From Pedobacter chinensis (GTDB lineage Bacteria; Bacteroidota; Bacteroidia; Sphingobacteriales; Sphingobacteriaceae): 64,000 nucleotides of DNA. How positions within the stretch are numbered: position 1 is the stretch's first letter; each line of letters starts with the position of its first letter. The position numbers and the translations under genes are program-made. A model generated the notes under the pieces. The model was not told where the DNA came from. It saw only the letters and a program-made list of their open reading frames with translations, and searched no databases. The stretch spans positions 496,001 to 560,000 of the forward strand of contig NZ_QPKV01000002.1 of assembly GCF_003339865.1 (NCBI RefSeq), written 5' to 3'. Shown in pieces: positions 1-64,000 of the stretch.

Positions 1-2172
1 AAGCATGTAAATATTGGATTTGTTCCCTTGATCTCTGCAACCTCCATAAACAATTGTTCCCCCTCGTCCGTTCGAATATGATTTACCTTCTATTGGCGGT
101 TTATTTGTGGAGTTAAACTGATGGTTTGGACAATTTAAAATATTATACGGACAAACATAATCGCCACATTTATTAGAGACAAAGGTAAAATTATCCTGAC
201 CACCTTTAATTGTAACTTCTTTCAGATTGATTCCACCTGGAGCAGAAATATTCTGATGGTCGATCACAATCATAGATCTGGTTATTTCTGTTTCGTAATG
301 TTGTTTTTGCAGCTGTTTTTTTATTTCATTAACCGGATCATTTATGGTTAAAGTATAGTTTGCAGGATTTTTAACGCCTAAATTTAACCATATTTGATCC
401 TTATCAGTTGTAATTAAACTTTCGAACGGGATATTGAAACTACCCGAATCATCACTAGTTACAGAATGAATAGTGTTTTGTGTGATTGCATTTATCGTTA
501 TTGGCTCTCCGGGTTTTTTCTTCCCTTTGAGTATCTGGCCTGTAACTTCAGCACTTGATATCCTGTTCTTTAAATCATTTTGTTTAATTAATGGCCATTT
601 ATATTTCCGCCATCCTTTAATTAAAAGAACATCATTGAGAAAATCCCGATCTGAAATCTTTAATCCCATCGGATTAACCGGTAGTTTTACCAGTTCTTTT
701 TCAAGCAAAGAGTAATCCACAATATTAATGTTGTTTGCAGTTGAAAACCGATTGGTTTGAACACAAGCTATTGAAACCAATCCCTGAAAGGAAGCACTTA
801 TACCTGAAGCTACTTTTAAAGAAAGCTGAACACTATCTCTCGTATTGTATTCTTCTTTATCAGTTAAGATTTGTAATTGATTAAGCTGATCATAATGGGC
901 AAAAAAAATTCGTTCAGCAACAGGCTTGAATGAACTATCAAGAATTGTGAGTGTATTTAATCCTATTGGAACAGAATCGAGGTTAAATTTCACATTTTGA
1001 ATTGACATTTGCTTTAAATCAAATTCACTTTGAAGTGAAACATTTAAATAATCATGCACAATTGCATATACTTTAGTATTAATGTTGCTCTGTAATTGTA
1101 CTCTTAAATCATTATCAGCAACAACATCCTTTGCATTAATGGTAACTCCGTTCTTCAATATTTCCGGTAATTCAAACCAATACTCTTCCTGATCTGCTGT
1201 TAAAAGCTTAATGGTGTATTTTTTATCAATATTTGGTTTAATATGAAACGAACCCAAACCAACAGTATTCGAGCTTATGGTATCTATCACATTGTTTCCT
1301 TGGTACAATACAGCCCTCAGCTTAATCACATTATTTTCTAAATCCTTAACTTCAAATCCAACCTTACCATTCAATCCATTGACCAAATAACCGCTTTCAG
1401 GATAAAAGTTAACTTTATATTTTTTAGGTTTAAAAATCGGCAAATCATATTTTATATACCTCAGCTGATTATCTTTTTTAATACTGATGGTCAATAAATT
1501 ATTCTCAGGTTCAATTTTATCTGCAGGAAAGTCGATCATCAGTTCTCCAATAACGCTGCTTTTCGCACTTCCACTTCTCATTATTTTATTTCGCCCGATG
1601 GTATATTTAATTTCGGCGTTTTCTACAAATCGATTGTCGCTTGTTAAAATTTTGAGAAGAGCTGTTCCGTTTTTTGTTTGTTCATCGTACGATTTAAAAA
1701 TGGAAACATTTGCAATCAATGGATTTTTGGTAGTGGATTTTATTAAAATTGGTTGAATAAATTCTCCATCGATTTCGCCTTTAACTTTAATATTTGTACT
1801 GACCACAAAACGATAGGAACCACCTGGCAAGGAATCTGGAAGTGTTAAATTTCCAAAAGAAAATCCGCTATCGATAAGGAACTTATCCTGAAGAACGACT
1901 GTACTGTCTTTATTGTTTACTAAAGAGACATATAAAGTATGGTAATTATTTAAGTTAGTAATGGTTTTGAGCAGGTAACCAGTAAACCAAACCTGATCAT
2001 TATTGGAATAAATGTTCTTATCAAAGTGTACAAATAAGGTTGATTCTGCATTTTGCAAACCGTGATGATATAAATTAGAAGCGACACTGTCAAGTTGCTG
2101 AGCTGATGATTTGAAACAACAAGTTAGCGTTAAGATGAAAAAACAAAAAGCACTACAAAATTTAGGAACCAT
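1..2172 (-). CDS. Secreted MG2/carboxypeptidase-regulatory-like protein, C-terminus cut by window edge
   Basis: The frame is open from ATG at 2172 to base 1, so about 724 residues are present and the C-terminus is missing. The N-terminus is a clear signal peptide with a hydrophobic stretch ending in SSAQQ. After it comes FVHFDKNIYSNNDQVWFTGY-like sequence, the usual opening of Bacteroidota proteins with macroglobulin-like (MG2) beta-sandwich repeats. Several such repeats appear to follow. Near the edge are a regulatory-like segment (EVTGQILKGKKKPGEPI) and a Cys-containing stretch (CGDYVCPYNILNCPNHQF). Relatives often continue into a TonB-plug-like region, but this cannot be seen here. It is probably an envelope protein; its substrate is unknown. 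It lies 46 bases downstream of ubiD on the same strand and may be cotranscribed with it. Family assignment is from pattern recognition only. Confidence 0.75.
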   Translation of the reverse strand, partial: MVPKFCSAFCFFILTLTCCFKSSAQQLDSVASNLYHHGLQNAESTLFVHFDKNIYSNNDQVWFTGYLLKTITNLNNYHTLYVSLVNNKDSTVVLQDKFLIDSGFSFGNLTLPDSLPGGSYRFVVSTNIKVKGEIDGEFIQPILIKSTTKNPLIANVSIFKSYDEQTKNGTALLKILTSDNRFVENAEIKYTIGRNKIMRSGSAKSSVIGELMIDFPADKIEPENNLLTISIKKDNQLRYIKYDLPIFKPKKYKVNFYPESGYLVNGLNGKVGFEVKDLENNVIKLRAVLYQGNNVIDTISSNTVGLGSFHIKPNIDKKYTIKLLTADQEEYWFELPEILKNGVTINAKDVVADNDLRVQLQSNINTKVYAIVHDYLNVSLQSEFDLKQMSIQNVKFNLDSVPIGLNTLTILDSSFKPVAERIFFAHYDQLNQLQILTDKEEYNTRDSVQLSLKVASGISASFQGLVSIACVQTNRFSTANNINIVDYSLLEKELVKLPVNPMGLKISDRDFLNDVLLIKGWRKYKWPLIKQNDLKNRISSAEVTGQILKGKKKPGEPITINAITQNTIHSVTSDDSGSFNIPFESLITTDKDQIWLNLGVKNPANYTLTINDPVNEIKKQLQKQHYETEITRSMIVIDHQNISAPGGINLKEVTIKGGQDNFTFVSNKCGDYVCPYNILNCPNHQFNSTNKPPIEGKSYSNGRGGTIVYGGCRDQGNKSNIYML

Positions 2173-2218
2173 AGAGAATCATGTACCTAAAAATCAATAA
2201 ATTATTTTAATTTTTCAA

Positions 2219-4054
2219 TTAAATTATCCCTTGAAGTGATTTTCCATCTTTTGCCAACTGATCAATTTTATGCTCAATGGCAGAATCCTTTATCAATTCT
2301 GGTGCATGATGAGGTTTTTTTCTGGCATCAATGATGAGCGAACCTTTGCAGCCCCAATGTTTGTTAATGGTAAAATCGTTTACACCATAAATGTCAGCAG
2401 CAGGGTTGCTTCTTGTAAATGCGATCCAAACCAGGTTATCAATATTCGCTGCCGTAAATGCCGAGTCATCTGCAAGAATAATCAGTGGCAAACCGGAAAG
2501 ATTCTGATCCATTAAAGAGATGTTCAATAAGGCAATTTCTGTTGCTGTTTTCTCTGCACTTAAATATTTATCGCATTCAATAACCATTACCCCACGCATG
2601 GCAATACGTGCTTTGTAACAACCATTGCATAGTTTCAAATTAGAAGGCACTTCGCTCCACAAATTGCGTTTCTTCTCTCCCGCTGCGGCGATTACAACTT
2701 TCGAACCACTATTCAAACCATCTCCACTATAATCCAAAGTATCAATAGTGGTATTGGTGTAAAAGTGGATATCTCTGGTTAAATCAACACGTTCTAAAAT
2801 ATGGGTAATAAAGGCTTCAATATGATGGGTACTTAGATTTTCATCATCTTCTTTAGCTGCAATAAACAAGTATTTTGCCAAGCTTAATTGATTTTTCCCT
2901 AATATATGATTGGCAATGGTTAATATTTCCTGTGGTCTTCGTTCCTTTAAATAAGGTGTATAACGCTCACTTCCGATAGCAAAGAGTAAGGGATGAACAC
3001 CTGCAGCATCTACTGCGTGAACCTCTTTCAAACCATGAATTTCCTGTGGAATTGCCGAGCCTGTGATCTCATGAATTAATGCCCCAAAACTGGTATCTTC
3101 CTGTGGAGGACGACCAACTACAGTAAAGGACCAAATGGCATCCTTTTTATGATACACATTATGCACTTTCATTAACGGGAAAGGATGTGTCAAACTATAA
3201 TATCCCAAATGATCACCAAAAGGTCCTTCGGGTTTATTTTCATTAGGATAAACCGTTCCTGTGATAATAAAATCGGCATCAGCAGAAATACAAAAGCCTT
3301 CATCATCATAAAAATAACGAAATCTTCTATTGCCCAAAGCGCCTGCAAAAGTCATTTCCGATAACCCTTCGGGCAATGGCATAACTGCAGCTAGAGGATG
3401 AGATGGAGGCCCACCAACGAAAATGCTAACTTTTAAAGGTTGTCCTGCTGCATTTGCCTTTGATTGATGAACGCCAATCCCACGATGAATCTGATAGTGC
3501 AGCCCTATTTCTTTATCCTGAATGTAATCGTTTCCGCCAAGTTGAATGCGATACATACCAAGGTTTGCATTCAAAATTCCTGGTTTCTCTACATCTTCGG
3601 TATAAACCTGAGGCATCGTAACAAACGGACCTCCATCCATTGGCCAATTTATAATTTGTGGCAACTGACTTATGCTGGTTTTAAGGAATTTATCTTTGGC
3701 AGCAGGTGTTTTCATTGGCAAAGCGGATAATGCCGACATGGCAGAGCCCGCATATTTAAAAGGATTTTTCAAAGCTTTTATGGGATCATTCCTTAAAGAA
3801 ACCAGTTGCTGAACTTTTGGTAAGGTATCTCTAAAGATAAATTTGGATCGCTCCAGCGTTCCAAACAGATTTGAAACAGCAGGGAAAGGACTCCCTTTAA
3901 CCTTTTCAAATAACAAAGCGGGACCTTGATTTTCATAAACCCTTAAATGGATGGCAGCCATTTCTAAGTAGGGATCTACTTCTTCTTTAATTCTGATTAA
4001 ATGACCATGTTTTTCTAAATCGGAAACACATTCTACTAAACTTTTATATGCCAT
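2219..4054 (-). CDS. UbiD family decarboxylase
   Basis: This protein of about 611 residues belongs to the UbiD family, which removes carboxyl groups from (hetero)aromatic or alpha,beta-unsaturated acids using prenylated FMN. In Bacteroidota this type is usually annotated as the menaquinone-pathway decarboxylase. The family catalytic triad is visible: Arg near residue 169 (GMYR) and the acidic pair in EGPFGDHLGYY near residues 276 and 281. The length of about 610 matches the long Bacteroidota UbiD form. I chose ATG 4054 over an in-frame TTG two codons upstream, because that TTG lies inside a TATCTTTG promoter element (4058-4065). No UbiX partner is visible nearby. The physiological substrate is inferred, not shown. 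Confidence 0.9.
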   Translation of the reverse strand: MAYKSLVECVSDLEKHGHLIRIKEEVDPYLEMAAIHLRVYENQGPALLFEKVKGSPFPAVSNLFGTLERSKFIFRDTLPKVQQLVSLRNDPIKALKNPFKYAGSAMSALSALPMKTPAAKDKFLKTSISQLPQIINWPMDGGPFVTMPQVYTEDVEKPGILNANLGMYRIQLGGNDYIQDKEIGLHYQIHRGIGVHQSKANAAGQPLKVSIFVGGPPSHPLAAVMPLPEGLSEMTFAGALGNRRFRYFYDDEGFCISADADFIITGTVYPNENKPEGPFGDHLGYYSLTHPFPLMKVHNVYHKKDAIWSFTVVGRPPQEDTSFGALIHEITGSAIPQEIHGLKEVHAVDAAGVHPLLFAIGSERYTPYLKERRPQEILTIANHILGKNQLSLAKYLFIAAKEDDENLSTHHIEAFITHILERVDLTRDIHFYTNTTIDTLDYSGDGLNSGSKVVIAAAGEKKRNLWSEVPSNLKLCNGCYKARIAMRGVMVIECDKYLSAEKTATEIALLNISLMDQNLSGLPLIILADDSAFTAANIDNLVWIAFTRSNPAADIYGVNDFTINKHWGCKGSLIIDARKKPHHAPELIKDSAIEHKIDQLAKDGKSLQGII

Positions 4055-4057
4055 GCC

Positions 4058-4087
4058 CAAAGATAAATAATTAGATCTTCTGTGAAA
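4058..4087 (-). promoter_or_regulatory. Putative ubiD promoter, near-leaderless
   Basis: On the minus strand TATCTTTG (4058-4065) matches the Bacteroidota -7 consensus TAnnTTTG. About 18 bases upstream is TTTC, three of four bases of the -33 box. The element ends only 3 bases before ATG 4054, so transcription would begin at or within a few bases of the start codon. This is a sequence match only. Confidence 0.45.
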
Positions 4088-4159
4088 CGAAAAAGCCTTA
4101 GATAAACAGATTTTACAATTCTTCCATTTAACTAAGGCTAATAACCTGTTATTAAAACA

Positions 4160-4639
4160 TTATTTCTTTCCAGCGAAAGAACGCAACATCCAGGTGTTTT
4201 TTTCTTTAAATTGCATGAAACGGTTTACCATGTCATTCGATCCATCATCTCCGGCTTCAGCAGTAGCATCCAAAATCTCTCGCTCTATTTCTATTAATTT
4301 AGCCATATCATCTAAAACTGCATCAACCATATCTAAATCTTTCATGCCAATGGTATCAATTTCTTTGATTTGCGATTCTTTAATATAATCAGCAAAACGG
4401 CTGTGTGGCGGTTTACCTAAAGTTAAAACACGTTCAGCAATTTCATCGATGGTTAATTGTGCATTGGTATAAAGTTCTTCGAACTTAATGTGAAGGGTAA
4501 AGAAGTTTTGCCCCTTTATATTCCAGTGGCAACCTCTTAATTTTTGATAGTGAATATGATAATTAGCTAAATAGTCATTTAAAAGATCAACAACTGGTTT
4601 AACCTCTTTTTCATTTAAGCTTATTTCTTTAGCATCCAT
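4160..4639 (-). CDS. dps: Dps family DNA-binding ferritin-like protein
   Basis: A 159-residue protein of the usual Dps length. Dps proteins form dodecamers that oxidise and store iron with hydrogen peroxide and protect DNA in starvation or oxidative stress. The ferroxidase signature is visible in the first half: CHWNIKGQNF, then LHIKFEELY, then LTIDEIAERVLTLG. These supply the His and Asp/Glu ligands that lie between subunits. The N-terminus is short and not very basic, so DNA binding is uncertain. The gene stands alone between ubiD (same strand) and a divergent LysM gene. A TAnnTTTG match upstream supports its own promoter. Confidence 0.93.
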   Translation of the reverse strand: MDAKEISLNEKEVKPVVDLLNDYLANYHIHYQKLRGCHWNIKGQNFFTLHIKFEELYTNAQLTIDEIAERVLTLGKPPHSRFADYIKESQIKEIDTIGMKDLDMVDAVLDDMAKLIEIEREILDATAEAGDDGSNDMVNRFMQFKEKNTWMLRSFAGKK

Positions 4640-4681
4640 TTTAATTAGTTTTATTTGTTTTTTGATGAGTACCTAACAATC

Positions 4682-4689
4682 CAAATTTA
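4682..4689 (-). promoter_or_regulatory. Putative dps -7 element
   Basis: TAAATTTG on the minus strand fits TAnnTTTG exactly. It lies 42 bases upstream of the dps ATG, giving a leader of roughly 35 bases. No convincing -33 TTTG was found at the right spacing. Confidence 0.35.
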
Positions 4690-4921
4690 CAAAAGTTTTA
4701 ATCTAAATTCCTGTTTATACAATACCTTATTTATTAGTTCGTTTATTAATCAATATTGAATCAGTTTAACATTTCACAAGTAATTGTTAATGAATTATAT
4801 ATCATTCAGATGAAATTGAAGTCATTGTATTTTTACTTAAAATCGGCTTAGCGATGTAAATATGGTTAATAATATTATTCGTATAATTGCTTTCTTTGAC
4901 TTAGAAATTTATAGAAAATAA

Positions 4922-6445
4922 ATGCACAAAATATACTTATCTGCTTTTGTTCTATTTGCTTTAAACGTTGCAAATGCTAAAGCAAACACGGGTAGAGACT
5001 CTATCGGCGTTGAAAACAATAATGGCAAGAAACTTATCGTTCATCAAACTGTAGCCAAAGACACCTACTATTCTATTGCAAGAAGATATAATGTTTCTCC
5101 TAAAGACATTATGGCTTTTAATGACAACAAATATCTCCAGGTTGGTGTAATTATCAAAGTGCCTACAAATATTCCCTGGGGATCAACAAGTGGCTCCACA
5201 ATTCAGGTTTCATCAGCAAATAATGGCATTATTGAACATACCGTTAAAGCTAAAGAAAACTTAAACATGCTTGCAGAAAAGTATGGGACCACCATTAATG
5301 AAATTAAAAACCTGAACAATTTAACCGGGAATAATTTAAGCATTGGTCAGGTTTTAAAAATTGCACCAAAAAATGGTGCTGAAGTTTCAACTTCAACCTC
5401 ATCAGTTTCGCAACCAGCAAAAGTAAATTCTGCTCCTATAGCTGAAAATAATACGACATCAACTGATGGAACCATGATTGAGCATACCGTTGCGCCAAAG
5501 GAATTTTTGAACAAAATTGCGGAAAAGTATGGAACAACGGTTGAAGAAGTTAAAAAAGCAAATAATTTAACCAACAATAACCTTCGAATAGGCCAGGTTT
5601 TAAGAATTCCGGCTACAAAAAACATTGAAGAAAATAAAGTGATCAGTGTCTCAGAAGAAAAACCAGTTCAGGAAAGCCAATCTGCAGATGCTGCCGGAAA
5701 ACATACGGTTTTAAGAAATGAAACCATTTTTACCATTGCTAAGCAATATGGAGTTACCGCATATCAGTTAAGAAAACTAAATGATTTACCTGACAATTCA
5801 ATTACCATCGGGCAAGTATTAAAAGTTCCGGGCGGTATTATAACAGAAGTGCAGGTGCCTAAAGAAAAACAAGCTGAGCAGGTAACTAAAAATCCGGTAT
5901 TACCGAAAGAGGAAAGCTTTATCCATACTGTTGCGAACGGCGAAAATATTTTTACCATTGCCAAAAAATATAATTTAACAGCTTATCAAATCAGAACAGC
6001 GAATAACCTGACTGACAATTCAATTAAAGTTGATCAGAAATTGATTATTCCAAAACCTCCGCAACCGAAATCGGTCAACGAACTTTCAAGAGAAGAACAA
6101 GAAAATGAACCTGATAGCACCATGGTTAAAGATCCAAAGCTTCGCCGTGACCCAAGCGTATATGGTTTAAGTCAGATTGAAGAAAAAGGCGCTGCTGTTT
6201 GGATAGCGGATGCAGATTTAGATGGCTCGAAAATGTTGGTTTTGCACCGCACCGCTCCGGTTGGCCGGGTAATTAAGATTACAAATCCAATGACTAATCG
6301 TACCACTTTCGCTAAAGTTGTTGGTAAATTTACAGAGAACGAATCCACAAAAGATGTTATCATTGTAATGACTAAAGCCGTTGCTGATTCATTAGGCGCT
6401 TTAGACAAACGTTTTTTCTGCAATTTAACATATAGTGCTCAATGA
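4922..6445 (+). CDS. Secreted protein with five LysM repeats and a C-terminal DPBB-like domain
   Basis: This 507-residue protein has a signal peptide (first 22 or so residues, ending ANAKA) and five LysM modules. They start near residues 40, 105, 187, 262 and 335, each with a pattern like HTV...IA.KYG.T...I...N.L....I.IGQ.L.IP. LysM binds N-acetylglucosamine in peptidoglycan. The last 100 residues (AAVWIADADLDGSKMLVLHRTAPVG onward) resemble a double-psi beta-barrel as in RlpA-like proteins. The linkers are rich in Ser, Thr, Glu and Lys. It is probably a periplasmic or envelope peptidoglycan-binding factor in cell-wall remodelling. Its stop overlaps the udk start by ATGA, so the two are translationally coupled, which is an odd pairing functionally. 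Whether the DPBB domain is catalytic cannot be told. Confidence 0.85.
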   Translation: MHKIYLSAFVLFALNVANAKANTGRDSIGVENNNGKKLIVHQTVAKDTYYSIARRYNVSPKDIMAFNDNKYLQVGVIIKVPTNIPWGSTSGSTIQVSSANNGIIEHTVKAKENLNMLAEKYGTTINEIKNLNNLTGNNLSIGQVLKIAPKNGAEVSTSTSSVSQPAKVNSAPIAENNTTSTDGTMIEHTVAPKEFLNKIAEKYGTTVEEVKKANNLTNNNLRIGQVLRIPATKNIEENKVISVSEEKPVQESQSADAAGKHTVLRNETIFTIAKQYGVTAYQLRKLNDLPDNSITIGQVLKVPGGIITEVQVPKEKQAEQVTKNPVLPKEESFIHTVANGENIFTIAKKYNLTAYQIRTANNLTDNSIKVDQKLIIPKPPQPKSVNELSREEQENEPDSTMVKDPKLRRDPSVYGLSQIEEKGAAVWIADADLDGSKMLVLHRTAPVGRVIKITNPMTNRTTFAKVVGKFTENESTKDVIIVMTKAVADSLGALDKRFFCNLTYSAQ

Positions 6446-7092
6446 GTTCGAACAAAAAACCTTTTATAATAGGTATTGCCGGTGGTAGTGGTTCCGGTAA
6501 AACATTTTTCTTAAACTGCTTTCTTCATCATTTTAAACAAGATGAAGTAACCTTAGTTTCTCAGGACGATTACTATATTCCTGCTGGTGAAATGACACAA
6601 GAGGAAAACAAATTATATAATTTTGATCTCCCTTCTACCATTGATAGTGAACAATTTTTAAAAGATATTAAGCAATTGATGAATGGTGAAGTTGTTTACA
6701 AAAAAGAATACAATTTCAATAACCCATTAGCTGTGGTAAAGATTTTAGAAATTAAATCTGCACCTATTATTATTGTCGAAGGGCTTTTCATCCTTCATTT
6801 TAAAGAGATTGCAGCTTTACTTGATCATACCATCTTTATTGATTCTGATGAACAAATCGCTTTAGATAGACGCATTAAACGCGATGGCCTGGAACGTGGC
6901 TATCCTGAGGATGATGTTTTATATAAATGGTATAATCATGTGGTACCCGCCTATAAGGAATATTTATTGCCTTACAGGGAACAGTGCCATAAAATCGTAA
7001 TGAACAATACCGATGAACCAGAAGAGATCATCGCAGTCACTGAAGAAATCTCCAATGATTTAAAAAGGAATATTTTAGTAGACGTACAATAG
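6442..7092 (+). CDS. udk: Uridine kinase
   Basis: This 216-residue P-loop kinase phosphorylates uridine and cytidine in pyrimidine salvage. The Walker A motif GGSGSGKT is at residues 14-21. A QDDYY segment follows near residue 40, with NFDLPSTID and the EGLFILHF strand of the NMP-kinase fold, and a lid-like region RRIKRDGLERGY. Length and motif order match Udk. The start ATG overlaps the upstream LysM gene by four bases. It ends shortly before a hairpin that separates it from the convergent CoA-transferase genes. Confidence 0.92.
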   Translation: MSSNKKPFIIGIAGGSGSGKTFFLNCFLHHFKQDEVTLVSQDDYYIPAGEMTQEENKLYNFDLPSTIDSEQFLKDIKQLMNGEVVYKKEYNFNNPLAVVKILEIKSAPIIIVEGLFILHFKEIAALLDHTIFIDSDEQIALDRRIKRDGLERGYPEDDVLYKWYNHVVPAYKEYLLPYREQCHKIVMNNTDEPEEIIAVTEEISNDLKRNILVDVQ

Positions 7093-7110
7093 ATAAGAGA
7101 AAATTCAATA

Positions 7111-7147
7111 TCAAAGAAGTCAGGTTTTGAAAACCCGACTTCTTTGA
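7111..7147 (+). terminator. Hairpin between convergent udk and CoA-transferase genes
   Basis: TCAAAGAAGTC...GACTTCTTTGA forms a long stem with one mismatch near the loop. It sits 18 bases after the udk stop. There is no clear T-run, so it may act as a bidirectional or weak terminator. Confidence 0.55.
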
Positions 7148-7192
7148 TAAATAATATAAATGGTTGGCACGCCACTAACCATGGAGCGCATA

Positions 7193-7855
7193 TTAATCCA
7201 ATCTCATTTCGGGAATCTCTCCTTCCACTATTAATTTTCCAGCAGTGGATTGTTTAATAAAGTCAATGCTTACACCAGGCGCACGCTCCAGAAGCTTAAA
7301 ACCACCTTCAGGCAATATATCCAGAACGGCGAGCTCTGTAACAATCTTTTTAATGCATTTTACACCAGTTAACGGTAATGTACATTTGGGCAATAATTTG
7401 CTCTCTCCTGCTTTGTTGATATGTTGCATGGCTACAATAATGTTTTTGGCTGATGCCACTAAATCCATCGCCCCACCCATGCCCTTAACCATTTTTCCAG
7501 GAATTTTCCAGTTCGCAATATCACCGTTTTCTGAAACTTCCATAGCACCTAAAATGGTTAGGTCTACTTTCTGAGCCCTGATCATCCCAAAACTCATGGC
7601 TGAATCAAAAATTGATGAACCTGGTAAAGTGGTAATCGTTTGTTTTCCGGCATTGATTAAATCGGCATCTTCTTCGCCATCAAATGGGAAAGGTCCCATC
7701 CCTAACAAGCCATTTTCTGATTGTAAAACAACATTTATTCCTTCTGGAATGTAATTGGCCACCAGAGTTGGTATACCAATTCCAAGGTTAACATAATAAC
7801 CATCTTTAATTTCTTTAGCTATACGCTGTGCAATTTCTTCTTTTGAGAATGACAT
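7193..7855 (-). CDS. scoB: 3-oxoacid CoA-transferase subunit B
   Basis: This is the beta subunit of a succinyl-CoA:3-oxoacid type CoA-transferase, used for acetoacetate or related 3-oxoacid activation. The conserved NLGIGIPTLVANYIPEG start and the SENGLLGMGP motif with the catalytic glutamate (about residue 47) are present. So are the GGAMDLV and LTG segments typical of this subunit. I chose ATG 7855, giving 220 residues and the family start MSFSKEEIAQRIA. A longer frame from 7900 would add 15 residues with no family match. The subunit A gene lies directly upstream on the same strand, as expected for a heteromeric enzyme. Confidence 0.92.
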   Translation of the reverse strand: MSFSKEEIAQRIAKEIKDGYYVNLGIGIPTLVANYIPEGINVVLQSENGLLGMGPFPFDGEEDADLINAGKQTITTLPGSSIFDSAMSFGMIRAQKVDLTILGAMEVSENGDIANWKIPGKMVKGMGGAMDLVASAKNIIVAMQHINKAGESKLLPKCTLPLTGVKCIKKIVTELAVLDILPEGGFKLLERAPGVSIDFIKQSTAGKLIVEGEIPEMRLD

Positions 7856-7904
7856 AATTGAAATGAGTGAATTTTGAATGAGAGATTGATTGAATGCCAA
7901 TGAA

Positions 7905-8606
7905 CTATTGAACCTTTCTAACCGTTCTCTGTTCTATTCTTTTTTCGTAATCTTTACCTTGAAAAATACGATGAACATAAATTCCAGGGGTATGAATATA
8001 ATCGGGGTCAAGTTCTCCAGCCTCCACTAATTCTTCTACCTCGGCAATGGTAATTTTACCCGCCATAGCCATAACCGGATTAAAGTTTCTACTGGTTGAC
8101 CGAAAGATTAAATTACCGGCAGTATCACCCTTCCAGGCTTTTACAATTGCAAAATCAGCGTCGAAAGCATATTCCATTAAATAATCCTTTCCACCAAAAT
8201 TCCGAATTTCTTTGCCTTCAGCAACTTCAGTACCAACACCCGCAGGGGTAAAGATCGCAGGCATTCCATATCCCGCAGCTAAACAACGGGTGGCTAATGT
8301 ACCTTGTGGAATCAAATCAACTTCTAATTCTCCACTTAACAGTTGCCGCTCGAACTCTGCATTTTCGCCCACATAAGAAGATATCATTTTTTTAACCTGC
8401 CGCTGCTTAAGCATTAACCCAATCCCAAAGTCGTCAACTCCCGCATTGTTTGATATGCAGATCAGATTTTTTACCTGTTTGTTAACTAAAGCATTGATAC
8501 AATTCTCCGGAATGCCACAAAGCCCAAAGCCACCAAGCATAAGCGTTGCCCCATCTGAAATATCTTTTATGGCTTCTTCTGCACCAGATACAACTTTATT
8601 TATCAT
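7905..8606 (-). CDS. scoA: 3-oxoacid CoA-transferase subunit A
   Basis: This 233-residue alpha subunit is the partner of the downstream B subunit. Typical sequence includes the [16 protein letters not shown] CoA-binding segment near residue 25, [13 protein letters not shown], and the [14 protein letters not shown] region. The two genes form an operon in A-B order with about 50 bases between coding regions. The exact acceptor (acetoacetate or another 3-oxoacid) cannot be told from sequence alone. No beta-oxidation genes lie nearby. Confidence 0.92.
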
Positions 8607-8696
8607 TTTACGAAATTTTGGTTAGTTTGCTAAATTACTAATTGCCTTTAAAAACCATGCATTAATAATTTTAAATCTCTTAAGAATAGTTTTTAA

Positions 8697-8727
8697 TTGG
8701 AATTGTTCTAAACAACACTTACCTTTG
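8697..8727 (+). promoter_or_regulatory. Putative promoter of small Cys-rich gene
   Basis: TTG at 8697 and TACCTTTG at 8720-8727 are separated by 20 bases, fitting the Bacteroidota TTTG/TAnnTTTG promoter. The start codon lies only 7 bases after the -7 box, so the transcript would have almost no leader. The same TACCTTTGTGC core occurs at the SRP RNA promoter (41390). Confidence 0.5.
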
Positions 8728-8734
8728 TGCTGCA

Positions 8735-8902
8735 ATGATTTACGAGAGAGAAGAAGACATATTTATCCTACCCACCGATCCGGAATTTCAGAAAGGCATG
8801 GGATATATCTTTAGCTGCACAGCAGAACACAAAAAGTGTTGTGAGAAATTTAAGAAAGGGAAACGCTGCAAGAAATGCCCGGGCAATAAGAAGAAAAAAT
8901 AG
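8735..8902 (+). CDS. Small Cys/Lys-rich protein, 55 aa
   Basis: A 55-codon frame reads MIYEREEDIFILPTDPEF, then a GMGYIFSCTAEHKKCC segment and a basic tail CKKCPGNKKKK. It has five cysteines (one near residue 28, a CC pair, and two spaced CKKC), which suggests metal binding or disulfides, and a strongly basic C-terminus. A good promoter match sits immediately upstream. I recall similar short proteins in Bacteroidota genomes, but no function is known to me. It is too short for common gene-calling length limits. The frame, cysteine pattern and promoter together support it as real. Confidence 0.65.
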   Translation: MIYEREEDIFILPTDPEFQKGMGYIFSCTAEHKKCCEKFKKGKRCKKCPGNKKKK

Positions 8903-9250
8903 TTATTTGGTTTTCATCAGTCTTATCTATCATCGCTTCATTACTCTTACAGATATAAATTTTTCCCTTAGCGATTGATATACGACCTCTTATTCTATTG
9001 TAAGTATTTGCATAAAAATCTTTCGTATCTGTTATTTTCGATTGTGAATCATCAAGTTTCAACTACATCAATTTTGTTCTTTTTAAAACCGCAAAGTATC
9101 GAGGGATATACCAGCGTTAAATAGGCTATTGGCTTCAGGTGGTAAAACTGAAATAAATCGCTATTTATATCATAAATATTAACCCTAACTCAGTTTAAAT
9201 TATAGATTTTGATCAGAATCTCTTTAATTTGCCAACTATCAGTATATAAA
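8903..9250. other. Gene-free stretch before aldo/keto reductase
   Basis: AT-rich sequence with no convincing gene. A minus-strand frame (8850-9062) overlaps the small Cys-rich gene and has no family features. The promoter of the aldo/keto reductase probably lies in the last 60 bases, but no full consensus was found. Confidence 0.4.
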
Positions 9251-10240
9251 ATGAACAAAAATATTTCAGAAAACCGTTACGAGAAAATGTTATATAACCG
9301 TTGTGGTAACAGCGGGTTGAAACTGCCGGCAATATCTTTAGGCTTATGGCATAATTTTGGGCATGTAAACGTGTTCGAAAATAGTAAAAACTTAATTTAC
9401 ACAGCATTCAATAATGGTATCACCCATTTCGATTTAGCCAATAATTATGGTCCGCCCCCCGGCTCCGCTGAAGAAGTTTTCGGAAAAATTCTTCACGAAG
9501 ATTTTAATGGTTATCGTGATGAAATGATTATTTCCAGTAAGGCTGGGTACACCATGTGGGATGGCCCTTATGGCGACTGGGGATCAAAAAAATATTTGGT
9601 TTCAAGCCTTGATCAAAGTTTAAAGCGAATGAAATTGGATTATGTTGATATCTTTTATCATCATCGTCCTGATCCTGAAACGCCTTTAGAAGAAACGATG
9701 GGTGCTTTAAGTTTATTGGTACAACAAGGAAAAGCACTTTATGTTGGTATTTCAAACTATAATGCAGAAGAAGCTGAAGAGGCTATCCAAATTCTAAGAA
9801 AAAATGGAACACCATGCTTAATTCATCAACCAAAGTATTCAATGTTTGAACGTTGGGTGGAAAACGGGTTGCTTGACGTTCTGGAAAACAACGGCGTTGG
9901 CTGTATTCCTTTTTCTCCACTTGCGCAAGGATTATTAACTGATAAATATTTACATGGCATTCCCACCGATTCACGGGTTGCAACAAGTGGTGTATTTTTA
10001 AAAGAGAGCAATATCACGCCAGAAAAAGTTGAAGTAATCTCCAAACTCAATGAAATAGCAAAATCACGTGGGCAAAAACTATCGCATATGGCACTTTCGT
10101 GGATACTGAAAGACAAGAGAATCACAACGGTTTTGATCGGAGCCAGTAAACCGGAACAAATTACCGATTCCATTAAGGCTTTAGATCATACGACCTTTAC
10201 TTCAGATGAGATTAGAATAATTGATGAAATTTTAAAATAA
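9251..10240 (+). CDS. Aldo/keto reductase (YghZ/glyceraldehyde-3-P reductase type)
   Basis: This NADPH-dependent carbonyl reductase of the AKR superfamily has about 329 residues. The catalytic tetrad is visible: Asp and Tyr in HFDLANNYG (about D61 and Y66), Lys in IISSKAGY (about K97) and His in FYHHRPD (about H137). The insert GPPPGSAEEVFG and the SPLAQGLLTDKYL segment are typical of the L-glyceraldehyde 3-phosphate reductase/YghZ group. I chose ATG 9251 (MNKNISENRYEK). A longer start at 9209 adds 14 residues without family support. The true substrate is uncertain. It stands alone and is followed by a terminator. Confidence 0.9.
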   Translation: MNKNISENRYEKMLYNRCGNSGLKLPAISLGLWHNFGHVNVFENSKNLIYTAFNNGITHFDLANNYGPPPGSAEEVFGKILHEDFNGYRDEMIISSKAGYTMWDGPYGDWGSKKYLVSSLDQSLKRMKLDYVDIFYHHRPDPETPLEETMGALSLLVQQGKALYVGISNYNAEEAEEAIQILRKNGTPCLIHQPKYSMFERWVENGLLDVLENNGVGCIPFSPLAQGLLTDKYLHGIPTDSRVATSGVFLKESNITPEKVEVISKLNEIAKSRGQKLSHMALSWILKDKRITTVLIGASKPEQITDSIKALDHTTFTSDEIRIIDEILK

Positions 10241-10258
10241 ACGCTTTTACAAAAAGTT

Positions 10259-10311
10259 AAGCACCAATTAGTCATGACAAGAAATCTCGTTATGCTTTTG
10301 GTGCTTTTTTT
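10259..10311 (+). terminator. Rho-independent terminator after aldo/keto reductase
   Basis: AAGCACCAA pairs with TTGGTGCTT across a 30-base loop, followed directly by a run of T. It lies 19 bases after the stop codon. Confidence 0.7.
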
Positions 10312-10350
10312 AATGATATGCCGATGCTTAAAGCAAGTCGTTAAATCTAT

Positions 10351-11280
10351 TTAAACTACCTGTAAAACAATTTTACCTCTTGTATGTCCTTGCTCACTTT
10401 CAATTTGAGCTTTTTTTGCATCAGTTAAAGTCAATACTTTTTCCACAATAGGTTTTACCTTTCCATTATCAATGAGTTTGGCAATTTCTGTTAATTGATC
10501 GGGAATTGATTGTGCTGTAAAACCAATAAGATGCACTTTTTTGGCTTTTGATTCTGCTACATATTCGGGCATCAAAGTGGTAATCAATCTGCCACCGGCT
10601 TTTAAAACATCGATGGATTTTAATTGTATTTCACTACCTAAAGTATCCAGTACCAGATCAATATCCTTTAAAACCTTTTCAAAATCTTCCATATTATAAT
10701 CAATCACTTCATCGGCTCCCAAACGTTTTAAAAAATCAATATTGTGTGCTGATGCAGTGCCAATAACATGTGCGCCTTTGCATTTAGCAAACTGAATGGC
10801 ATAGGTACCAACACCACCAGCAGCGGCATGAATCAAAACCTTCTGTCCCTCTTTTAACAAACCGTGATCGAAAAGGCCTTGCCAGGCAGTTAACCCTGCA
10901 AGTGGTACTGCAGCAGCTTCTGTATGCCCGATATTTGTAGGTTTAATACTGATCTGATTTGCATTCACCACAATATATTCTGCATAAGCACCATTTTTTG
11001 TGGGTTCTGGCCTGCCATAAACCTCATCGCCTTTTCTAAAAGTTCCAACCTTCTCTCCAAGTTCTTCTATCACGCCTGAAACATCCCACCCAAGTGTTAA
11101 AGGCAGCTTGGAAGGAAATTTTGTCTTCCTTAGTCCTTCTCTAATTTTCCAGTCGACAGGATTTACGCTTGTAGCGTGTACTTTGATTAACACTTCATCT
11201 TTATTTGGTTTTGGCACTGGAATATCATCAATTGATAAAACATCAGGGCCACCAAATTCATGAATTCTTATCGCTTTCAT
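10351..11280 (-). CDS. Quinone-oxidoreductase-like NADP-dependent MDR enzyme
   Basis: This 309-residue medium-chain dehydrogenase/reductase is of the zinc-free quinone oxidoreductase type. The GroES-like N-domain (residues 1-120) includes HATSVNPVDWKIREG and GWDVSGVIEELG. The Rossmann motif AAAGGVGTYAIQFAK, near residue 153, binds NADP(H). No structural-zinc cysteine cluster is visible. The start is 8 bases after the aldehyde dehydrogenase stop, so the two probably form an operon handling reactive carbonyls or an alcohol/aldehyde pair. The substrate is not determined. Confidence 0.88.
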   Translation of the reverse strand: MKAIRIHEFGGPDVLSIDDIPVPKPNKDEVLIKVHATSVNPVDWKIREGLRKTKFPSKLPLTLGWDVSGVIEELGEKVGTFRKGDEVYGRPEPTKNGAYAEYIVVNANQISIKPTNIGHTEAAAVPLAGLTAWQGLFDHGLLKEGQKVLIHAAAGGVGTYAIQFAKCKGAHVIGTASAHNIDFLKRLGADEVIDYNMEDFEKVLKDIDLVLDTLGSEIQLKSIDVLKAGGRLITTLMPEYVAESKAKKVHLIGFTAQSIPDQLTEIAKLIDNGKVKPIVEKVLTLTDAKKAQIESEQGHTRGKIVLQVV

Positions 11281-11288
11281 AGGCTAGG

Positions 11289-12662
11289 TTATTTTATGTA
11301 TACAGTTTTAATATTTACAAATTCATGGATGCCGAACATGCTTAATTCTCTGCCGTATCCTGATTCATTAATTCCACCAAAAGGTAAAGCGGGATCTGAT
11401 TTAACTCCCTCGTTAATGAAACATGATCCGGCATTGAGTTTATTTCTGGCAATATCTTCTGCCAGCGCAGCATTTTTGGTAAATACAGCTGCACCTAAAC
11501 CAAAGTTGGTATCATTGGCAATTTTAATGGCATCTTCAATATCTTTTGCCGAAATGATAGCGGCAACCGGCCCAAAAATTTCTTCGTGGTAGGCCAGGTT
11601 TCCTTTTTCAACAGCAGTTAAAATAGTAGGCTGATAAAAGGCATGATCACCTTCTATTTCAGGGATTGTTCCACCAAGAATACATTGAGCCCCCTGCTTT
11701 ATACTTTCTAATACCTGTTGGTGCAGTTCGTCCCTCAAATCTTTTCTTGCCATTGGTCCCAGTTGCGTATTTTCTTCCAATGGGTTCCCTGTAGTCTTGC
11801 CAGACATCGCTGCTTTAAAAAGCCTGGTAAATTCATCCAGCACTTCTTCAATCACTATAAATCTTTTAGCGGCGATACAACTCTGTCCGTTGTTAATTAA
11901 GCGGGCGTTAGCACAAACTTCTGCTGTTTTAGCCAAATCTGCATCGGCTAAAACCAAATAAGGATCGCTGCCACCAAGTTCGAGAACTGTTTTCTTAATT
12001 AATTTTCCAGCCTGAGCAGCCACTTTTTTACCAGCCTCGGTACTGCCCGTGAGCGTTACAGCTTTAATGAGCGGATTTTCAATAACTTTTGAAATTGCTT
12101 TGCTGTTACAGATGAGTGTTTTAAAAACATCTGGCGGAAAACCGGCATCTGCAACAATTTTTTCAATGGCCAGTGCGCAACCTGTAACACCTGAGGAATG
12201 CTTCAATAAACCGCAATTCCCAGCCATTAAAGCGGGAGCCAAAAACCTGAAAACTTGCCAGAAGGGAAAATTCCATGGCATAATTGCCAATACAATACCT
12301 ATAGGTTGAAAACTCACATAACTTTTGCTGGCGCTTGTATTAATAACCTGATCAGCAAGAAAGTCTGCTCCATTTTTAGCATAAAATTCACAAACTGCTG
12401 CACATTTTAATATTTCGGCAATACCATCCTTTAACGGCTTACCCATTTCAAGGGCCATTAATTCAGCCAGTGATGCTTTACGTTCAATAAGTAATTTTGA
12501 AACTGTTAATAATAGTTTAGCCCTGGTTTGAAAATCTACGTTTTTATAATCCAGCCAGCATTGATGAACCAGATCAATTTTATCATTGATTTCTTTTTCT
12601 GAATGCTCCTGATATTCCTTTATGATTTCTCCATTAAAAGGATTAATTGATGAAATACTCAT
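11289..12662 (-). CDS. NAD(P)-dependent aldehyde (succinate-semialdehyde type) dehydrogenase
   Basis: This 457-residue ALDH superfamily member oxidises aldehydes to acids. The motifs PWNFPFWQ (residues 129-136), TGSTEAGKKVA, the general-base Glu228 in LELGG and the nucleophile Cys262 in NNGQSC are all present. The overall length and the FGGINESGYGRE C-terminal motif fit the succinate-semialdehyde dehydrogenase (Sad/GabD-like) subgroup. It is the first gene of a probable two-gene operon with the MDR reductase downstream. The substrate preference is inferred from the subgroup only. Confidence 0.9.
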   Translation of the reverse strand: MSISSINPFNGEIIKEYQEHSEKEINDKIDLVHQCWLDYKNVDFQTRAKLLLTVSKLLIERKASLAELMALEMGKPLKDGIAEILKCAAVCEFYAKNGADFLADQVINTSASKSYVSFQPIGIVLAIMPWNFPFWQVFRFLAPALMAGNCGLLKHSSGVTGCALAIEKIVADAGFPPDVFKTLICNSKAISKVIENPLIKAVTLTGSTEAGKKVAAQAGKLIKKTVLELGGSDPYLVLADADLAKTAEVCANARLINNGQSCIAAKRFIVIEEVLDEFTRLFKAAMSGKTTGNPLEENTQLGPMARKDLRDELHQQVLESIKQGAQCILGGTIPEIEGDHAFYQPTILTAVEKGNLAYHEEIFGPVAAIISAKDIEDAIKIANDTNFGLGAAVFTKNAALAEDIARNKLNAGSCFINEGVKSDPALPFGGINESGYGRELSMFGIHEFVNIKTVYIK

Positions 12663-12715
12663 ATGCTTTTAACAAAGCGTACAAAATTTTGTGTTCGATA
12701 ATTTTTATTAATTGC

Positions 12716-13900
12716 TTACAGGCGTTGGGTTGAAGATGGTAGTTGCTTTAAACTTTTAATTTTCTGCTTTAAAATACCTGCGGCTTTGGTATAACCACCC
12801 TCTGCACCATCAACAAAATGAATATGATCATCTTCCAGATCGCGGACATAACAGGACATTACCGACTCACTACTAACATAAATGCCGTATAAAATTTCAT
12901 TATTATTTTCAAATTTATCCAAAGCATTTTCAAGCATTTTGCGTTGTTTTTCAGTTCCCGTAATTACAGTATTGATTCTGCCATCAATCACTAAAGTATC
13001 CGACATTTCAACCAATTGTTTAAGATATCTTTTACCATGTGCAGTTCTGAAATAGATGTATCCATAAGCATTGATAAACCAGGTTTTAACTAATTCTAAA
13101 AATCTTATTTTCCCTAATCTATGGCGCATTTCCCTGCCTAAATTGTTAAAGCTTGTTCTAAAAATCAATTTTGGAATTGATATCGGTTGCCGTTTTTCCG
13201 GTGTCCCGTAAATATGATCCAGTTGTTCTATTATTTTGCTAAAAACTTCGGCTTGTTTGGTATGGTCTTGTGCAATAGCGATCAACGTTACCACTTCTTC
13301 GCTGTTTTCCGGTGGTTGAATTTTATCCCAACGGCATTGCATGCCACTTAAATCCAATTCGCCCTGGTCTTCGGTTTGATCGGAAAATAAATAATTTTCT
13401 CCTTTTATTATTTTTTCAGCATAATCCAGACCATTTCCTAAAACAACTGGAATAGAAAACATCCTGGAGATACTAAATCTGCAAATTTTTAAGCTATGCC
13501 CCATATCATAAGTTTCTTTTACCGATACAATGCCTGCTCTAATGTCCAGATTAAAATTTTGTAAAGTATTGCGGCGATAAATCATGAGTGCTTTCATGGC
13601 TTTATCAACAATAACCGGCGGAACAATAAATGTTGCACCATCACCACCAAAGAAAAAAGGAATAGCAACGTTAGCTTTAAATGCAATATTTAATACGGTA
13701 ACAATACTTCCCGTAGCGATTAGATTTACATTTTCATGCAATCCTGAATTTACAGCAGCTGTTGAACTTTTAATATCAGTAATGATAATGTGCCAGTCAT
13801 CCGGAACTTGACTGAATAAATCTTTTCTCCTAAGCAAATGATGTAAAGGGATTTTATTGATCTGAAGATTAGCAAAAAAATGATCCTGATTAGTCAACAT
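12716..13900 (-). CDS. DUF3095 family protein with class III cyclase-like N-terminus
   Basis: A 394-residue protein that I recognise as the DUF3095 type. The N-terminal half contains DIKSSTAAVNSG (about residues 42-53) and FFFGGDGATFIVP (about residues 81-93). Their order and spacing resemble the metal-binding Asp strands of class III nucleotidyl cyclases. The C-terminal half (from about 230) is basic and has no recognised domain. There is no signal peptide or clear membrane segment. Whether it makes a cyclic nucleotide is unknown. It lies downstream of nothing obvious and about 50 bases before the aldehyde dehydrogenase start on the same strand. Confidence 0.75.
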   Translation of the reverse strand: MLTNQDHFFANLQINKIPLHHLLRRKDLFSQVPDDWHIIITDIKSSTAAVNSGLHENVNLIATGSIVTVLNIAFKANVAIPFFFGGDGATFIVPPVIVDKAMKALMIYRRNTLQNFNLDIRAGIVSVKETYDMGHSLKICRFSISRMFSIPVVLGNGLDYAEKIIKGENYLFSDQTEDQGELDLSGMQCRWDKIQPPENSEEVVTLIAIAQDHTKQAEVFSKIIEQLDHIYGTPEKRQPISIPKLIFRTSFNNLGREMRHRLGKIRFLELVKTWFINAYGYIYFRTAHGKRYLKQLVEMSDTLVIDGRINTVITGTEKQRKMLENALDKFENNNEILYGIYVSSESVMSCYVRDLEDDHIHFVDGAEGGYTKAAGILKQKIKSLKQLPSSTQRL

Positions 13901-14044
13901 AATGAACCGTTAATAATATTTAATATACGAAAATGATTCAAAAGGGTTTCAACATCACTAAGAATAAACTTAAAATATTATTTGGAATTATTCTAAATAA
14001 TCTGATATTTGCTTAAGTCAAGCAAGAATTAAAAATAGAGAATT

Positions 14045-14365
14045 ATGTGCAAAACAACTGTTCTGGCTCAAAACAAAAACATTACCATTGCACAGTGTAA
14101 TAACTGCAAGGTATTAAATATCTGGAGATCGGGTGTGTTAATGAATTTCTCATTCGAGCAATTTGATGCATTTTATAGTGCTACCAAAAAGCTTCGATTT
14201 GATGACTATTTAGAAAATCGTCCTGATGGAAAAGAAGTGGTCATCCTGTCTACCCCATTTCCTGATATCAGTTTGGTTTTTACGAGAGATGAATGGAGTG
14301 AATTTTTTACAAAAATAGACGAAGCCTTGTATATGAAAAGGGTTTACGAAATCGTACATAATTAG
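14045..14365 (+). CDS. Small hypothetical protein (DUF6686-like), 106 aa
   Basis: A 106-residue soluble protein with early cysteines (MCKTT and CNNCKVLNIW). A FSFEQFDAFYSA segment and an acidic C-terminus follow. The N-terminal C-x2-C, with the surrounding Q/N-rich stretch, matches small Bacteroidota proteins that I recall as DUF6686. No function is known. The start ATG follows an A-rich leader. It is followed by the long tandem-repeat block, which may have been inserted downstream of it. Confidence 0.65.
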   Translation: MCKTTVLAQNKNITIAQCNNCKVLNIWRSGVLMNFSFEQFDAFYSATKKLRFDDYLENRPDGKEVVILSTPFPDISLVFTRDEWSEFFTKIDEALYMKRVYEIVHN

Positions 14366-14370
14366 ATCAT

Positions 14371-15300
14371 ATCCCGCAGATTTAAGAAAATTAAGAAGAC
14401 TTTATCTTATCTGCGTAATCAGCGGTGCTTGCGGGAAAACACCTGAAGAATCTCAACGTCATTTACAATGATTTTATGGAGTAAATTATCCCCCCAAGAA
14501 TGACAGATATATTCGGACCTTCTCACTCTGAACGAAGTGAAAACCTGCGAAGCAAGCATGAGTACGATTGAAAATAAAGCTATTAATGAATAATTCTTAA
14601 GCGATGAAATACAAAATTAATACCGCACTGATTTACTTAAATTTAAAGAAATAATAATCCCGCAGATTTAAGAAAATTACGCAAATTTTATTTCTTATCT
14701 GTGTAATCAGCGGCATCTGCAGGAAAACACCAGAAGAATCTCAACGTCATTTACATTGATTTTTGTGAAATAAATTATCCCTCAAGAATGACAGACATAT
14801 TCGGACCTTCTCACTCTGAACGCAGTGAAGACCTGCTAAGCAAGCATGAGTATGATTGAAAATAACGTTATTAATGAATATCCCCAAGCGATGAAATGCA
14901 AAATTAATACCGCACTGATTTACTTAAATTTTAAAGAAATAATATCCCGCAGATTTAAGAAAATGACGCAGATTTTATTTTATCTGCGTAACCAGCAGCA
15001 TCTGCAGGAAAACACCTGAAGAAGCTCCACCTCATTTATATTGATTTAATAAAATAAATTATTCCTCAAGAATGACATACATATTCGGACTTTGTCATTC
15101 TGAACGCAGTGAAGACCTGCGAAGCAAGCATGAGTACGATTGAAAATACGTTATTATTGAATAATTCCTAAGCGATGAAATACAAACCTTAATACCGCAC
15201 TGATTTACTTAATTTTATTTCTTATCTGCGGCATCCGCGGGAAAACACCTGAAGAATCTCAACGTTATTTATATTGATTTTTGTGAAATAAATTATCCAT
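14371..15300. repeat. Tandem repeat block, about 287-base unit, 3.3 copies
   Basis: Copies begin with ATCCCGCAGATTTAAGAAAA at 14371, 14657 and 14944 (periods 286 and 287). A shorter fourth copy, from about 15211 to 15300, lacks its left part. Each unit contains an inverted pair (TCCCGCAGAT ... TGCGGGA, less perfect in some copies). Each also contains the phrase CTGAACGCAGTGAAGACC-like and GCGAAGCAAGCATGAGTACG. These phrases resemble palindromic intergenic repeats dispersed in Bacteroidota genomes. No continuous reading frame spans the units, and regular spacers are absent, so it is not a CRISPR array. Confidence 0.9.
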
Positions 15301-15523
15301 CAGACTAACAACAGTTATAATGAAAGTGATTGATAATCACAGAGATATCTAAAACACAAAACCAATCGCTAATGATCTTTTCCGCGCAGGCAGAAACCAG
15401 AAAATGCTCATCGAAGATAATCTTAAAGCTTTCGCTATTGAAAAACGCATTAAGATACCCAATTAAATTGGATATGACGCAAAGTTTTAAAGATGTTCAC
15501 AGGGTAGTTTTCAGAAGAACAAC

Positions 15524-15546
15524 GAGGCTGGCCAGAAGCCAGCCTC
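15524..15546. terminator. Bidirectional hairpin downstream of GH92 gene
   Basis: GAGGCTGGC and GCCAGCCTC form a perfect 9-base stem with a 5-base loop. It lies 26 bases beyond the GH92 stop (minus strand). T-rich sequence follows on both sides but is not a clean run. Confidence 0.65.
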
Positions 15547-15571
15547 ATTTGATAATAGTTAAGAATTTGAA

Positions 15572-17857
15572 TTATTTCTTCGGTTTCGAACTCATATAAA
15601 AAGTAAGCTTTCCTCCATTGGTTATATCTAAATGTTTAATTTGATGATCAGTAATTTCCTTTCCATTCAACATTACTTTTTGAACGTAAACATTTTTATC
15701 GCTTTGCTTAATGGCTTCAACAGTAAAGGTTTTGCCATTTTCTAAATTAATGATGGCATTGTTAACCAACGGACTGCCAAGTGAATACACATCAGAACCA
15801 GGAGCCACAGGGTAAAATCCCATTGCCGAGAACATATACCAGGCACTCATTTGTCCGCAATCGTCATTTCCACCTAAACCATCAGCAGTAGGCTTATATT
15901 GCATATTTAAAATATGGCGAATCTGCGCCTGACCTTTGTAAACCTCATCTGTCCAGTTGTACAAATACGCAACATGATGCGCGGGCTCGTTGCCATGAAC
16001 ATAACCACCAATAATGCCTTCGCGGGTAATATCTTCAGTGTGAGCGAAAAACTCATCAGGTAAGTGCATGCTAAATAAAGTATCCAATCTGGCTGCAAAT
16101 TTCTTTTTGCCACCCATTACTTCAATTAATGAAGCAGGATCATGCGGAACAAAGAAACTGTAATTCCAGCTATTGCCTTCAATAAAACCTTGTCCTTCTG
16201 TATCTTTCGGATCAAAAGCTTTTTTGAATGTTCCATCAGCTAAACGTGGACGCATAAAACCCGATCCACTATCGTAATTATTTCTCCAATTGTTAGAACG
16301 TTTTATAAACTCTTCATAAACATCCATGCGGTTTAATTTCTTAGCCAACTGGGCTATCGACCAATCATCGTAAGCATATTCCAAGGTATTGGAAACCGAT
16401 ACCCCGCTCCTTTCGGCAGGGATATAGCCTTTATCCATATAGTAACCAATTCCTTCATAGTCGCGGTGTTTAGCAGTCGTCACGCAAGCATCGAGCGCTT
16501 TATTGGCATCTCCGTTATAAGTGCCTTTAATAATTGCATCAGACAAAACTGAAACACTATGATAACCGCTCATACACCAGTTATCATTTGCATAATGCGA
16601 CCAGATGGGCAACATTTTCAAACTACTCTGATCGTAGTGCGCCATCATAGATTTTACCATATCATTACTGCGGACAGGTTGTACAATATTAAAAAATGGA
16701 TGTAAAGCCCTGTAGGTATCCCATAAAGAAAAAGTGGTGTAATTAGTAAAACCTTCCGCTTTGTGAATGCCTTGATCCAGGCCTTTATATTCTCCGTTAA
16801 TATCAGTATAGGTTGTTGGATTAATAAAGGCGTGGTATAAAGCTGTATAGAAATTAATTTTGTTATCGTTGGAAGTAGATACCTGAATTTTGTTTAATTC
16901 CTTGTTCCAGGTAGATTGTGCCTGCGCTTTAACCTTTTCAAAATCCCAGCCCGAAATTTCTACCCGCATATTTTGCAGGGCATTTTCCTGACTTACCGGC
17001 GATAGGGCAAATTTAATCTTTACTTTTTCCCCTTCCTGGGTATCAAAATCGAAGAACATTTTTATCTTTTTACCAGCAATTTCCGGAAAGTTCTGATCTT
17101 GATTAAACTTGCCCCAAAAACCTCTGTAAGCTTGTTTGGCATCATAACTTCTTCTGCCATAGCTTTTAAACGGTTTGGAGAAACTCATTGCGAAATAAAC
17201 CGTTCTTGTTCTCGCCCATCCATTGGTTTGGCGATAGCCTGTTATTAAAGTATCATTAACCACCCGAACATAAGTCCAAACGGTTTTATCTTCATAGTTA
17301 TAAATTCCTGCCATCAAATCTAAAATGATGTGCGATTGATCTGATTTTGGGAAAGTATATTGATGCATTCCAACTCTGTTGGTAGCAGTTAATTCAGCAA
17401 TAATGTTATCGTCATCCAGTTTCACTTTATAATAACCAGCCTCTACCTGTTCATTTGCATGTGAGTAAGCTGAGCGGTAACCACCTTTGGGATTATCGGC
17501 AGTACCAGGATTTAATTGCAGTTTACCTTGGGTTGGCATAATTAAAAAATCGCCCAAATCAGAATGACCAGTACCGCTAAAATGGGTATGACTAAAGCCA
17601 GTGATTGTTTTATCTTCATACTTGTAACCAGCGCAATATTTGTAAACATCGCCGTTATATTTCCCATTTACTTCGTAAGAGAGTGTATCTGTTTCAGGAC
17701 TTAATTGCACCGCACCGAAAGGAACTGTTGCGCCCGGATAGGTATGTCCCATCTTTGATGTACCGATAATTGGCTTTACATATTGAACCAGATTCTGCTG
17801 TGCAAATGCCATAAATGAAGAAAACAGCAGACAGGGAAGGATAACTTTTTTAATCAT
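15572..17857 (-). CDS. GH92 family alpha-mannosidase, secreted
   Basis: A 761-residue glycoside hydrolase of family 92, which are calcium-dependent exo-alpha-mannosidases acting on N-glycans or yeast mannan. A signal peptide is seen (MIKKVILPCLLFSSFMAFA). The N-terminal beta-sandwich opens with VKPIIGTSKMGHTYPGATVPFG. The catalytic (alpha/alpha)6 domain contains HGNEPAHHVAYLYNW and GLGGNDDCGQMSAWYMFSAMGFYPV near residues 640-690, which hold the family's active-site acids. The C-terminal strand-rich part ends with YMSSKPKK. It is probably periplasmic or surface exposed. No SusC/SusD pair lies nearby, so it is not in a classical polysaccharide-utilisation locus here. Confidence 0.95.
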   Translation of the reverse strand: MIKKVILPCLLFSSFMAFAQQNLVQYVKPIIGTSKMGHTYPGATVPFGAVQLSPETDTLSYEVNGKYNGDVYKYCAGYKYEDKTITGFSHTHFSGTGHSDLGDFLIMPTQGKLQLNPGTADNPKGGYRSAYSHANEQVEAGYYKVKLDDDNIIAELTATNRVGMHQYTFPKSDQSHIILDLMAGIYNYEDKTVWTYVRVVNDTLITGYRQTNGWARTRTVYFAMSFSKPFKSYGRRSYDAKQAYRGFWGKFNQDQNFPEIAGKKIKMFFDFDTQEGEKVKIKFALSPVSQENALQNMRVEISGWDFEKVKAQAQSTWNKELNKIQVSTSNDNKINFYTALYHAFINPTTYTDINGEYKGLDQGIHKAEGFTNYTTFSLWDTYRALHPFFNIVQPVRSNDMVKSMMAHYDQSSLKMLPIWSHYANDNWCMSGYHSVSVLSDAIIKGTYNGDANKALDACVTTAKHRDYEGIGYYMDKGYIPAERSGVSVSNTLEYAYDDWSIAQLAKKLNRMDVYEEFIKRSNNWRNNYDSGSGFMRPRLADGTFKKAFDPKDTEGQGFIEGNSWNYSFFVPHDPASLIEVMGGKKKFAARLDTLFSMHLPDEFFAHTEDITREGIIGGYVHGNEPAHHVAYLYNWTDEVYKGQAQIRHILNMQYKPTADGLGGNDDCGQMSAWYMFSAMGFYPVAPGSDVYSLGSPLVNNAIINLENGKTFTVEAIKQSDKNVYVQKVMLNGKEITDHQIKHLDITNGGKLTFYMSSKPKK

Positions 17858-18205
17858 ATTTGTTAAAAATTGAACTTATTTTTTTTAAAATTCTAAGGTA
17901 TTAATTAAAATGCAAATCTGTTTAAAATCTTTATCTAAATCGTTTAACCAACATAAAAAATACAATCATGATCTAATTCATTTGTTGTGGCTAAATAAAA
18001 TAGTCTGTGCGCCATACACCATAGGAATCAACTCTCCTTGTATCGCTAATTTAAAACCCAAAAGGAAGGTTGTCGCTAATATTACCGATGAAAAACCAGA
18101 GAATATTCGGGCAATAATGGGAAAGGAAAGGATTGTCATTTAACCGACAATTCTGCTTTTTACAAGTAACTGACTTGCTTTAAATAATTTCAGCTAAATA
18201 AACCT
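17858..18205. other. Divergent intergenic region, GH92/mnmA
   Basis: This stretch holds the divergent promoters of GH92 and mnmA. A 77-codon plus-strand frame at 17910-18143 (ending RAIMGKERIVI) has no promoter, recognised domain or clear start context, so I do not call it a gene. Confidence 0.4.
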
Positions 18206-18213
18206 TATTTTTG
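18206..18213 (+). promoter_or_regulatory. Putative mnmA -7 element
   Basis: TATTTTTG matches TAnnTTTG and sits 17 bases before the mnmA ATG. A leader of about 10 bases would result. No well-spaced TTTG box is visible upstream. Confidence 0.4.
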
Positions 18214-18230
18214 CATCCAATAATTTAAAA

Positions 18231-19322
18231 ATGAGTAAACACGGTAGAATTCTGGTTGCCATGAGTGGCGGGGTTGATAGTTCAGTAGCAGCTGTAATGT
18301 TGCATGAGCAGGGTTATGAGGTTATTGGCTTAACCATGAAAACCTGGGATTATGCAAGTTCGGGGGGCAGTAGCAAGGAAACTGGTTGTTGCTCTCTGGA
18401 TAGTATAAACGATGCCCGTACACTGGCTGTGAACTACGGTTTTCCTCATTATATATTAGATATTCGAGATGAATTTGGCGATTATGTTATCGATAATTTT
18501 GTAGATGAATATTTAGCCGGAAGGACACCAAATCCTTGTGTATTGTGCAATACCCATATTAAATGGGAAGCATTGTTAAAACGTGCCAATAAATTGGATT
18601 GTGAATTTATCGCCACTGGACATTATGCAAATATCCGCCAACAAGACAGCGGGCGTTATGTAATTTCGAAAGGTAAAGACGAAAACAAAGATCAATCTTA
18701 TGTGCTTTGGGGGGTTTCACAAGAAAACCTTTCCAGAACGAAATTTCCTTTAGGCAGCTTTGCTAAATCTGAAATCAGACAGATGGCTTTAGATATGGGA
18801 CAGGAAGAACTGGCTAAAAAATCAGAAAGTTATGAGATTTGTTTCGTTCCAGATAATGATTACAGAGCCTTCCTAAAACATAAAGTTGAAGATTTAGAAA
18901 ATAAAGTTGCCGGTGGTAACTTCATTCTGAATAACGGAATGGTTGTTGGTCAACATAAGGGCTATCCTTTTTACACCATTGGTCAACGTAAAGGTTTAGG
19001 CGTAGCATTTGGAGAACCGATGTTTGTTACCCAAATTTTACCAGAAAGCAATACGGTGGTTTTAGGCAGAGCGGAAGAATTAGAGCGCAAAGAAGCAATG
19101 GTTCGAAACATCAACTTAATTAAATATGCCAGTATTGAAGAGCCGATGAATGATGTAATTACCAAAATCCGATATAAAGATGCAGGTATGCTCAGTACAA
19201 TTGTACAAGAGAAAGATAAAATGCGTGTGGTGTTCGATCATCATGTTTCTGCCATTGCACCCGGTCAATCAGCCGTATTTTACGAAGGAAACGATTTATT
19301 AGGTGGTGGTTTTTTAGTTTAA
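18231..19322 (+). CDS. mnmA: tRNA-specific 2-thiouridylase
   Basis: This 363-residue enzyme thiolates U34 of tRNA-Lys, Glu and Gln using ATP and a sulfur-relay donor. The PP-loop SGGVDSS is at residues 12-18. The two catalytic cysteines are visible in NPCVLCN (C103) and YEICFVPD (C204). The C-terminal barrel includes YTIGQRKGLGVAFGEPMFV and APGQSAVFYEG, both family hallmarks. The length matches the family. It is monocistronic, with its own promoter element and a strong terminator downstream. Confidence 0.96.
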   Translation: MSKHGRILVAMSGGVDSSVAAVMLHEQGYEVIGLTMKTWDYASSGGSSKETGCCSLDSINDARTLAVNYGFPHYILDIRDEFGDYVIDNFVDEYLAGRTPNPCVLCNTHIKWEALLKRANKLDCEFIATGHYANIRQQDSGRYVISKGKDENKDQSYVLWGVSQENLSRTKFPLGSFAKSEIRQMALDMGQEELAKKSESYEICFVPDNDYRAFLKHKVEDLENKVAGGNFILNNGMVVGQHKGYPFYTIGQRKGLGVAFGEPMFVTQILPESNTVVLGRAEELERKEAMVRNINLIKYASIEEPMNDVITKIRYKDAGMLSTIVQEKDKMRVVFDHHVSAIAPGQSAVFYEGNDLLGGGFLV

Positions 19323-19341
19323 CCCCCTTGAAAATGATCTC

Positions 19342-19377
19342 AATCCCGGTTAATACAAAATTAGCTGGGATTTTTTT
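19342..19377 (+). terminator. Rho-independent terminator after mnmA
   Basis: AATCCCGGTTAAT pairs with ATTAGCTGGGATT (13 pairs, two of them G-U) around a 5-base loop, followed by seven T. It starts 20 bases after the mnmA stop. Confidence 0.9.
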
Positions 19378-19488
19378 ATGTAATATTCTGAATGGTGCTA
19401 TTGTTAATCCACAGGTTAATCAAACAAAATGCGGCTGACTTTCCTTTATTAAGAAATTAGAAAGTCAATCCATAAAGATTATCCTCAT

Positions 19489-21306
19489 ATGAATCATACC
19501 AAAAGACCTTTCCAACCCATAGAAAATTATGGAATCATTGGAAATCTTAAAACAGTGGCGCTTGTTTCGTTACAAGGATCAATTGATTTCATGTGTGCAC
19601 CAAAATTTGATTCGCCAACGGTTTTTGCATCCATGCTGGATGCTCAAAAGGGAGGTTTCTTTGCAGTGGAACCAGATTTAGAAAATTATACCAGCAAGCA
19701 ACTTTATTTACCGGGAACGGCTATTTTATTAACCCGTTATTTTTCAGACGCGGGCATAACTGAACTTACTGATTTCATGCCAGTACAAGAAGGCAACAAA
19801 TCACATAAGAGCGCCATTGTCAGGCAGATTAAAACCATCCGTGGGAGTATCAAATTTAAAGTAAGTTGTGTACCAAGATTTGGTTATTCTGCCAGTGAAC
19901 ATGAAGTTGAGTGTTTAGAAAAAGAAATTCTGTTTACCTGTAAAAAAGAAAAATCAGTAATCAGAATGCTTTCTGATCAGCCCCTGATAGTAAGGCGTAA
20001 AAATGGCTACGCAGAATTTACGCTAAAAGAAACTGAAATTGCTACCATTGTTTTAGAATTTTTATCGCCTGGTGAGCGGGGAGAAAATATAAATTTTTAC
20101 CTTCAGGATGCCTATCATCAAACAAAGGATTTCTGGATTAAATGGATTAATAAAACCAGTTACCAGGGTAGGTATAGCGAACTTATTCGCCGATCGGCAA
20201 TAACACTGAAATTGCTAACTTCAGTAGAATTTGGTTCAGTAGTGGCGGCACCCACTTTCGGCTTGCCAGAGGTTATCGGAGGGAACAGGAACTGGGATTA
20301 TCGCTACACCTGGATCCGTGATGCTGCATTTACCATGTATGCTTTTTTAACCTTAGGTTTTTACGATGAAGCAACGGCATTTATTGATTGGATTTTTAAT
20401 CTCTGTCAAAAAACTGATCTCCAACTGGTTTATCAAATAAATGGCGATTCTGATATTCATGAGAAAGAACTGGCACAATTTGATGGTTATCACTCATCAA
20501 AACCTGTTAGAATTGGAAACGCAGCAGCCACCCAGTTACAAATTGATATTTATGGCGAACTAATTGATACGATTTACATTTACAATAAATCATATAAACC
20601 CATTACTTATGAATTTTGGACTTTAATTGAAAAACAAATTGCTTGTGTGGTCAAAAACTGGAAAAAGGCAGATCATGGCATTTGGGAAATCAGAAGCGAA
20701 AAGAAACAATTTCTGCATACGCGTTTAATGTGTTGGGTAGCGATGGATAGAGCAATAAAAATTGCTGAGCACCGCTCCTTTCCCTACCCTGAAAATGAAT
20801 GGCATAAAATCCGCAGTAAAATTTATAACGACATTTATCATAATTTCTGGAATGAAAAACTAGGTGCCTGGGTTCAGTATAAAGGCGCTCAACATGTTGA
20901 TGCCAGCGTGCTGCTCATGCCCTTAACTCACTTTATCTCTCCGATAGAGCCCCGATGGCTGTCTACTTTAAAAACAATTGATGAGGAATTGTTGCTTGAT
21001 GTTTTGGTTTATCGGTATAACAACGGAATGAAAAAAATTGATGGACTGGATGGAGAAGAAGGCACCTTTAACATGTGCTCATTTTGGTTTATAGAAGCCC
21101 TTGCTAAAAGCGGAAATCTGGAACGTGCTGTAGAAAATTTCGAAAAAATGATTGGCTATTCCAACCATTTGCTTTTGTTTAGTGAAGAACTCGGGAAAAA
21201 AGGAGAACATTTGGGCAATTTCCCGCAGGCATTTACACATTTGGCTTTAATTAGTGCAGCAGTTGAACTTAACAAACAAATAAGTAGAAAAACAGGTAAA
21301 CCATAA
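19489..21306 (+). CDS. GH15 family glycoside hydrolase (glucoamylase/trehalase-like)
   Basis: A 605-residue cytoplasmic protein without signal peptide. The N-terminal beta domain starts PIENYGIIGNLKTVALVSLQG, typical of bacterial GH15 members. The (alpha/alpha)6 catalytic domain has GGNRNWDYRYTWIRDAAFTM near residue 265 and DGLDGEEGTFNMCSFWFIEAL near residue 515, which contain the acidic active-site residues of the family. Members hydrolyse alpha-glucosidic bonds (maltodextrin, trehalose or related). It converges with the SDR gene, their stops being one base apart. It may work with that NAD(P) dehydrogenase in glucose or trehalose metabolism, but this is inference. Confidence 0.92.
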   Translation: MNHTKRPFQPIENYGIIGNLKTVALVSLQGSIDFMCAPKFDSPTVFASMLDAQKGGFFAVEPDLENYTSKQLYLPGTAILLTRYFSDAGITELTDFMPVQEGNKSHKSAIVRQIKTIRGSIKFKVSCVPRFGYSASEHEVECLEKEILFTCKKEKSVIRMLSDQPLIVRRKNGYAEFTLKETEIATIVLEFLSPGERGENINFYLQDAYHQTKDFWIKWINKTSYQGRYSELIRRSAITLKLLTSVEFGSVVAAPTFGLPEVIGGNRNWDYRYTWIRDAAFTMYAFLTLGFYDEATAFIDWIFNLCQKTDLQLVYQINGDSDIHEKELAQFDGYHSSKPVRIGNAAATQLQIDIYGELIDTIYIYNKSYKPITYEFWTLIEKQIACVVKNWKKADHGIWEIRSEKKQFLHTRLMCWVAMDRAIKIAEHRSFPYPENEWHKIRSKIYNDIYHNFWNEKLGAWVQYKGAQHVDASVLLMPLTHFISPIEPRWLSTLKTIDEELLLDVLVYRYNNGMKKIDGLDGEEGTFNMCSFWFIEALAKSGNLERAVENFEKMIGYSNHLLLFSEELGKKGEHLGNFPQAFTHLALISAAVELNKQISRKTGKP

Positions 21307-21307
21307 T

Positions 21308-22078
21308 CTACTGTTCTTCATAATGATAAGTTAAACCTCCATCTACAAAATAAGTAGATCCGGTTACATAAGCAGCTTCATCAGATGCCAAAAATGCAAC
21401 AACGGCTGCAACATCCTCTACTTTTCCCATCCTTTTCATCGGAATATTCTGAAGTACTTTCTCCAATTGTTTCTTATTGCTTAAAAGGTCCTGATTAATT
21501 GGAGTGGAAACCGCACCTGGCGCCACATTGTTGATTCTAATATTTAAGGGTGCCAGTTCAGTTGCTAAATTTCTGCACAACATTTTAAGCGCACCTTTGC
21601 TGGCACAATATGCAGCAAAGTGAGGGAAAACTATTTCCTCATGTACCGAACTCATATTGATGATTGTACCAGGTCTTTTTTTGCTTTTACAGTATTTAAC
21701 AAAAGCCTGGATTCCAAAAAAAACGCCTTTTAAATTGGTATCCATAACAATATCGTAGTCTTCTTCAGTCACTTTCCAAAAATCAGCTTTCTTTTCCAGT
21801 CCCGCGTTATTAATCAAAATATCTAATGAACCAAACACGTCAACCGCATCATCAACTAACTTCAGCACCTCTTTCGTTTTACTTACATCAGCTTCGAGAA
21901 ATTTAACTTTTCTGCCCATTCCTTCAATTTCAGCAATCAGCTTCTCTCCTCTTTCATCAAATTGATGTCCGTTAAGAATAATATTTGCGCCCTCTTTTGC
22001 CAATCGCAATGCGCAAGCCGCACCTATTCCCTGGCTACTTCCTGTTACCAATGCTGTTTTATTTTGAAAACGATTCAT
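21308..22078 (-). CDS. SDR family dehydrogenase (glucose 1-dehydrogenase-like)
   Basis: A 256-residue classical short-chain dehydrogenase. The cofactor motif TGSSQGIGAAC is near residue 12. NNAG follows, then the catalytic Ser in IINMSS and the YCASKGALK active site (Tyr-x3-Lys) near residues 156-160. The C-terminus (GSTYFVDGGLTYHY) matches the glucose 1-dehydrogenase-annotated group. Its real substrate is unknown. It faces the GH15 gene tail to tail. Confidence 0.9.
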   Translation of the reverse strand: MNRFQNKTALVTGSSQGIGAACALRLAKEGANIILNGHQFDERGEKLIAEIEGMGRKVKFLEADVSKTKEVLKLVDDAVDVFGSLDILINNAGLEKKADFWKVTEEDYDIVMDTNLKGVFFGIQAFVKYCKSKKRPGTIINMSSVHEEIVFPHFAAYCASKGALKMLCRNLATELAPLNIRINNVAPGAVSTPINQDLLSNKKQLEKVLQNIPMKRMGKVEDVAAVVAFLASDEAAYVTGSTYFVDGGLTYHYEEQ

Positions 22079-22235
22079 TTTTGAAATTGATTTATAGAAT
22101 ATAAGATGATTTCTTGGGAGAATGTTTTTAAAAGAATGAAAAACATTACGTTTAACACTATGTCATTGTTAACTTGAAATGATGATCTGCTAAATCAGAA
22201 AGGTGCTTTATGAATTAGAATAACCTGATCAATGT

Positions 22236-22748
22236 TTAAGACTTAATATCATCAAGTGAGGTTGCACCAGGCGAATTTGATTTTTTTACAACAGTGAATT
22301 CTCCATTCAGTTCCATTACCACAGCCTTAACATCTTCAAGCTTATGAATTCTATATTTTCTGATTTCAGCATATATCTCCTCCTCCGTGATTACTTCTTT
22401 ATCCATCGCCTCCTGAAGAAATTGCCCGTTATAAAACACCAGCGTTGGAGATGAATTAATCACTTTTTCCATTTTATGCGATTTTTTAGCCATTAAAGCC
22501 AGAACATACTGCAATAATATAATGACAAGCAGACCAGCAATGCCTTCAGCTAATGGAACTTTTCTTAAAATCATCGAAGATAAAGTAGATCCAAGCGTTA
22601 CGGTTACCACAAAATCGAAGGCATTAAGTTTGGCCAATGTTCTTTTCCCTGAAATCCTGATGAAAACAAACAGCGTGATAAAAGATATTACCGCACAGAT
22701 GATCACATAAATTACACTGATCCAATCTTTAAAAAACAAACTTTCCAT
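22236..22748 (-). CDS. DUF421 (YetF-like) membrane protein
   Basis: A 170-residue protein with three N-terminal membrane segments (about residues 13-32, 45-65 and 68-88) and a cytoplasmic C-terminal domain. It contains ISGKRTLAKLNAFDFVVTVTLGS, the DUF421 signature, then PTLVFYNGQFLQEAMDKEVITEEEI. The function is unknown, although YetF relatives are linked to spore or envelope processes. A tiny gene lies 17 bases upstream and may be cotranscribed. Confidence 0.9.
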   Translation of the reverse strand: MESLFFKDWISVIYVIICAVISFITLFVFIRISGKRTLAKLNAFDFVVTVTLGSTLSSMILRKVPLAEGIAGLLVIILLQYVLALMAKKSHKMEKVINSSPTLVFYNGQFLQEAMDKEVITEEEIYAEIRKYRIHKLEDVKAVVMELNGEFTVVKKSNSPGATSLDDIKS

Positions 22749-22765
22749 TTTTAGCTAAGTATAGC

Positions 22766-22945
22766 TTAACGCCACAGTCTCCAAAGTGGTAAATCATTAG
22801 CCGCTATTTCATTATTTATTTCATCCCAAAAGGAACGGCTAATATCATTTATACCGGCTACAGTAAGATTGTGATCTCTATTGACCGCCTGAACTGATTC
22901 GCTGTTGTGGTTTGAATTGTAGTTCTTCTCGTTCTTAATTTCCAT
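22766..22945 (-). CDS. Small hypothetical protein, about 59 aa
   Basis: A short Asn-rich protein starting MEIKNEKNYNSN and ending FWDEINNEIAANDLPLWRLWR. A longer start at 22957 is possible. It lies directly upstream of the DUF421 gene on the same strand, consistent with an operon. The ordered Trp-rich C-terminus looks protein-like rather than random. No domain is recognised. Confidence 0.5.
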   Translation of the reverse strand: MEIKNEKNYNSNHNSESVQAVNRDHNLTVAGINDISRSFWDEINNEIAANDLPLWRLWR

Positions 22946-23041
22946 AATTAAATGCATTGTGATATTAATTTTAACACCAGCAAAGCAGAAATGTTTATCG
23001 GAAACTGCTACATTTCATAAAATTTTAATTACTTCCCGAAA

Positions 23042-25870
23042 TTACATGCACTCATCGAGCATATAAACGATAGATTCATAATTTTTGCCTACGGCTTCTG
23101 ACATGGCAATTTCGCAAGTTTTACCTGATGAATAATATCCATCATAGTGGTCTTTTTTAACCTCGTTTGCCTCTGGTAATGTGGCTGAAGCTGTTAATTC
23201 AGGAAATAGAAAACCTCTATCTCCAGCCATGCCGCAGCATCCGGAATGCAAAGGTACCATAACCTCATCTGCCAGCTGATTGGCTATTTTAACAAATTTT
23301 CCCTCTAATCCCATTTTTTGTAATGAGCAAACCGGATGAAGTGCAATTTTTTCCTTTTTTCTTAGAATATTTGCATGCGGAAGAACATAATCCAGAATAT
23401 AGTCTACACTATCTATAATGGTAAGTGCATCAAACTTTTTCTTATTTTCATCATTTAAAGAGGGCCTGCACTCCTGAAGCGTGTAGGTACAGGAAGTAAT
23501 ATCAAGTACAACGGGGCTTTTTCCATTTCCGCTCCATTCCCAAAGTTTGCTTACCGTATCATTAATGGTAAATCTGAATGCATCATTAAACCCCTTTGAC
23601 GAAAAAATTTGTCCGCAGCACGTACTTTGAATATTATTAGGGATTTTAAAATCAATTCCGGCTTTTTTTGATATACCAATAAATGTTTCAATGATATTTT
23701 TTTGTCCGGTTACTGCTCCTCCCATTGTTCTGCTTATACAAGTTGGGTAATAAACCACCGACGGAATATTTGTTCCTGTCAATTCACTTTGGTATTTCGA
23801 AAATGAATTTGTTGGCTTAATCTGATTAGACCATAACGGGATCGCAGGAACAAACTTTTTAAATCCTTTAGTAAGGTTTGTCATGGTATTGGCACCAAAC
23901 ACCGAATTTATTCCTGATGCCACATTAATACCGAACTTTACCACTGAGGTTACGGGTTTAAAGTTTTTGGCTACGGTTAAAGCTAAACCATTGGCCAATT
24001 TACTATGATTCTCCCTTCGTAAACGTTTAACCAAAGATCCCGTATTGATATCAACAGGACAGGCCGTTGCGCACAATCCATCTACGGCACAGGTATCTAA
24101 ACCATCATATTGATATTCATGGAGAAGTTCCCGGTAACTCACTTTCTCATTGTTTCTTTTTAATTTAAGTAGTTCTCTTCTAACAACAATCCTTCTTCTG
24201 GGGGTTAAAGTGATATTTCTGCTCGGACATTTATATTCGCAGAAACCACATTCCATGCACTTATCAACTTCCTCTTCCACCTGAGGTAAATCTTTTAAAT
24301 TTTGAATATGTGCGTGCTTATCTTCATTGATGATTACACCCGGATTTAAAAGATTGAGTGGATCTATTAAATTTTTAAGCGATTTCATTACTTCATATAT
24401 GCCCTCGCCCCATTCTGTTGCTACAAATGGTGCCATGTTCCTGCCGGTTCCATGCTCAGCTTTTAAAGCACCTTTATACTGTTGGGTAACCAATGAAACC
24501 ACTTCTTTTAAAAAATTATCGTAGCGGATAATCTCTTCTGTTGTATCAAAAGCCTGTGTAACCACAAAGTGAATGTTTCCATCTTTCGCATGCCCAAAAA
24601 TGATCGCATTTTCATAGTGGTACTTTGCAAAAAGGGATTGTAAATCTAAAATCGCGTTTCCCAGTTCTTTTACCGGAACGGCAATATCTTCCAGGATAAC
24701 CGTTGTTCCACTTGCTCTTACTGAACCAACTGAGGGGAACATTCCTTTCCTAATCTTCCATAAAAAAGCCTGTTCAATCGGGTCATTGGTAAATTCCGGG
24801 GTGTAGATTAACTCAAGCTGATCAACAACAGCCAGAAACTGAGCCGATTTTATATCCAGTTCAGCTTGTGTATGGTCCTGATATTCTACCAAAAGTGCTG
24901 CTGCTTCAGCCGGAAGTATTTTGAGCACTTCGGGCACGCCTTTAATATCTTCCACTGACCTTAAGGATGCCCTGTCCATTAATTCTACGGCCTCTGCACC
25001 AGAAACCGTTAGCGGCAAAATCGCGTTACATGCTGCATAGATATTAGGAAAATACAACAGCGATGTGGTTTTTAAAGGGTAATCAGGTACTGTATTTAAA
25101 ACCGCTTCGGCAATAAAACCCAGCGTGCCCTCTGCCCCAACCAGAACATGGGCCAAAATATCCAATGGATGCTCATAATCTATAAATGCATTGACTGAAT
25201 AACCAACTGTATTTTTTGTTTTATACTTACTTCTAATGAGATTAAAAATTTCAGGATCGGAAACGATCTGATTTCTTAAGGATACAATTCCACTAAAAAT
25301 TTCAGGACATTCATTTTCAAAGCGGGCATAATCTGCAGCTTGTTCAGTAGAATAACATTTTCCGTTGGGCAGCGCAAATTTAATGAACTTTAGAGTATGA
25401 TAGGAGTTTTTACTCACTCCACAACACATTCCACTGGCGTTGTTGGATAGAATTCCACCCATCATTGCCGAATTTATACTGGCAGGATCTGGTCCGATTT
25501 TTTTACCGTATTTTTTTAATTCAGCATTAACGACCGATCCGGTTACCCCGGGATGAACACGAACCTGCGCACCACCGCTTTCTACCCTTACCAAATTCCA
25601 ATACTGGCTAAGATCTACAAGAATACCATCAGAAACAGATTGTCCGGAAAGACTTGTCCCCGCCGCACGAAAGGTAATTGGAATTTGATTTTGCTGAGAA
25701 AAACCAAAAAGCTTAATAATCTCTTCAATAGAAATTGGCTGAACAACAGCTTTCGGCCTTAAATAATAAAACCCGGCATCCGAAGCATAGGAAACTAAAT
25801 CTATCAGTCTTGTTTTAATTCGATCTTCAGCAATTATCTTGCTTAATAATTTTCCAATTTCATTCATCAC
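23042..25870 (-). CDS. Fused FAD-linked oxidase / Fe-S CCG-domain oxidoreductase (D-2-hydroxyacid oxidase type)
   Basis: A 942-residue fusion. Residues 1-480 form a PCMH-type FAD domain, with GPDPASINSAMMGGILSNNA and the GAEGTLGFIAEAVL cofactor-binding motif (about residue 245). From about residue 535 follow two ferredoxin-type clusters: CMECGFCEYKCPS and CAVDGLCATACPVD. A C-terminal part has two CCG motifs (TCCGQIFS and GCCGMAGD), as in GlcF, LldE and HdrB. This layout corresponds to YdiJ/D-lactate dehydrogenase-like enzymes that oxidise D-2-hydroxyacids and pass electrons to quinone. The substrate (D-lactate or glycolate) is inferred. It stands alone, divergent from a lipoprotein gene. Confidence 0.9.
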   Translation of the reverse strand: MMNEIGKLLSKIIAEDRIKTRLIDLVSYASDAGFYYLRPKAVVQPISIEEIIKLFGFSQQNQIPITFRAAGTSLSGQSVSDGILVDLSQYWNLVRVESGGAQVRVHPGVTGSVVNAELKKYGKKIGPDPASINSAMMGGILSNNASGMCCGVSKNSYHTLKFIKFALPNGKCYSTEQAADYARFENECPEIFSGIVSLRNQIVSDPEIFNLIRSKYKTKNTVGYSVNAFIDYEHPLDILAHVLVGAEGTLGFIAEAVLNTVPDYPLKTTSLLYFPNIYAACNAILPLTVSGAEAVELMDRASLRSVEDIKGVPEVLKILPAEAAALLVEYQDHTQAELDIKSAQFLAVVDQLELIYTPEFTNDPIEQAFLWKIRKGMFPSVGSVRASGTTVILEDIAVPVKELGNAILDLQSLFAKYHYENAIIFGHAKDGNIHFVVTQAFDTTEEIIRYDNFLKEVVSLVTQQYKGALKAEHGTGRNMAPFVATEWGEGIYEVMKSLKNLIDPLNLLNPGVIINEDKHAHIQNLKDLPQVEEEVDKCMECGFCEYKCPSRNITLTPRRRIVVRRELLKLKRNNEKVSYRELLHEYQYDGLDTCAVDGLCATACPVDINTGSLVKRLRRENHSKLANGLALTVAKNFKPVTSVVKFGINVASGINSVFGANTMTNLTKGFKKFVPAIPLWSNQIKPTNSFSKYQSELTGTNIPSVVYYPTCISRTMGGAVTGQKNIIETFIGISKKAGIDFKIPNNIQSTCCGQIFSSKGFNDAFRFTINDTVSKLWEWSGNGKSPVVLDITSCTYTLQECRPSLNDENKKKFDALTIIDSVDYILDYVLPHANILRKKEKIALHPVCSLQKMGLEGKFVKIANQLADEVMVPLHSGCCGMAGDRGFLFPELTASATLPEANEVKKDHYDGYYSSGKTCEIAMSEAVGKNYESIVYMLDECM

Positions 25871-26030
25871 TTTTTATCCTGAATAACCTTTAAGGACCAT
25901 CAAAGATAGCTTAAACTATCGTTCAATTATAAAACATATCCACCATATTCATCAGTAACAAAATGGAAAGATAATCTAAAGACAAACTAAAAAGCCCTGA
26001 ACATTGTTAATGAAAGATTTACAAAAGCTT

Positions 26031-26684
26031 ATGAAAAATTTGATTTATCTTTTTGCCTGTTTATTTTTTGTGGCTTGCCAACAAAAACAGGAAACAAGCA
26101 ACGAACTGCCTGAGACAGATGGAAACGCAAAAACCAGATCAGTTGTTCAAGGCAATTCAGTTCATTCTGTTCCTTCTTCAGTTGCTGAGATCAAACAAGC
26201 TTATAAATTCACAATCGAACAACTGGAAAACAAACAGCTAGATTCCATATTAATCAAATATGATTGTGATCACGAGCGAACAGGCATCATCACTTACTTT
26301 TCACATCAGGGAAAGTTGAGTATGATCAGGCATCGTTACAACGAGTACGACCATTATTCCGCTACGGATGAATATTTTGTGAAGGATGATACCTTATTCT
26401 TTGCATATTTTAAAAGTGTATTATGGAGTTTTGAATCTGGAAGTGCTGTAGAAGGGGCAACGAAAGATAATATTACCGAGAAAAGGTTTTACATCTTCAA
26501 CCAAAAACCCCTTCAATGTCTTGAAAAAAAATATACATTTCGTTCGCATGCCGCTGATAATCCTGCACCAGAAACCATTATGAACAAACAAGTTCCCTGT
26601 AAAACCATCGAACCAATTATAAAGGATTTTAAAAGACTATTGGTCTTTAAAAACAACTCTCAACACAATTGTCTGGAGAAGTAG
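26031..26684 (+). CDS. Hypothetical lipoprotein, about 217 aa
   Basis: The start MKNLIYLFACLFFVACQQ gives a classic lipoprotein signal with lipobox VACQ; the mature Cys is followed by a Gln/Glu-rich linker. I chose ATG 26031 over an upstream ATG at 26004 because the signal peptide then has normal length. The mature domain contains DHERTGIITYFSHQGKLSMI and a YDHYSATDEYFVKDDTLFFAYF segment, reminiscent of small beta-rich Bacteroidota lipoproteins. The function is unknown. It precedes a secreted PHP-like protein on the same strand. Confidence 0.75.
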   Translation: MKNLIYLFACLFFVACQQKQETSNELPETDGNAKTRSVVQGNSVHSVPSSVAEIKQAYKFTIEQLENKQLDSILIKYDCDHERTGIITYFSHQGKLSMIRHRYNEYDHYSATDEYFVKDDTLFFAYFKSVLWSFESGSAVEGATKDNITEKRFYIFNQKPLQCLEKKYTFRSHAADNPAPETIMNKQVPCKTIEPIIKDFKRLLVFKNNSQHNCLEK

Positions 26685-26835
26685 CTGTTTCTGCGCCACA
26701 AACAAAAGACTGATTATCAATATCCTAAGCCACAGGTAATTTCCAGAAATTTTCATAATGCCCGGTTTACTTTAGAAACCAGAGAAGAAAGTACAGCACT
26801 GTTTTTTTATTTATTTTTTCTATTTTTAAGAACTT

Positions 26836-28920
26836 ATGAAAAAACTTGTCCTTATTTCTTTCTTTTTTTATTGCGTTAATGCCTGGGCTCAAACCCCGAA
26901 TGTAGATCGCTCCGGATTTAAAAATAACGGTTCAGCGGTAACAGTTAACCAAAAACTGATTACAGTAACCTGGCCTGCAGGTAAAAGCGGCACTGCAAGA
27001 ATGGTGCTTGATCTCGATAACAACAATCCTCTTTTCAGCAGTATTCAATTGGGAAAAGGAAAAGCATTAAAAGAAATTACTTCGGGTTTAGACCCCGCCT
27101 TTGTGCTCACTGTTGGAAAGCGCACACTTAGCCCAAACAGCGGGGGGTGGGACGTTTTTTTTGATCGTGTGCCGCGTAAACCTTATAAATCTTACGCTGT
27201 AGCCATAGTTAAACGCAATGCAAAAGTAACGACTAATGGCCAGCAAACCATTATTAACATTTCAGGAGCAAACGCTGATCGTTTTAAAGGCTCACTTGAA
27301 ATAACCCTCTATAATGGTAGTCCATTGTTTAACGTAGCAGCGGTATTATCAACCGAAGTAGATTCCACAGCAATTCTTTATGATGCAGGATTAGTAAGTA
27401 AGAAATCACTTTGGAAATCCATGGCCTGGTCAAATGTAGGTGGTGAAATGCAGAAAGCAACACCAACGCCAGCAGATACAAGCAGAAATGTAGAAGTAAA
27501 ATATAGAACCATTATTGGAGAAAATACCAATGGTAGTTTGGCGCTGTTTCCTGCACCACATCAATATTTTTATCCACTTGATGAAGCTTTCAATTTGAAA
27601 TTTACCTGGTATGGAAAAAACTACCATAACCTTATTCCCGGATTTGGTATGGGCATCAGGCAAGATCCTTTGGGAGATAACCGATATGTTCCATGGTTCA
27701 ATGCTCCTCCGGGCACCCAGCAACGGTTAAACTTTTTCTGTTTATTAGATACAGGCAATGCTGCTCAGGCTTTGGATGAAGTAAAAATGTTTACGCATGA
27801 GGATGCTTATAAAGCTGTGGCAGGTTATAAAACGATGGCCACACATTTCCATAATGAGTTTACAACAGAAGTGGCACTCTCCGGTAAACCCGTTCCCGAA
27901 AAACCAGAGTTTGTGGAGGTTTTGAAAAAGCATGGCCTGGATATTGTAAAGCTTGCTGAGTTCCATGGCCCAGGACATCCTAAAGGTCCTGATGCGGAGC
28001 GGCTCAAAGAATTAAAAGCACTGTTTGAACAAACCAAACGCCTGTCTGACTCAAGTTTTTTGCTGTTGCCCGGAGAAGAAGCCAACAACTTTTATGGTGG
28101 CCATTGGCTGGCTTTTTTTCCAAAACCGATCTATTGGGTAATGTCGCGTAAACCCGAAGAACCCTTTGTAAAAGAAGATCCTTCTTTGGGAAAGGTTTAT
28201 CATATCGGCAACAAGGAGGAAATGTTAAAACTTCTTGAACTCGAAAAGGGGTTAGCATGGACCGCCCATGCCCGTACCAAGGGATCAACCGGATACCCGG
28301 ATATATATAAAGAAGAACCATTTTTTAAATCAGATACATTTCTGGGTGCCGCATGGAAAGCAATTCCCGCAGATCTGTCAATACCAACGCTTAGTCAACG
28401 GGTATTGAAATTATTGGATGACATGGCTAATTGGGGATTAAAGAAACACGTCATTTCTGAAGCTGATATTTTTACAATAACCCATCAAAATGAAATGTAT
28501 GCGCACTTAAATGTGAATTATCTGGAAATGGACAAATTGCCATCATACGATCAGGGTTGGCAACCAGTACTGGACGCCATTCGTAACGGAAAGTTCTTTG
28601 TTTCCACTGGCGAGGTACTTATCCCATCATTCAGCATTAATGGTAAAAAATCTGGCGAAACACTGAAGATAGATAAAACAGGTAAAGCAACAGTTAAAAT
28701 GCAGCTCGATTGGACCTTCCCGATGAACTTTGCAGAAATTGTTTCGGGGGATGGCACTCATATTTATCGCGAACGCATTAATTTAAATGACACACAAGCT
28801 TTTGGCAAAAAAACTTTCAGCTGGCCAATAAATCTAGCCAATCGTAAATGGGTTAGAGTAGAAGCCTGGGACATTGCTGCAAATGGCGCCTTTACACAGA
28901 TGATCTGGATTGATAATTAA
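26836..28920 (+). CDS. Secreted PHP-like metallohydrolase candidate, unknown substrate
   Basis: A 694-residue protein with signal peptide (MKKLVLISFFFYCVNAWAQ). The first 300 residues are beta-rich. From about residue 337 there are spaced His/Glu motifs, ATHFHNEFTTE, KLAEFHGPGHP, LLPGEEANN and LAWTAHARTKGS, whose order resembles the metal ligands of the PHP (polymerase and histidinol phosphatase) fold. The C-terminal 110 residues look like a beta-sandwich (SFSINGKKSGETLKI...VRVEAWDIAANG). It is presumably periplasmic or surface exposed. I cannot name the family with certainty and the substrate is not evident. Confidence 0.7.
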   Translation: MKKLVLISFFFYCVNAWAQTPNVDRSGFKNNGSAVTVNQKLITVTWPAGKSGTARMVLDLDNNNPLFSSIQLGKGKALKEITSGLDPAFVLTVGKRTLSPNSGGWDVFFDRVPRKPYKSYAVAIVKRNAKVTTNGQQTIINISGANADRFKGSLEITLYNGSPLFNVAAVLSTEVDSTAILYDAGLVSKKSLWKSMAWSNVGGEMQKATPTPADTSRNVEVKYRTIIGENTNGSLALFPAPHQYFYPLDEAFNLKFTWYGKNYHNLIPGFGMGIRQDPLGDNRYVPWFNAPPGTQQRLNFFCLLDTGNAAQALDEVKMFTHEDAYKAVAGYKTMATHFHNEFTTEVALSGKPVPEKPEFVEVLKKHGLDIVKLAEFHGPGHPKGPDAERLKELKALFEQTKRLSDSSFLLLPGEEANNFYGGHWLAFFPKPIYWVMSRKPEEPFVKEDPSLGKVYHIGNKEEMLKLLELEKGLAWTAHARTKGSTGYPDIYKEEPFFKSDTFLGAAWKAIPADLSIPTLSQRVLKLLDDMANWGLKKHVISEADIFTITHQNEMYAHLNVNYLEMDKLPSYDQGWQPVLDAIRNGKFFVSTGEVLIPSFSINGKKSGETLKIDKTGKATVKMQLDWTFPMNFAEIVSGDGTHIYRERINLNDTQAFGKKTFSWPINLANRKWVRVEAWDIAANGAFTQMIWIDN

Positions 28921-29052
28921 TTACATCATTTACATTACCGAAAATAAAAGAACTTTAACGAGGTAGCAGAGGCATTAACAAATGTTTTGTAGAAATTTGC
29001 GATTTTACACCCTTTAGTATAATTTATTATTAAATTAGAGGCGTCGCTCCCT

Positions 29053-29409
29053 ATGAAAAAAATACTAATAATCGAAGATAACCTCTCTAATGCCGAAATG
29101 ATCGCTGCCATCTTCGATGAAGAGGGATTTGAGACCAGAACACTTTTGAAAGTCGAAGATTTATCAAACATACTGGCTAAATTTAAACCTGATTTGATCT
29201 TGATGGATATTCTTTTAGAAGGTGAAGATGGAAGGATTTTATGCAATAAAATCAAATCTGATATTCAAACAAGCCATATCATTGTGATTCTGATGACGGC
29301 AGCTTTACTGCATACCATCCCGGAGATTCCATGTAATCCTGATGCTATTGTGACCAAACCGTTTGATATCTATAACCTGTCAAAACAAGTTAGTGAGTTG
29401 CTTAATTAG
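29053..29409 (+). CDS. Single-domain response regulator (CheY-like receiver)
   Basis: A 118-residue stand-alone receiver domain. The acidic pair E8/D9, phospho-acceptor D52 (LMDILLEG), T82 and K102 (VTKPFD) are all in place, so it should be phosphorylatable. There is no output domain. The next gene, 177 bases downstream, encodes a CHASE3 protein with no kinase, so the cognate kinase is elsewhere. It may be part of a phosphorelay or a hybrid-kinase partner. Confidence 0.92.
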   Translation: MKKILIIEDNLSNAEMIAAIFDEEGFETRTLLKVEDLSNILAKFKPDLILMDILLEGEDGRILCNKIKSDIQTSHIIVILMTAALLHTIPEIPCNPDAIVTKPFDIYNLSKQVSELLN

Positions 29410-29482
29410 CCATAAATGATACTGTAACTAATAACCCATTTCTAATCCTTAACAACTACAGCATGTTAATATTGAATTTATT

Positions 29483-29508
29483 ATTGCCTGTGGGTGTTTT
29501 CAGGCAAT
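29483..29508. other. Perfect 8-bp hairpin between receiver and CHASE3 genes
   Basis: ATTGCCTG and CAGGCAAT flank a 10-base loop. It is not followed by a T-run. It could be a weak terminator or an RNA structure; nothing more can be said. Confidence 0.4.
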
Positions 29509-29586
29509 ACTATAGTCGTGTATTCCTGATGTAGATATATAAATAAGCCCGGAAAATATTACATTCGCATCAAATTAATCATCCCA

Positions 29587-30342
29587 ATGAACAACTCCCT
29601 ATTTAATCGTCCTACAGTCGGTTTTGTTTTTTCCATCATTTTAACCATTGCTACTTCTGCACTCTCCTACTATTACGTACAGAGTTTCTTTGACAGCGAG
29701 AAATGGGTAACCCATACCAATCAGGTTCGTGGCAAATTAGAAACCATTATATCGAGCATGAAAGATGCGGAAACCGGTCAGAGAGGATTTTTGTTAACAG
29801 GAAATGAAAAATTTCTTGAGCCATATATAGGATCTAAAGACAATACACTCGCTGCATTCGACACCGTTAAAACGCTTACTTTGGATAATCCAGCACAGCA
29901 AAGCGAATTCAAAGGGCTTAAAGCATTGATCATTGAAAAATATAGAGTGATGGAATCTACCATTTCACAAAAAAGAGATGGTGGACAAATTAGTGAAGAA
30001 GTGTTGTTGATGGGCAAATCTTACATGGATCGCACACGCACCATTATTACCCGGATGGAGAGCCGTGAAGAACTCCTTCTGGCCATCAGACTTTCTACAT
30101 TGAATCTCTATGCAAAAATTTCATTGGTATCCATAGTTGTTGCTTTTATTTTTGCGTTAGGTAGCACCTTGTATTTTTACAGACGTGCATTGAGCGATTT
30201 TGAGGATCGGGTACGATTGGAGCAGGAAGTAAAAAAACAAACATCCGATCTGGAAAAAAAGATCAATATCCTTAAAGATTTTTCAGAAAAAGTTGGCAAT
30301 GGGGAATATGGCGTTAAAATAAAAAAAGAAGATCTGGAATAA
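29587..30342 (+). CDS. CHASE3-domain membrane protein lacking a kinase domain
   Basis: A 251-residue protein with an N-terminal membrane segment (about 10-30) and a periplasmic CHASE3 sensor region (about 35-180, with METGQRGFLLTG-like sequence KDAETGQRGFLLTGNEKFLEP). A second membrane segment follows (about 180-200), then a short coiled coil (EQEVKKQTSDLEKKINILKDF). CHASE3 normally precedes a histidine kinase or cyclase, but here the frame ends after the coiled coil. No kinase sequence follows in any frame downstream. It is either a natural kinase-less sensor that partners with another protein, or a truncated gene. The adjacent receiver gene is a possible partner. Confidence 0.8.
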   Translation: MNNSLFNRPTVGFVFSIILTIATSALSYYYVQSFFDSEKWVTHTNQVRGKLETIISSMKDAETGQRGFLLTGNEKFLEPYIGSKDNTLAAFDTVKTLTLDNPAQQSEFKGLKALIIEKYRVMESTISQKRDGGQISEEVLLMGKSYMDRTRTIITRMESREELLLAIRLSTLNLYAKISLVSIVVAFIFALGSTLYFYRRALSDFEDRVRLEQEVKKQTSDLEKKINILKDFSEKVGNGEYGVKIKKEDLE

Positions 30343-30584
30343 TAACAAATGAGATTCTTTAGTGTAGATCATCCGTCATGACCTACATTCCTTTTATGTC
30401 TTATTCTTTCATTCAGATAATTTATTTAACAAACACAAATATACCTGAGCAGATTTTATTGCAATACGTTTCGATTTCATTAAATATATTGCTAAAACAA
30501 TAAGAATTCAAGTGCTGTTTAAAGAACAATCAGGCAGTGTAATTTCATTTTTCCATGCTGCCCGGTACTAACCAGATTGTTAAT

Positions 30585-31073
30585 ATGAAGCAAACAATAA
30601 TGAAAAACGTGGGCTTGATGCTCATTGATAAAAAGCTTACCATTGCATTTGCCGAGAGCGCCACTGCAGGCTGGATATGTGCTGAATTCTCATTAATTGA
30701 AGATGCGGGGAAATTTCTTAAAGGGGGAATAGCCTGTTATGATGCCTGCATAAAAGAAGATCTTTTAAAGGTAGATCCCCGGCTAGTCGAGGATTTCACT
30801 CCCGAATCTATGGAAGTAACTAAAGCCATTACCGAAGGATTAACCTCCATGATTTCTGCTGACATTCACATTGGAGTAACCGGACTTGCCTGCCCGGGTG
30901 GAAGTGAAACACCTGAAAAACCCGTGGGCACTATGTTCATTTACGCATTACACAAAGGCAAACTTGCCTTTTCCGAGCGGATGAATTTCTTAGGATCGCA
31001 TGAAACCATCGTTTCAGAAACCGTGAACCGATGTGCCAAATTATTACAGGAATATTTAGAATCCATCAATTAA
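30585..31073 (+). CDS. CinA C-terminal domain protein (nicotinamide-nucleotide amidase-like)
   Basis: A protein of about 162 residues, consisting only of the CinA/PncC amidohydrolase domain. This domain deamidates NMN to NaMN in NAD recycling. ESATAGWICAEF near the N-terminus contains the catalytic Ser region. GGIACYD, GVTGLACPGG and PVGTMFIY follow, all family hallmarks. The N-terminal molybdopterin-binding-like domain of full CinA is absent. I chose ATG 30585 (MKQTIMKNVG); an upstream ATG at 30555 is less likely. It is monocistronic. Confidence 0.88.
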   Translation: MKQTIMKNVGLMLIDKKLTIAFAESATAGWICAEFSLIEDAGKFLKGGIACYDACIKEDLLKVDPRLVEDFTPESMEVTKAITEGLTSMISADIHIGVTGLACPGGSETPEKPVGTMFIYALHKGKLAFSERMNFLGSHETIVSETVNRCAKLLQEYLESIN

Positions 31074-31279
31074 TCCCCTGTTTACTGAATCACTAAACTA
31101 AGCCCAATTTACAGCTCGTAAAGGAATTCTTAATTGTTTTTCTCTACTTTCGGGTATGGCTTCGATGTCTGCTCAATCTTTTGAAAATTCTGATTACGTG
31201 GACAGCATGTAATATTTTTGACTATACATTAAGCCAATGCTGTTCCAGGAAAGATTAGCAATATTGACAAGAAAGCCTA

Positions 31280-32047
31280 TTATATAAGCTGAAGGTGCGG
31301 TCTGATTTGCAAAGATATTACTTCTGAACGATCTGGCTGCACCAGACAAAATGCTACGGCTATGGCAATATCTTCAGCTTTGAGCATTTCCTGCTTTTCA
31401 ATCTTAGTTAGTTTCTCTGCTGCTTCACCTTCCTGCATGTCAGTATCTACTGCTCCGGGCTCGAGCAGAGTTACCTTTACCCCTTTCGGATTAATCTCTT
31501 TTCTTAACGCTTCAGAAAAACCCTGAATTCCGGCTTTAGCCGCAACATAGATGGAGCTTCCTTCTCCCCGCACATCTGCACTCATTGATCCGATATTTAC
31601 AATATGTCCTTTGCCGTCTACTTCCATTCTTTTAGCCGCCTCATGGCAACAAGCCAGGTAGCTCAGAAGATTTGTATCAATTGAGTATTTCCATTCTGCA
31701 TAAACCCCATCTAAAATACTTCCCGATCCTATGGCTGCATTATTAACCAATACATCAATTCCTCCAAGTTCACGATCCAGAGTGGTAAAAAGTTGCTCAA
31801 TTCCTTCTTTATTTGCAAGATCAACAGCAAGGCCAATACAATAGCTTTCAGGGTACACCTTCTTTGTTTCAGCAATAGTCTCATCTATTTGTTCCTGATT
31901 GCGACCACAAATCATACATTTTGCACCAAGCGTAGCCAGTAGAATTGTCACTTCCCTTCCTATCCCGGTGCTACCACCTGTTATCAATACTCGTTTGCCT
32001 GATAAACGTTGTTTCCAATAACTGTTCAAATCTTTCATACATTTCAA
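31280..32047 (-). CDS. SDR family oxidoreductase
   Basis: A 255-residue short-chain dehydrogenase. The Rossmann motif TGGSTGIGREV is near residue 21. NNAAIGSG follows, then IGSM with the catalytic Ser and YVAAKAG (Tyr-x3-Lys) around residues 168-172. The C-terminal EPGAVDTDM motif is typical of the classical SDR family. The substrate cannot be told. A Crp/Fnr regulator gene lies upstream on the same strand, about 230 bases away, and may control it. Confidence 0.88.
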   Translation of the reverse strand: MKCMKDLNSYWKQRLSGKRVLITGGSTGIGREVTILLATLGAKCMICGRNQEQIDETIAETKKVYPESYCIGLAVDLANKEGIEQLFTTLDRELGGIDVLVNNAAIGSGSILDGVYAEWKYSIDTNLLSYLACCHEAAKRMEVDGKGHIVNIGSMSADVRGEGSSIYVAAKAGIQGFSEALRKEINPKGVKVTLLEPGAVDTDMQEGEAAEKLTKIEKQEMLKAEDIAIAVAFCLVQPDRSEVISLQIRPHLQLI

Positions 32048-32278
32048 TTTTAGGATCAGGATGATTCAGGGAATCTTATTACTTTAAAAGCTTGCCAGTA
32101 TTTCAGTCAAAAGCTGCACCTGCAAACTCTCTTTTTTAACAAATCCTTTAGCTCTATTGTTTTAAAAGTAACTTTAATCAACTCCTGCCGCTAAATAACA
32201 TATGCGTTTGAAACTTTTCTAATTAAATTTATTGAGAAGCTATATCATCATCTCAGTGATAACTCTCCTGAAACATTT

Positions 32279-32893
32279 TTAATGGCTATCTCTACCAATC
32301 CTTGATCTCAACCTGCTTAAGGTTTCAATTCTTACTCCCAGGTAGGAGGCCAGGTGTTGAAGGGGTATTCTGCTAAGTAGATGTGGATGAGTTTGTCGCA
32401 AACGTGCAAACCTTCGTTCTGTAGTAGGAAGTCTGATCATGAAATTCCGTTCTTTCGATTCATGATAATGAAACTTCAGCACTTTTCTGCCAATGATAGA
32501 CATTTCATGAAAGGATAGGTATAACATCTCAATTAATTGATATGGAATTACGATAACCTCTGTTTCCTCTATGGTTTGAATGTAATCGTTCTTTTCTACT
32601 TTAAATGGCGAATCATTTGAGAAAGTACCAACAATATTATCTTCTACGCTAATCCAGGTTGTAATCTGTTGTCCCGAATCCTTAACAAATCCCCTTACAG
32701 CTCCCTTAACAATGAAATACACTGCATCTTCCAAATCTATCGGACTAACAATAAACTTATTTTTTTTGTAAACGACTGAAGTGGTTTCTTTGATAATCAG
32801 CTTTTTCATTGCTTCAGGAAGGGAAACGAGCTTTTCGAAATAAGTGATTAATGGTTGAATCGGCGATATATCTTCTGCCTGCGGATCGATCAT
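32279..32893 (-). CDS. Crp/Fnr family transcriptional regulator
   Basis: A 204-residue regulator. Residues 25-145 form a cyclic-nucleotide-binding-like beta-roll (FIVSPIDLEDAVYFIVKGAVRGFV). The C-terminus holds the short winged-helix segment LQHLASYLGVRIETLSRLRSRIG, common in Bacteroidota Crp/Fnr proteins. No cysteine cluster for Fe-S sensing is visible. The effector is unknown. It lies upstream of an SDR gene that it could regulate, but this is only context. Confidence 0.88.
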   Translation of the reverse strand: MIDPQAEDISPIQPLITYFEKLVSLPEAMKKLIIKETTSVVYKKNKFIVSPIDLEDAVYFIVKGAVRGFVKDSGQQITTWISVEDNIVGTFSNDSPFKVEKNDYIQTIEETEVIVIPYQLIEMLYLSFHEMSIIGRKVLKFHYHESKERNFMIRLPTTERRFARLRQTHPHLLSRIPLQHLASYLGVRIETLSRLRSRIGRDSH

Positions 32894-33476
32894 AAAATAC
32901 TTAGTTTTAGGTATTTCTGGCTATCATAAATGGTGCCAAGCTAGAAATGGCAGGTTGTATTTGTTAGTGTGCTGTTAACAGCCAAAAATATTAAAAGCAT
33001 TTAGCACAAGCAATCTTTAGTACTATTTCCCTACTGATGTTCATCTACAAGTTTACATTTTGTTGCGTCAGATCATTAAACAGGATTTTTAAACGGATTT
33101 ATATGGATTATTTTGGGGAGTGCAGGAATATTTCCTTTTGGTAAAATGAAATTCATCTGCCTTTATAATATCAGGCTCACCGCCTCTCCATTTACAAATA
33201 GCATAAATCGACTAAATTGGATCATCTGGTCTTCTGCCACTACAAGCACAGGGCAATTGGATCTGTCAGTGATAAGTGATAACGATGGGTTCAGTACAAG
33301 ATGACCATCGTTCCATCCAGATTTCTTTCTATCCATAACAACTAACAGATAATCATCTCCTAACGTTAGTTTTCAGCCTTTCTAACGTAGCAAGCAGCAA
33401 AAGAAAGTAGCCTATACAGAGGAAAAAAGACGGCATATCTATATTTCAAATAGCTTTTTTCTGTAATAATTTAATT
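32894..33476. other. Gene-free divergent region, Crp/DUF763
   Basis: A 583-base stretch with no supported gene. A 63-codon plus-strand frame at 33113-33304 has no domain or promoter and looks random. The divergent promoters of the Crp/Fnr gene and DUF763 gene probably lie here. Confidence 0.4.
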
Positions 33477-34709
33477 ATGAAATTTAATTTACTAAATTTG
33501 TTAGCATTGAAAAGATCAGGAAGCGCAGATTTACCCTTACATTATGGCCATGTTCCACCATGGTTAGCCCAACGCATGGCCAAACTTGGTTTAGCCATTA
33601 CAGAATCTATTCTATTAGAATATGGCAGAGCCGAAGTTATTCGACGATTAAGTAATCCTTTTTGGTTTCAAAGCTTGGGTGCTGTGATGGGAATGGACTG
33701 GCATTCATCAGGCATTACCACCTCCGTAATGGGAGCTTTGAAGAAATCAATAAATCCTCTTTCAAAAGAACTGGGCATTTATATTTGTGGTGGAAAAGGA
33801 AAATTCAGCAGAGAAACTCCAAATGAACTTTTAAAAATTGCTGAAAAAACTGGTTTGAACGGGCAGGAATTGGTACGCTCAAGTAAACTGAGTGCCAAAG
33901 TTGATAATACGGCTATTCAAGATGGATTTCAACTTTATCTTCATAGCTTTATTCTAAGCAGCGATGGCGACTGGGCGGTTGTACAGCAAGGAATGAGTGA
34001 TGCAAATTCAACAGCGAGGCGTTACCATTGGCATTCTGAAAACCTTAAATCTTTTGTTGAGGAACCCCATACCGGTATTTGTGGTATTAATCAAGGCAAA
34101 ATATTAAATCTTACGGCAAATGAAGCGGATTTAACCAGAAAAACGATGATGAGTATAACTGATGAATCTCCAAATCGGATGATAGCTGAGGTACAAAAGT
34201 TAGTCATGCCGAATCATCATGATGTAAGGTCAAAGGATATCGATTTAAAACGATTAGGGAGTATTTTATGGTTGGCGCAAGAGAAAAAACCATCAGATTT
34301 TGAAGAGCTTTTATTGCTTGAAGGCATGGGACCGCGAACACTTCAATCTATGGCGCTGGTAAGTGAGGTAATTTATGGCACACCTTCCCGCTTTTCTGAT
34401 CCCGCTCGTTATTCGTTCGCAAACGGTGGTAAAGATGGGCACCCATTCCCTGTACCGGTTAATGTTTATGATGAAACCATTAGCGTATTACAACATGCTG
34501 TTGAAAAAGCAAAAATTGGAAATACAGATAAACAACAAGCTATAAAAGCTTTACATCAAATTACCAGAAATGCTGAAAGGGATTTTACCCCAAACATGGA
34601 TTTTGATAAAGTAATTGAAAAAGAAAGAACGGAAAGCTGGAAATATGGAGGAAGGACGGTATTTGGAAGAGAACAACCTCCAAGAGATAAGCAACTGAGG
34701 CTGTTCTGA
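33477..34709 (+). CDS. DUF763 family protein with helix-hairpin-helix-like motif
   Basis: A 410-residue protein. It begins MKFNLLNLLALKRSGSADLPLHYGHVPPWLAQRMAKLG, the DUF763 signature. DWHSSGITTSV follows near residue 75 and RRYHWHS near residue 182. Near residue 280, LLLEGMGPRTLQSMALV resembles a helix-hairpin-helix (GxGxxT) turn of DNA-binding proteins. DUF763 occurs in bacteria and archaea and its function is unknown. There is no signal peptide or membrane segment, so it is probably cytoplasmic. It is a single gene. Confidence 0.88.
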   Translation: MKFNLLNLLALKRSGSADLPLHYGHVPPWLAQRMAKLGLAITESILLEYGRAEVIRRLSNPFWFQSLGAVMGMDWHSSGITTSVMGALKKSINPLSKELGIYICGGKGKFSRETPNELLKIAEKTGLNGQELVRSSKLSAKVDNTAIQDGFQLYLHSFILSSDGDWAVVQQGMSDANSTARRYHWHSENLKSFVEEPHTGICGINQGKILNLTANEADLTRKTMMSITDESPNRMIAEVQKLVMPNHHDVRSKDIDLKRLGSILWLAQEKKPSDFEELLLLEGMGPRTLQSMALVSEVIYGTPSRFSDPARYSFANGGKDGHPFPVPVNVYDETISVLQHAVEKAKIGNTDKQQAIKALHQITRNAERDFTPNMDFDKVIEKERTESWKYGGRTVFGREQPPRDKQLRLF

Positions 34710-34794
34710 TTAGGCATATAAAAGCACAATCACTACCGCTGTCATATTATATCTGAATTTATTTCTAGACTTTATTGTACAGCTACGGAAAAGA

Positions 34795-34813
34795 TGCTGA
34801 ACCAAGTTCAGCA
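34795..34813. repeat. Short palindromic intergenic repeat
   Basis: TGCTGAAC CAA GTTCAGCA is a perfect 8-base palindrome. The flanking phrase CGTCATCCTGAA, 50 bases later, resembles dispersed palindromic repeats of Bacteroidota genomes. Confidence 0.5.
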
Positions 34814-34963
34814 CGACGAAATGGTTAAGCATCATGCATAAACGCCAGACATGAACGGCCGTCATCCTGAATTTTTCATTTGTTTTTAAGTTTTTATTGG
34901 TATTCAAGAGGTCTGCGCCGTTTATTTCAAGACCTTGGTGACATATGAACACAGTTAACTTAA

Positions 34964-34994
34964 ACAAAAAAAGTCGTGGCTTTCGCCACGACTT
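34964..34994 (-). terminator. Rho-independent terminator of gltBD
   Basis: AAGTCGTGGC, loop TTTC, GCCACGACTT: a perfect 10-base stem. On the minus strand it is followed by a run of T (the A-run at 34964-34970). It lies about 25 bases beyond the gltD stop. Confidence 0.92.
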
Positions 34995-35018
34995 AAAAAT
35001 ATAAAAATTAAACCTGTA

Positions 35019-36485
35019 CTAAGCATAAGCAATAGCATCTCTTGAGGCTAATTTGGTAGCACCCATTAAGTATTCATCTACTTTACGAGCTGCTTCCCTA
35101 CCTTCAGAAATTGCCCAAACCACCAATGATTGTCCTCGGCGAACGTCACCTGCAGCAAAAATCTTAGCGATATTGGTTTGATAAGTATGTTCGGAAGCTT
35201 TAACATTTCCGCGATTATCCAATTCTATACCTAATTTTTCAATTAAACCTTCTTTTTGCGGATGCAAGAAACCCATTGCCAGGAGTACCAATTCACACGG
35301 CAAATCTCTTTCTGATCCTGCAACCTCTTTAAAAGTAACTGGCCTTCCATTGGCATCAATTTCCCATTCTACATCAACAACTTTTAATGCTTTCAGATTT
35401 CCATTTTCATCAGCAATGAAATTTTTGGTGTTAACTGACCAGGCTCTTTGAGCACCTTCTTCATGCGAAGAGGTATTTTTAAGAAGCATCGGGTAAGTTG
35501 GCCAAGGCATATTTGCATTTCTAGCTTGAGGAGGCATAGGCATAATTTCAAATTGCGTAACTGATTTTGCACCATGGCGATTTGAAGTTCCTATACAGTC
35601 AGAGCCCGTATCGCCACCGCCAATAACAATTACATTTTTACCACTTGCGAGTATATCTTCAGTATTTACTTCTCTATTCGCAACGCGTTTATTTTGTTGT
35701 TTTAAGAAATCCATTGCAAAATGTACTCCTTTGGCTTCTCTGCCAGGAATTGGCAAATCTCTTGGAATGGTTGAGCCTCCCGCTAAAACAATTGCATTAA
35801 AATCCCTCAACAAGGTACTGATCTCTACATTCTCGCCAACATTAGCATTGCATTTAAAAACAATGCCCTCTTCTTTCATCAAATCAATACGGCGATCGAC
35901 TACATTTTTTTGCAATTTAAAATCAGGAATACCATATCTTAATAAACCTCCGGGAGCATCGTCACGTTCGAAAATGGTAACTTCATGTCCAACTTTATTT
36001 AATTGAGCAGCAGCGGCTAACCCTGCCGGACCTGAACCAATAATAGCTACTTTTTTACCAGATCTTATTAAAGGTGCCTTTGCCTTAATATAACCTTTAT
36101 CGAAAGCGATTTCAATGATATGCTTTTCAATTTCCTCTATGGAAACCGGTGGACGATTAATCCCTAACACACATGCAGATTCGCATGGTGCAGGACAAAT
36201 TCTCCCTGTAAACTCAGGGAAATTATTTGTGCTTAATAAAATATCAGCAGCTAACTCCCATTTAGCCTGATAAACCGCTTCATTAAATTCTGGAATAACA
36301 TTGCCTAATGGGCACCCTGATTGACAAAACGGAACACCGCAATCCATACAGCGGGCCGCTTGTCTGTTCAATTCTTGCGCAGGTAATTCATTTAAAAATT
36401 CCCCATAATGTTTTACACGCGTTGCAGCCGCTTCTCTTGTGGGCGCAACTCTATCGTATTCTTGAAATCCTGTTACTTTTCCCAT
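35019..36485 (-). CDS. gltD: Glutamate synthase small subunit
   Basis: This 488-residue beta subunit passes electrons from NADPH to the large subunit. The N-terminal Fe-S region has [22 protein letters not shown] and [12 protein letters not shown]. The FAD-binding motif [10 protein letters not shown] is near residue 150. A second nucleotide-binding site, [11 protein letters not shown], is near residue 290, and the FAD motif [16 protein letters not shown] lies near the end. The start is 3 bases after gltB ends, so it is the second gene of the gltBD operon. Function and partner are clear. Confidence 0.96.
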
Positions 36486-36488
36486 GGC

Positions 36489-39400
36489 TTAGTGCGTTTT
36501 AACTTGTGATGTTCTTTTATTTAATACCGCTTTGTATTCTTTAGGGAATACTTTTACAAAATGATTAGATTGAGTTTTCCAATCACTTAAGATGAATTCT
36601 GCTACCTTACTATCGGTCAACCGAATATGTGTTTTTAGTAAAGCTAAAATTCTTTCTTCATCCTCAGCTAAAAGTGGATCTAAATCAACCATCTCTTTAT
36701 TGCACTTACGGGCAAAAGTCCCATTCGCATCATATACCCAGGCGATACCACCGCTCATGCCTGCTGCAAAATTGCTTCCTGTATCACCAAGAATTAAAAC
36801 TTCTCCGCCAGTCATGTATTCACAACCGTGATCTCCAACACCTTCTACAACAGCAGTGGCACCAGAATTACGAACAGCAAAACGTTCACCTGCTTTTCCA
36901 CGGGCAAATAGCTCGCCCGAAGTGGCACCATAAAGCGCTACGTTACCAATAATGATATTTTGTTCAGGAACGAATGTAGCATTTGAGAAAGGATAAATCG
37001 CCAGTCTCGCTCCTGATAAGCCTTTCCCTACATAATCGTTTGCTTCGCCTTCCAATGATAAAGTTACACCACGTGTGTTAAATGCCCCAAAGCTTTGTCC
37101 TGCAGATCCCACAAACTTAAAGTTAATGGTATCTGGCGGTAAGCCTGCGCCTAAGTGAACCTTTGAAATTTCATTAGATAACATGGTTCCAAGTGCACGA
37201 TCGGTATTTTTCACGTTAAAACTGGCAAACACAGGCTCATTATTGGTAATTGCCGGCTGTGCTGCAGCAATTAGCTGATGATCTAACACATTAGCTAAGC
37301 CATGATCCTGCTCCTCTGTATTAAACTGAGGCAGGCCATTATCTTCAGCCTTATATAAAATTGCAGATAAATCTAAATGTTTTAACTTCCAATCTTCTTC
37401 CGGCAATTCACGCACTTTTAAAATATCTGCCTGGCCCACCATTTCATGAATGGTTCTAAAGCCAAGTTCTGCCATAATCTCGCGTAATTCTTCAGCCAGA
37501 AAACGGAATAGATTTACAACATGATCTGCATCGCCGGTAAATAATTTCCTTAATTCAGGATCTTGAGTAGCTACCCCAACCGGACAAGTATTCAAATGGC
37601 ATTTACGCATCATAATACATCCTGCGGTTACTAATGCAGCTGTTGCAACACCAAATTCTTCAGCTCCAAGTAAAGCTGCAATTGCAATATCTCTACCTGT
37701 TTTTAGTTGACCATCTGTTTGCAGAACGATGCGATTGCGCAATTTGTTTTTCACTAATGTTTGATGTGCTTCTGCCAAACCAAGCTCCCAGGGCAATCCT
37801 GCATGTTGAATCGAAGTTAGAGGAGATGCTCCTGTTCCACCATCAAAGCCTGAAACCAGAATCACATCGGCATGTGCTTTGGCAACCCCTGCAGCGATAG
37901 TTCCTACTCCTGCTTTAGAAACCAGTTTCACGTTGATTCTTGCGGCGCGGTTGGCATTTTTCAAATCAAAAATCAGCTGTGCCAAATCTTCAATCGAATA
38001 AATATCATGATGCGGAGGAGGAGAAATCAAACCTACACCAGGTGTTGAGTGACGAACTTTTGCAATCCAATCATCCACTTTATGTCCTGGTAATTGACCG
38101 CCCTCGCCAGGTTTTGCACCCTGAGCCATTTTAATTTGTAACTCATCAGCATTGGTTAAATAGTAACTTGTTACCCCAAAACGCGCAGAAGCAACCTGCT
38201 TAATAGCAGAACGCATACTATCGCCATTTTCCATTTTGGTATAGCGCATTTCGTCTTCACCACCCTCACCAGTGTTGCTCTTTCCGCCAATCCGGTTCAT
38301 CGCAATAGCTAAAGTAGAGTGAGCCTCATGTGAAATGGAACCAAAAGACATTGCTCCTGTTGCAAATCTTTTTAAAATCGCTTCTGTTGACTCCACTTCA
38401 TTTAGCGGAACAGCCGGACGACTATAGTTAAATTCAAACAACCCACGAATGGTATAAGCCTGTTGGGTTTGCTCATTTACCAGTTTAGAGTATTGTTTAA
38501 AGATATTGTAATCATTTTTTCGCGTTGCATTTTGCAACAAGTGAATGGTTTGCGGATTAAACAAATGCGCTTCACCACGACGACGATATTTATAAGTACC
38601 TCCAGCCGGCAACAAATTCTCAATTTGAGTGATTGGGCCAAAACTGCGACGGTGTTTAATTAACGTTTCATAAGCAATTTCATCCAACCCTAACCCACCG
38701 ATACGGGAAACCGCTCCTGTGAAATAGGTATTGACCACCTGTTTATTTAAGCCTAAAATCTCAAAAATCTGTGCTCCCTGATATGACTGCAAGGTTGAAA
38801 TTCCCATTTTTGAGAAGATTTTAAGCAAGCCGCTATTTACTGCATAAATATAATTTTTGGTTAATTGTTCAGCTGATAGGCCCGCTTCTTCCTGAAAGCC
38901 ATTAATCGTTTCAAGTGCCAAATAAGGATTGATCGCAGTGACACCAAAACCCAATAAGGTAGCAAAATGATGAACTTCCCAAATATCACCAGCTTCAATC
39001 ACTATACCAACGGCCCCACGATATCCTTTACGGATTAAATGATGATGCACCGCTGAAACCGCTAACAATGATGGCATAGCCGCATGTTCAGAATCTATAG
39101 CTCTGTCAGTCAGCACGATAACCTGAAAGCCATCTTCAACCGCATCTACCGCATAACGGCACAAACGGTCCAAAGCTTTTGCCATGGCGCCGGGTGCACC
39201 ATCAGCCCTGAAATAAGTTTGCAAAGTTTTGGCCTGGAAAACACCGGTATCAATACTTCTTAATTTTTCTAATTCCTGATTCGTTAAAATAGGATGTTTT
39301 ATTGCTACACAGTGTGCTTGTTTAGGATTTTCATCCAGCAAATTGCCGTTGCTGCCCATAAAACTCGCTAAACTCATTACCACTTTTTCACGGATCGGAT

Positions 39401-40988
39401 CAATCGGTGGATTGGTAACCTGAGCAAATAACTGTTTAAAGTAATTGGATAAATGTTGCGGACGTTTTGATAAAACCGCTAAAGGCGTATCAGTTCCCAT
39501 TGAACCAATTGGCTCTTTACCCTCAATAGCCATAGGTTTAAGCAAAAGCTCAATATCTTCTCTGCTATAGCCAAAAACCTGTTGATATTTAAAAACCGAT
39601 TCAGCCGAAAGTCCTGTGAACATTACACGTGGCTCAGGTAACTCCTCTAAACGAATTTGATATTGATTAATCCAGTCGGCATAAGGGCTTTTGCCACAAA
39701 CCTGCTGTTTAATTTCATTATCACTGATGATTCTACCCTGCTCCATGTCTACAACGAACATTTTGCCAGGTGTTAATCTGCCTTTTTCAATAATAGTGCT
39801 TTGATCAATCGCCAACGCACCGGCTTCAGATCCCATAATTACACGATCATCAGAAGTAATTGCATAACGGGAAGGACGAAGACCATTACGATCTAGTGTT
39901 GCCCCGATTAACTTACCATCAGTAAAAGCAATGGCTGCCGGACCATCCCATGGCTCCATTAAAGTTGCATGGAATTCATAGAAAGCCTTTTTAACCGGAT
40001 CCATATCCTCATTACCATCCCAGGCCTCTGGAACCAACATCATCAAAACATGCGGTAATGTTCTGCCAGCATGAAGTAACAATTCAATAACATTATCCAA
40101 ACAACCTGAATCTGAGTTAGTTTCGTCAATAACCGGCAACAGCATATCTAACTCTTCAGGAGTGAAATATGCAGAAGCAAATGATTTAACACCAGCCCTA
40201 AACCAGTTTAAATTTCCTTGTAAAGTATTAATTTCTCCATTGTGTGCAATGAAACGGAAAGGCTGAGCCAATCTCCAGGAAGGGAATGTGTTGGTTGCAA
40301 ACCTGGAGTGAACAAGTCCCAAGGCAGAAACCACTCGTTTATCACTCAGATCGGTAAAGTAAGTACGAACCTGCAAAGAGGTAAGTTGCCCTTTATATAT
40401 AATGGTTTGGGCAGAAAGAGAAACAATATAAAAATCTTTACCGCCATGAACTGTATTGGTTATCAGCTTGATCAGGTAGTTTTTAAAAATATAAAGTTTG
40501 CGTTCAAAATCAGCTCCCCTGGCTATTGCGTAAGGACGGGCAATAAAAACCTGCTCAATTTCCGGTTCAACGGAAAGTGCCATGTTACCGATATCTGTTG
40601 TATCAGTGTTTACTTTTCTGAAACCTAAAATTTCCAGTCCCAGCTTTTCAGCAGCGCGATAAATAAGCTCTCTGCATTCTTCTCTTGATCTGATATCTTT
40701 TGGCATAAATAACATGCCTACACCATAATCTTTGGTTTCAGGCAAGCTAAATCCAGCTTTCAGACATTCATCGTAAAAAAATTCATGGGGAATCTGAATC
40801 ATGATCCCGGCGCCATCGCCAGTGTTTGGTTCTGCTCCACATGCCCCTCTATGATCAAGATTTTCTAAAATTGTAAGTGCATCAGAGATGATTTGATGCG
40901 ATTTTCGCCCTTTCACATGTGCAACGAACCCAATACCGCAGGCATCGTGTTCAAATTGCGCATCGTACAATCCACTGTTTGGTTCCAT
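36489..40988 (-). CDS. gltB: Glutamate synthase large subunit
   Basis: The 1499-residue alpha subunit of NADPH-type glutamate synthase makes two glutamates from glutamine and 2-oxoglutarate. The N-terminal glutaminase domain opens after a short propeptide with DACGIGFVAHVKG; the Cys is the Ntn nucleophile. The FMN-binding synthase domain is in the middle. The 3Fe-4S cluster motif CIMMRKCHLNTCPVG is near residue 1140. The C-terminal beta-helix domain contains repeated G-rich turns (GVGDHGCEYMTGGEV). The length matches the family. The promoter should lie in the AT-rich upstream region; no full consensus was found. Confidence 0.97.
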   Translation of the reverse strand: MEPNSGLYDAQFEHDACGIGFVAHVKGRKSHQIISDALTILENLDHRGACGAEPNTGDGAGIMIQIPHEFFYDECLKAGFSLPETKDYGVGMLFMPKDIRSREECRELIYRAAEKLGLEILGFRKVNTDTTDIGNMALSVEPEIEQVFIARPYAIARGADFERKLYIFKNYLIKLITNTVHGGKDFYIVSLSAQTIIYKGQLTSLQVRTYFTDLSDKRVVSALGLVHSRFATNTFPSWRLAQPFRFIAHNGEINTLQGNLNWFRAGVKSFASAYFTPEELDMLLPVIDETNSDSGCLDNVIELLLHAGRTLPHVLMMLVPEAWDGNEDMDPVKKAFYEFHATLMEPWDGPAAIAFTDGKLIGATLDRNGLRPSRYAITSDDRVIMGSEAGALAIDQSTIIEKGRLTPGKMFVVDMEQGRIISDNEIKQQVCGKSPYADWINQYQIRLEELPEPRVMFTGLSAESVFKYQQVFGYSREDIELLLKPMAIEGKEPIGSMGTDTPLAVLSKRPQHLSNYFKQLFAQVTNPPIDPIREKVVMSLASFMGSNGNLLDENPKQAHCVAIKHPILTNQELEKLRSIDTGVFQAKTLQTYFRADGAPGAMAKALDRLCRYAVDAVEDGFQVIVLTDRAIDSEHAAMPSLLAVSAVHHHLIRKGYRGAVGIVIEAGDIWEVHHFATLLGFGVTAINPYLALETINGFQEEAGLSAEQLTKNYIYAVNSGLLKIFSKMGISTLQSYQGAQIFEILGLNKQVVNTYFTGAVSRIGGLGLDEIAYETLIKHRRSFGPITQIENLLPAGGTYKYRRRGEAHLFNPQTIHLLQNATRKNDYNIFKQYSKLVNEQTQQAYTIRGLFEFNYSRPAVPLNEVESTEAILKRFATGAMSFGSISHEAHSTLAIAMNRIGGKSNTGEGGEDEMRYTKMENGDSMRSAIKQVASARFGVTSYYLTNADELQIKMAQGAKPGEGGQLPGHKVDDWIAKVRHSTPGVGLISPPPHHDIYSIEDLAQLIFDLKNANRAARINVKLVSKAGVGTIAAGVAKAHADVILVSGFDGGTGASPLTSIQHAGLPWELGLAEAHQTLVKNKLRNRIVLQTDGQLKTGRDIAIAALLGAEEFGVATAALVTAGCIMMRKCHLNTCPVGVATQDPELRKLFTGDADHVVNLFRFLAEELREIMAELGFRTIHEMVGQADILKVRELPEEDWKLKHLDLSAILYKAEDNGLPQFNTEEQDHGLANVLDHQLIAAAQPAITNNEPVFASFNVKNTDRALGTMLSNEISKVHLGAGLPPDTINFKFVGSAGQSFGAFNTRGVTLSLEGEANDYVGKGLSGARLAIYPFSNATFVPEQNIIIGNVALYGATSGELFARGKAGERFAVRNSGATAVVEGVGDHGCEYMTGGEVLILGDTGSNFAAGMSGGIAWVYDANGTFARKCNKEMVDLDPLLAEDEERILALLKTHIRLTDSKVAEFILSDWKTQSNHFVKVFPKEYKAVLNKRTSQVKTH

Positions 40989-41366
40989 TCTTTGCTCGTT
41001 AGTTGTTAGTGTATAGGAAACACTAAGATATAAAAAACGAACTTTAAATTACAGAGTTGCTATGACTTTTAGGAAAATTTTAGTTTTTAAGCAAAGTTTA
41101 AACATTAAATTAAAATATCAGCAATAATTTAATCTTATTTTTAAAAAATCAATAATGACAATATCATACAATAATTCCTTCTTCTTTATGAATTTTAAGT
41201 ATAAATCGATTTATTAAAATAATTCACTTATAAATATTTAATTCATAAATAAATATAACAAATCTATCATCATCTTAATCGCGAATGTATATTGATTGAA
41301 TAAAAAATTTTATTAATTTATTAATCAGCTACATAGCCTAAATGACCAAAAAATTAAAAAAATGCA
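40989..41366. other. AT-rich divergent intergenic region, gltB/SRP RNA
   Basis: A very AT-rich stretch with no supported gene. It must hold the gltB promoter (leftward). It ends at the SRP RNA promoter (rightward). Confidence 0.5.
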
Positions 41367-41397
41367 TTTTGCAAAACAACTTCTTTTTCTACCTTTG
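41367..41397 (+). promoter_or_regulatory. SRP RNA promoter
   Basis: TTTTG (41367-41371), 18 bases, then TACCTTTG (41390-41397). This is a full match to the Bacteroidota TTTG/TAnnTTTG promoter. The predicted start is at about 41400, exactly where the SRP RNA begins. Confidence 0.85.
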
Positions 41398-41399
41398 TG

Positions 41400-41500
41400 C
41401 CGGGCAAGTCTTCTACGACCAGCTCCCTTTGAACTCCCCCAGGGTGGGAACGCAGCAAGGGTAGAAGGTTGTAGCGGTGCGATAGAAGGTGCTTGCCCTT
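41400..41500 (+). ncRNA. ffs: Signal recognition particle RNA (4.5S)
   Basis: A roughly 100-base RNA of the small bacterial SRP type, which pairs with Ffh to target nascent membrane proteins. The 5' GGGCAAG pairs with CTTGCCC at the 3' end. The apical hairpin contains the conserved core CCAGGGTGGGAACGCAGCAAGG, with its GGAA-type tetraloop and A-rich internal loop. A run of seven T follows (41499-41505) as terminator. A consensus promoter lies immediately upstream. A frame across this RNA (41362-41586) is not a gene. Confidence 0.92.
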
Positions 41501-41588
41501 TTTTTCTCCCCCAATCCCCTGAAGGGGGAATTAAATTCTTCAGGGTTTCTGAAATTGAACCTAATAATCATTTTAAGAATTTATAAGC

Positions 41589-42248
41589 ATGAAATTTTTT
41601 ATTGACACAGCTAACCTTGATCAAATCAAAGAAGCTCAAGATCTTGGCATTTTAGATGGCGTAACCACCAACCCTAGCTTAATGGCTAAAGAAGGTATTA
41701 CCGGCGAAGAAAATGTAATCAATCATTATAAAGCAATTTGTGATATTGTTGATGATAATGTAAGTGCAGAGGTAATTTCTACCACTTTTGATGAAATTGT
41801 AAAAGAAGGCGAAGCATTGGCAGCTTTGAACCCTAAAATTGTGGTTAAAGTTCCAATGATCAAAGATGGTGTTAAGGCCATTAAATACTTCTCATCAAAA
41901 GGAATTAAGACAAACTGTACTTTAATTTTCTCTGCCGGACAAGCATTATTGGCTGCAAAGGCCGGAGCAACTTACGTATCTCCTTTTTTAGGCCGTTTGG
42001 ATGATATTTCCAGTGATGGCTTAGTTTTAATCGAAGATATCAGAACAATTTTTGATAACTATGGATACGAAACTCAGATTTTAGCGGCTTCGATCCGCGG
42101 ACCATTGCATATTGTAAACTGCGCTAAATTAGGTGCTGATGTAATTACAGCTCCATTAGCAGCAATTGTTGGCTTATTAAAACACCCGTTAACCGATAGC
42201 GGTTTAGCAACTTTCTTAGCAGATCATGCTAAGGCAGCGGGGAAATAA
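41589..42248 (+). CDS. Transaldolase / fructose-6-phosphate aldolase family, small type
   Basis: This 219-residue protein of the short TalC/FSA class has the (beta/alpha)8 fold. [16 protein letters not shown] and [13 protein letters not shown] are the class signatures. Lys in [10 protein letters not shown] (about residue 87) forms the Schiff base. This class interconverts sedoheptulose-7-P and glyceraldehyde-3-P with erythrose-4-P and fructose-6-P, or aldolises dihydroxyacetone. Which activity dominates cannot be told from sequence. It follows the SRP RNA gene by about 90 bases and may have its own promoter. Confidence 0.92.
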
Positions 42249-42249
42249 G

Positions 42250-42635
42250 TCCAGAGTCTTGAGTTCGGAGTCTTGAGTCTCCAACATAAGAAGCCCTAAG
42301 ACAGTTGGTAAATAAGTTTGGAGTACTGAGTTTGGAGTGGAAGTTCCAAGCGCAAAAAAAGTCCTAAGTATCATTTAACTTAGGACTTTTTTATTTTATG
42401 ATAGATGTGAGAAGAAAGTGGATGATGGACAGATTACACTTTTATCTTTTCAATTTTGCACAGTTCGTGTGATTACAAATTGCAGGCTACATCATCCGTT
42501 TTCCCTGTCCCATTTTACATCTCTTGTTTTTGTATTCAAAGAATTAGATCTCCGGTGATTATATGTTTGTTGCGGTTTAGGCACCTGGGAAACTCCAAAC
42601 TCCCAGCCCCAAACTCCAAACTAGACTAAAGACTC
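42250..42635. repeat. Pair of inverted GAGTCTTGAGT/TTGGAGT-rich repeats around a terminator
   Basis: Left of the terminator (42252-42345) is a run of short repeats such as GAGTCTTGAGT and AGTTTGGAGT. Right of it (42588-42635) is the inverse type, AAACTCCAAACT and GACTCACGACT. These low-complexity phrases look like dispersed intergenic repeats. No gene is present between 42249 and 42620. Confidence 0.55.
42354..42392. terminator. Bidirectional terminator after small transaldolase
   Basis: AAAAAAA GTCCTAAGT, loop, ACTTAGGAC TTTTTT: a perfect 9-base stem with A-run and T-run on either side. It can stop transcription in both directions. Confidence 0.88.
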
Positions 42636-43127
42636 ACGACTTAGCACTTCCTTAATCTTCTCATAACTGATCTGTTCATCGGGCTCAATCAGAATTCCTT
42701 TCACTCCTGCCCCATTTGCAGCTTCCACATCTCTGGGTTTATCGCCAATCATTACAGATTGTGCAGGATCAATGTCATACATATCAATGGCATCTAAAAT
42801 CATTCCCGATGCGGGTTTGCGACATTTACACGCTCCTCCTACAGTTGGATGGTGTGGACAATAATAAAACCCAGCAATATCAGCTCCTTTAGCGACAAAG
42901 GCATTTCTTAACATCTGATGCATGACAGCCAGTTCTTGCTCGCTATATCTTTTTAAGGCAATACCACCCTGATTGGTAATCACGATCAGTAAATAACCTT
43001 CATCAAAGAATTTCTTTAAAACAGGAATTTGATAATCTAAAATTTTAAAGTCTTCAACACGACAAATGTAATCGTAGATTTCGTGATTGAGAACGCCATC
43101 ACGATCGAGAAAAATAGCTTTATTCAT
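42621..43127 (-). CDS. GmhB-like D,D-heptose 1,7-bisphosphate 7-phosphatase (HAD family)
   Basis: A 168-residue HAD phosphatase from ATG 43127 (MNKAIFLDRDGVLNHE); an upstream start at 43175 adds 16 residues with no family match. The DxD nucleophile motif LDRDGVLN is at residues 6-13. TNQGG follows, then the CPHHPTVGGACKCRKP zinc-binding loop (Cys/His) that marks the GmhB/HisB-N subgroup, and IGDKPRDVEAANGAG. GmhB removes the 7-phosphate in ADP-heptose synthesis for LPS. No other heptose genes are nearby. Confidence 0.88.
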   Translation of the reverse strand: MNKAIFLDRDGVLNHEIYDYICRVEDFKILDYQIPVLKKFFDEGYLLIVITNQGGIALKRYSEQELAVMHQMLRNAFVAKGADIAGFYYCPHHPTVGGACKCRKPASGMILDAIDMYDIDPAQSVMIGDKPRDVEAANGAGVKGILIEPDEQISYEKIKEVLSRESLV

Positions 43128-43209
43128 ATGAAATATAACATGGATGATGAAATGAAAATGATTATAGCCATCCAAACTTTGCGCCCAAAAATAGGCAAAA
43201 ATTAATCAC

Positions 43210-43240
43210 AAAAAAACCCAACCTGATTTGGATTGGGTTT
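43210..43240 (-). terminator. Terminator of FucP-like transporter gene
   Basis: AAACCCAACC and GGATTGGGTTT form a stem with one bulged base, followed on the minus strand by an A/T-run. It lies about 20 bases beyond the transporter stop. Confidence 0.75.
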
Positions 43241-43259
43241 AAAGGCAGAAGATTTAATA

Positions 43260-44546
43260 TTATTTAATGTTAAGTCCAACTTTATGTCCCTTAACAGCAA
43301 AGTATAGAATATACAAGTAGCAGGGCATTACCGTTATAAAGTACGATAGCTGAAAATCAAGGTGCAAATGATCTTTAATATAGGCATATAATAATGGCCA
43401 AACCGCTCCACCAGCAATACCCATAACCATAATGGCCGATCCGGTTTTAGTGAACCTGCCCAGATGACTTATTCCGAGCGGAAAAATTGCAGGCCACATT
43501 AATGAATTTGCTAATCCTAAAAGTGCAATGAAAATCACTGATGTGTATCCTGATGTAAGATAGGCGGCAATGGTAAAAATTAAGCCTAAAATAGCACAAA
43601 CTCTTAGTGCAAATTGTTGAGAAATGTATTTCGGTATGGCGATAATTCCAATAATATAGCCAACAAGCATCCCTCCAAGTGTTAGTGAGGTAAAATATTT
43701 ACTAATATCGGCACTGATACCTAAGGCTTTGCCGTAAACGCCAATAATATCTCCGGCCATTACCTCGGCTGCAACGTAAACAAAAATACAAAAGGCACCC
43801 AAAAACAAATGTGGAAACTGAAAAATACTTTGGTGCCTAACCACTTTACCTTCGCTTTCATCTACAATATCTTCTTCAACATTAACTTCAGGTAAATCTG
43901 TAAACTTTATTACCAACGAGAACAATAAAAAAATAATGGCTAAAACAATATAAGGCATATTTACCCGACCCAAAACATCATTTAACAAAAGTTCTTTTTT
44001 AAGTCCTGTTGCCGCAAGAATTTTGGCTTCAATTTCAGATGCATTTTTCAAAAATAGTGTCCCCATGATAAAGGGAACAATGATCCCTGCAAACTTATTA
44101 CAAATTCCTGCAATACTAATTCGTTTTGCGGCACTCTCAATAGGACCAATTATGGCTAAATATGGGTTAGATGCAGTTTGAAGCAATGCCAATGCTGCTC
44201 CCTGAACAAAAATTCCTGTTAAAAACAAACCAAAGGTTCTGGTTTGTGCAGCGGGAATAAAAAGCAGTGAACCAGCACCTAAAACAAAAAGTCCGAGGAT
44301 GATACCGTTTTTGAAACCAATCTTTTTCAGTATCCAGGATGAAGGTAAAGAAAGAAAAAAATAAGCCATATAAGAGGCAAAAGTTACAAGAAAGGCCTGA
44401 ATATCAGACAATCCAAAAGATAATTTGAAGAACGGAATGAGCGTTCCATTTGCCCAGGTTACAAATCCAAATATGAAAAATAACGCACAAATAATAACGA
44501 GTGGTTTTGGTCCTCTGGTTTGGTTAGGACTGACAATACTTAACAT
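43260..44546 (-). CDS. FucP-like sugar:H+ symporter (MFS)
   Basis: A 428-residue integral membrane protein with about 12 membrane segments and the fucose permease (FHS) signatures: LIPFFKLSFGLSDIQAFLVTFASYMAYF near the N-terminus, FLTGIFVQGAALALLQTASNPYLAIIGP in the middle, and WPAIFPLGISHLGRFTKTGSAIMVMGIAGGAVWP toward the end. The family takes up L-fucose, glucose or similar sugars with protons. The substrate is not certain. It is probably monocistronic. Confidence 0.9.
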   Translation of the reverse strand: MLSIVSPNQTRGPKPLVIICALFFIFGFVTWANGTLIPFFKLSFGLSDIQAFLVTFASYMAYFFLSLPSSWILKKIGFKNGIILGLFVLGAGSLLFIPAAQTRTFGLFLTGIFVQGAALALLQTASNPYLAIIGPIESAAKRISIAGICNKFAGIIVPFIMGTLFLKNASEIEAKILAATGLKKELLLNDVLGRVNMPYIVLAIIFLLFSLVIKFTDLPEVNVEEDIVDESEGKVVRHQSIFQFPHLFLGAFCIFVYVAAEVMAGDIIGVYGKALGISADISKYFTSLTLGGMLVGYIIGIIAIPKYISQQFALRVCAILGLIFTIAAYLTSGYTSVIFIALLGLANSLMWPAIFPLGISHLGRFTKTGSAIMVMGIAGGAVWPLLYAYIKDHLHLDFQLSYFITVMPCYLYILYFAVKGHKVGLNIK

Positions 44547-44637
44547 AAAATTTAGCTTGGTTTAAGTTGCGGAAGCCAAACTAAGCAATTAAATTATCAA
44601 TTTTCAACTCAAACGTTTGCGTAATTTTCAATTAATT

Positions 44638-45753
44638 TTAATTTGAGCTGACGCATCTGAATCCAGTGTGTTCTAATCCTGTATCTGTTGAAGTTTTCAT
44701 TCTCGATGTAACCCGGTAACCTTTGCAATAAGAAGCATTACACATAAATGAACCTCCTCTAACCACTTTCTTTGGTACTGTTGGTTCCATTGGATCGTAA
44801 CTATCAGTTGGGCCCTGCGGATTAGCAGTTACGCGGCTCAAAGTTTGATAATAATCAGGACGGTACCAATCGCTGCACCATTCCCAAACATTGCCTGCCA
44901 TATCATATAAGCCATAACCATTCGGTTTAAATTTCTTAACCGCAACCAACCCATAAAAACCATCTTTACCTGTGTTTTTTAAAGGAAAATTGCCTTGCCA
45001 TGTATTTGCTTTACTTAATCCCTTCTCAACAGCTTCATTTCCCCATGGATACAACGCATTTTTTATTCCGCCTCTGGCCGCAAATTCCCATTCAGCTTCC
45101 GTTGGCAGGCGTTTTCCTGCCCATTTGCAATATGCCATTGCATCATCCCAGGAAACATGAACAACAGGATAATTTTCTTTACCATTAATATTACTTTTCG
45201 GGCCTTGCGGATGTTCCCAATCTGCTCCTTTAACCCAGCTCCACCATTGCGAAGCATCATTAAGTGTTGTTATTGATTTGGGTTGATGAAAAACCAAAGA
45301 AGCTGCCACAAAAACACTATCAGGGGGTTTAGGTGTACCTGCCGGAAGTTGTTTTTTCATTTCTTCCCAATCTGGTTTTCTTTCAGCAGTGGTTACATAG
45401 CCGGTGGCACCAGTGAACCTTTTGAAATCAGCATTGGTAACTTCTGTTACATCAATCCAAAATGAATTCAACTTAACCGGATGTTGGGGGTATTCATCCT
45501 CCCCCCCTTCCTGATCAGCTGCGCCCATATTAAATTCGCCTGCAGGAATATAAACCATTCCGGCATGATCAACTTTGTTTGTTGAGAAAGTTGAAGTATC
45601 TCTTGTAGCGCCAAAACGGCCTGGAAGATTTTTTTCACATGATGCCATTGAATCTTGCTTTCGCTTAACTTCATCGGCCTTTTCAGGATTGGATTGGCAG
45701 GAAAACAAAAAAAGAAGCGGCAAAACAAGTGATAAAACAAAAGATCTGGACAT
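44638..45753 (-). CDS. Formylglycine-generating-enzyme-family lipoprotein with both catalytic Cys
   Basis: A 371-residue protein. The signal peptide ends in a lipobox, FSCQ (lipidated Cys19). The SUMF1/FGE domain spans about residues 62-370, with GMVYIPAGEFNMGA, WDDAMAYCKWAGKRLPTEAEWE and GLYDMAGNVWEWCSDWY. The catalytic segment reads RGGSFMCNASYCKGYR, with Cys338 and Cys343 spaced as the active-site pair of true formylglycine-generating enzymes. Many family members lack this pair. Known FGEs convert a Cys of type I sulfatases to formylglycine. No sulfatase gene is seen in the window, so the partner is unknown. A lipoprotein location is unusual and suggests action in the envelope. Confidence 0.88.
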   Translation of the reverse strand: MSRSFVLSLVLPLLFLFSCQSNPEKADEVKRKQDSMASCEKNLPGRFGATRDTSTFSTNKVDHAGMVYIPAGEFNMGAADQEGGEDEYPQHPVKLNSFWIDVTEVTNADFKRFTGATGYVTTAERKPDWEEMKKQLPAGTPKPPDSVFVAASLVFHQPKSITTLNDASQWWSWVKGADWEHPQGPKSNINGKENYPVVHVSWDDAMAYCKWAGKRLPTEAEWEFAARGGIKNALYPWGNEAVEKGLSKANTWQGNFPLKNTGKDGFYGLVAVKKFKPNGYGLYDMAGNVWEWCSDWYRPDYYQTLSRVTANPQGPTDSYDPMEPTVPKKVVRGGSFMCNASYCKGYRVTSRMKTSTDTGLEHTGFRCVSSN

Positions 45754-45862
45754 GGAGTGATGCTAAATGTAAGCCTTAAAATTATCGATTATGTTTAAAA
45801 AAGCGAAAGCAAAAATTAATTAGCCTATAAATCAATATGGTATAACATTTCCTCAAATTTTA

Positions 45863-45894
45863 TTTGCAAGCAATTGATGTTAACCCTATATTTG
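45863..45894 (+). promoter_or_regulatory. tRNA-Lys promoter
   Basis: TTTG (45863-45866), 20 bases, TATATTTG (45887-45894): a full match to TTTG/TAnnTTTG. The predicted start at about 45900 is 35 bases upstream of the tRNA. Confidence 0.75.
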
Positions 45895-45934
45895 CACCAC
45901 TTTAAAGAAAACGGATAACGTTTTTAACAAAGTA

Positions 45935-46007
45935 GATTCCGTAGCTCAGCTGGTAGAGCATTACACTTTTAATGTAGTGGTCCTGGGTTCGAATCCCAGC
46001 GGGATCA
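45935..46007 (+). tRNA. tRNA-Lys (anticodon UUU)
   Basis: A 73-base cloverleaf. Acceptor stem GATTCCG pairs with CGGGATC (one G-T), discriminator A. The D-arm has GCTCAGCTGGTAGAGC. The anticodon loop CTTTTAA reads UUU for lysine. The T-arm has GGTTCGAATCC. The CCA end is not encoded. This tRNA type is often an integration target, and the following sequence appears to be mobile-element debris. Confidence 0.96.
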
Positions 46008-46031
46008 CAGAAAATAGTATAAAAATTACGT

Positions 46032-46069
46032 AAAAGCTTGCAAATCAAATGATTGCAAGCTTTTTTTTT
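46032..46069 (+). terminator. Terminator after tRNA-Lys
   Basis: AAAAGCTTGCAA and TTGCAAGCTTTT form a long stem with one bulged base, ending in nine T. Confidence 0.9.
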
Positions 46070-46091
46070 GTTTTAGTAGAAAAACCAAGAT

Positions 46092-46162
46092 ACTTACCGA
46101 ATCTCATATTAAAAGTGTGTGATTCGGTAAGTAATTCTGGGACTAACAGAACTTACCGAATT
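46092..46162. repeat. Three ACTTACCGAAT motifs, two in perfect inversion
   Basis: ACTTACCGAATC (46092-46103), 17 bases, then GATTCGGTAAGT (46121-46132): a perfect 12-base inverted repeat. A third copy, ACTTACCGAATT, is at 46151-46162. Lying directly downstream of tRNA-Lys, they could be recombinase or regulator binding sites, or transposon ends. Confidence 0.7.
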
Positions 46163-46699
46163 ATTTATAACCACTTGTTTAACAAGATGTTCGACCATCG
46201 AATATCTTGACGTTTTCAGACTGCATGGCTAATTTTGTTAACCTTAATTCAGTTTATGTGAAAACTAATTTTAGCTTGCTTTTTTATCTTAAAAAGCAGA
46301 AAAACTACCATGTTGGGGATATCAGGGATAGTAGACACCGGATTTCAATCCAAAGTGTGCTCCCGGCTTTAGTCCCTGGATGTAGGGAAATCTGAATCAA
46401 TCTGTCCCAAAGATAAAAGTTCATCCGAAATTTCAGCTTTCAGTTTTTAAGTGCGGCGATCCGCTCCGCGAGGTTTCCAAGATAGATTTTGGATCCCTGA
46501 ATCTCCAAGAGGCCCAATAGGTATCATTCAAAAGGTGCCCAGGCACGAAAAAACAGCCCATCTAAACCAGATCACACAGAACAATCTACACTTTCTTTTT
46601 TTGCGGATTTTAAAGCATCTGTAGCGCGTTCTGTTATCGAGTTGATGAAGATTCCGGAAGCCTGAAAACGAAGTTTAAAAACGCTAAAAATCAGCCAAC
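46163..46699. other. Degenerate sequence, probable mobile-element debris
   Basis: No intact gene is seen. On the minus strand a 28-codon open segment (about 46440-46523) ends in GSKIYLGNLAERIAALKN and a stop, looking like the C-terminus of a lost protein. A plus-strand 62-codon frame at 46207-46395 appears random. The segment lies between the tRNA-Lys region and the 23-base repeats. Confidence 0.45.
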
Positions 46700-46779
46700 T
46701 GCACACTTTAAACGGTAATCAGTGCACATTTTGGAGCGAAATGAGTGGCCATTTTGGTCAGGAATGAATGGCCACTTTT
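46700..46779. repeat. Four 11-base motifs at exact 23-base spacing (IS21-end-like)
   Basis: TGCACACTTTA (46700), TGCACATTTTG (46723), TGGCCATTTTG (46746) and TGGCCACTTTT (46769) are spaced exactly 23 bases apart. The consensus is about TG(C/G)(A/C)CA(C/T)TTT(A/G/T). IS21-family elements carry multiple transposase-binding repeats at their ends, which this resembles. The rest of such an element is not present here. Confidence 0.7.
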
Positions 46780-46823
46780 CGGATAATCCCCACACATACA
46801 TCATTTATTTTCGCCATTTTACC

Positions 46824-47873
46824 CTACTTTTCATCTCTAATCAGCAACATTTCATAATTGCTAGTATCCATCCTCCCTTTTAATTGAAATCCATCTTTAA
46901 CTCCAATCAGTTGACCTTCAAAAGCTGGAAGCTTATTATCAGGATAGCGCCACTTCATAGTAATTCGTCCTTGGTTGCTTAACCGGTACCGTCCTATACG
47001 TTGCCTGCGATGATCGTTCCAACGCAAAACCACGTCATCATCTAAATCAAAGTAAACAAAAGTAAGAACGCTATCTGTCGAATATTTAGCCTTTTGGGAC
47101 AATCCTTCAATTTTTAAGTCTGCTACGGCATATTTACCAGTTAGTTGAGGATGCAAATCTGGATGTCTCCTGTTAATCAGACAAAAAGCAGAAATACCCA
47201 TCAATAGTAAAATCCATAACCAAGTGTAATGAAAATTTACCGATGACACATTAATCCAACAGATAGACAATAGCCGCTTACGATACAGCCACAAAAAATA
47301 AAAGATGGCAGTTAAGAGAATTGAACCATGGAGCAAAACACCCGTTGGCATTTGATAAAAAAAATCCATTAGCCAAATAAATACCAGCATCGGCAATGCT
47401 ATCAAACTACCAAACAACCTAGTTTTGGGAAATAATAACAATATTGCCGAAGCCATTTGCATAAAGGCAACTACACTTGTAAAGGCGTACGAATGCTTAA
47501 AAAAGGCCCAAACCAAATCTTCGCCCGAGAATGACGAGAAGGGCGTGTCCAGCAAACCCAAAGGAACAATCATTTGAAACCCTAACAATTTCTGAAAGCC
47601 GAACATGGTCAAATCCAATGCCAGGGCAAAAGCAATAAGCTGTACCAAGCCATGCTTGTAGTCTAAATTAACTTTCTTCCTTTTTTCGCTATAGTGCCAA
47701 ACAAAGGCAAATGCAATTCCTGATAACAAAAACAGGTAAGCTAGTATAAAAATTACATCTAGTGGAAGGTAATGAACAAGGTATTTAGAACCAAGCCGCC
47801 TGAAAACCGCGCCAGTGGTTAATCCAGTAATTAGGCTTGCCATTAATTTGTGGGTAAAGGAAGTCCGTGTCAT
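46824..47873 (-). CDS. Unknown membrane protein with C-terminal soluble domain
   Basis: A 349-residue protein with about seven predicted membrane segments in the first 225 residues. The membrane part includes LDYKHGLVQLIAFALALDLTMFGFQKLLGF, an arrangement loosely like DoxX-type proteins. The last 120 residues are a beta-rich soluble domain (GKYAVADLKIEGLSQKA ... FEGQLIGVKDGFQLKGR). I do not recognise the family. It is the first gene after the mobile-element debris and lies next to the RteC gene on the same strand. The function is unknown. Confidence 0.7.
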   Translation of the reverse strand: MTRTSFTHKLMASLITGLTTGAVFRRLGSKYLVHYLPLDVIFILAYLFLLSGIAFAFVWHYSEKRKKVNLDYKHGLVQLIAFALALDLTMFGFQKLLGFQMIVPLGLLDTPFSSFSGEDLVWAFFKHSYAFTSVVAFMQMASAILLLFPKTRLFGSLIALPMLVFIWLMDFFYQMPTGVLLHGSILLTAIFYFLWLYRKRLLSICWINVSSVNFHYTWLWILLLMGISAFCLINRRHPDLHPQLTGKYAVADLKIEGLSQKAKYSTDSVLTFVYFDLDDDVVLRWNDHRRQRIGRYRLSNQGRITMKWRYPDNKLPAFEGQLIGVKDGFQLKGRMDTSNYEMLLIRDEK

Positions 47874-48047
47874 CTTTTTTACTAAAAAAGATCAATAAAG
47901 CCAAAAGTGGCTCATAAAGAGTAGTTTACAAGAGTCGGAAATGTTATCGGTAACGATTTAGTAATGGTGCTAGATGCATTCATTTTCACTAAAAATCCTT
48001 GTAATTCAATCGCTAATTTACGAAAATATTAGTGCATTATGTATGGT

Positions 48048-48884
48048 TCACTGTTTTTCTTCTTGTTCATCCATTTTCTTGATTAAGGACTCCCTTAACG
48101 TATCTAAGAATTTGGTTCGGCTCATTTTTCGATTTCGTAATTCTAGATAGGTATGATAAAAATCGCCTAATTCAATATTAAAAACGCTTTCAAAATATTT
48201 TGCAATTAGTTTAACATCCGCATTACCATTATCAAAAACTCCTTGATAGTGTAGTGCATATATCAATTCTATCAATGATGTCTTACTTGCTGTCCAGTTT
48301 AAACTTGTTTGAATAGTTGAAGGTTTATTAATTTTATGCAAGCACGCCAGTTGATCTTCAATATACACTTGTATTAAATCATTGGCTAATATTTTTGCTA
48401 CTTTATAATCATGAGAAGTTGAAAAACTATGGTCGGATTCAAAATAGTACGTGTCAAGGCTTAATTTTATATCGTGCTTTCCTCTTAGAAAGTACTTGTT
48501 ATCTAAATAACTGCTGTCCGTTCTAAAATATTTATAGAACTCCAGATTGTTATCGAAGAACTTCCTTAATCTTATCTGCTCATTGGTAAGATACTTTTTG
48601 ATGGATTTGAAACCGCCATATGGCTTTTTTGTTTCAATCTTAAAGACGGCATTATAGTATATCAATTTTGAAAGTATGCTTGGCTTTAGTTTTTTAAAGA
48701 AGTGTATTTCATCTTTCTCTTCAATAAAACCTTTTTCCAGAACATAAAGCTTGATGTCCTTAAGATAACTAAGTATGAGGTTAACAGCCATTTCTGATAG
48801 CTGAATAGGCTCATCAAATTCGATCTTAAGTTCTTCTAGTCTACTATCAAGTTCTCGAAGTTTATCTTTGTAAAATTTATGCAT
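48048..48884 (-). CDS. RteC family regulator
   Basis: A 278-residue protein recognised as RteC-type. The pattern YYNAVFKIETKKP, HDIKLSLDTYYFESDHSFSTSHDYKVAKILANDLIQVYIEDQLACL and LIELIYALHYQGVFDNGNADVKLIAKYFESVFNIELGDFYHTYLELRNRK is characteristic. In the Bacteroides conjugative transposon CTnDOT, RteC activates excision genes in response to tetracycline. RteC homologues mark conjugative and integrative elements of Bacteroidota. RteA/RteB partners are not present in this window. It points to an island or ICE remnant and may not be functional for excision here. Confidence 0.88.
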   Translation of the reverse strand: MHKFYKDKLRELDSRLEELKIEFDEPIQLSEMAVNLILSYLKDIKLYVLEKGFIEEKDEIHFFKKLKPSILSKLIYYNAVFKIETKKPYGGFKSIKKYLTNEQIRLRKFFDNNLEFYKYFRTDSSYLDNKYFLRGKHDIKLSLDTYYFESDHSFSTSHDYKVAKILANDLIQVYIEDQLACLHKINKPSTIQTSLNWTASKTSLIELIYALHYQGVFDNGNADVKLIAKYFESVFNIELGDFYHTYLELRNRKMSRTKFLDTLRESLIKKMDEQEEKQ

Positions 48885-48948
48885 TAGAAAAATATGTGGA
48901 AGTTTCCACGACGAGCTTCAGATCATGTCAGCTCAGAGACGTTGAAAA

Positions 48949-50685
48949 TTACTGATTAATATTAAATATATTGAGTGTAAAATAGAAAGTACTTCCTGCA
49001 CCGTACTCACTCTCGACCCATATTTTACCTCCCTGAGCCTCAATAAACTCTTTGCTTATACTCAGTCCTAAGCCGGTTCCTTCTTTTTTAGTGCCGGGAA
49101 TACGGAAGTATCGTTCAAAAATCTTACTGAGGAACTGGGGCTGTATACCTTGCCCCGTGTCTGTTACAGAAAATTGAATTACATTTTCTACCTTTTCTGT
49201 TATTACATGAATCGTCGAATTTTCGTAGGAATATCTAACTGCATTAGAGATTAAGTTAGTCAGCACCCATGCCGTTTTTTCGCTATCCGCTGCAACAAGA
49301 TCATCGTCCTCTAAACTGATTTCAATGTTTATGTTTTTATGTTCAGCAGCTGATTTATTTGCATTTACAGCATAATCAACCATAGGTCTTATTTCAGAAG
49401 CAATAAGATTTATCTGAATAGCCCCACTTTCTACCTGTGTGATGTTTAACAATTCTCCGGTAATTCGTAAAAGTCTCTCAGCATCATCTTTAATCCCTTT
49501 TATCAATGTTATCTGCTCTTCATTTAAGCTCCCTACCTGATTGTTTTCTAGCAGTTGAATACCCATTTGGATAGATGAAATGGGTGTTTTAAATTCATGG
49601 GAAACCGTTCCCATAAAATTGGTTTTTGCTAAATCCAGCTCTTTAAATGGTGTAATATTTCTCAATAGAATAACCTGACCGATAAATTCACTATCTGCTT
49701 CTCCGGTAGGAACGATGTTGATGTCCACAACCTCTTTTTCAAAGTAGCTTTCCTTTCTGTCTGCGTAAATTTTTAATTGTTCGGATTTTACATTTTCAGG
49801 TTTCGGAATAAAAATATCCTTGATAATATTTCTAATTAAATCATTGGTAACGGCTATATCCTGTATTTGTTTACCAATAAATTCGTCTTTTCTTAAACCG
49901 CAAATATTCAATGCTTCTTCATTAGCAAAAAGAACTTTTTTATTTTCATCGATACCAATAACCGGATCATGCAGGTTATCAATCAGAGTTTCAATGCGTT
50001 TTTTACCTTTTAGGATTTTATCCAATTTACTCTCGGAATATTCTTCCAGTTTCTCAGCCATTGTGTTGAATGATTTTGCCAAGTCACCAAATTCATTATG
50101 TCCTTCAAAATGTACCCTCTTTCTATAGTTCTGTCCTGCTATTTCTTTTATACTATCGGTTAACTCCTTAATAGGATTGGCTATACTAGAAGGTAAATTG
50201 ACCAGTAAAATAAATGCAATCATGAAACATAGTGAGCCTGTAACTGAAATAATGACAATTGCGTTTTGAGCCGTATCATCGGCAATGTCACTTTTCCGGT
50301 TAATAGCTTCCATATTCAAGCGCATTAGTTCCGTAATATCTTTCCGAATGTTGGATATCAAAGAGGAATCCTCGGGCTGTATCTTTAGCTGCTTAAAATG
50401 TTTAATGATTAGGTTGGTGGCCTCTACTTCTCCTATCTCGGTTACATTCTTCTGTTGCAGATCCAGATTCTTTTGAAAGGTGTCCAAAGCAGATTTGTCT
50501 ATTGCTAAATCTTCCAAAGACAATAGCATATTTCTGGAATATTGCAAGGTATTGTAATTGGCAACAAGGATATTATTCGTATCTTTTTTGAGTTGGTTTA
50601 CATACCAGCCACTAACAACAGCTAATGCCAATATGAGTAAGAACAGAGCACCAACTCCAACCGTTAATTTTGCTTTTATTTTCAT
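48949..50685 (-). CDS. Sensor histidine kinase of the kdp locus
   Basis: A 578-residue, complete membrane kinase. Membrane segments are near 7-29 and 143-165, with a periplasmic loop between. A HAMP domain follows (about 166-218), then PAS (about 230-340). The HisKA box has H363 in GTVSHEFKTPISS. The ATPase domain contains the N-box WVLTNLISNAVRYS, DTGQGIQP and GTGLGLSISKEF. Its start is one base after the KdpD-N stop. In Bacteroidota the KdpD sensor module and the kinase are separate genes, so this is the probable kinase half. No response regulator gene lies beside it. Confidence 0.9.
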   Translation of the reverse strand: MKIKAKLTVGVGALFLLILALAVVSGWYVNQLKKDTNNILVANYNTLQYSRNMLLSLEDLAIDKSALDTFQKNLDLQQKNVTEIGEVEATNLIIKHFKQLKIQPEDSSLISNIRKDITELMRLNMEAINRKSDIADDTAQNAIVIISVTGSLCFMIAFILLVNLPSSIANPIKELTDSIKEIAGQNYRKRVHFEGHNEFGDLAKSFNTMAEKLEEYSESKLDKILKGKKRIETLIDNLHDPVIGIDENKKVLFANEEALNICGLRKDEFIGKQIQDIAVTNDLIRNIIKDIFIPKPENVKSEQLKIYADRKESYFEKEVVDINIVPTGEADSEFIGQVILLRNITPFKELDLAKTNFMGTVSHEFKTPISSIQMGIQLLENNQVGSLNEEQITLIKGIKDDAERLLRITGELLNITQVESGAIQINLIASEIRPMVDYAVNANKSAAEHKNINIEISLEDDDLVAADSEKTAWVLTNLISNAVRYSYENSTIHVITEKVENVIQFSVTDTGQGIQPQFLSKIFERYFRIPGTKKEGTGLGLSISKEFIEAQGGKIWVESEYGAGSTFYFTLNIFNINQ

Positions 50686-50686
50686 C

Positions 50687-51808
50687 TTACGATAGTATTA
50701 CGAGATCTATATTTTCATGTGACAACTTGTTCAGCAAAGCATTAAAAGTATCAGTCGCTAAAATGATTTTTGCCAATGTGATATGTGGTTTGCCAATGCA
50801 TACCGTCGTTATCTTACGGTCTTCACATTCTTTAATAATCGCTTTCGTTGTATTCTTTGATTTAACCTTTATAATTTCAGCCCCCAGCTCAGTCGCCAAT
50901 TTGAAATTATTAATCAAGTGTCTTTGTTTATCCAATGCGATTTTATCGGCACTTTCTCTAGGGGTCTGTACATACATCACATACCATTTGCTGTTATAAT
51001 AATTTGCTAAACGTGCGGTCTTTCGTATAACGTTTTTCGCTGTTTTTTCATTAGAGCTGATACAGGCTAAAAAGCGTTCTTTCTTAATATTTCTTGTCAG
51101 TACGACTTCTGTCTCTACTTTTCGCTGAACTTGTGAAGCCACTTCTTTTAAAGCTAGTTCTCGAAGCTGTAGGATGTGCTCACTCTTAAAAAAATTACCC
51201 AGAGCCGCTGCTATTTTAGAACTTTCATAAATTTTACCTTCCTTCAGACGATCGATCAGATCCTCTGCCGTGAGGTCAATATTGACTACCTCATCCGCTT
51301 GGGCTACAACACTGTCCGGCACACGTTCCTGAACATCTATCCCTGTAATATCCCGTACTTCTTCATTCAGGCTTTCAATATGCTGGATATTGACGGCACT
51401 GATCACATTGATACCTGCGTCTAAAATATCCAGGACATCCTGCCAACGTTTTTCATTGTTGCTTCCTTCTATGTTGGTATGAGCGAGTTCATCTACAATG
51501 ACCACTTCCGGTCGCAGATTGATAATGGCCTGCAAGTCCATTTCTTCTAATTCTTTACCCTTATAAAAAAGCTTACGTCTTGGTATTAATGGAAGCCCAT
51601 CCAGCAGAGCATGTGTTTCAGGTCTTTTGTGTGTTTCAACATAACCGATTTTTACATCAATGCCATTGCGCAAGAGTGTATGAGCCTCTTGCAGCATACG
51701 GTACGTTTTACCTACACCGGCACTCATCCCGATGTAGAGCTTAAATTTTCCTCTTCGCGATTTTTGGATCAGATCCAAAAAATGTTCGGCATTTTTTCTT
51801 TCGTCCAT
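50687..51808 (-). CDS. KdpD sensor half (KdpD N-domain plus universal-stress domain)
   Basis: A 373-residue protein matching only the N-terminal part of classical KdpD. The KdpD domain (about 20-230) has the Walker-A-like GMSAGVGKTYRMLQEA and VIVDELAHTNIEGSNNEKRWQDVLDILDAGINV. The universal stress protein domain follows (about 245-373, ISSNEKTAKNVIRKTARL). The transmembrane and kinase parts of enteric KdpD are missing and are supplied by the next gene. It senses K+ or turgor and modulates the kinase. A glycosyltransferase gene ends 2 bases upstream. Confidence 0.92.
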   Translation of the reverse strand: MDERKNAEHFLDLIQKSRRGKFKLYIGMSAGVGKTYRMLQEAHTLLRNGIDVKIGYVETHKRPETHALLDGLPLIPRRKLFYKGKELEEMDLQAIINLRPEVVIVDELAHTNIEGSNNEKRWQDVLDILDAGINVISAVNIQHIESLNEEVRDITGIDVQERVPDSVVAQADEVVNIDLTAEDLIDRLKEGKIYESSKIAAALGNFFKSEHILQLRELALKEVASQVQRKVETEVVLTRNIKKERFLACISSNEKTAKNVIRKTARLANYYNSKWYVMYVQTPRESADKIALDKQRHLINNFKLATELGAEIIKVKSKNTTKAIIKECEDRKITTVCIGKPHITLAKIILATDTFNALLNKLSHENIDLVILS

Positions 51809-51810
51809 AA

Positions 51811-53064
51811 TTATTGTTTATTAGCCCGACCGATAGCTTTACCTTCGATTATATCTATCGCATTGTTTATTCCATTTTCCATGGATAGGTGTTTCGCAAA
51901 TAATTCAGCATTCACATACAGGTCGTTATTATTAAACAATCCACGGACACTTTTAAGAAAATTATCAGGTGTAATTTTTTTTAAAGGTAGTGGATATTGA
52001 GCTACACCCTTATCATACGCAATTTTACCCCAAAAAAACTGGTCGCCTAAAGGATGTAATACCGGGCAGGTTAAAAAGGGTTTGCCCGCTTTAAGGCAAG
52101 CAGCAATTGTTCCGATACCACCATGATGTATAACAGCTCTAACGAGCGGAAACAATTTATCATAAGGAGCGGAATCTATTACTTTTATTCCCCTGTTGAA
52201 ATTAGATATTTCCGCATCTGAAATTCCCCAACCCTTCACGACGATTATTCTGGTGTCTAAGTCTTCACTTATCATATTGACAAGGTTAGGAATATTGATT
52301 TTTTTGCTAAAGGGCATACTTCCGAATGTTATCAGCAAGGGTGGATTACCATTGGCAAGGAATTCGGTTAAGTCCTGACCTAGTTCAGAAGAAGAATCAG
52401 TCGACCAAAAGCCTGTAAAAAAGCTATTCCTTGGGAAATCATCCGGCTTTCTTAAAACTAGCTCGCTTATACCATATATTGACATCAGGTCCGGCTTCCT
52501 GAACTTATTGGGAAGTCCAACGGTTTGCCGAAACTCCTGAATAGGCTTTTTCCACATCCTTAGCCCTAATTCTGTCAGTTTAAATGTTAGTTTGTTTAAG
52601 AAGGAAGGCAGCGATAATGCACTGAAAACGGGATTGGGAAATGCCGAAGTTGGCTGACTGGCAGGAACCACATTGGCGATGATCATTTTCTCAGGAAATT
52701 GATCTGCAAAGCTGTCTGCCAGTGTCTTGATGTGAAACAAAACCTTGTCACTGTTTTTGGACAAATCGAAAAAAGTTCTCAGCGCATCTTGTACCAGTGG
52801 AGCCATCATCTTTTTAAGGTTATTCGCTGAACGAATCGCATTTAAAGGGTTTTTCATCAAATCGCCTGCTTCTTTTGAATTAACTAATTCTTGGAAGTCC
52901 AAATCAACTGGAACAAAATCGAGTTCATACGATTCCACAAGGTTCTGAAAGTTTTTCGCTGTGGATAATACGACGTCATGCCCCTTGTCTTTAAGCGCTT
53001 TTCCTAATACAGCGTAAGGCTGCACATCTCCTCTTGTTCCTAATGTCAATATGGCTATCCTCAT
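51811..53064 (-). CDS. GT1 family glycosyltransferase inside the kdp operon
   Basis: A 417-residue GT-B glycosyltransferase of the UGT/MGT type. The N-terminal acceptor domain opens with ILTLGTRGDVQPYAVLGKALKDKGHDVV. The C-terminal nucleotide-sugar domain has VIHHGGIGTIAACLKAGKPFLTCPVLHPLGDQFFW, the family donor-binding signature. Such enzymes glycosylate small molecules or sterol-like lipids. Its position between the porin and the KdpD sensor half, with 2 bases to the latter, implies cotranscription with the potassium operon. Its acceptor is unknown. This pairing is unusual. Confidence 0.9.
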   Translation of the reverse strand: MRIAILTLGTRGDVQPYAVLGKALKDKGHDVVLSTAKNFQNLVESYELDFVPVDLDFQELVNSKEAGDLMKNPLNAIRSANNLKKMMAPLVQDALRTFFDLSKNSDKVLFHIKTLADSFADQFPEKMIIANVVPASQPTSAFPNPVFSALSLPSFLNKLTFKLTELGLRMWKKPIQEFRQTVGLPNKFRKPDLMSIYGISELVLRKPDDFPRNSFFTGFWSTDSSSELGQDLTEFLANGNPPLLITFGSMPFSKKINIPNLVNMISEDLDTRIIVVKGWGISDAEISNFNRGIKVIDSAPYDKLFPLVRAVIHHGGIGTIAACLKAGKPFLTCPVLHPLGDQFFWGKIAYDKGVAQYPLPLKKITPDNFLKSVRGLFNNNDLYVNAELFAKHLSMENGINNAIDIIEGKAIGRANKQ

Positions 53065-53100
53065 TGTTTGCTATTATTACGTAAAGATATTAATTATTGA

Positions 53101-53127
53101 AGGGTGGTATTGATTAAATACCACCCT
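53101..53127. other. Perfect 11-bp stem-loop between porin and glycosyltransferase
   Basis: AGGGTGGTATT, loop GATTA, AATACCACCCT. It lies just after the porin stop (leftward transcription). There is no strong T-run on the minus strand, so it may attenuate or stabilise the mRNA between the transport genes and the sensor genes. Confidence 0.75.
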
Positions 53128-53134
53128 TTTATCA

Positions 53135-54217
53135 CTAAAAACGTATCGCAAGCGATGTAACCGCCATCACATTATCTTTCTTCATTTGTTCATCTCTATT
53201 CAGGAATACAGCATCCTTACTGTTCAGGCTTTTCACTTCGGTACGCCAAACCAGATTAGGCAAGATTTGGTAATCTACATTGATCGAAGCTCCAAAAGTC
53301 TGAAATCCATTTTCTGTACCGGAACCGATGATAACTCCATTCTTATCTTGATAATATTCTCCTCTGGCAGCAATACTTACTTTTTCAGTAGGGCTGTATT
53401 TTGCAATCAGTACGGGTGTGTACCATGTATCATAGTCATCACTTGACTTTTCTTTCTGCTGTGCACCAATATCAAATCCGGCAATCAGGGCAAATTGATT
53501 GCTGATCTGAAACTGTCCGTACAGATTGTGGAAATAACGCATTCTACGTTCATCATCCGGAAAATCGTTGCCTATAAAGGAACTGCTGTTCAAGGTGATC
53601 CTGTCTGATGGTTTGAAAGTTAACTGATGTCCGAAGGCGGGCGTTGTATTGCCTTCTACACGTTGAATGCGTTGCCAGCTGTTTAATATCAGTACCGCCA
53701 TATTCCACTTGCCGTTGTCGGTTGCATAGGACAATTTGGCCCCTGTTTCGAAATAAGGTGAATTGTCGGCCATCATACTTCTCGTCAATGTAAAGCAATC
53801 TGCTCCGATAGCACTTTCAAAACCTATATGCGACGGTAGAATACCGGCATCTATCCAAAGATTTTTGGTTTTCGATACCTTTACACCCACGTTAGCTTCG
53901 TAGATGTTTTTAAGCACACCTTCTTCAGCGGCATAGTTGGCATTCATATAGGAACCCACTCCAAGAACCAGATTAGCCCGCATACGGTCTGTTTCATAAG
54001 CGGCTTTTATGAAACCTAAGTTTAAGCTCACTTCATTGTTACGGTTATGGCTGTACACAAATCCGGGTCTCGTGTTCGACTTTGGATTATTGAAATCCTG
54101 TTGGTAATAAACTTCTGCATATCCGCTGATGGTCAACGGTTTTTTTTCTGTTTCCTGAGCACATACACTTCCTGTTGCTCCCAGCAGGATCGCTGAGAAC
54201 ATAATTATTTTTTTCAT
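53135..54217 (-). CDS. Outer-membrane porin of the kdp operon
   Basis: A 360-residue beta-barrel protein. The signal peptide ends GSVCAQ. The barrel starts LTISGYAEVYYQQDFNNP and continues with alternating amphipathic strands to the C-terminal VTSLAIRF, whose final aromatic residue is typical for barrel insertion. It resembles porins found beside kdpC in Bacteroidota. It is likely to give the periplasmic Kdp pump access to external potassium or other ions across the outer membrane, but this role is inference. The gene lies about 107 bases downstream of kdpC. Confidence 0.88.
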   Translation of the reverse strand: MKKIIMFSAILLGATGSVCAQETEKKPLTISGYAEVYYQQDFNNPKSNTRPGFVYSHNRNNEVSLNLGFIKAAYETDRMRANLVLGVGSYMNANYAAEEGVLKNIYEANVGVKVSKTKNLWIDAGILPSHIGFESAIGADCFTLTRSMMADNSPYFETGAKLSYATDNGKWNMAVLILNSWQRIQRVEGNTTPAFGHQLTFKPSDRITLNSSSFIGNDFPDDERRMRYFHNLYGQFQISNQFALIAGFDIGAQQKEKSSDDYDTWYTPVLIAKYSPTEKVSIAARGEYYQDKNGVIIGSGTENGFQTFGASINVDYQILPNLVWRTEVKSLNSKDAVFLNRDEQMKKDNVMAVTSLAIRF

Positions 54218-54324
54218 TTTTGAATTATTAAAATTTAAACTGTTTTATTGAATTCCTCTCACGCCCTATATTTAAAATGGCTACACATACATTTGAATTA
54301 ACGGCTTGAAAAGACTGAGGTTGC

Positions 54325-54885
54325 TTATTTGAGTTCGTCCAATGCAATATTTAGTTTCAGTACATTGATCTTTTCTGGACCAAAAATGCCCCATAAAGGT
54401 TTTTCAGTCTGCTGATCAATTAATTGATTCAACTTGACTTCATCAACACCTCTTATTTTAGCTATCCGCTTTACCTGTACTTTGGCGGCTTGAACGGAAA
54501 AGTTCGGATCCAATCCGCTTCCGCTGGCTGTCAGCAGATCAACAGGTATTTCAGATTTATCAACCTCCGGGTTGTGTACTAAAAAAGTGTCAATTCGTGC
54601 CTGAACGTCTGCTAAATATTCCTCATTGGAAGGGCCTTTGTTACTACCTCCTGAGCCGGCAGCATTGTAATCCACAGCGGATGGTCTTGACCAGAAATAA
54701 TTGTCGTCTGTAAAAGACTGGCCAATATTCACATAATGCTTGTTTCCGTTGTGTTCAATAATTTCTCCTTTTCCAGCATTGGGAGCAAACTGTGCGATAC
54801 CCCAGACTGCAAGTGGGTAGATGACTGTAAAAAACAGAATCATAACAGCAGTCAATTTTATAGCGGGCAAAATATGTTTTTTCAT
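54325..54885 (-). CDS. kdpC: K+-transporting ATPase subunit C
   Basis: A 186-residue subunit with one N-terminal membrane segment (about 12-32). KdpC sequences follow: QSFTDDNYFWSRPSAVDYNAAGSGGSNKGPSN, and SASGLDPNFSVQAAKVQVKRIAK-like sequence. KdpC stabilises nucleotide binding by KdpB in the pump. It lies 22 bases after kdpB. Length and order match the classical kdpFABC operon. Confidence 0.96.
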   Translation of the reverse strand: MKKHILPAIKLTAVMILFFTVIYPLAVWGIAQFAPNAGKGEIIEHNGNKHYVNIGQSFTDDNYFWSRPSAVDYNAAGSGGSNKGPSNEEYLADVQARIDTFLVHNPEVDKSEIPVDLLTASGSGLDPNFSVQAAKVQVKRIAKIRGVDEVKLNQLIDQQTEKPLWGIFGPEKINVLKLNIALDELK

Positions 54886-54907
54886 TACTATTATTTTTTA
54901 TAATTGA

Positions 54908-56917
54908 TTAAAAGAAAACCGAGATAAGCATATCTATCAGCTTGATTCCAGCAAAAGGTATCAGTACGCCACCTAAACCATAAATGAACAGGTTTCTTCT
55001 AAGTAATGCACTTGCTCCAATAGGTTTGTAAGCTACACCTTTCAATGCCAATGGAATCAACATCGGAATGATGATTGCATTGAAAATTACAGCTGATAAT
55101 ATGGCACTCTCCGGACTGTGTAAATTCATAATATTAAGCCCTTGTAATGCAGGAATCGCTGTGATAAACAGGGCAGGAATGATGGCAAAATACTTAGCCA
55201 CATCATTGGCAATACTGAATGTAGTCAATGTACCACGGGTCATCAGCAATTGTTTTCCGATTTCCACCACTTCAATCAATTTGGTAGGATCGTTGTCCAG
55301 ATCCACCATATTACCCGCTTCCTTCGCTGCCTGTGTGCCAGAATTCATAGCAACGCCTACATCAGCCTGAGCCAGCGCCGGAGCATCGTTGGTTCCGTCC
55401 CCCATCATAGCTACCAATCGACCTTCTGATTGCTCTTTTTTGATGTAATTCATCTTGTCCTCGGGCTTTGCTTCAGCAATGAAGTCATCGACACCCGCTT
55501 TCTCTGCTATAAATTTTGCAGTTAAAGGATTGTCTCCGGTTACCATCACGGTTTTAATACCCATTTTACGCAGACGTTCAAAACGTTCCTGGATACCGGG
55601 TTTGATGATGTCCTGTAATTCGATCACTCCTAAAGCGACTTCGTTCTCTGATACGACCAGCGGTGTACCACCATTAGATGAGATAGCTTTAACTTTTTCC
55701 TCAACTTCTTTTGGAAACGTATTGCCTGCTCGTGTAACCATGCTTTTAATGGCATCCGTTGCACCTTTTCGGATACGTGTGCCTTCATAGTCTACACCTG
55801 AACTCCTTGTCTCCGCCGTAAACTTGATAAACTGAGGGTTTCTTGCTTCATAGCTTAATGGATTAACCCCGGCAAGCTCTATAATCGATTTTCCTTCCGG
55901 TGTTTCATCCGCCATGGAGCTCAATACCGCAGCTTTTATTAATCTTTTCTCATCAATACCATTGGCGGCATGAAAATGGGTTGCTTTACGGTTACCAATG
56001 GTAATAGTTCCTGTTTTATCCAATAGCAAAACATCAATGTCACCAGCGGTTTCAACCGCTTTGCCACTTTTGGTAATCACATTGGCTCTCAGGGCTCTAT
56101 CCATTCCGGCAATCCCAATGGCTGATAATAAGCCTCCAATGGTGGTGGGGATCAGACAGACAAACAGGGAAATAAACGATGCAATGGTAATTCCCACATT
56201 GGCGTAATCAGCAAATGGTTTGAGTGTCACACAGACGATGATAAATACCAATGTAAACCCTGCCAATAAAATCGTTAAAGCGATTTCATTGGGTGTTTTT
56301 TGTCGCGCAGCACCTTCTACCAACGCAATCATTTTGTCCAGGAAGCTTTCACCAGGCTGCGTTGTCACCTGCACCACGATTTTATCCGACAAAACTTTGG
56401 TACCACCCGTTACGGAGCTTTTATCACCACCCGCTTCACGGATTACAGGAGCAGACTCTCCGGTAATGGCACTTTCATCAATGGTAGCCAAACCTTCAAT
56501 AATTTCTCCATCGGTTGGGATTATGTCGCCTGCTTCACAGATGAAAATATCGCCTTTTTGCAATTGCGCAGACGAGATGGTTTTTCCGTTTTTCAATCTT
56601 GCAGGAGTTTCCTCTCTCGTCTTACGCAGACTATCAGCCTGTGCCTTACCTCTTGCTTCGGCAATAGCTTCCGCAAAGTTGGCAAACAATAATGTCAATA
56701 ACAGGATGATGAAAACCGTAAAATTATAGCCAAAACTTCCTTGTCCCTGAGCTCCTGCCAATGTCCAGAGGCTCACGGCTAACATGACCAAGGTACCGAT
56801 CCATACAGTAAACATGACCGGATTACGGAACATGGTTTTCGGATTGAGTTTCACAAAAGATTGCTTCAATGCTTCCTGAACCATATCTTTTTGAAACAAT
56901 GATGTATTGTTGTTCAT
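54908..56917 (-). CDS. kdpB: K+-transporting ATPase subunit B (P-type ATPase)
   Basis: A 669-residue P-type ATPase that drives high-affinity K+ uptake. The phosphorylation Asp300 is in [16 protein letters not shown] is at residues 152-155 in the actuator domain, PTTIGG in the membrane domain, and [19 protein letters not shown] in the hinge. All key residues are in place, so it is active by sequence. It is followed by kdpC and preceded by kdpA, 20 bases away. Confidence 0.97.
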
Positions 56918-56937
56918 TTCTAAATTCTTTAATCAGT

Positions 56938-58626
56938 TTAATAAAGTGAGAAGTATTCTGCAATTGGGCCTAATGCCAAAACCGGGAAGAATGCCAACGC
57001 AGCTACAATAGCGATTACGGCGAACACCATCAGTCCGAAAGTGGCTGTATCGGTCTTCAATGTTCCGTCACCTTCCGGTACAAATTTCTTTTGTGCCAAT
57101 AAGCCTGCAATTGCAACGGGACCTATGATCGGTAAGAATCTGGAAAGGATTAGTACAAATCCAGTACTGATATTCCACCAAGGTGTATTATCACCCAGCC
57201 CTTCAAACCCGCTACCGTTGTTGGCAGATGATGAGGTATATTCATAAAGCATTTCGCTAAGTCCATGAAATCCTGGATTATTGAGAGAGTCAGCCGTATA
57301 CTGTGGTAAAGCTGCTGCCAGTGCTGTTCCGACAAGTATCAGGAACGGATGTAACAGGGCGATAATCATGGCGATTTTCATTTCTCTCGCTTCTACTTTT
57401 TTACCCAGGAACTCGGGCGTTCTTCCCACCATCAATCCACTGATAAATACAGCCAGTATGATGAAAATAAAGAAGTTCAATAAACCAACGCCGACACCGC
57501 CGTAGAATGCATTGATCATCATGGCCAGTAATTCATTCATCCCGGATAACGCCATCGAACTATCATGCATGGAGTTCACTGAACCCGTAGAGATCACGGT
57601 GGTTACGATACTCCAAAATCCGGAAGCAGGTGCTCCTAATCGGATTTCTTTCCCTTCCATTGCTCCCAATGAATTATCGATACCCATAGCTGCTATAGCA
57701 GGGTTTCCGTTCATCTCCATATTGATATTTGGAATAGTCAGCATTAGAAAACCTACCGTCATTACGCCGAATATCATCCACGAGAGTTTTCTTCTTCTGA
57801 TAAAATAGCCGAAAGCAAAAATCATAGCCAAAGGCACGATCAGCTGGGCAACCATTTCTACCATATTGGATAAATAGGATGGGTTTTCAAAAGGGTGAGC
57901 AGAGTTTACACCAAAGAATCCACCACCGTTAGTTCCTACGTGTTTAATGGGTACAAAAGCAGCTGCTGGCCCTCTTGACACCTCTACAGAATCTCCCTGT
58001 AAAGTAGTGATGGTATCTTTTCCCTCAAAAGTCATCGGCGTGCCTTCAAACGCCAATATGATGGCTACTACAAATGATATGGGTAGTAAAATACGGGTAC
58101 ATGATTTTACAAAATTGCTGTAGAAGTTTCCCAAGGTATCGGCGGTTTTATCCCTGAATGCCCTGAATAATACTACTGCGGCTGCCATACCAGTTCCTGC
58201 ACTTACAAACTGTAAAAACATCAGCCAGTACTGTCCCAGATAGCTTAACCCAGACTCCCCCGAATAGTGCTGTAGATTACAGTTTACCACAAATGATATG
58301 ACAGTATTAAATGCAAGGTCTGCCGACATACTCGGGTTTTTATCCGGGTTCAAAGGAAGATTTCCCTGATTCATCAAAACAACCATTCCTAATAGGAACC
58401 AGACCATATTGATCGAGATCATCACGACCATCTGCTGTTTCCAGTTCATCTCTGTATGTGGATTGATACCACTGATTTTGTAAAAGATCCGTTCTATTGG
58501 ATTAAAAATCGGATCGAGCAGCGTTTTTTCGCCGCCATAGACTTTTGCGATGTATTTACCCAGCGGTATTGCCAGCAATATCGACAAGGTAAACATTACG
58601 ATTATTCCTAAAATTTCTGTGTTCAT
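56938..58626 (-). CDS. kdpA: K+-transporting ATPase subunit A
   Basis: This 562-residue channel-like subunit selects K+ in the Kdp complex. It has about ten membrane segments. Selectivity-filter loops are visible: SFVVNCNLQHYSGES near residue 110, VGTNGGGFFGVNSAHPFENP near 235, and further G-rich loops at GSVNSMHDSS and NNGSGFEG. The family length and order match. By eye the segment is richer in G+C than the left half of the window. Two tiny membrane-protein genes lie directly upstream. Confidence 0.97.
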   Translation of the reverse strand: MNTEILGIIVMFTLSILLAIPLGKYIAKVYGGEKTLLDPIFNPIERIFYKISGINPHTEMNWKQQMVVMISINMVWFLLGMVVLMNQGNLPLNPDKNPSMSADLAFNTVISFVVNCNLQHYSGESGLSYLGQYWLMFLQFVSAGTGMAAAVVLFRAFRDKTADTLGNFYSNFVKSCTRILLPISFVVAIILAFEGTPMTFEGKDTITTLQGDSVEVSRGPAAAFVPIKHVGTNGGGFFGVNSAHPFENPSYLSNMVEMVAQLIVPLAMIFAFGYFIRRRKLSWMIFGVMTVGFLMLTIPNINMEMNGNPAIAAMGIDNSLGAMEGKEIRLGAPASGFWSIVTTVISTGSVNSMHDSSMALSGMNELLAMMINAFYGGVGVGLLNFFIFIILAVFISGLMVGRTPEFLGKKVEAREMKIAMIIALLHPFLILVGTALAAALPQYTADSLNNPGFHGLSEMLYEYTSSSANNGSGFEGLGDNTPWWNISTGFVLILSRFLPIIGPVAIAGLLAQKKFVPEGDGTLKTDTATFGLMVFAVIAIVAALAFFPVLALGPIAEYFSLY

Positions 58627-58631
58627 TTTTA

Positions 58632-58745
58632 TTAATTAAATATGGTTTTAAACATCCACCCAAGCAGCTTGACGAATGCCAATACGATCAGGAATATCAA
58701 GGCAATTCGGGCTACATCTTTCATTTCATTGATTATCTTTTTCAT
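58632..58745 (-). CDS. Micro-membrane protein, 37 aa, directly before kdpA
   Basis: The frame MKKIINEMKDVARIALIFL, followed by VLAFVKLLGWMFKTIFN, gives one membrane segment (about residues 14-31) with a charged N-terminus. It begins with an ATG that overlaps the stop of the previous micro-gene (ATGA). A longer frame from 58823 exists but ignores this coupling. It ends 5 bases before kdpA. The role may be to stabilise or regulate the pump, as for KdpF, but this is inference. Confidence 0.7.
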   Translation of the reverse strand: MKKIINEMKDVARIALIFLIVLAFVKLLGWMFKTIFN

Positions 58746-58855
58746 AGCAATATTTGAATTTTTAGAAACGCCAAATAGATAATAGAAATAAAGAACAGCA
58801 CCCAGAATATAATGGATATCCATACCTTGATCTTCACCTTTGTATTTTTCTTCAT
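58742..58855 (-). CDS. Micro-membrane protein, 37 aa, coupled by ATGA
   Basis: The frame MKKNTKVKIKVWISIIFW, followed by VLFFISIIYLAFLKIQILL, gives a basic N-terminus and one long hydrophobic segment (about residues 10-32). Its stop overlaps the next ATG by ATGA. It begins 13 bases after kdpF ends. No relative is known to me, so the function is unknown. It is in frame with a plausible start and lies inside the operon. Confidence 0.65.
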   Translation of the reverse strand: MKKNTKVKIKVWISIIFWVLFFISIIYLAFLKIQILL

Positions 58856-58868
58856 CTACTGAAACGGT

Positions 58869-58946
58869 TTAAAATTTTTCCGGTTTAAGCAATACGTAGC
58901 AGATGTAAGCAAATACACCTATGGCTACTATAAATAATGCGGTCAT
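58869..58946 (-). CDS. kdpF: K+-transporting ATPase subunit F
   Basis: The 25-residue MTALFIVAIGVFAYICYVLL, ending KPEKF, is a single-segment membrane peptide of the Bacteroidota KdpF type, which stabilises the KdpABC complex. It is too short for ordinary gene finding. Its ATG overlaps the TGA of the upstream 127-aa gene. It is separated from kdpA by two more tiny membrane-protein genes, unlike the direct kdpFA junction of enteric bacteria. Confidence 0.88.
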   Translation of the reverse strand: MTALFIVAIGVFAYICYVLLKPEKF

Positions 58947-59326
58947 AGACTTGTTTTTTGTATTAAATAATTTGTATGCTGAAACTGATAAACATGTTTC
59001 AGGTTATTAGGGATAAGTTGATACACGTATATCCATTGTTCTGCTGTACAACGCCTTTTCATTCCTTCAAAAGAGCGGACAAAAAGATTCTCAATAATAT
59101 ACCTTACGTATTCATTTCCTCTTTTATGGAGCCAACCGATAAACTTAATTCTCACCCCAATTTTCTCTATCTGTCCCTTGGAGAGTAGAAGATTGATATG
59201 GTTAACGATTGCCTGAAATATGCCTGCAAAGTTTCTTTTCGAGGATAATTCGGTGATTTCTTCTTGAATTTCCCCATAATGCTGAGCCAGATAAACACTG
59301 GCTGCATTTTCGTTTATTTCATTCAT
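58943..59326 (-). CDS. Uncharacterised 127-aa protein in the kdp operon (DUF7674-like)
   Basis: A 127-residue soluble, probably helical protein. Its middle reads GNEYVRYIIENLFVRSFEGMKRRC. A similar pattern, GNQYTRNAIENEFLTALSF, is found in the 119-aa protein encoded 300 bases upstream, so the two appear to be divergent paralogues. I recall a Bacteroidota family of this kind (DUF7674). Its stop overlaps kdpF by ATGA, which couples their translation. A regulatory or assembly role for Kdp is possible but unproven. Confidence 0.75.
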   Translation of the reverse strand: MNEINENAASVYLAQHYGEIQEEITELSSKRNFAGIFQAIVNHINLLLSKGQIEKIGVRIKFIGWLHKRGNEYVRYIIENLFVRSFEGMKRRCTAEQWIYVYQLIPNNLKHVYQFQHTNYLIQKTSL

Positions 59327-59341
59327 TGTTCTGATTGTTTT

Positions 59342-59452
59342 TTATTTGCTGAAAAACATCCCATAGAAAATGCAGAAGACAATAAATGCTAAAAGTATTT
59401 TTGCCAATATATCTGTAACTATTTCTCTGTTTGATTTTCGTTCTTTTTTCAT
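59342..59452 (-). CDS. Micro-membrane protein, 36 aa
   Basis: The frame MKKERKSNREIVTDILAKIL, followed by LAFIVFCIFYGMFFSK, gives a basic N-terminus and one hydrophobic segment (about 15-33). Its ATG overlaps the TGA of the preceding 55-aa gene. It ends 15 bases before the 127-aa gene. No relative is known to me. Confidence 0.65.
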   Translation of the reverse strand: MKKERKSNREIVTDILAKILLAFIVFCIFYGMFFSK

Positions 59453-59616
59453 CTGCTGATTAATTGAAAGAATAAGAAGAAAAAGACAAAGCCAATTAAA
59501 AGACCTGCAAACCCACCAAGCTTTACAGAGGCTGCAAACAGGAGAAATAATAATATTGCTAATGCTGCCTTTTTTATTTTAGAAGACCACTGTTCTTTCT
59601 CTTTTGAAACTTTCAT
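59449..59616 (-). CDS. Small membrane protein, 55 aa
   Basis: The frame starts MKVSKEKEQWSSKIKKAALA and ends FFLFFQLISR. It has a basic, charged N-terminus and two hydrophobic segments (about 17-30 and 35-52) with a GG between, suggesting a helical hairpin. Its stop overlaps the next gene's start by ATGA. It begins 6 bases after the 119-aa gene. The function is unknown. Confidence 0.65.
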   Translation of the reverse strand: MKVSKEKEQWSSKIKKAALAILLFLLFAASVKLGGFAGLLIGFVFFFLFFQLISR

Positions 59617-59622
59617 GTTTAC

Positions 59623-59982
59623 TTAGTTTTCCAAAATGGTTTTGATATATCCTTTTCGCAATTCGATCGGAAATAAATCCAGGTGTTTTTTTAGACTACC
59701 TGGGCTCTCATCAAACGACAATGCTGTCAGGAACTCATTTTCAATAGCATTTCGTGTGTATTGATTTCCTCCCTGGTACAAAAGATTAATTACTTTCGCT
59801 ATCTCCTGAACCCGCTCTAATTCATCCTCCAATCCCGAACAAATTTTTTGGGAACAAACTTCTGCCAATTTGTGAAGCAATAGGTAGTCTGCAATAGCGT
59901 CATCCAGATTATCCAAATCGGGAATTAGTCTTGCAGCTTCAGGAGCCCATTGTTGTATCGTATTTATTATTTTTGTTTTCAT
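59623..59982 (-). CDS. Uncharacterised 119-aa protein, paralogue of the 127-aa kdp-operon protein
   Basis: A 119-residue soluble, acidic, helical protein. The shared pattern GNQYTRNAIENEF and the following LDLFPIELRKGYIKTILEN align by eye with the 127-aa protein (GNEYVRYIIENLF ... LIPNNLKHVYQ). It has no signal peptide or membrane segment. Duplicated copies in one operon may form a heteromer. I recall a DUF7674-type family but cannot confirm it. It lies just upstream of the 55-aa membrane gene. Confidence 0.75.
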   Translation of the reverse strand: MKTKIINTIQQWAPEAARLIPDLDNLDDAIADYLLLHKLAEVCSQKICSGLEDELERVQEIAKVINLLYQGGNQYTRNAIENEFLTALSFDESPGSLKKHLDLFPIELRKGYIKTILEN

Positions 59983-60046
59983 CTATTTATTTTCCTTAAA
60001 ATGGTCGATGAGAGCTCAATGTATTCACATCTTTTTTCATCTTATT

Positions 60047-60130
60047 TTAGATTTTCTCAAAGAAGTCGATTGACTTTATGAACAGGCCGAAGCAGGCTAA
60101 CCCTGCGAGTACTAAAACTGTTGTTATCAT
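60047..60130 (-). CDS. Micro-membrane protein, 27 aa
   Basis: The frame MITTVLVLAGLACFGLFIKS, ending IDFFEKI, gives one hydrophobic segment (about 3-18), in KdpF-like size. It begins 16 bases after the 47-aa gene ends. It is followed by a 64-base gap to the 119-aa gene. Other tiny membrane proteins of the operon have a similar layout. The function is unknown. Confidence 0.6.
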   Translation of the reverse strand: MITTVLVLAGLACFGLFIKSIDFFEKI

Positions 60131-60146
60131 GTTATAAATTTTAAGA

Positions 60147-60290
60147 TTATACCTCACTAATGTGCTTCATAATGGCTCCGAATATCAACATCACGATCAA
60201 TGCAAAAAGCAATAAATGATATGATTTGAGCCATTTTGGAAACGACGGCGGTTCTTTTTGCTGTTTCCATTTGACATTTCTTTTTCTCAT
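60147..60290 (-). CDS. Small membrane protein, 47 aa, first gene of the kdp operon
   Basis: The frame starts MRKRNVKWKQQKEPPSFPKW and ends AIMKHISEV. It has a basic, Pro-containing N-terminus and one hydrophobic segment (about 25-41). It is the first coding frame on the minus strand after the divergent promoter region with NhaA. No relative is known to me. Confidence 0.6.
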   Translation of the reverse strand: MRKRNVKWKQQKEPPSFPKWLKSYHLLLFALIVMLIFGAIMKHISEV

Positions 60291-60342
60291 TTTTAATTTC
60301 GTTTGTATACACTATGCCAATATTCATTCCAGTGAAAACAAA

Positions 60343-60442
60343 TACAGTATAAACAACTGTAAATAAGTTTGTTATTTAAATTCCTTTAATTCTTTCTTCC
60401 GAAAAACCTTCTCATAATGATAGGGTCATTCTCATAATGATA
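60343..60442. promoter_or_regulatory. Divergent control region with dyads and 20-bp-spaced palindromes
   Basis: TACAGT (60343-60348) and ACTGTA (60356-60361) form an inverted repeat with a 7-base spacer. Further right, TTCTCATAATGATA occurs twice, at 60409-60422 and 60429-60442. Each copy contains the palindrome TCATAATGA (60412-60420 and 60432-60440), exactly 20 bases apart, so both face the same side of the helix. These are candidate operators for a dimeric regulator controlling the kdp operon and/or nhaA. Confidence 0.6.
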
Positions 60443-60528
60443 CGACCATGTCAATTGATGATAAAAGGTATGCTGTCTTGGTGGAGCGATATTGCCTTGA
60501 TTAGTAAGGAGAATCGTTTTGAATTTTA

Positions 60529-60536
60529 TATTTTTG
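60529..60536 (+). promoter_or_regulatory. Putative nhaA -7 element
   Basis: TATTTTTG matches TAnnTTTG. It would give a leader of about 65 bases to the nhaA start. No correctly spaced TTTG is visible. Confidence 0.35.
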
Positions 60537-60608
60537 TACTTTATAAAATCGCAAATTGACTTTCTTCTAAGTCATTTTCAGCATAAACAAGAGGGATAAT
60601 TATAAAAG

Positions 60609-61940
60609 ATGAATAAAGTAAAAAGGACACCTATTGAAAAAATTGTATCACCTATACAGAGCTTCATTAAGAATGAAAAAGCAGGTGGAATCGTATTGGG
60701 TATTAGCGTAGTTATTGCTTTGATATTAGCAAACTCACCATTATCGGAAGAGTATCACCATATTCTAGAGCACAGGTTTGGTTTTCAATTAGACGGAAAT
60801 ACTTATTTTGAGTATAACCTGCATCACTGGATCAATGATGGTCTGATGGCTATATTTTTCTTTGTGGTCGGTTTGGAACTAAAAAGAGAGATTGTCGGAG
60901 GCGAGTTGTCCAACCCACGTAAAGCGCTATTACCCATTGCTGCGGCATTTGGTGGTATGGCTGTACCTGCCGCTATATATCTCTTCCTGAATCCAACAGG
61001 TGAAGTACACAGTGGTTGGGGAATACCCATGGCAACAGATATAGCATTCGCTCTAGGCGTACTTTATTTATTAGGAAACAAAATTCCGCTAACGCTCAAA
61101 GTATTTTTAACGGCTTTGGCTATTGTTGACGATTTGGGAGCCGTGCTGGTCATCGCTTTTTTCTATACATCGGACATATCCATGTTTCATTTGATCATCG
61201 GTGCTTTGGTACTGTTGACGATGTACATTGGTAATAAAATGGGCGTGCGAAGCATTTTGTTCTACGCGATTTTAGGGATAGGTGGTGTTTGGACTACATT
61301 TTTGTTGTCTGGCGTGCATGCGACAATTGCCGCAGTACTGGCTGCATTTACTATTCCGGCAGATGTGAAAATCAATGAAAAAATATTCAGCAATAATATT
61401 CAACGGTTGCTGGATAAGTTTAAAGGAATAGATCCGGACAACAGTAAACCTACGCTGACGAATGAACAGCTGCATATTCTCGAAGAAATTCAAAATAGTA
61501 CGGTTGCAGCGACTCCACCATTACAACGATTGGAACATGCGATGCACCCCATGGTAACGTTTATAATCATTCCGATATTTGCACTGGCAAATGCGGGCGT
61601 TTCATTGGCTATAGATATGGAACATTTGTTCAGTACGAATGTGGCATTGGGCGTCGCCTTAGGCTTGTTGGTCGGTAAAGTAGTAGGCGTTGTCGGATTT
61701 ACATGGCTTCTGGTTAAGCTTAAAGTTGCTCCTTTCCCGGAAGGGATGAATGTACGAAACCTATTTGGTGTAGGTTTGCTTGCTTCTATTGGATTTACGA
61801 TGTCATTGTTTGTGACTTCATTAGCTTTTTCGCATGAAGAATATATGACACAGGCTAAAATAGGAATTTTTGCAGCATCTATTATCGGCGGTGTGTTGGG
61901 GTATTATGTACTCAGCAAACAGGCGAGAAAGAAATCTTAA
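60609..61940 (+). CDS. nhaA: Na+/H+ antiporter NhaA
   Basis: A 443-residue integral membrane antiporter that extrudes Na+ (or Li+) in exchange for protons. The ion-binding Asp pair is at D174/D175 (ALAIVDDLGAVLVIA), and the preceding PMATDIAFALG holds a further conserved Asp (D144). About 12 membrane segments are present. An insert of about 40 residues in the middle (SNNIQRLLDKFKGIDPDNSKP) is cytoplasmic. It stands divergent from the kdp operon and is followed by a DUF389 gene 13 bases downstream. Confidence 0.95.
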   Translation: MNKVKRTPIEKIVSPIQSFIKNEKAGGIVLGISVVIALILANSPLSEEYHHILEHRFGFQLDGNTYFEYNLHHWINDGLMAIFFFVVGLELKREIVGGELSNPRKALLPIAAAFGGMAVPAAIYLFLNPTGEVHSGWGIPMATDIAFALGVLYLLGNKIPLTLKVFLTALAIVDDLGAVLVIAFFYTSDISMFHLIIGALVLLTMYIGNKMGVRSILFYAILGIGGVWTTFLLSGVHATIAAVLAAFTIPADVKINEKIFSNNIQRLLDKFKGIDPDNSKPTLTNEQLHILEEIQNSTVAATPPLQRLEHAMHPMVTFIIIPIFALANAGVSLAIDMEHLFSTNVALGVALGLLVGKVVGVVGFTWLLVKLKVAPFPEGMNVRNLFGVGLLASIGFTMSLFVTSLAFSHEEYMTQAKIGIFAASIIGGVLGYYVLSKQARKKS

Positions 61941-61953
61941 TATTCAATAGCAG

Positions 61954-63261
61954 ATGAGTAATAAAATATGGGATTTTATCAACCTGCACAATGGTGAAGA
62001 AGATAAACAAAAAGTTTTAGAAAACGTAACGGCTAACATTTCCTTTCGTGGATCCAACCTTTGGATATTGGCCTGTGCCATCATTATCGCTTCTGTTGGA
62101 TTGAATGTCAATTCCACAGCGGTGATTATCGGTGCGATGCTGATATCACCCTTGATGGGACCTATATTAGGGGCAGGATTTGCGTTAGGAACCTATAACT
62201 TCCTGCTGTTAAGGAAGTCAATCAAAAACCTGTTAATTGCCACAATTGTCAGCTTGCTGGTGTCGGCATTTTATTTTTATATCAGTCCGTTTAAAGACGT
62301 GCAATCTGAATTGTTGGCTCGTACTTCGCCCAACATATATGACGTGTTGATTGCTTTCTTTGGCGGTTTAGTAGGTGTTATTGCCATCACCCGGGTAGAG
62401 AAAGGAAATCCAATTCCGGGAGTTGCCATTGCAACAGCATTGATGCCGCCGTTGTGTACCGCAGGATATGGTTTGGCAACCTTTAATTTTAGTTATTTCT
62501 TTGGTGCCTTTTATCTGTACACGATCAACTGTTTCTTTATATGTATTGCCACTTTTTTGGTAATCAAGTATTTAAAATATCCTGCATCCGCAACGATCGA
62601 GCCTAAAAATGAAAAGCGTATCCGATATGGTATTACGACTTTAATGATGGTCATGATTATCCCTAGCTTTTATCTGGCTTATAATCTTTTTGAAGAGAAA
62701 AAATTCACAAAAACAGTAGAAGAGTTTATCAGTTCAGAATTTAGCAGCAGAGGTTATACCGTGATTTATAAAAAACTGAATTATAACTCCAAACCTAAAA
62801 AAGTGGATATTGCTTTCCTAGACAAAAAATTGAGCAAAGAAGAAATGGAGATGTATAACCGGCTATTGGATGAAAGAGGTATTCATAATACAACGTTGGG
62901 TTTTAGACAGGACGATGCAGATCTCAAATCTGAAATTCTCAGTGAATTGAATAAGCAGGATGCTTCTTTATCTGAAAAAGATGTTACCATCAATAATTTG
63001 AGGCAGGAATTGAATAGATATAAAGTAAGCGAACCTGGTTTAGTGAAAGAGATCAATGTCCTTTTTCCGGAACTTGAAGATGTGTCCCTCGGCAAAATAG
63101 AAAAATATACCGGGACCGACAGTGCAAGGATTGAATGGGTGGTTTTATACCATCTTGAAAAGGGAGCAAAAGAAACTGATAAAACCAAAATAAAGAAATG
63201 GCTAAATGAGCGACTTAAGGTCGATAACACACTGCTTTTGCAAGATACACAGTCAGAATAG
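61954..63261 (+). CDS. DUF389 membrane protein
   Basis: A 435-residue protein. The N-terminal part is a DUF389 membrane domain with about six segments (NISFRGSNLWILACAIIIASVGLNVNSTAVIIGAMLISPLMGPILGAGFALG and FGGLVGVIAITRVEKGNPIPGVAIATALMPPLCTAGYGLAT). From about residue 245 a hydrophilic, coiled-coil-like C-terminal region follows. Its function is unknown. It lies in one operon with nhaA and a K+ transporter gene, so a role in ion homeostasis is a reasonable guess. Confidence 0.9.
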   Translation: MSNKIWDFINLHNGEEDKQKVLENVTANISFRGSNLWILACAIIIASVGLNVNSTAVIIGAMLISPLMGPILGAGFALGTYNFLLLRKSIKNLLIATIVSLLVSAFYFYISPFKDVQSELLARTSPNIYDVLIAFFGGLVGVIAITRVEKGNPIPGVAIATALMPPLCTAGYGLATFNFSYFFGAFYLYTINCFFICIATFLVIKYLKYPASATIEPKNEKRIRYGITTLMMVMIIPSFYLAYNLFEEKKFTKTVEEFISSEFSSRGYTVIYKKLNYNSKPKKVDIAFLDKKLSKEEMEMYNRLLDERGIHNTTLGFRQDDADLKSEILSELNKQDASLSEKDVTINNLRQELNRYKVSEPGLVKEINVLFPELEDVSLGKIEKYTGTDSARIEWVVLYHLEKGAKETDKTKIKKWLNERLKVDNTLLLQDTQSE

Positions 63262-63278
63262 CCGCAGAGAAAAAAATA

Positions 63279-64000
63279 ATGAAAGATTTTTTATATGCCA
63301 GATGGGTGCAGCGACTTATTGTTGTCCTTCATTTGGTAGCACTTACAGCACTTATAGGGGATTATGGCTTTATACTAAATTCAAGCTTACAATTGGGTAT
63401 CATTTCATTGTATTTGTTTGTATTGGTTATTGGTGTTTTTTATACTGTACTGAAATACTATTATCATCGGAAAGAATTCATATTAAGTGTTTTTGTTTTT
63501 GACACATTGAGTGTGTTGTTTGTGCTCTATTGTTTGTACAAGCAATTATCAACAGATGGATTATCAGACATAAGCCCTTGGATAAGGTGGGCTGTTATTT
63601 TGAAATTGGTAAGGGAATTTACTCGTCCACGAGTAAGTTATAAGCGTTCTTTACTGAATCCTGCTCAATTGTTTATCATCAGTTTTATAGGTCTGATCGT
63701 AATCGGTGCTTTACTTTTAATGCTTCCTAAAGCAACTTATGAAGGGATAAGCTTTGTAGATGCCTTGTTTACTTCCACCAGTGCCGTATGTGTTACCGGG
63801 CTTATCGTGGTAGATACGAGCAGTTATTTCACCTCTTTTGGACAAACATTAATCATGTTGCTGATACAGGCTGGTGGTTTAGGTATCCTCACATTTGCCA
63901 GCTATTTTAGTTACTTTTTCAAGGGTGGATCCACCTATGAAAATCAACTTGCATTAAGTGATATGACCAATTCTGAGAAAATTGGCGAGGTTTTTACGAC
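63279..64000 (+). CDS. TrkH/KtrB family K+ transporter, C-terminus cut by window edge
   Basis: The frame from ATG 63279 (MKDFLYARWVQRLIVVLHLV) is open to the edge, about 240 residues. Membrane segments and an extra N-terminal block of about 120 residues precede the first pore loop, FVDALFTSTSAVCVTGLIVVD, which contains the K+-filter glycine. IQAGGLGILTFASYF follows. These are the signature of the TrkH/KtrB superfamily of K+ (or Na+) channels. It lies 17 bases after the DUF389 gene. The rest lies outside the window. Confidence 0.9.
   Translation, partial: MKDFLYARWVQRLIVVLHLVALTALIGDYGFILNSSLQLGIISLYLFVLVIGVFYTVLKYYYHRKEFILSVFVFDTLSVLFVLYCLYKQLSTDGLSDISPWIRWAVILKLVREFTRPRVSYKRSLLNPAQLFIISFIGLIVIGALLLMLPKATYEGISFVDALFTSTSAVCVTGLIVVDTSSYFTSFGQTLIMLLIQAGGLGILTFASYFSYFFKGGSTYENQLALSDMTNSEKIGEVFT

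Follow-up and report, generated by a model that had tools for sequence, protein, structure and literature searches.

A GT-B glycosyltransferase gene in the porin–kdpD gap of Sphingobacteriaceae kdp operons: a candidate mobile accessory cassette

Conjugative transposons of the CTnDOT type are known for their drug-resistance cargo. Integrative conjugative elements (ICEs) with potassium transport genes are described in two papers, which place kdpFABC on Tn4371-like ICEs of Pseudomonas aeruginosa PA7 and Thioalkalivibrio (PMC2789088) and a kdp operon on an ICE of Acidithiobacillus caldus (PMC3826726). The locus described here resembles them in that a kdp operon is apparently carried by an integrative conjugative element; their hosts are Proteobacteria and Acidithiobacillia, whereas the present carrier is a putative CTnDOT-type element of Bacteroidota with a split KdpD, a porin and a glycosyltransferase (GT) cassette. 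With CTnDOT-type transposons it shares a tyrosine integrase, RteC, a TopB-like topoisomerase, a relaxase, a coupling protein, TraG, TraJ and TraM, but its cargo is cation transport and not drug resistance.

Among proteins of solved structure, the one most similar to the GT is the yeast protein UGT51 (PDB entries 5GL5 and 5XVM; family GT1), which, according to PMC9698648, is a sterol 3-beta-glucosyltransferase acting on sterols. UGT51 is both a near full-length sequence match and the top fold match of the GT; the two differ in sequence (about 25% identity), and a sterol-type acceptor is not indicated in the GT-bearing genomes searched. A coupling of kdp with a glycosyltransferase was not found in the open-licence PMC literature, among the matches listed, nor did the listed matches on sphingolipids offer anything of use.

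The stretch analysed, referred to as the window, comprises 64,000 nucleotides of the genome of Pedobacter chinensis. Beyond the preliminary description of this DNA, the analysis adds a putative conjugative carrier, a GT-free version of the same block in another genus, the apparent recurrent gain of the gene and a probable GT-kdpD-kinase unit.

The glycosyltransferase gene and its putative control region

Table 1. Features of the kdp locus in the window, with positions counted from its first nucleotide
Feature	Position	Strand	Remarks
GT-B (GT1-type, UGT51-like) glycosyltransferase gene	51811..53064	(-)	417 aa, intact, ATG start
KdpD N-terminal half, without kinase domain	50687..51808	(-)	PF02702 sensor domain, 309 bits; starts 2 bp after GT
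HAMP-PAS histidine kinase	48949..50685	(-)	starts 1 bp after KdpD half
RteC regulator, conjugative-transposon type	48048..48884	(-)	first gene within the putative left end of the element
BBP2 porin, upstream boundary of the slot	53135..54217	(-)	PF07642, 356 bits
kdpC, kdpB, kdpA	54325..58626	(-)	KdpA 100% identical to KdpA of G789 (other genus)
Hairpin with 12-bp stem between porin stop and GT start	53100..53128	(-)	terminator/attenuator-like, no long U tail
TATCTTTA	53082..53089	(-)	one mismatch from TAnnTTTG; 17 bp before GT start
GT with upstream spacer, no counterpart in the otherwise ~95–97% identical kdp block of G789	51810..53135	(-)	79-bp spacer there instead
Left part, within the window, of a putative CTnDOT-type conjugative element of ~75 kb	47875..64000	(.)	carries kdp, NhaA, DUF389, TrkH/TrkA

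The gene encodes a sugar transferase of the GT-B class. The N-terminal GT28/GT1 domain was found (Glyco_transf_28, PF03033; 45.6 bits against a Pfam cut-off of 26.2), while the C-terminal part matches EryCIII-like_C (PF06722) with 30.0 bits, slightly below the cut-off of 31.7. The match to the two UGT51 entries, the closest in the PDB, covers residues 3–407 with an E-value of 3e-30. The sugar-donor motifs HHGGIGT and GDQFFWG are invariant across a five-sequence alignment, and HHGG-GT, GDQFF and a GTRGDVQPY-like start are common to the GT and UGT51. A Foldseek search with the predicted structure returned UGT51 first, followed by transferases of the vancosaminyl and calicheamicin types; the model, made from five input sequences, is weak (mean pLDDT 61.9) and is taken as support only.

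Comparison of the GT with three relatives gave pN of 0.17–0.18 and pS of 0.65–0.75, the latter near saturation, with pN/pS of about 0.22–0.27. Since pN is far below pS, the gene is under purifying selection and is not a chance open reading frame. Its GC content (0.397) is no different from that of kdpD (0.395), so that composition gives no signal of transfer, and no match indicating a defence role was returned by PADLOC.

Two bases (51809–51810) lie between the GT stop and the start of the kdpD half, and 70 bp separate the GT start from the porin. The open reading frame coordinates, the Pfam domains and the UGT51 match thus bear out the preliminary description of a complete UGT-type gene two bases from the kdpD half in one orientation; its placement between porin and KdpD half is likewise correct, with PF07642 upstream and PF02702 downstream. 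At 353.8 bits, the KdpD half stays below the 550-bit cut-off of the NCBIfam model KdpD_non_kinase (NF038185), although the match spans positions 2–369 of 373 and hence almost the entire model. Two DUF7674 genes precede kdpA in the window (58943–59326 and 59623–59982), and at least one homologue was present before kdpA in all 19 loci of the GT-free survey drawn from the top of the KdpA list.

The hairpin between porin and GT lies in an 81-nt stretch around the gap with a folding energy of -18.7 kcal/mol (z -4.45); other gaps were folded without a shuffle control. The terminator scan of the window gave 6 terminators against 9.0 expected, and this hairpin was absent from the list. The element TATCTTTA departs by a single mismatch from TAnnTTTG, which we take to be the Bacteroidota -7 consensus. 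Perfect copies of TAnnTTTG are present in five of the six gaps that contain a GT, the window being the sixth, with about 0.44 expected from shuffles of those six gaps; among the 22 GT-free gaps scored, one perfect copy was found (G621), which makes 6 against 2.4 expected for all 28 gaps. Five GT-free gaps contain the one-mismatch form TAAATTTA 17–20 bp before kdpD, and in G599b the perfect copy stands 178 bp upstream of the GT and precedes an apparent hydrolase remnant. The input to this scoring included 15 of the 19 loci of the window's genus (g1); G646, which has no gap, dropped out, five gaps were skipped for length, and 28 were scored. The gaps of G789 and G689 entered both this scoring and the gap comparison in slightly shortened form (76 and 77 bases; the true G789 gap is 79).

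No sigma-54 promoter was found in the gap before the GT, and the window as a whole contains 33 matches with up to two mismatches against 33.7 expected; the sigma-70 scan of the window was likewise at chance level (34 found, 36 expected). The hairpin and the promoter-like element just upstream make it more likely that the GT is part of the regulator unit than of kdpABC; it would thus probably head a GT-kdpD-kinase unit.

The putative carrier element and its GT-free counterpart

Apart from the GT, the DNA between 47,875 and about 74.5 kb (in window-extended coordinates, counted on past the end of the window) is 95–97% identical to that of genome G789, which belongs to another genus (g25); a further piece at 77.5–83.4 kb (window-extended) matches G789 at 83%. 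The gene for GltB, 7 kb outside the block, is 82–86% identical to that of six g1 congeners against 68–70% for six g25 genomes. By this comparison the kdp block of the window has evidently moved recently.

Past the end of the window follow genes for TrkH/TrkA, a sigma-54 response regulator, a second RteC, a topoisomerase, a coupling protein, a relaxase, TraG and TraJ and, further on, TraM, DUF4138 and an integrase at 122.0–123.2 kb (window-extended). The CTnDOT-type gene set of integrase, RteC, relaxase, coupling protein and TraG/J/M is thus found in the host element, and since conjugation genes and an integrase surround the G789-like block, the latter has the appearance of cargo on a CTnDOT-type conjugative element roughly 75 kb long, whose transfer is putative and whose ends are inferred: the left one, near 47,875, from the onset of identity with G789, and the right one, at about 123.3 kb (window-extended), from the integrase. 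An 11-bp exact match within a longer imperfect repeat is present near both ends and is not claimed here as an att site. The element also carries genes of a DnaE-type polymerase and an ImuB/UmuC-type protein, a pair resembling those of SOS mutagenesis (108,770–112,863, window-extended; L222:5770–9863). In G789, a transposase-like open reading frame, so named by resemblance (38869–39945 of the joined stretch), splits a TrkH-like gene that is intact beside the window.

At the GT junction, the window and the GT-free block of G789 differ by one position per side in the first 90 bp, and in these 90 bp on either side no donor tracts were seen. Divergence from G789 is raised in short patches within the 3' portion of the kdpD half (about 50,730–51,000) and within the kinase gene (about 49,470–49,560), which suggests mosaic recombination.

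Distribution of the gene and polarity of its probable gain

The GT is rare. Within g1, 2 of 145 genomes match it at 1e-10, namely the window's own and G102, whose homologue is 28% identical and has no kdp genes around it in its 13-kb stretch. At 1e-20 it is matched by 19 of 395 genomes drawn from the phylum, the best besides the own genome at 52–53%, and at 1e-15 by 43 of 399 genomes sampled from the family. KdpA was found in 296 of the 399, while close copies of the GT (at least 63% identity) are present in five of them: the window's own genome (G000), G725, G723, G599 (two copies) and G604. The porin–kdpD position is without the GT in all 19 congeneric kdp loci read. It is also missing from 19 further loci taken from the top of the KdpA list, in four of which the porin and in two of which kdpD was not found; these were chosen after leaving out the known carriers G723, G725 and G604, so that 0 of 19 is not an unbiased frequency. 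The g25 loci L181, L182, L185 and L188 have no porin match between kdpC and kdpD, and the gap thus varies beyond the GT. Regular presence of the GT, as expected of a core component of the Sphingobacteriaceae kdp operon, was not found. The view of it as a fixed part of a potassium operon does not stand, as it is missing from the position in 19 of 19 congeneric loci and, among 145 genomes of the genus, the window's own alone has a close copy.

Elsewhere the slot is occupied. Four copies in the further contigs searched are 63–73% identical to the window GT, and those of Sphingobacterium olei, Sphingobacterium JB170 and Parapedobacter defluvii lie on the same strand in exactly the porin–kdpD position; G725, G723 and G604 seem to represent these three assemblies and were not counted a second time. 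Together with both kdp loci of G599, of which one is disrupted, five other kdp loci have the GT in this gap. Recurrence at the same position, which the preliminary description had wished to see surveyed, is therefore found, and absence from all relatives, which it had held to speak against its reading, is not. In S. olei a XRE-pentapeptide gene separates the GT from kdpD. In G599, locus L130 has a complete kdp operon with the GT in the slot, and in locus L129 the GT is preceded by an alpha/beta hydrolase gene and followed by a small gene. The kdpB gene of L129 (11762–13231) is seemingly interrupted by a transposase-like pair, and a single KdpA was found in that genome; at about 8340–8490 of L130, in the gap before the second G599 GT, a short frame resembles the L129 hydrolase and is probably its remnant. 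In P. defluvii (L032, 15424–19212), RteC and Tra-like genes, the latter named by resemblance only, lie a few kb past the kdp-GT operon and suggest the same kind of conjugative carrier.

The history of the operons was followed on an unrooted tree of 19 kdp operons, built on the KdpD half, KdpB, KdpA and KdpC. Left out were G599a, whose KdpA/B were not recovered, G747a and G616/L195, in which no KdpD half was found, the GT-free loci L182, L185 and L188, which gave no porin match, and all g1 congeners. The five GT-bearing operons need five changes on this tree and are not clustered (mean of 4.6 for shuffled states), no two of them grouping together. Four pair with a GT-free sister at 100/100 support: the window with G789, JB170 with G801, S. 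olei with G761 and P. defluvii with G621; G599b has a long branch and no close GT-free sister. The GT tree places the window copy with those of S. olei and a Chitinophagaceae MAG (99/98). In AU tests the GT data reject the pairing of window and JB170 (p 0.006), the Kdp data reject that of window and S. olei (p 0.033), and a single clade of slot copies without the MAG copy is also rejected (p 0.009); the tested pairings were picked after the first trees, which makes these p values somewhat optimistic. The GT and Kdp trees are in conflict.

The polarity of the change is indicated by the gaps themselves. Those of G789, G689, G693, G801 and G761 share one conserved empty-gap sequence (z 6.9–17.2; none of 300 shuffles as high), and this set takes in the GT-free sister operons of the window, of JB170 and of S. 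olei, so that an ancestral empty state is the simplest reading for these three; the conservation of the sequence across three sister pairs argues for gain rather than loss of the GT. The gaps of the GT-bearing members are unlike those of their sisters (window against G789, z 1.4, 28 of 300 shuffles as high; JB170 against G801, z -0.1; S. olei against G761, z 0.1). The GT leaders of JB170 and S. olei are related (z 6.9) although the two operons belong to different Kdp clades, so that the GT seems to travel with its own upstream region. The P. defluvii gap, by comparison, contains the hairpin and promoter-like element of its GT-free sister G621 (z 10.1), with the GT between these and kdpD. Set against the leader of JB170 and S. 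olei, this suggests that the gene was captured in at least two ways, with one and the same arrangement as the outcome. As part of the explanation favoured below, we consider it rather probable that the GT was gained separately several times in the porin–kdpD gap, the polarity of gain being shown in three cases.

Relatives of the GT outside kdp operons are also found at cation loci. The Chitinophagaceae MAG copy has histidine kinase and response regulator genes before it, ABC genes and Kup after it and genes for NhaA and an ion channel in the vicinity; the G570 copy (54%) lies near DUF389, about 78 kb from its own kdpA; and a 54% copy on a conjugative plasmid of Emticicia oligotrophica lies 1.2 kb from nhaD. 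The other 19 plasmid-borne relatives listed, of 54 records, are about 30–32% identical and lie on other plasmids. No cation genes were found near the G179 and G200 copies (52%) in the stretches read, and seven of the eight copies of 42–46% identity share one conserved non-cation neighbourhood, beside cytidylate-kinase-like and ribosomal-S1-like genes named by sequence resemblance. In G591 (L137, 6585–10500) a 44% relative lies 1.5 kb from a NhaA-like gene, whose product is 41% identical to the NhaA of the window, and stands apart from the neighbourhood common to its seven closest relatives. A connection with ion or osmotic stress, the latter suggested earlier for this gene, is thus plausible in so far as the gene recurs at one position and several non-kdp relatives adjoin cation transporters, although the GT is no fixed part of a potassium operon; a fixed cation role is made slightly less likely by the shared neighbourhood of seven of the eight copies and by the rejection of a slot clade.

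Possible function and competing explanations

Genes of terpenoid enzymes were searched for in 11 genomes, seven GT-bearing and four GT-free sisters. The hopanoid cyclase domain (SQHop_cyclase_C) is absent from 10 of the 11, the single fragmentary match (E 1e-5), in the window's own genome, passing the cut-off only together with its frame neighbours; a hopanoid is thereby ruled out as the general acceptor. Phytoene/squalene synthase is present in 8 of the 11 and missing from the GT-bearing G723, G604 and G570, which rules out a carotenoid as the general acceptor. With these gaps in GT-bearing genomes, the hint of a sterol-like acceptor that UGT51 gives does not extend to the GT. From distant homology (about 25% identity to UGT51), and with moderate confidence, the acceptor may be a lipid common to these bacteria, of the ceramide or diacylglycerol type.

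Taken together, the observations are best explained, in our view with somewhat better than even probability, by a mobile accessory GT cassette gained repeatedly in the porin–kdpD gap of kdp operons, placed at the head of the K+-sensor unit and possibly serving glycosylation of envelope lipids under K+/Na+ stress. The cassette, a control region with one GT-B gene, would have been captured separately several times in Sphingobacteriaceae, the kdp operon of the window itself apparently riding as cargo of the CTnDOT-type element. On insertion the GT would become the first gene of a GT-kdpD-kinase transcription unit, and from this place its expression would be expected to go along with that of the K+ sensor. 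Its product may then glycosylate a membrane or envelope lipid, of the ceramide or diacylglycerol and not of the hopanoid type, during K+/Na+ stress. We infer both the co-transcription with kdpD and the lipid glycosylation from the gene arrangement and protein resemblances.

The enzyme could instead be a passenger of the mobile element that glucosylates an antibiotic or another xenobiotic, the promoter position before kdpD being merely a landing place. The apparent conjugative element as carrier, the 54% relative on a conjugative plasmid and the more distant ones on other plasmids (19 listed of 54) are in keeping with this, as is the best NCBIfam match, to the rifamycin-inactivating glycosyltransferase Rgt (NF000354; residues 217–355, E 3e-14), with macrolide-family transferases next. 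The scores, however, are far below the curated cut-offs, 52.8 bits against 800 for Rgt, 41.7 against 260 for MGT (TIGR01426) and 20.9 against 700 for Mgt (NF033129), so that the GT is a member of none of these families; moreover, its clade recurs at cation loci and in one gap, a preference not required of a general resistance gene. We regard detoxification as unlikely.

It is improbable that the GT is an ancestral gene of the kdp operon deleted in most lineages. Its occurrence in the same slot in several genera would agree with such a history, and five changes on an unrooted tree cannot by themselves separate gain from loss; but the single empty-gap sequence over three sister pairs, barring its own spread by recombination, is older than the GT in the window, in JB170 and in S. 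olei, and the GT and Kdp trees disagree. A neutral hitchhiker in a gap prone to recombination, functionally unrelated to potassium, would account for the variability of the gap, as seen in the XRE-pentapeptide gene of S. olei, the alpha/beta hydrolase and small gene of G599 and the porin itself, for which 4 of 19 loci gave no match. That the GT is under purifying selection and that several of its relatives lie beside other cation transporters makes this quite unlikely.

If the repeatedly gained cassette is the correct reading, it is conceivable, though we hold this only tentatively, that the GT with its own control region is a recurrent, site-preferring add-on of mobile kdp operons, and that envelope glycolipid synthesis is a new output of the Kdp sensor, with K+ uptake and membrane remodelling travelling and switching together. 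The same kdp block, at about 95–97% DNA identity, with and without one gene in two genera is a clean natural experiment. Should the GT prove to glycosylate lipids in response to K+, control by Kdp would extend past ion transport to the composition of the envelope; even otherwise, the repeated gain of one gene in one promoter-proximal gap of mobile kdp operons would be a tractable case of the capture of accessory genes into regulated units.
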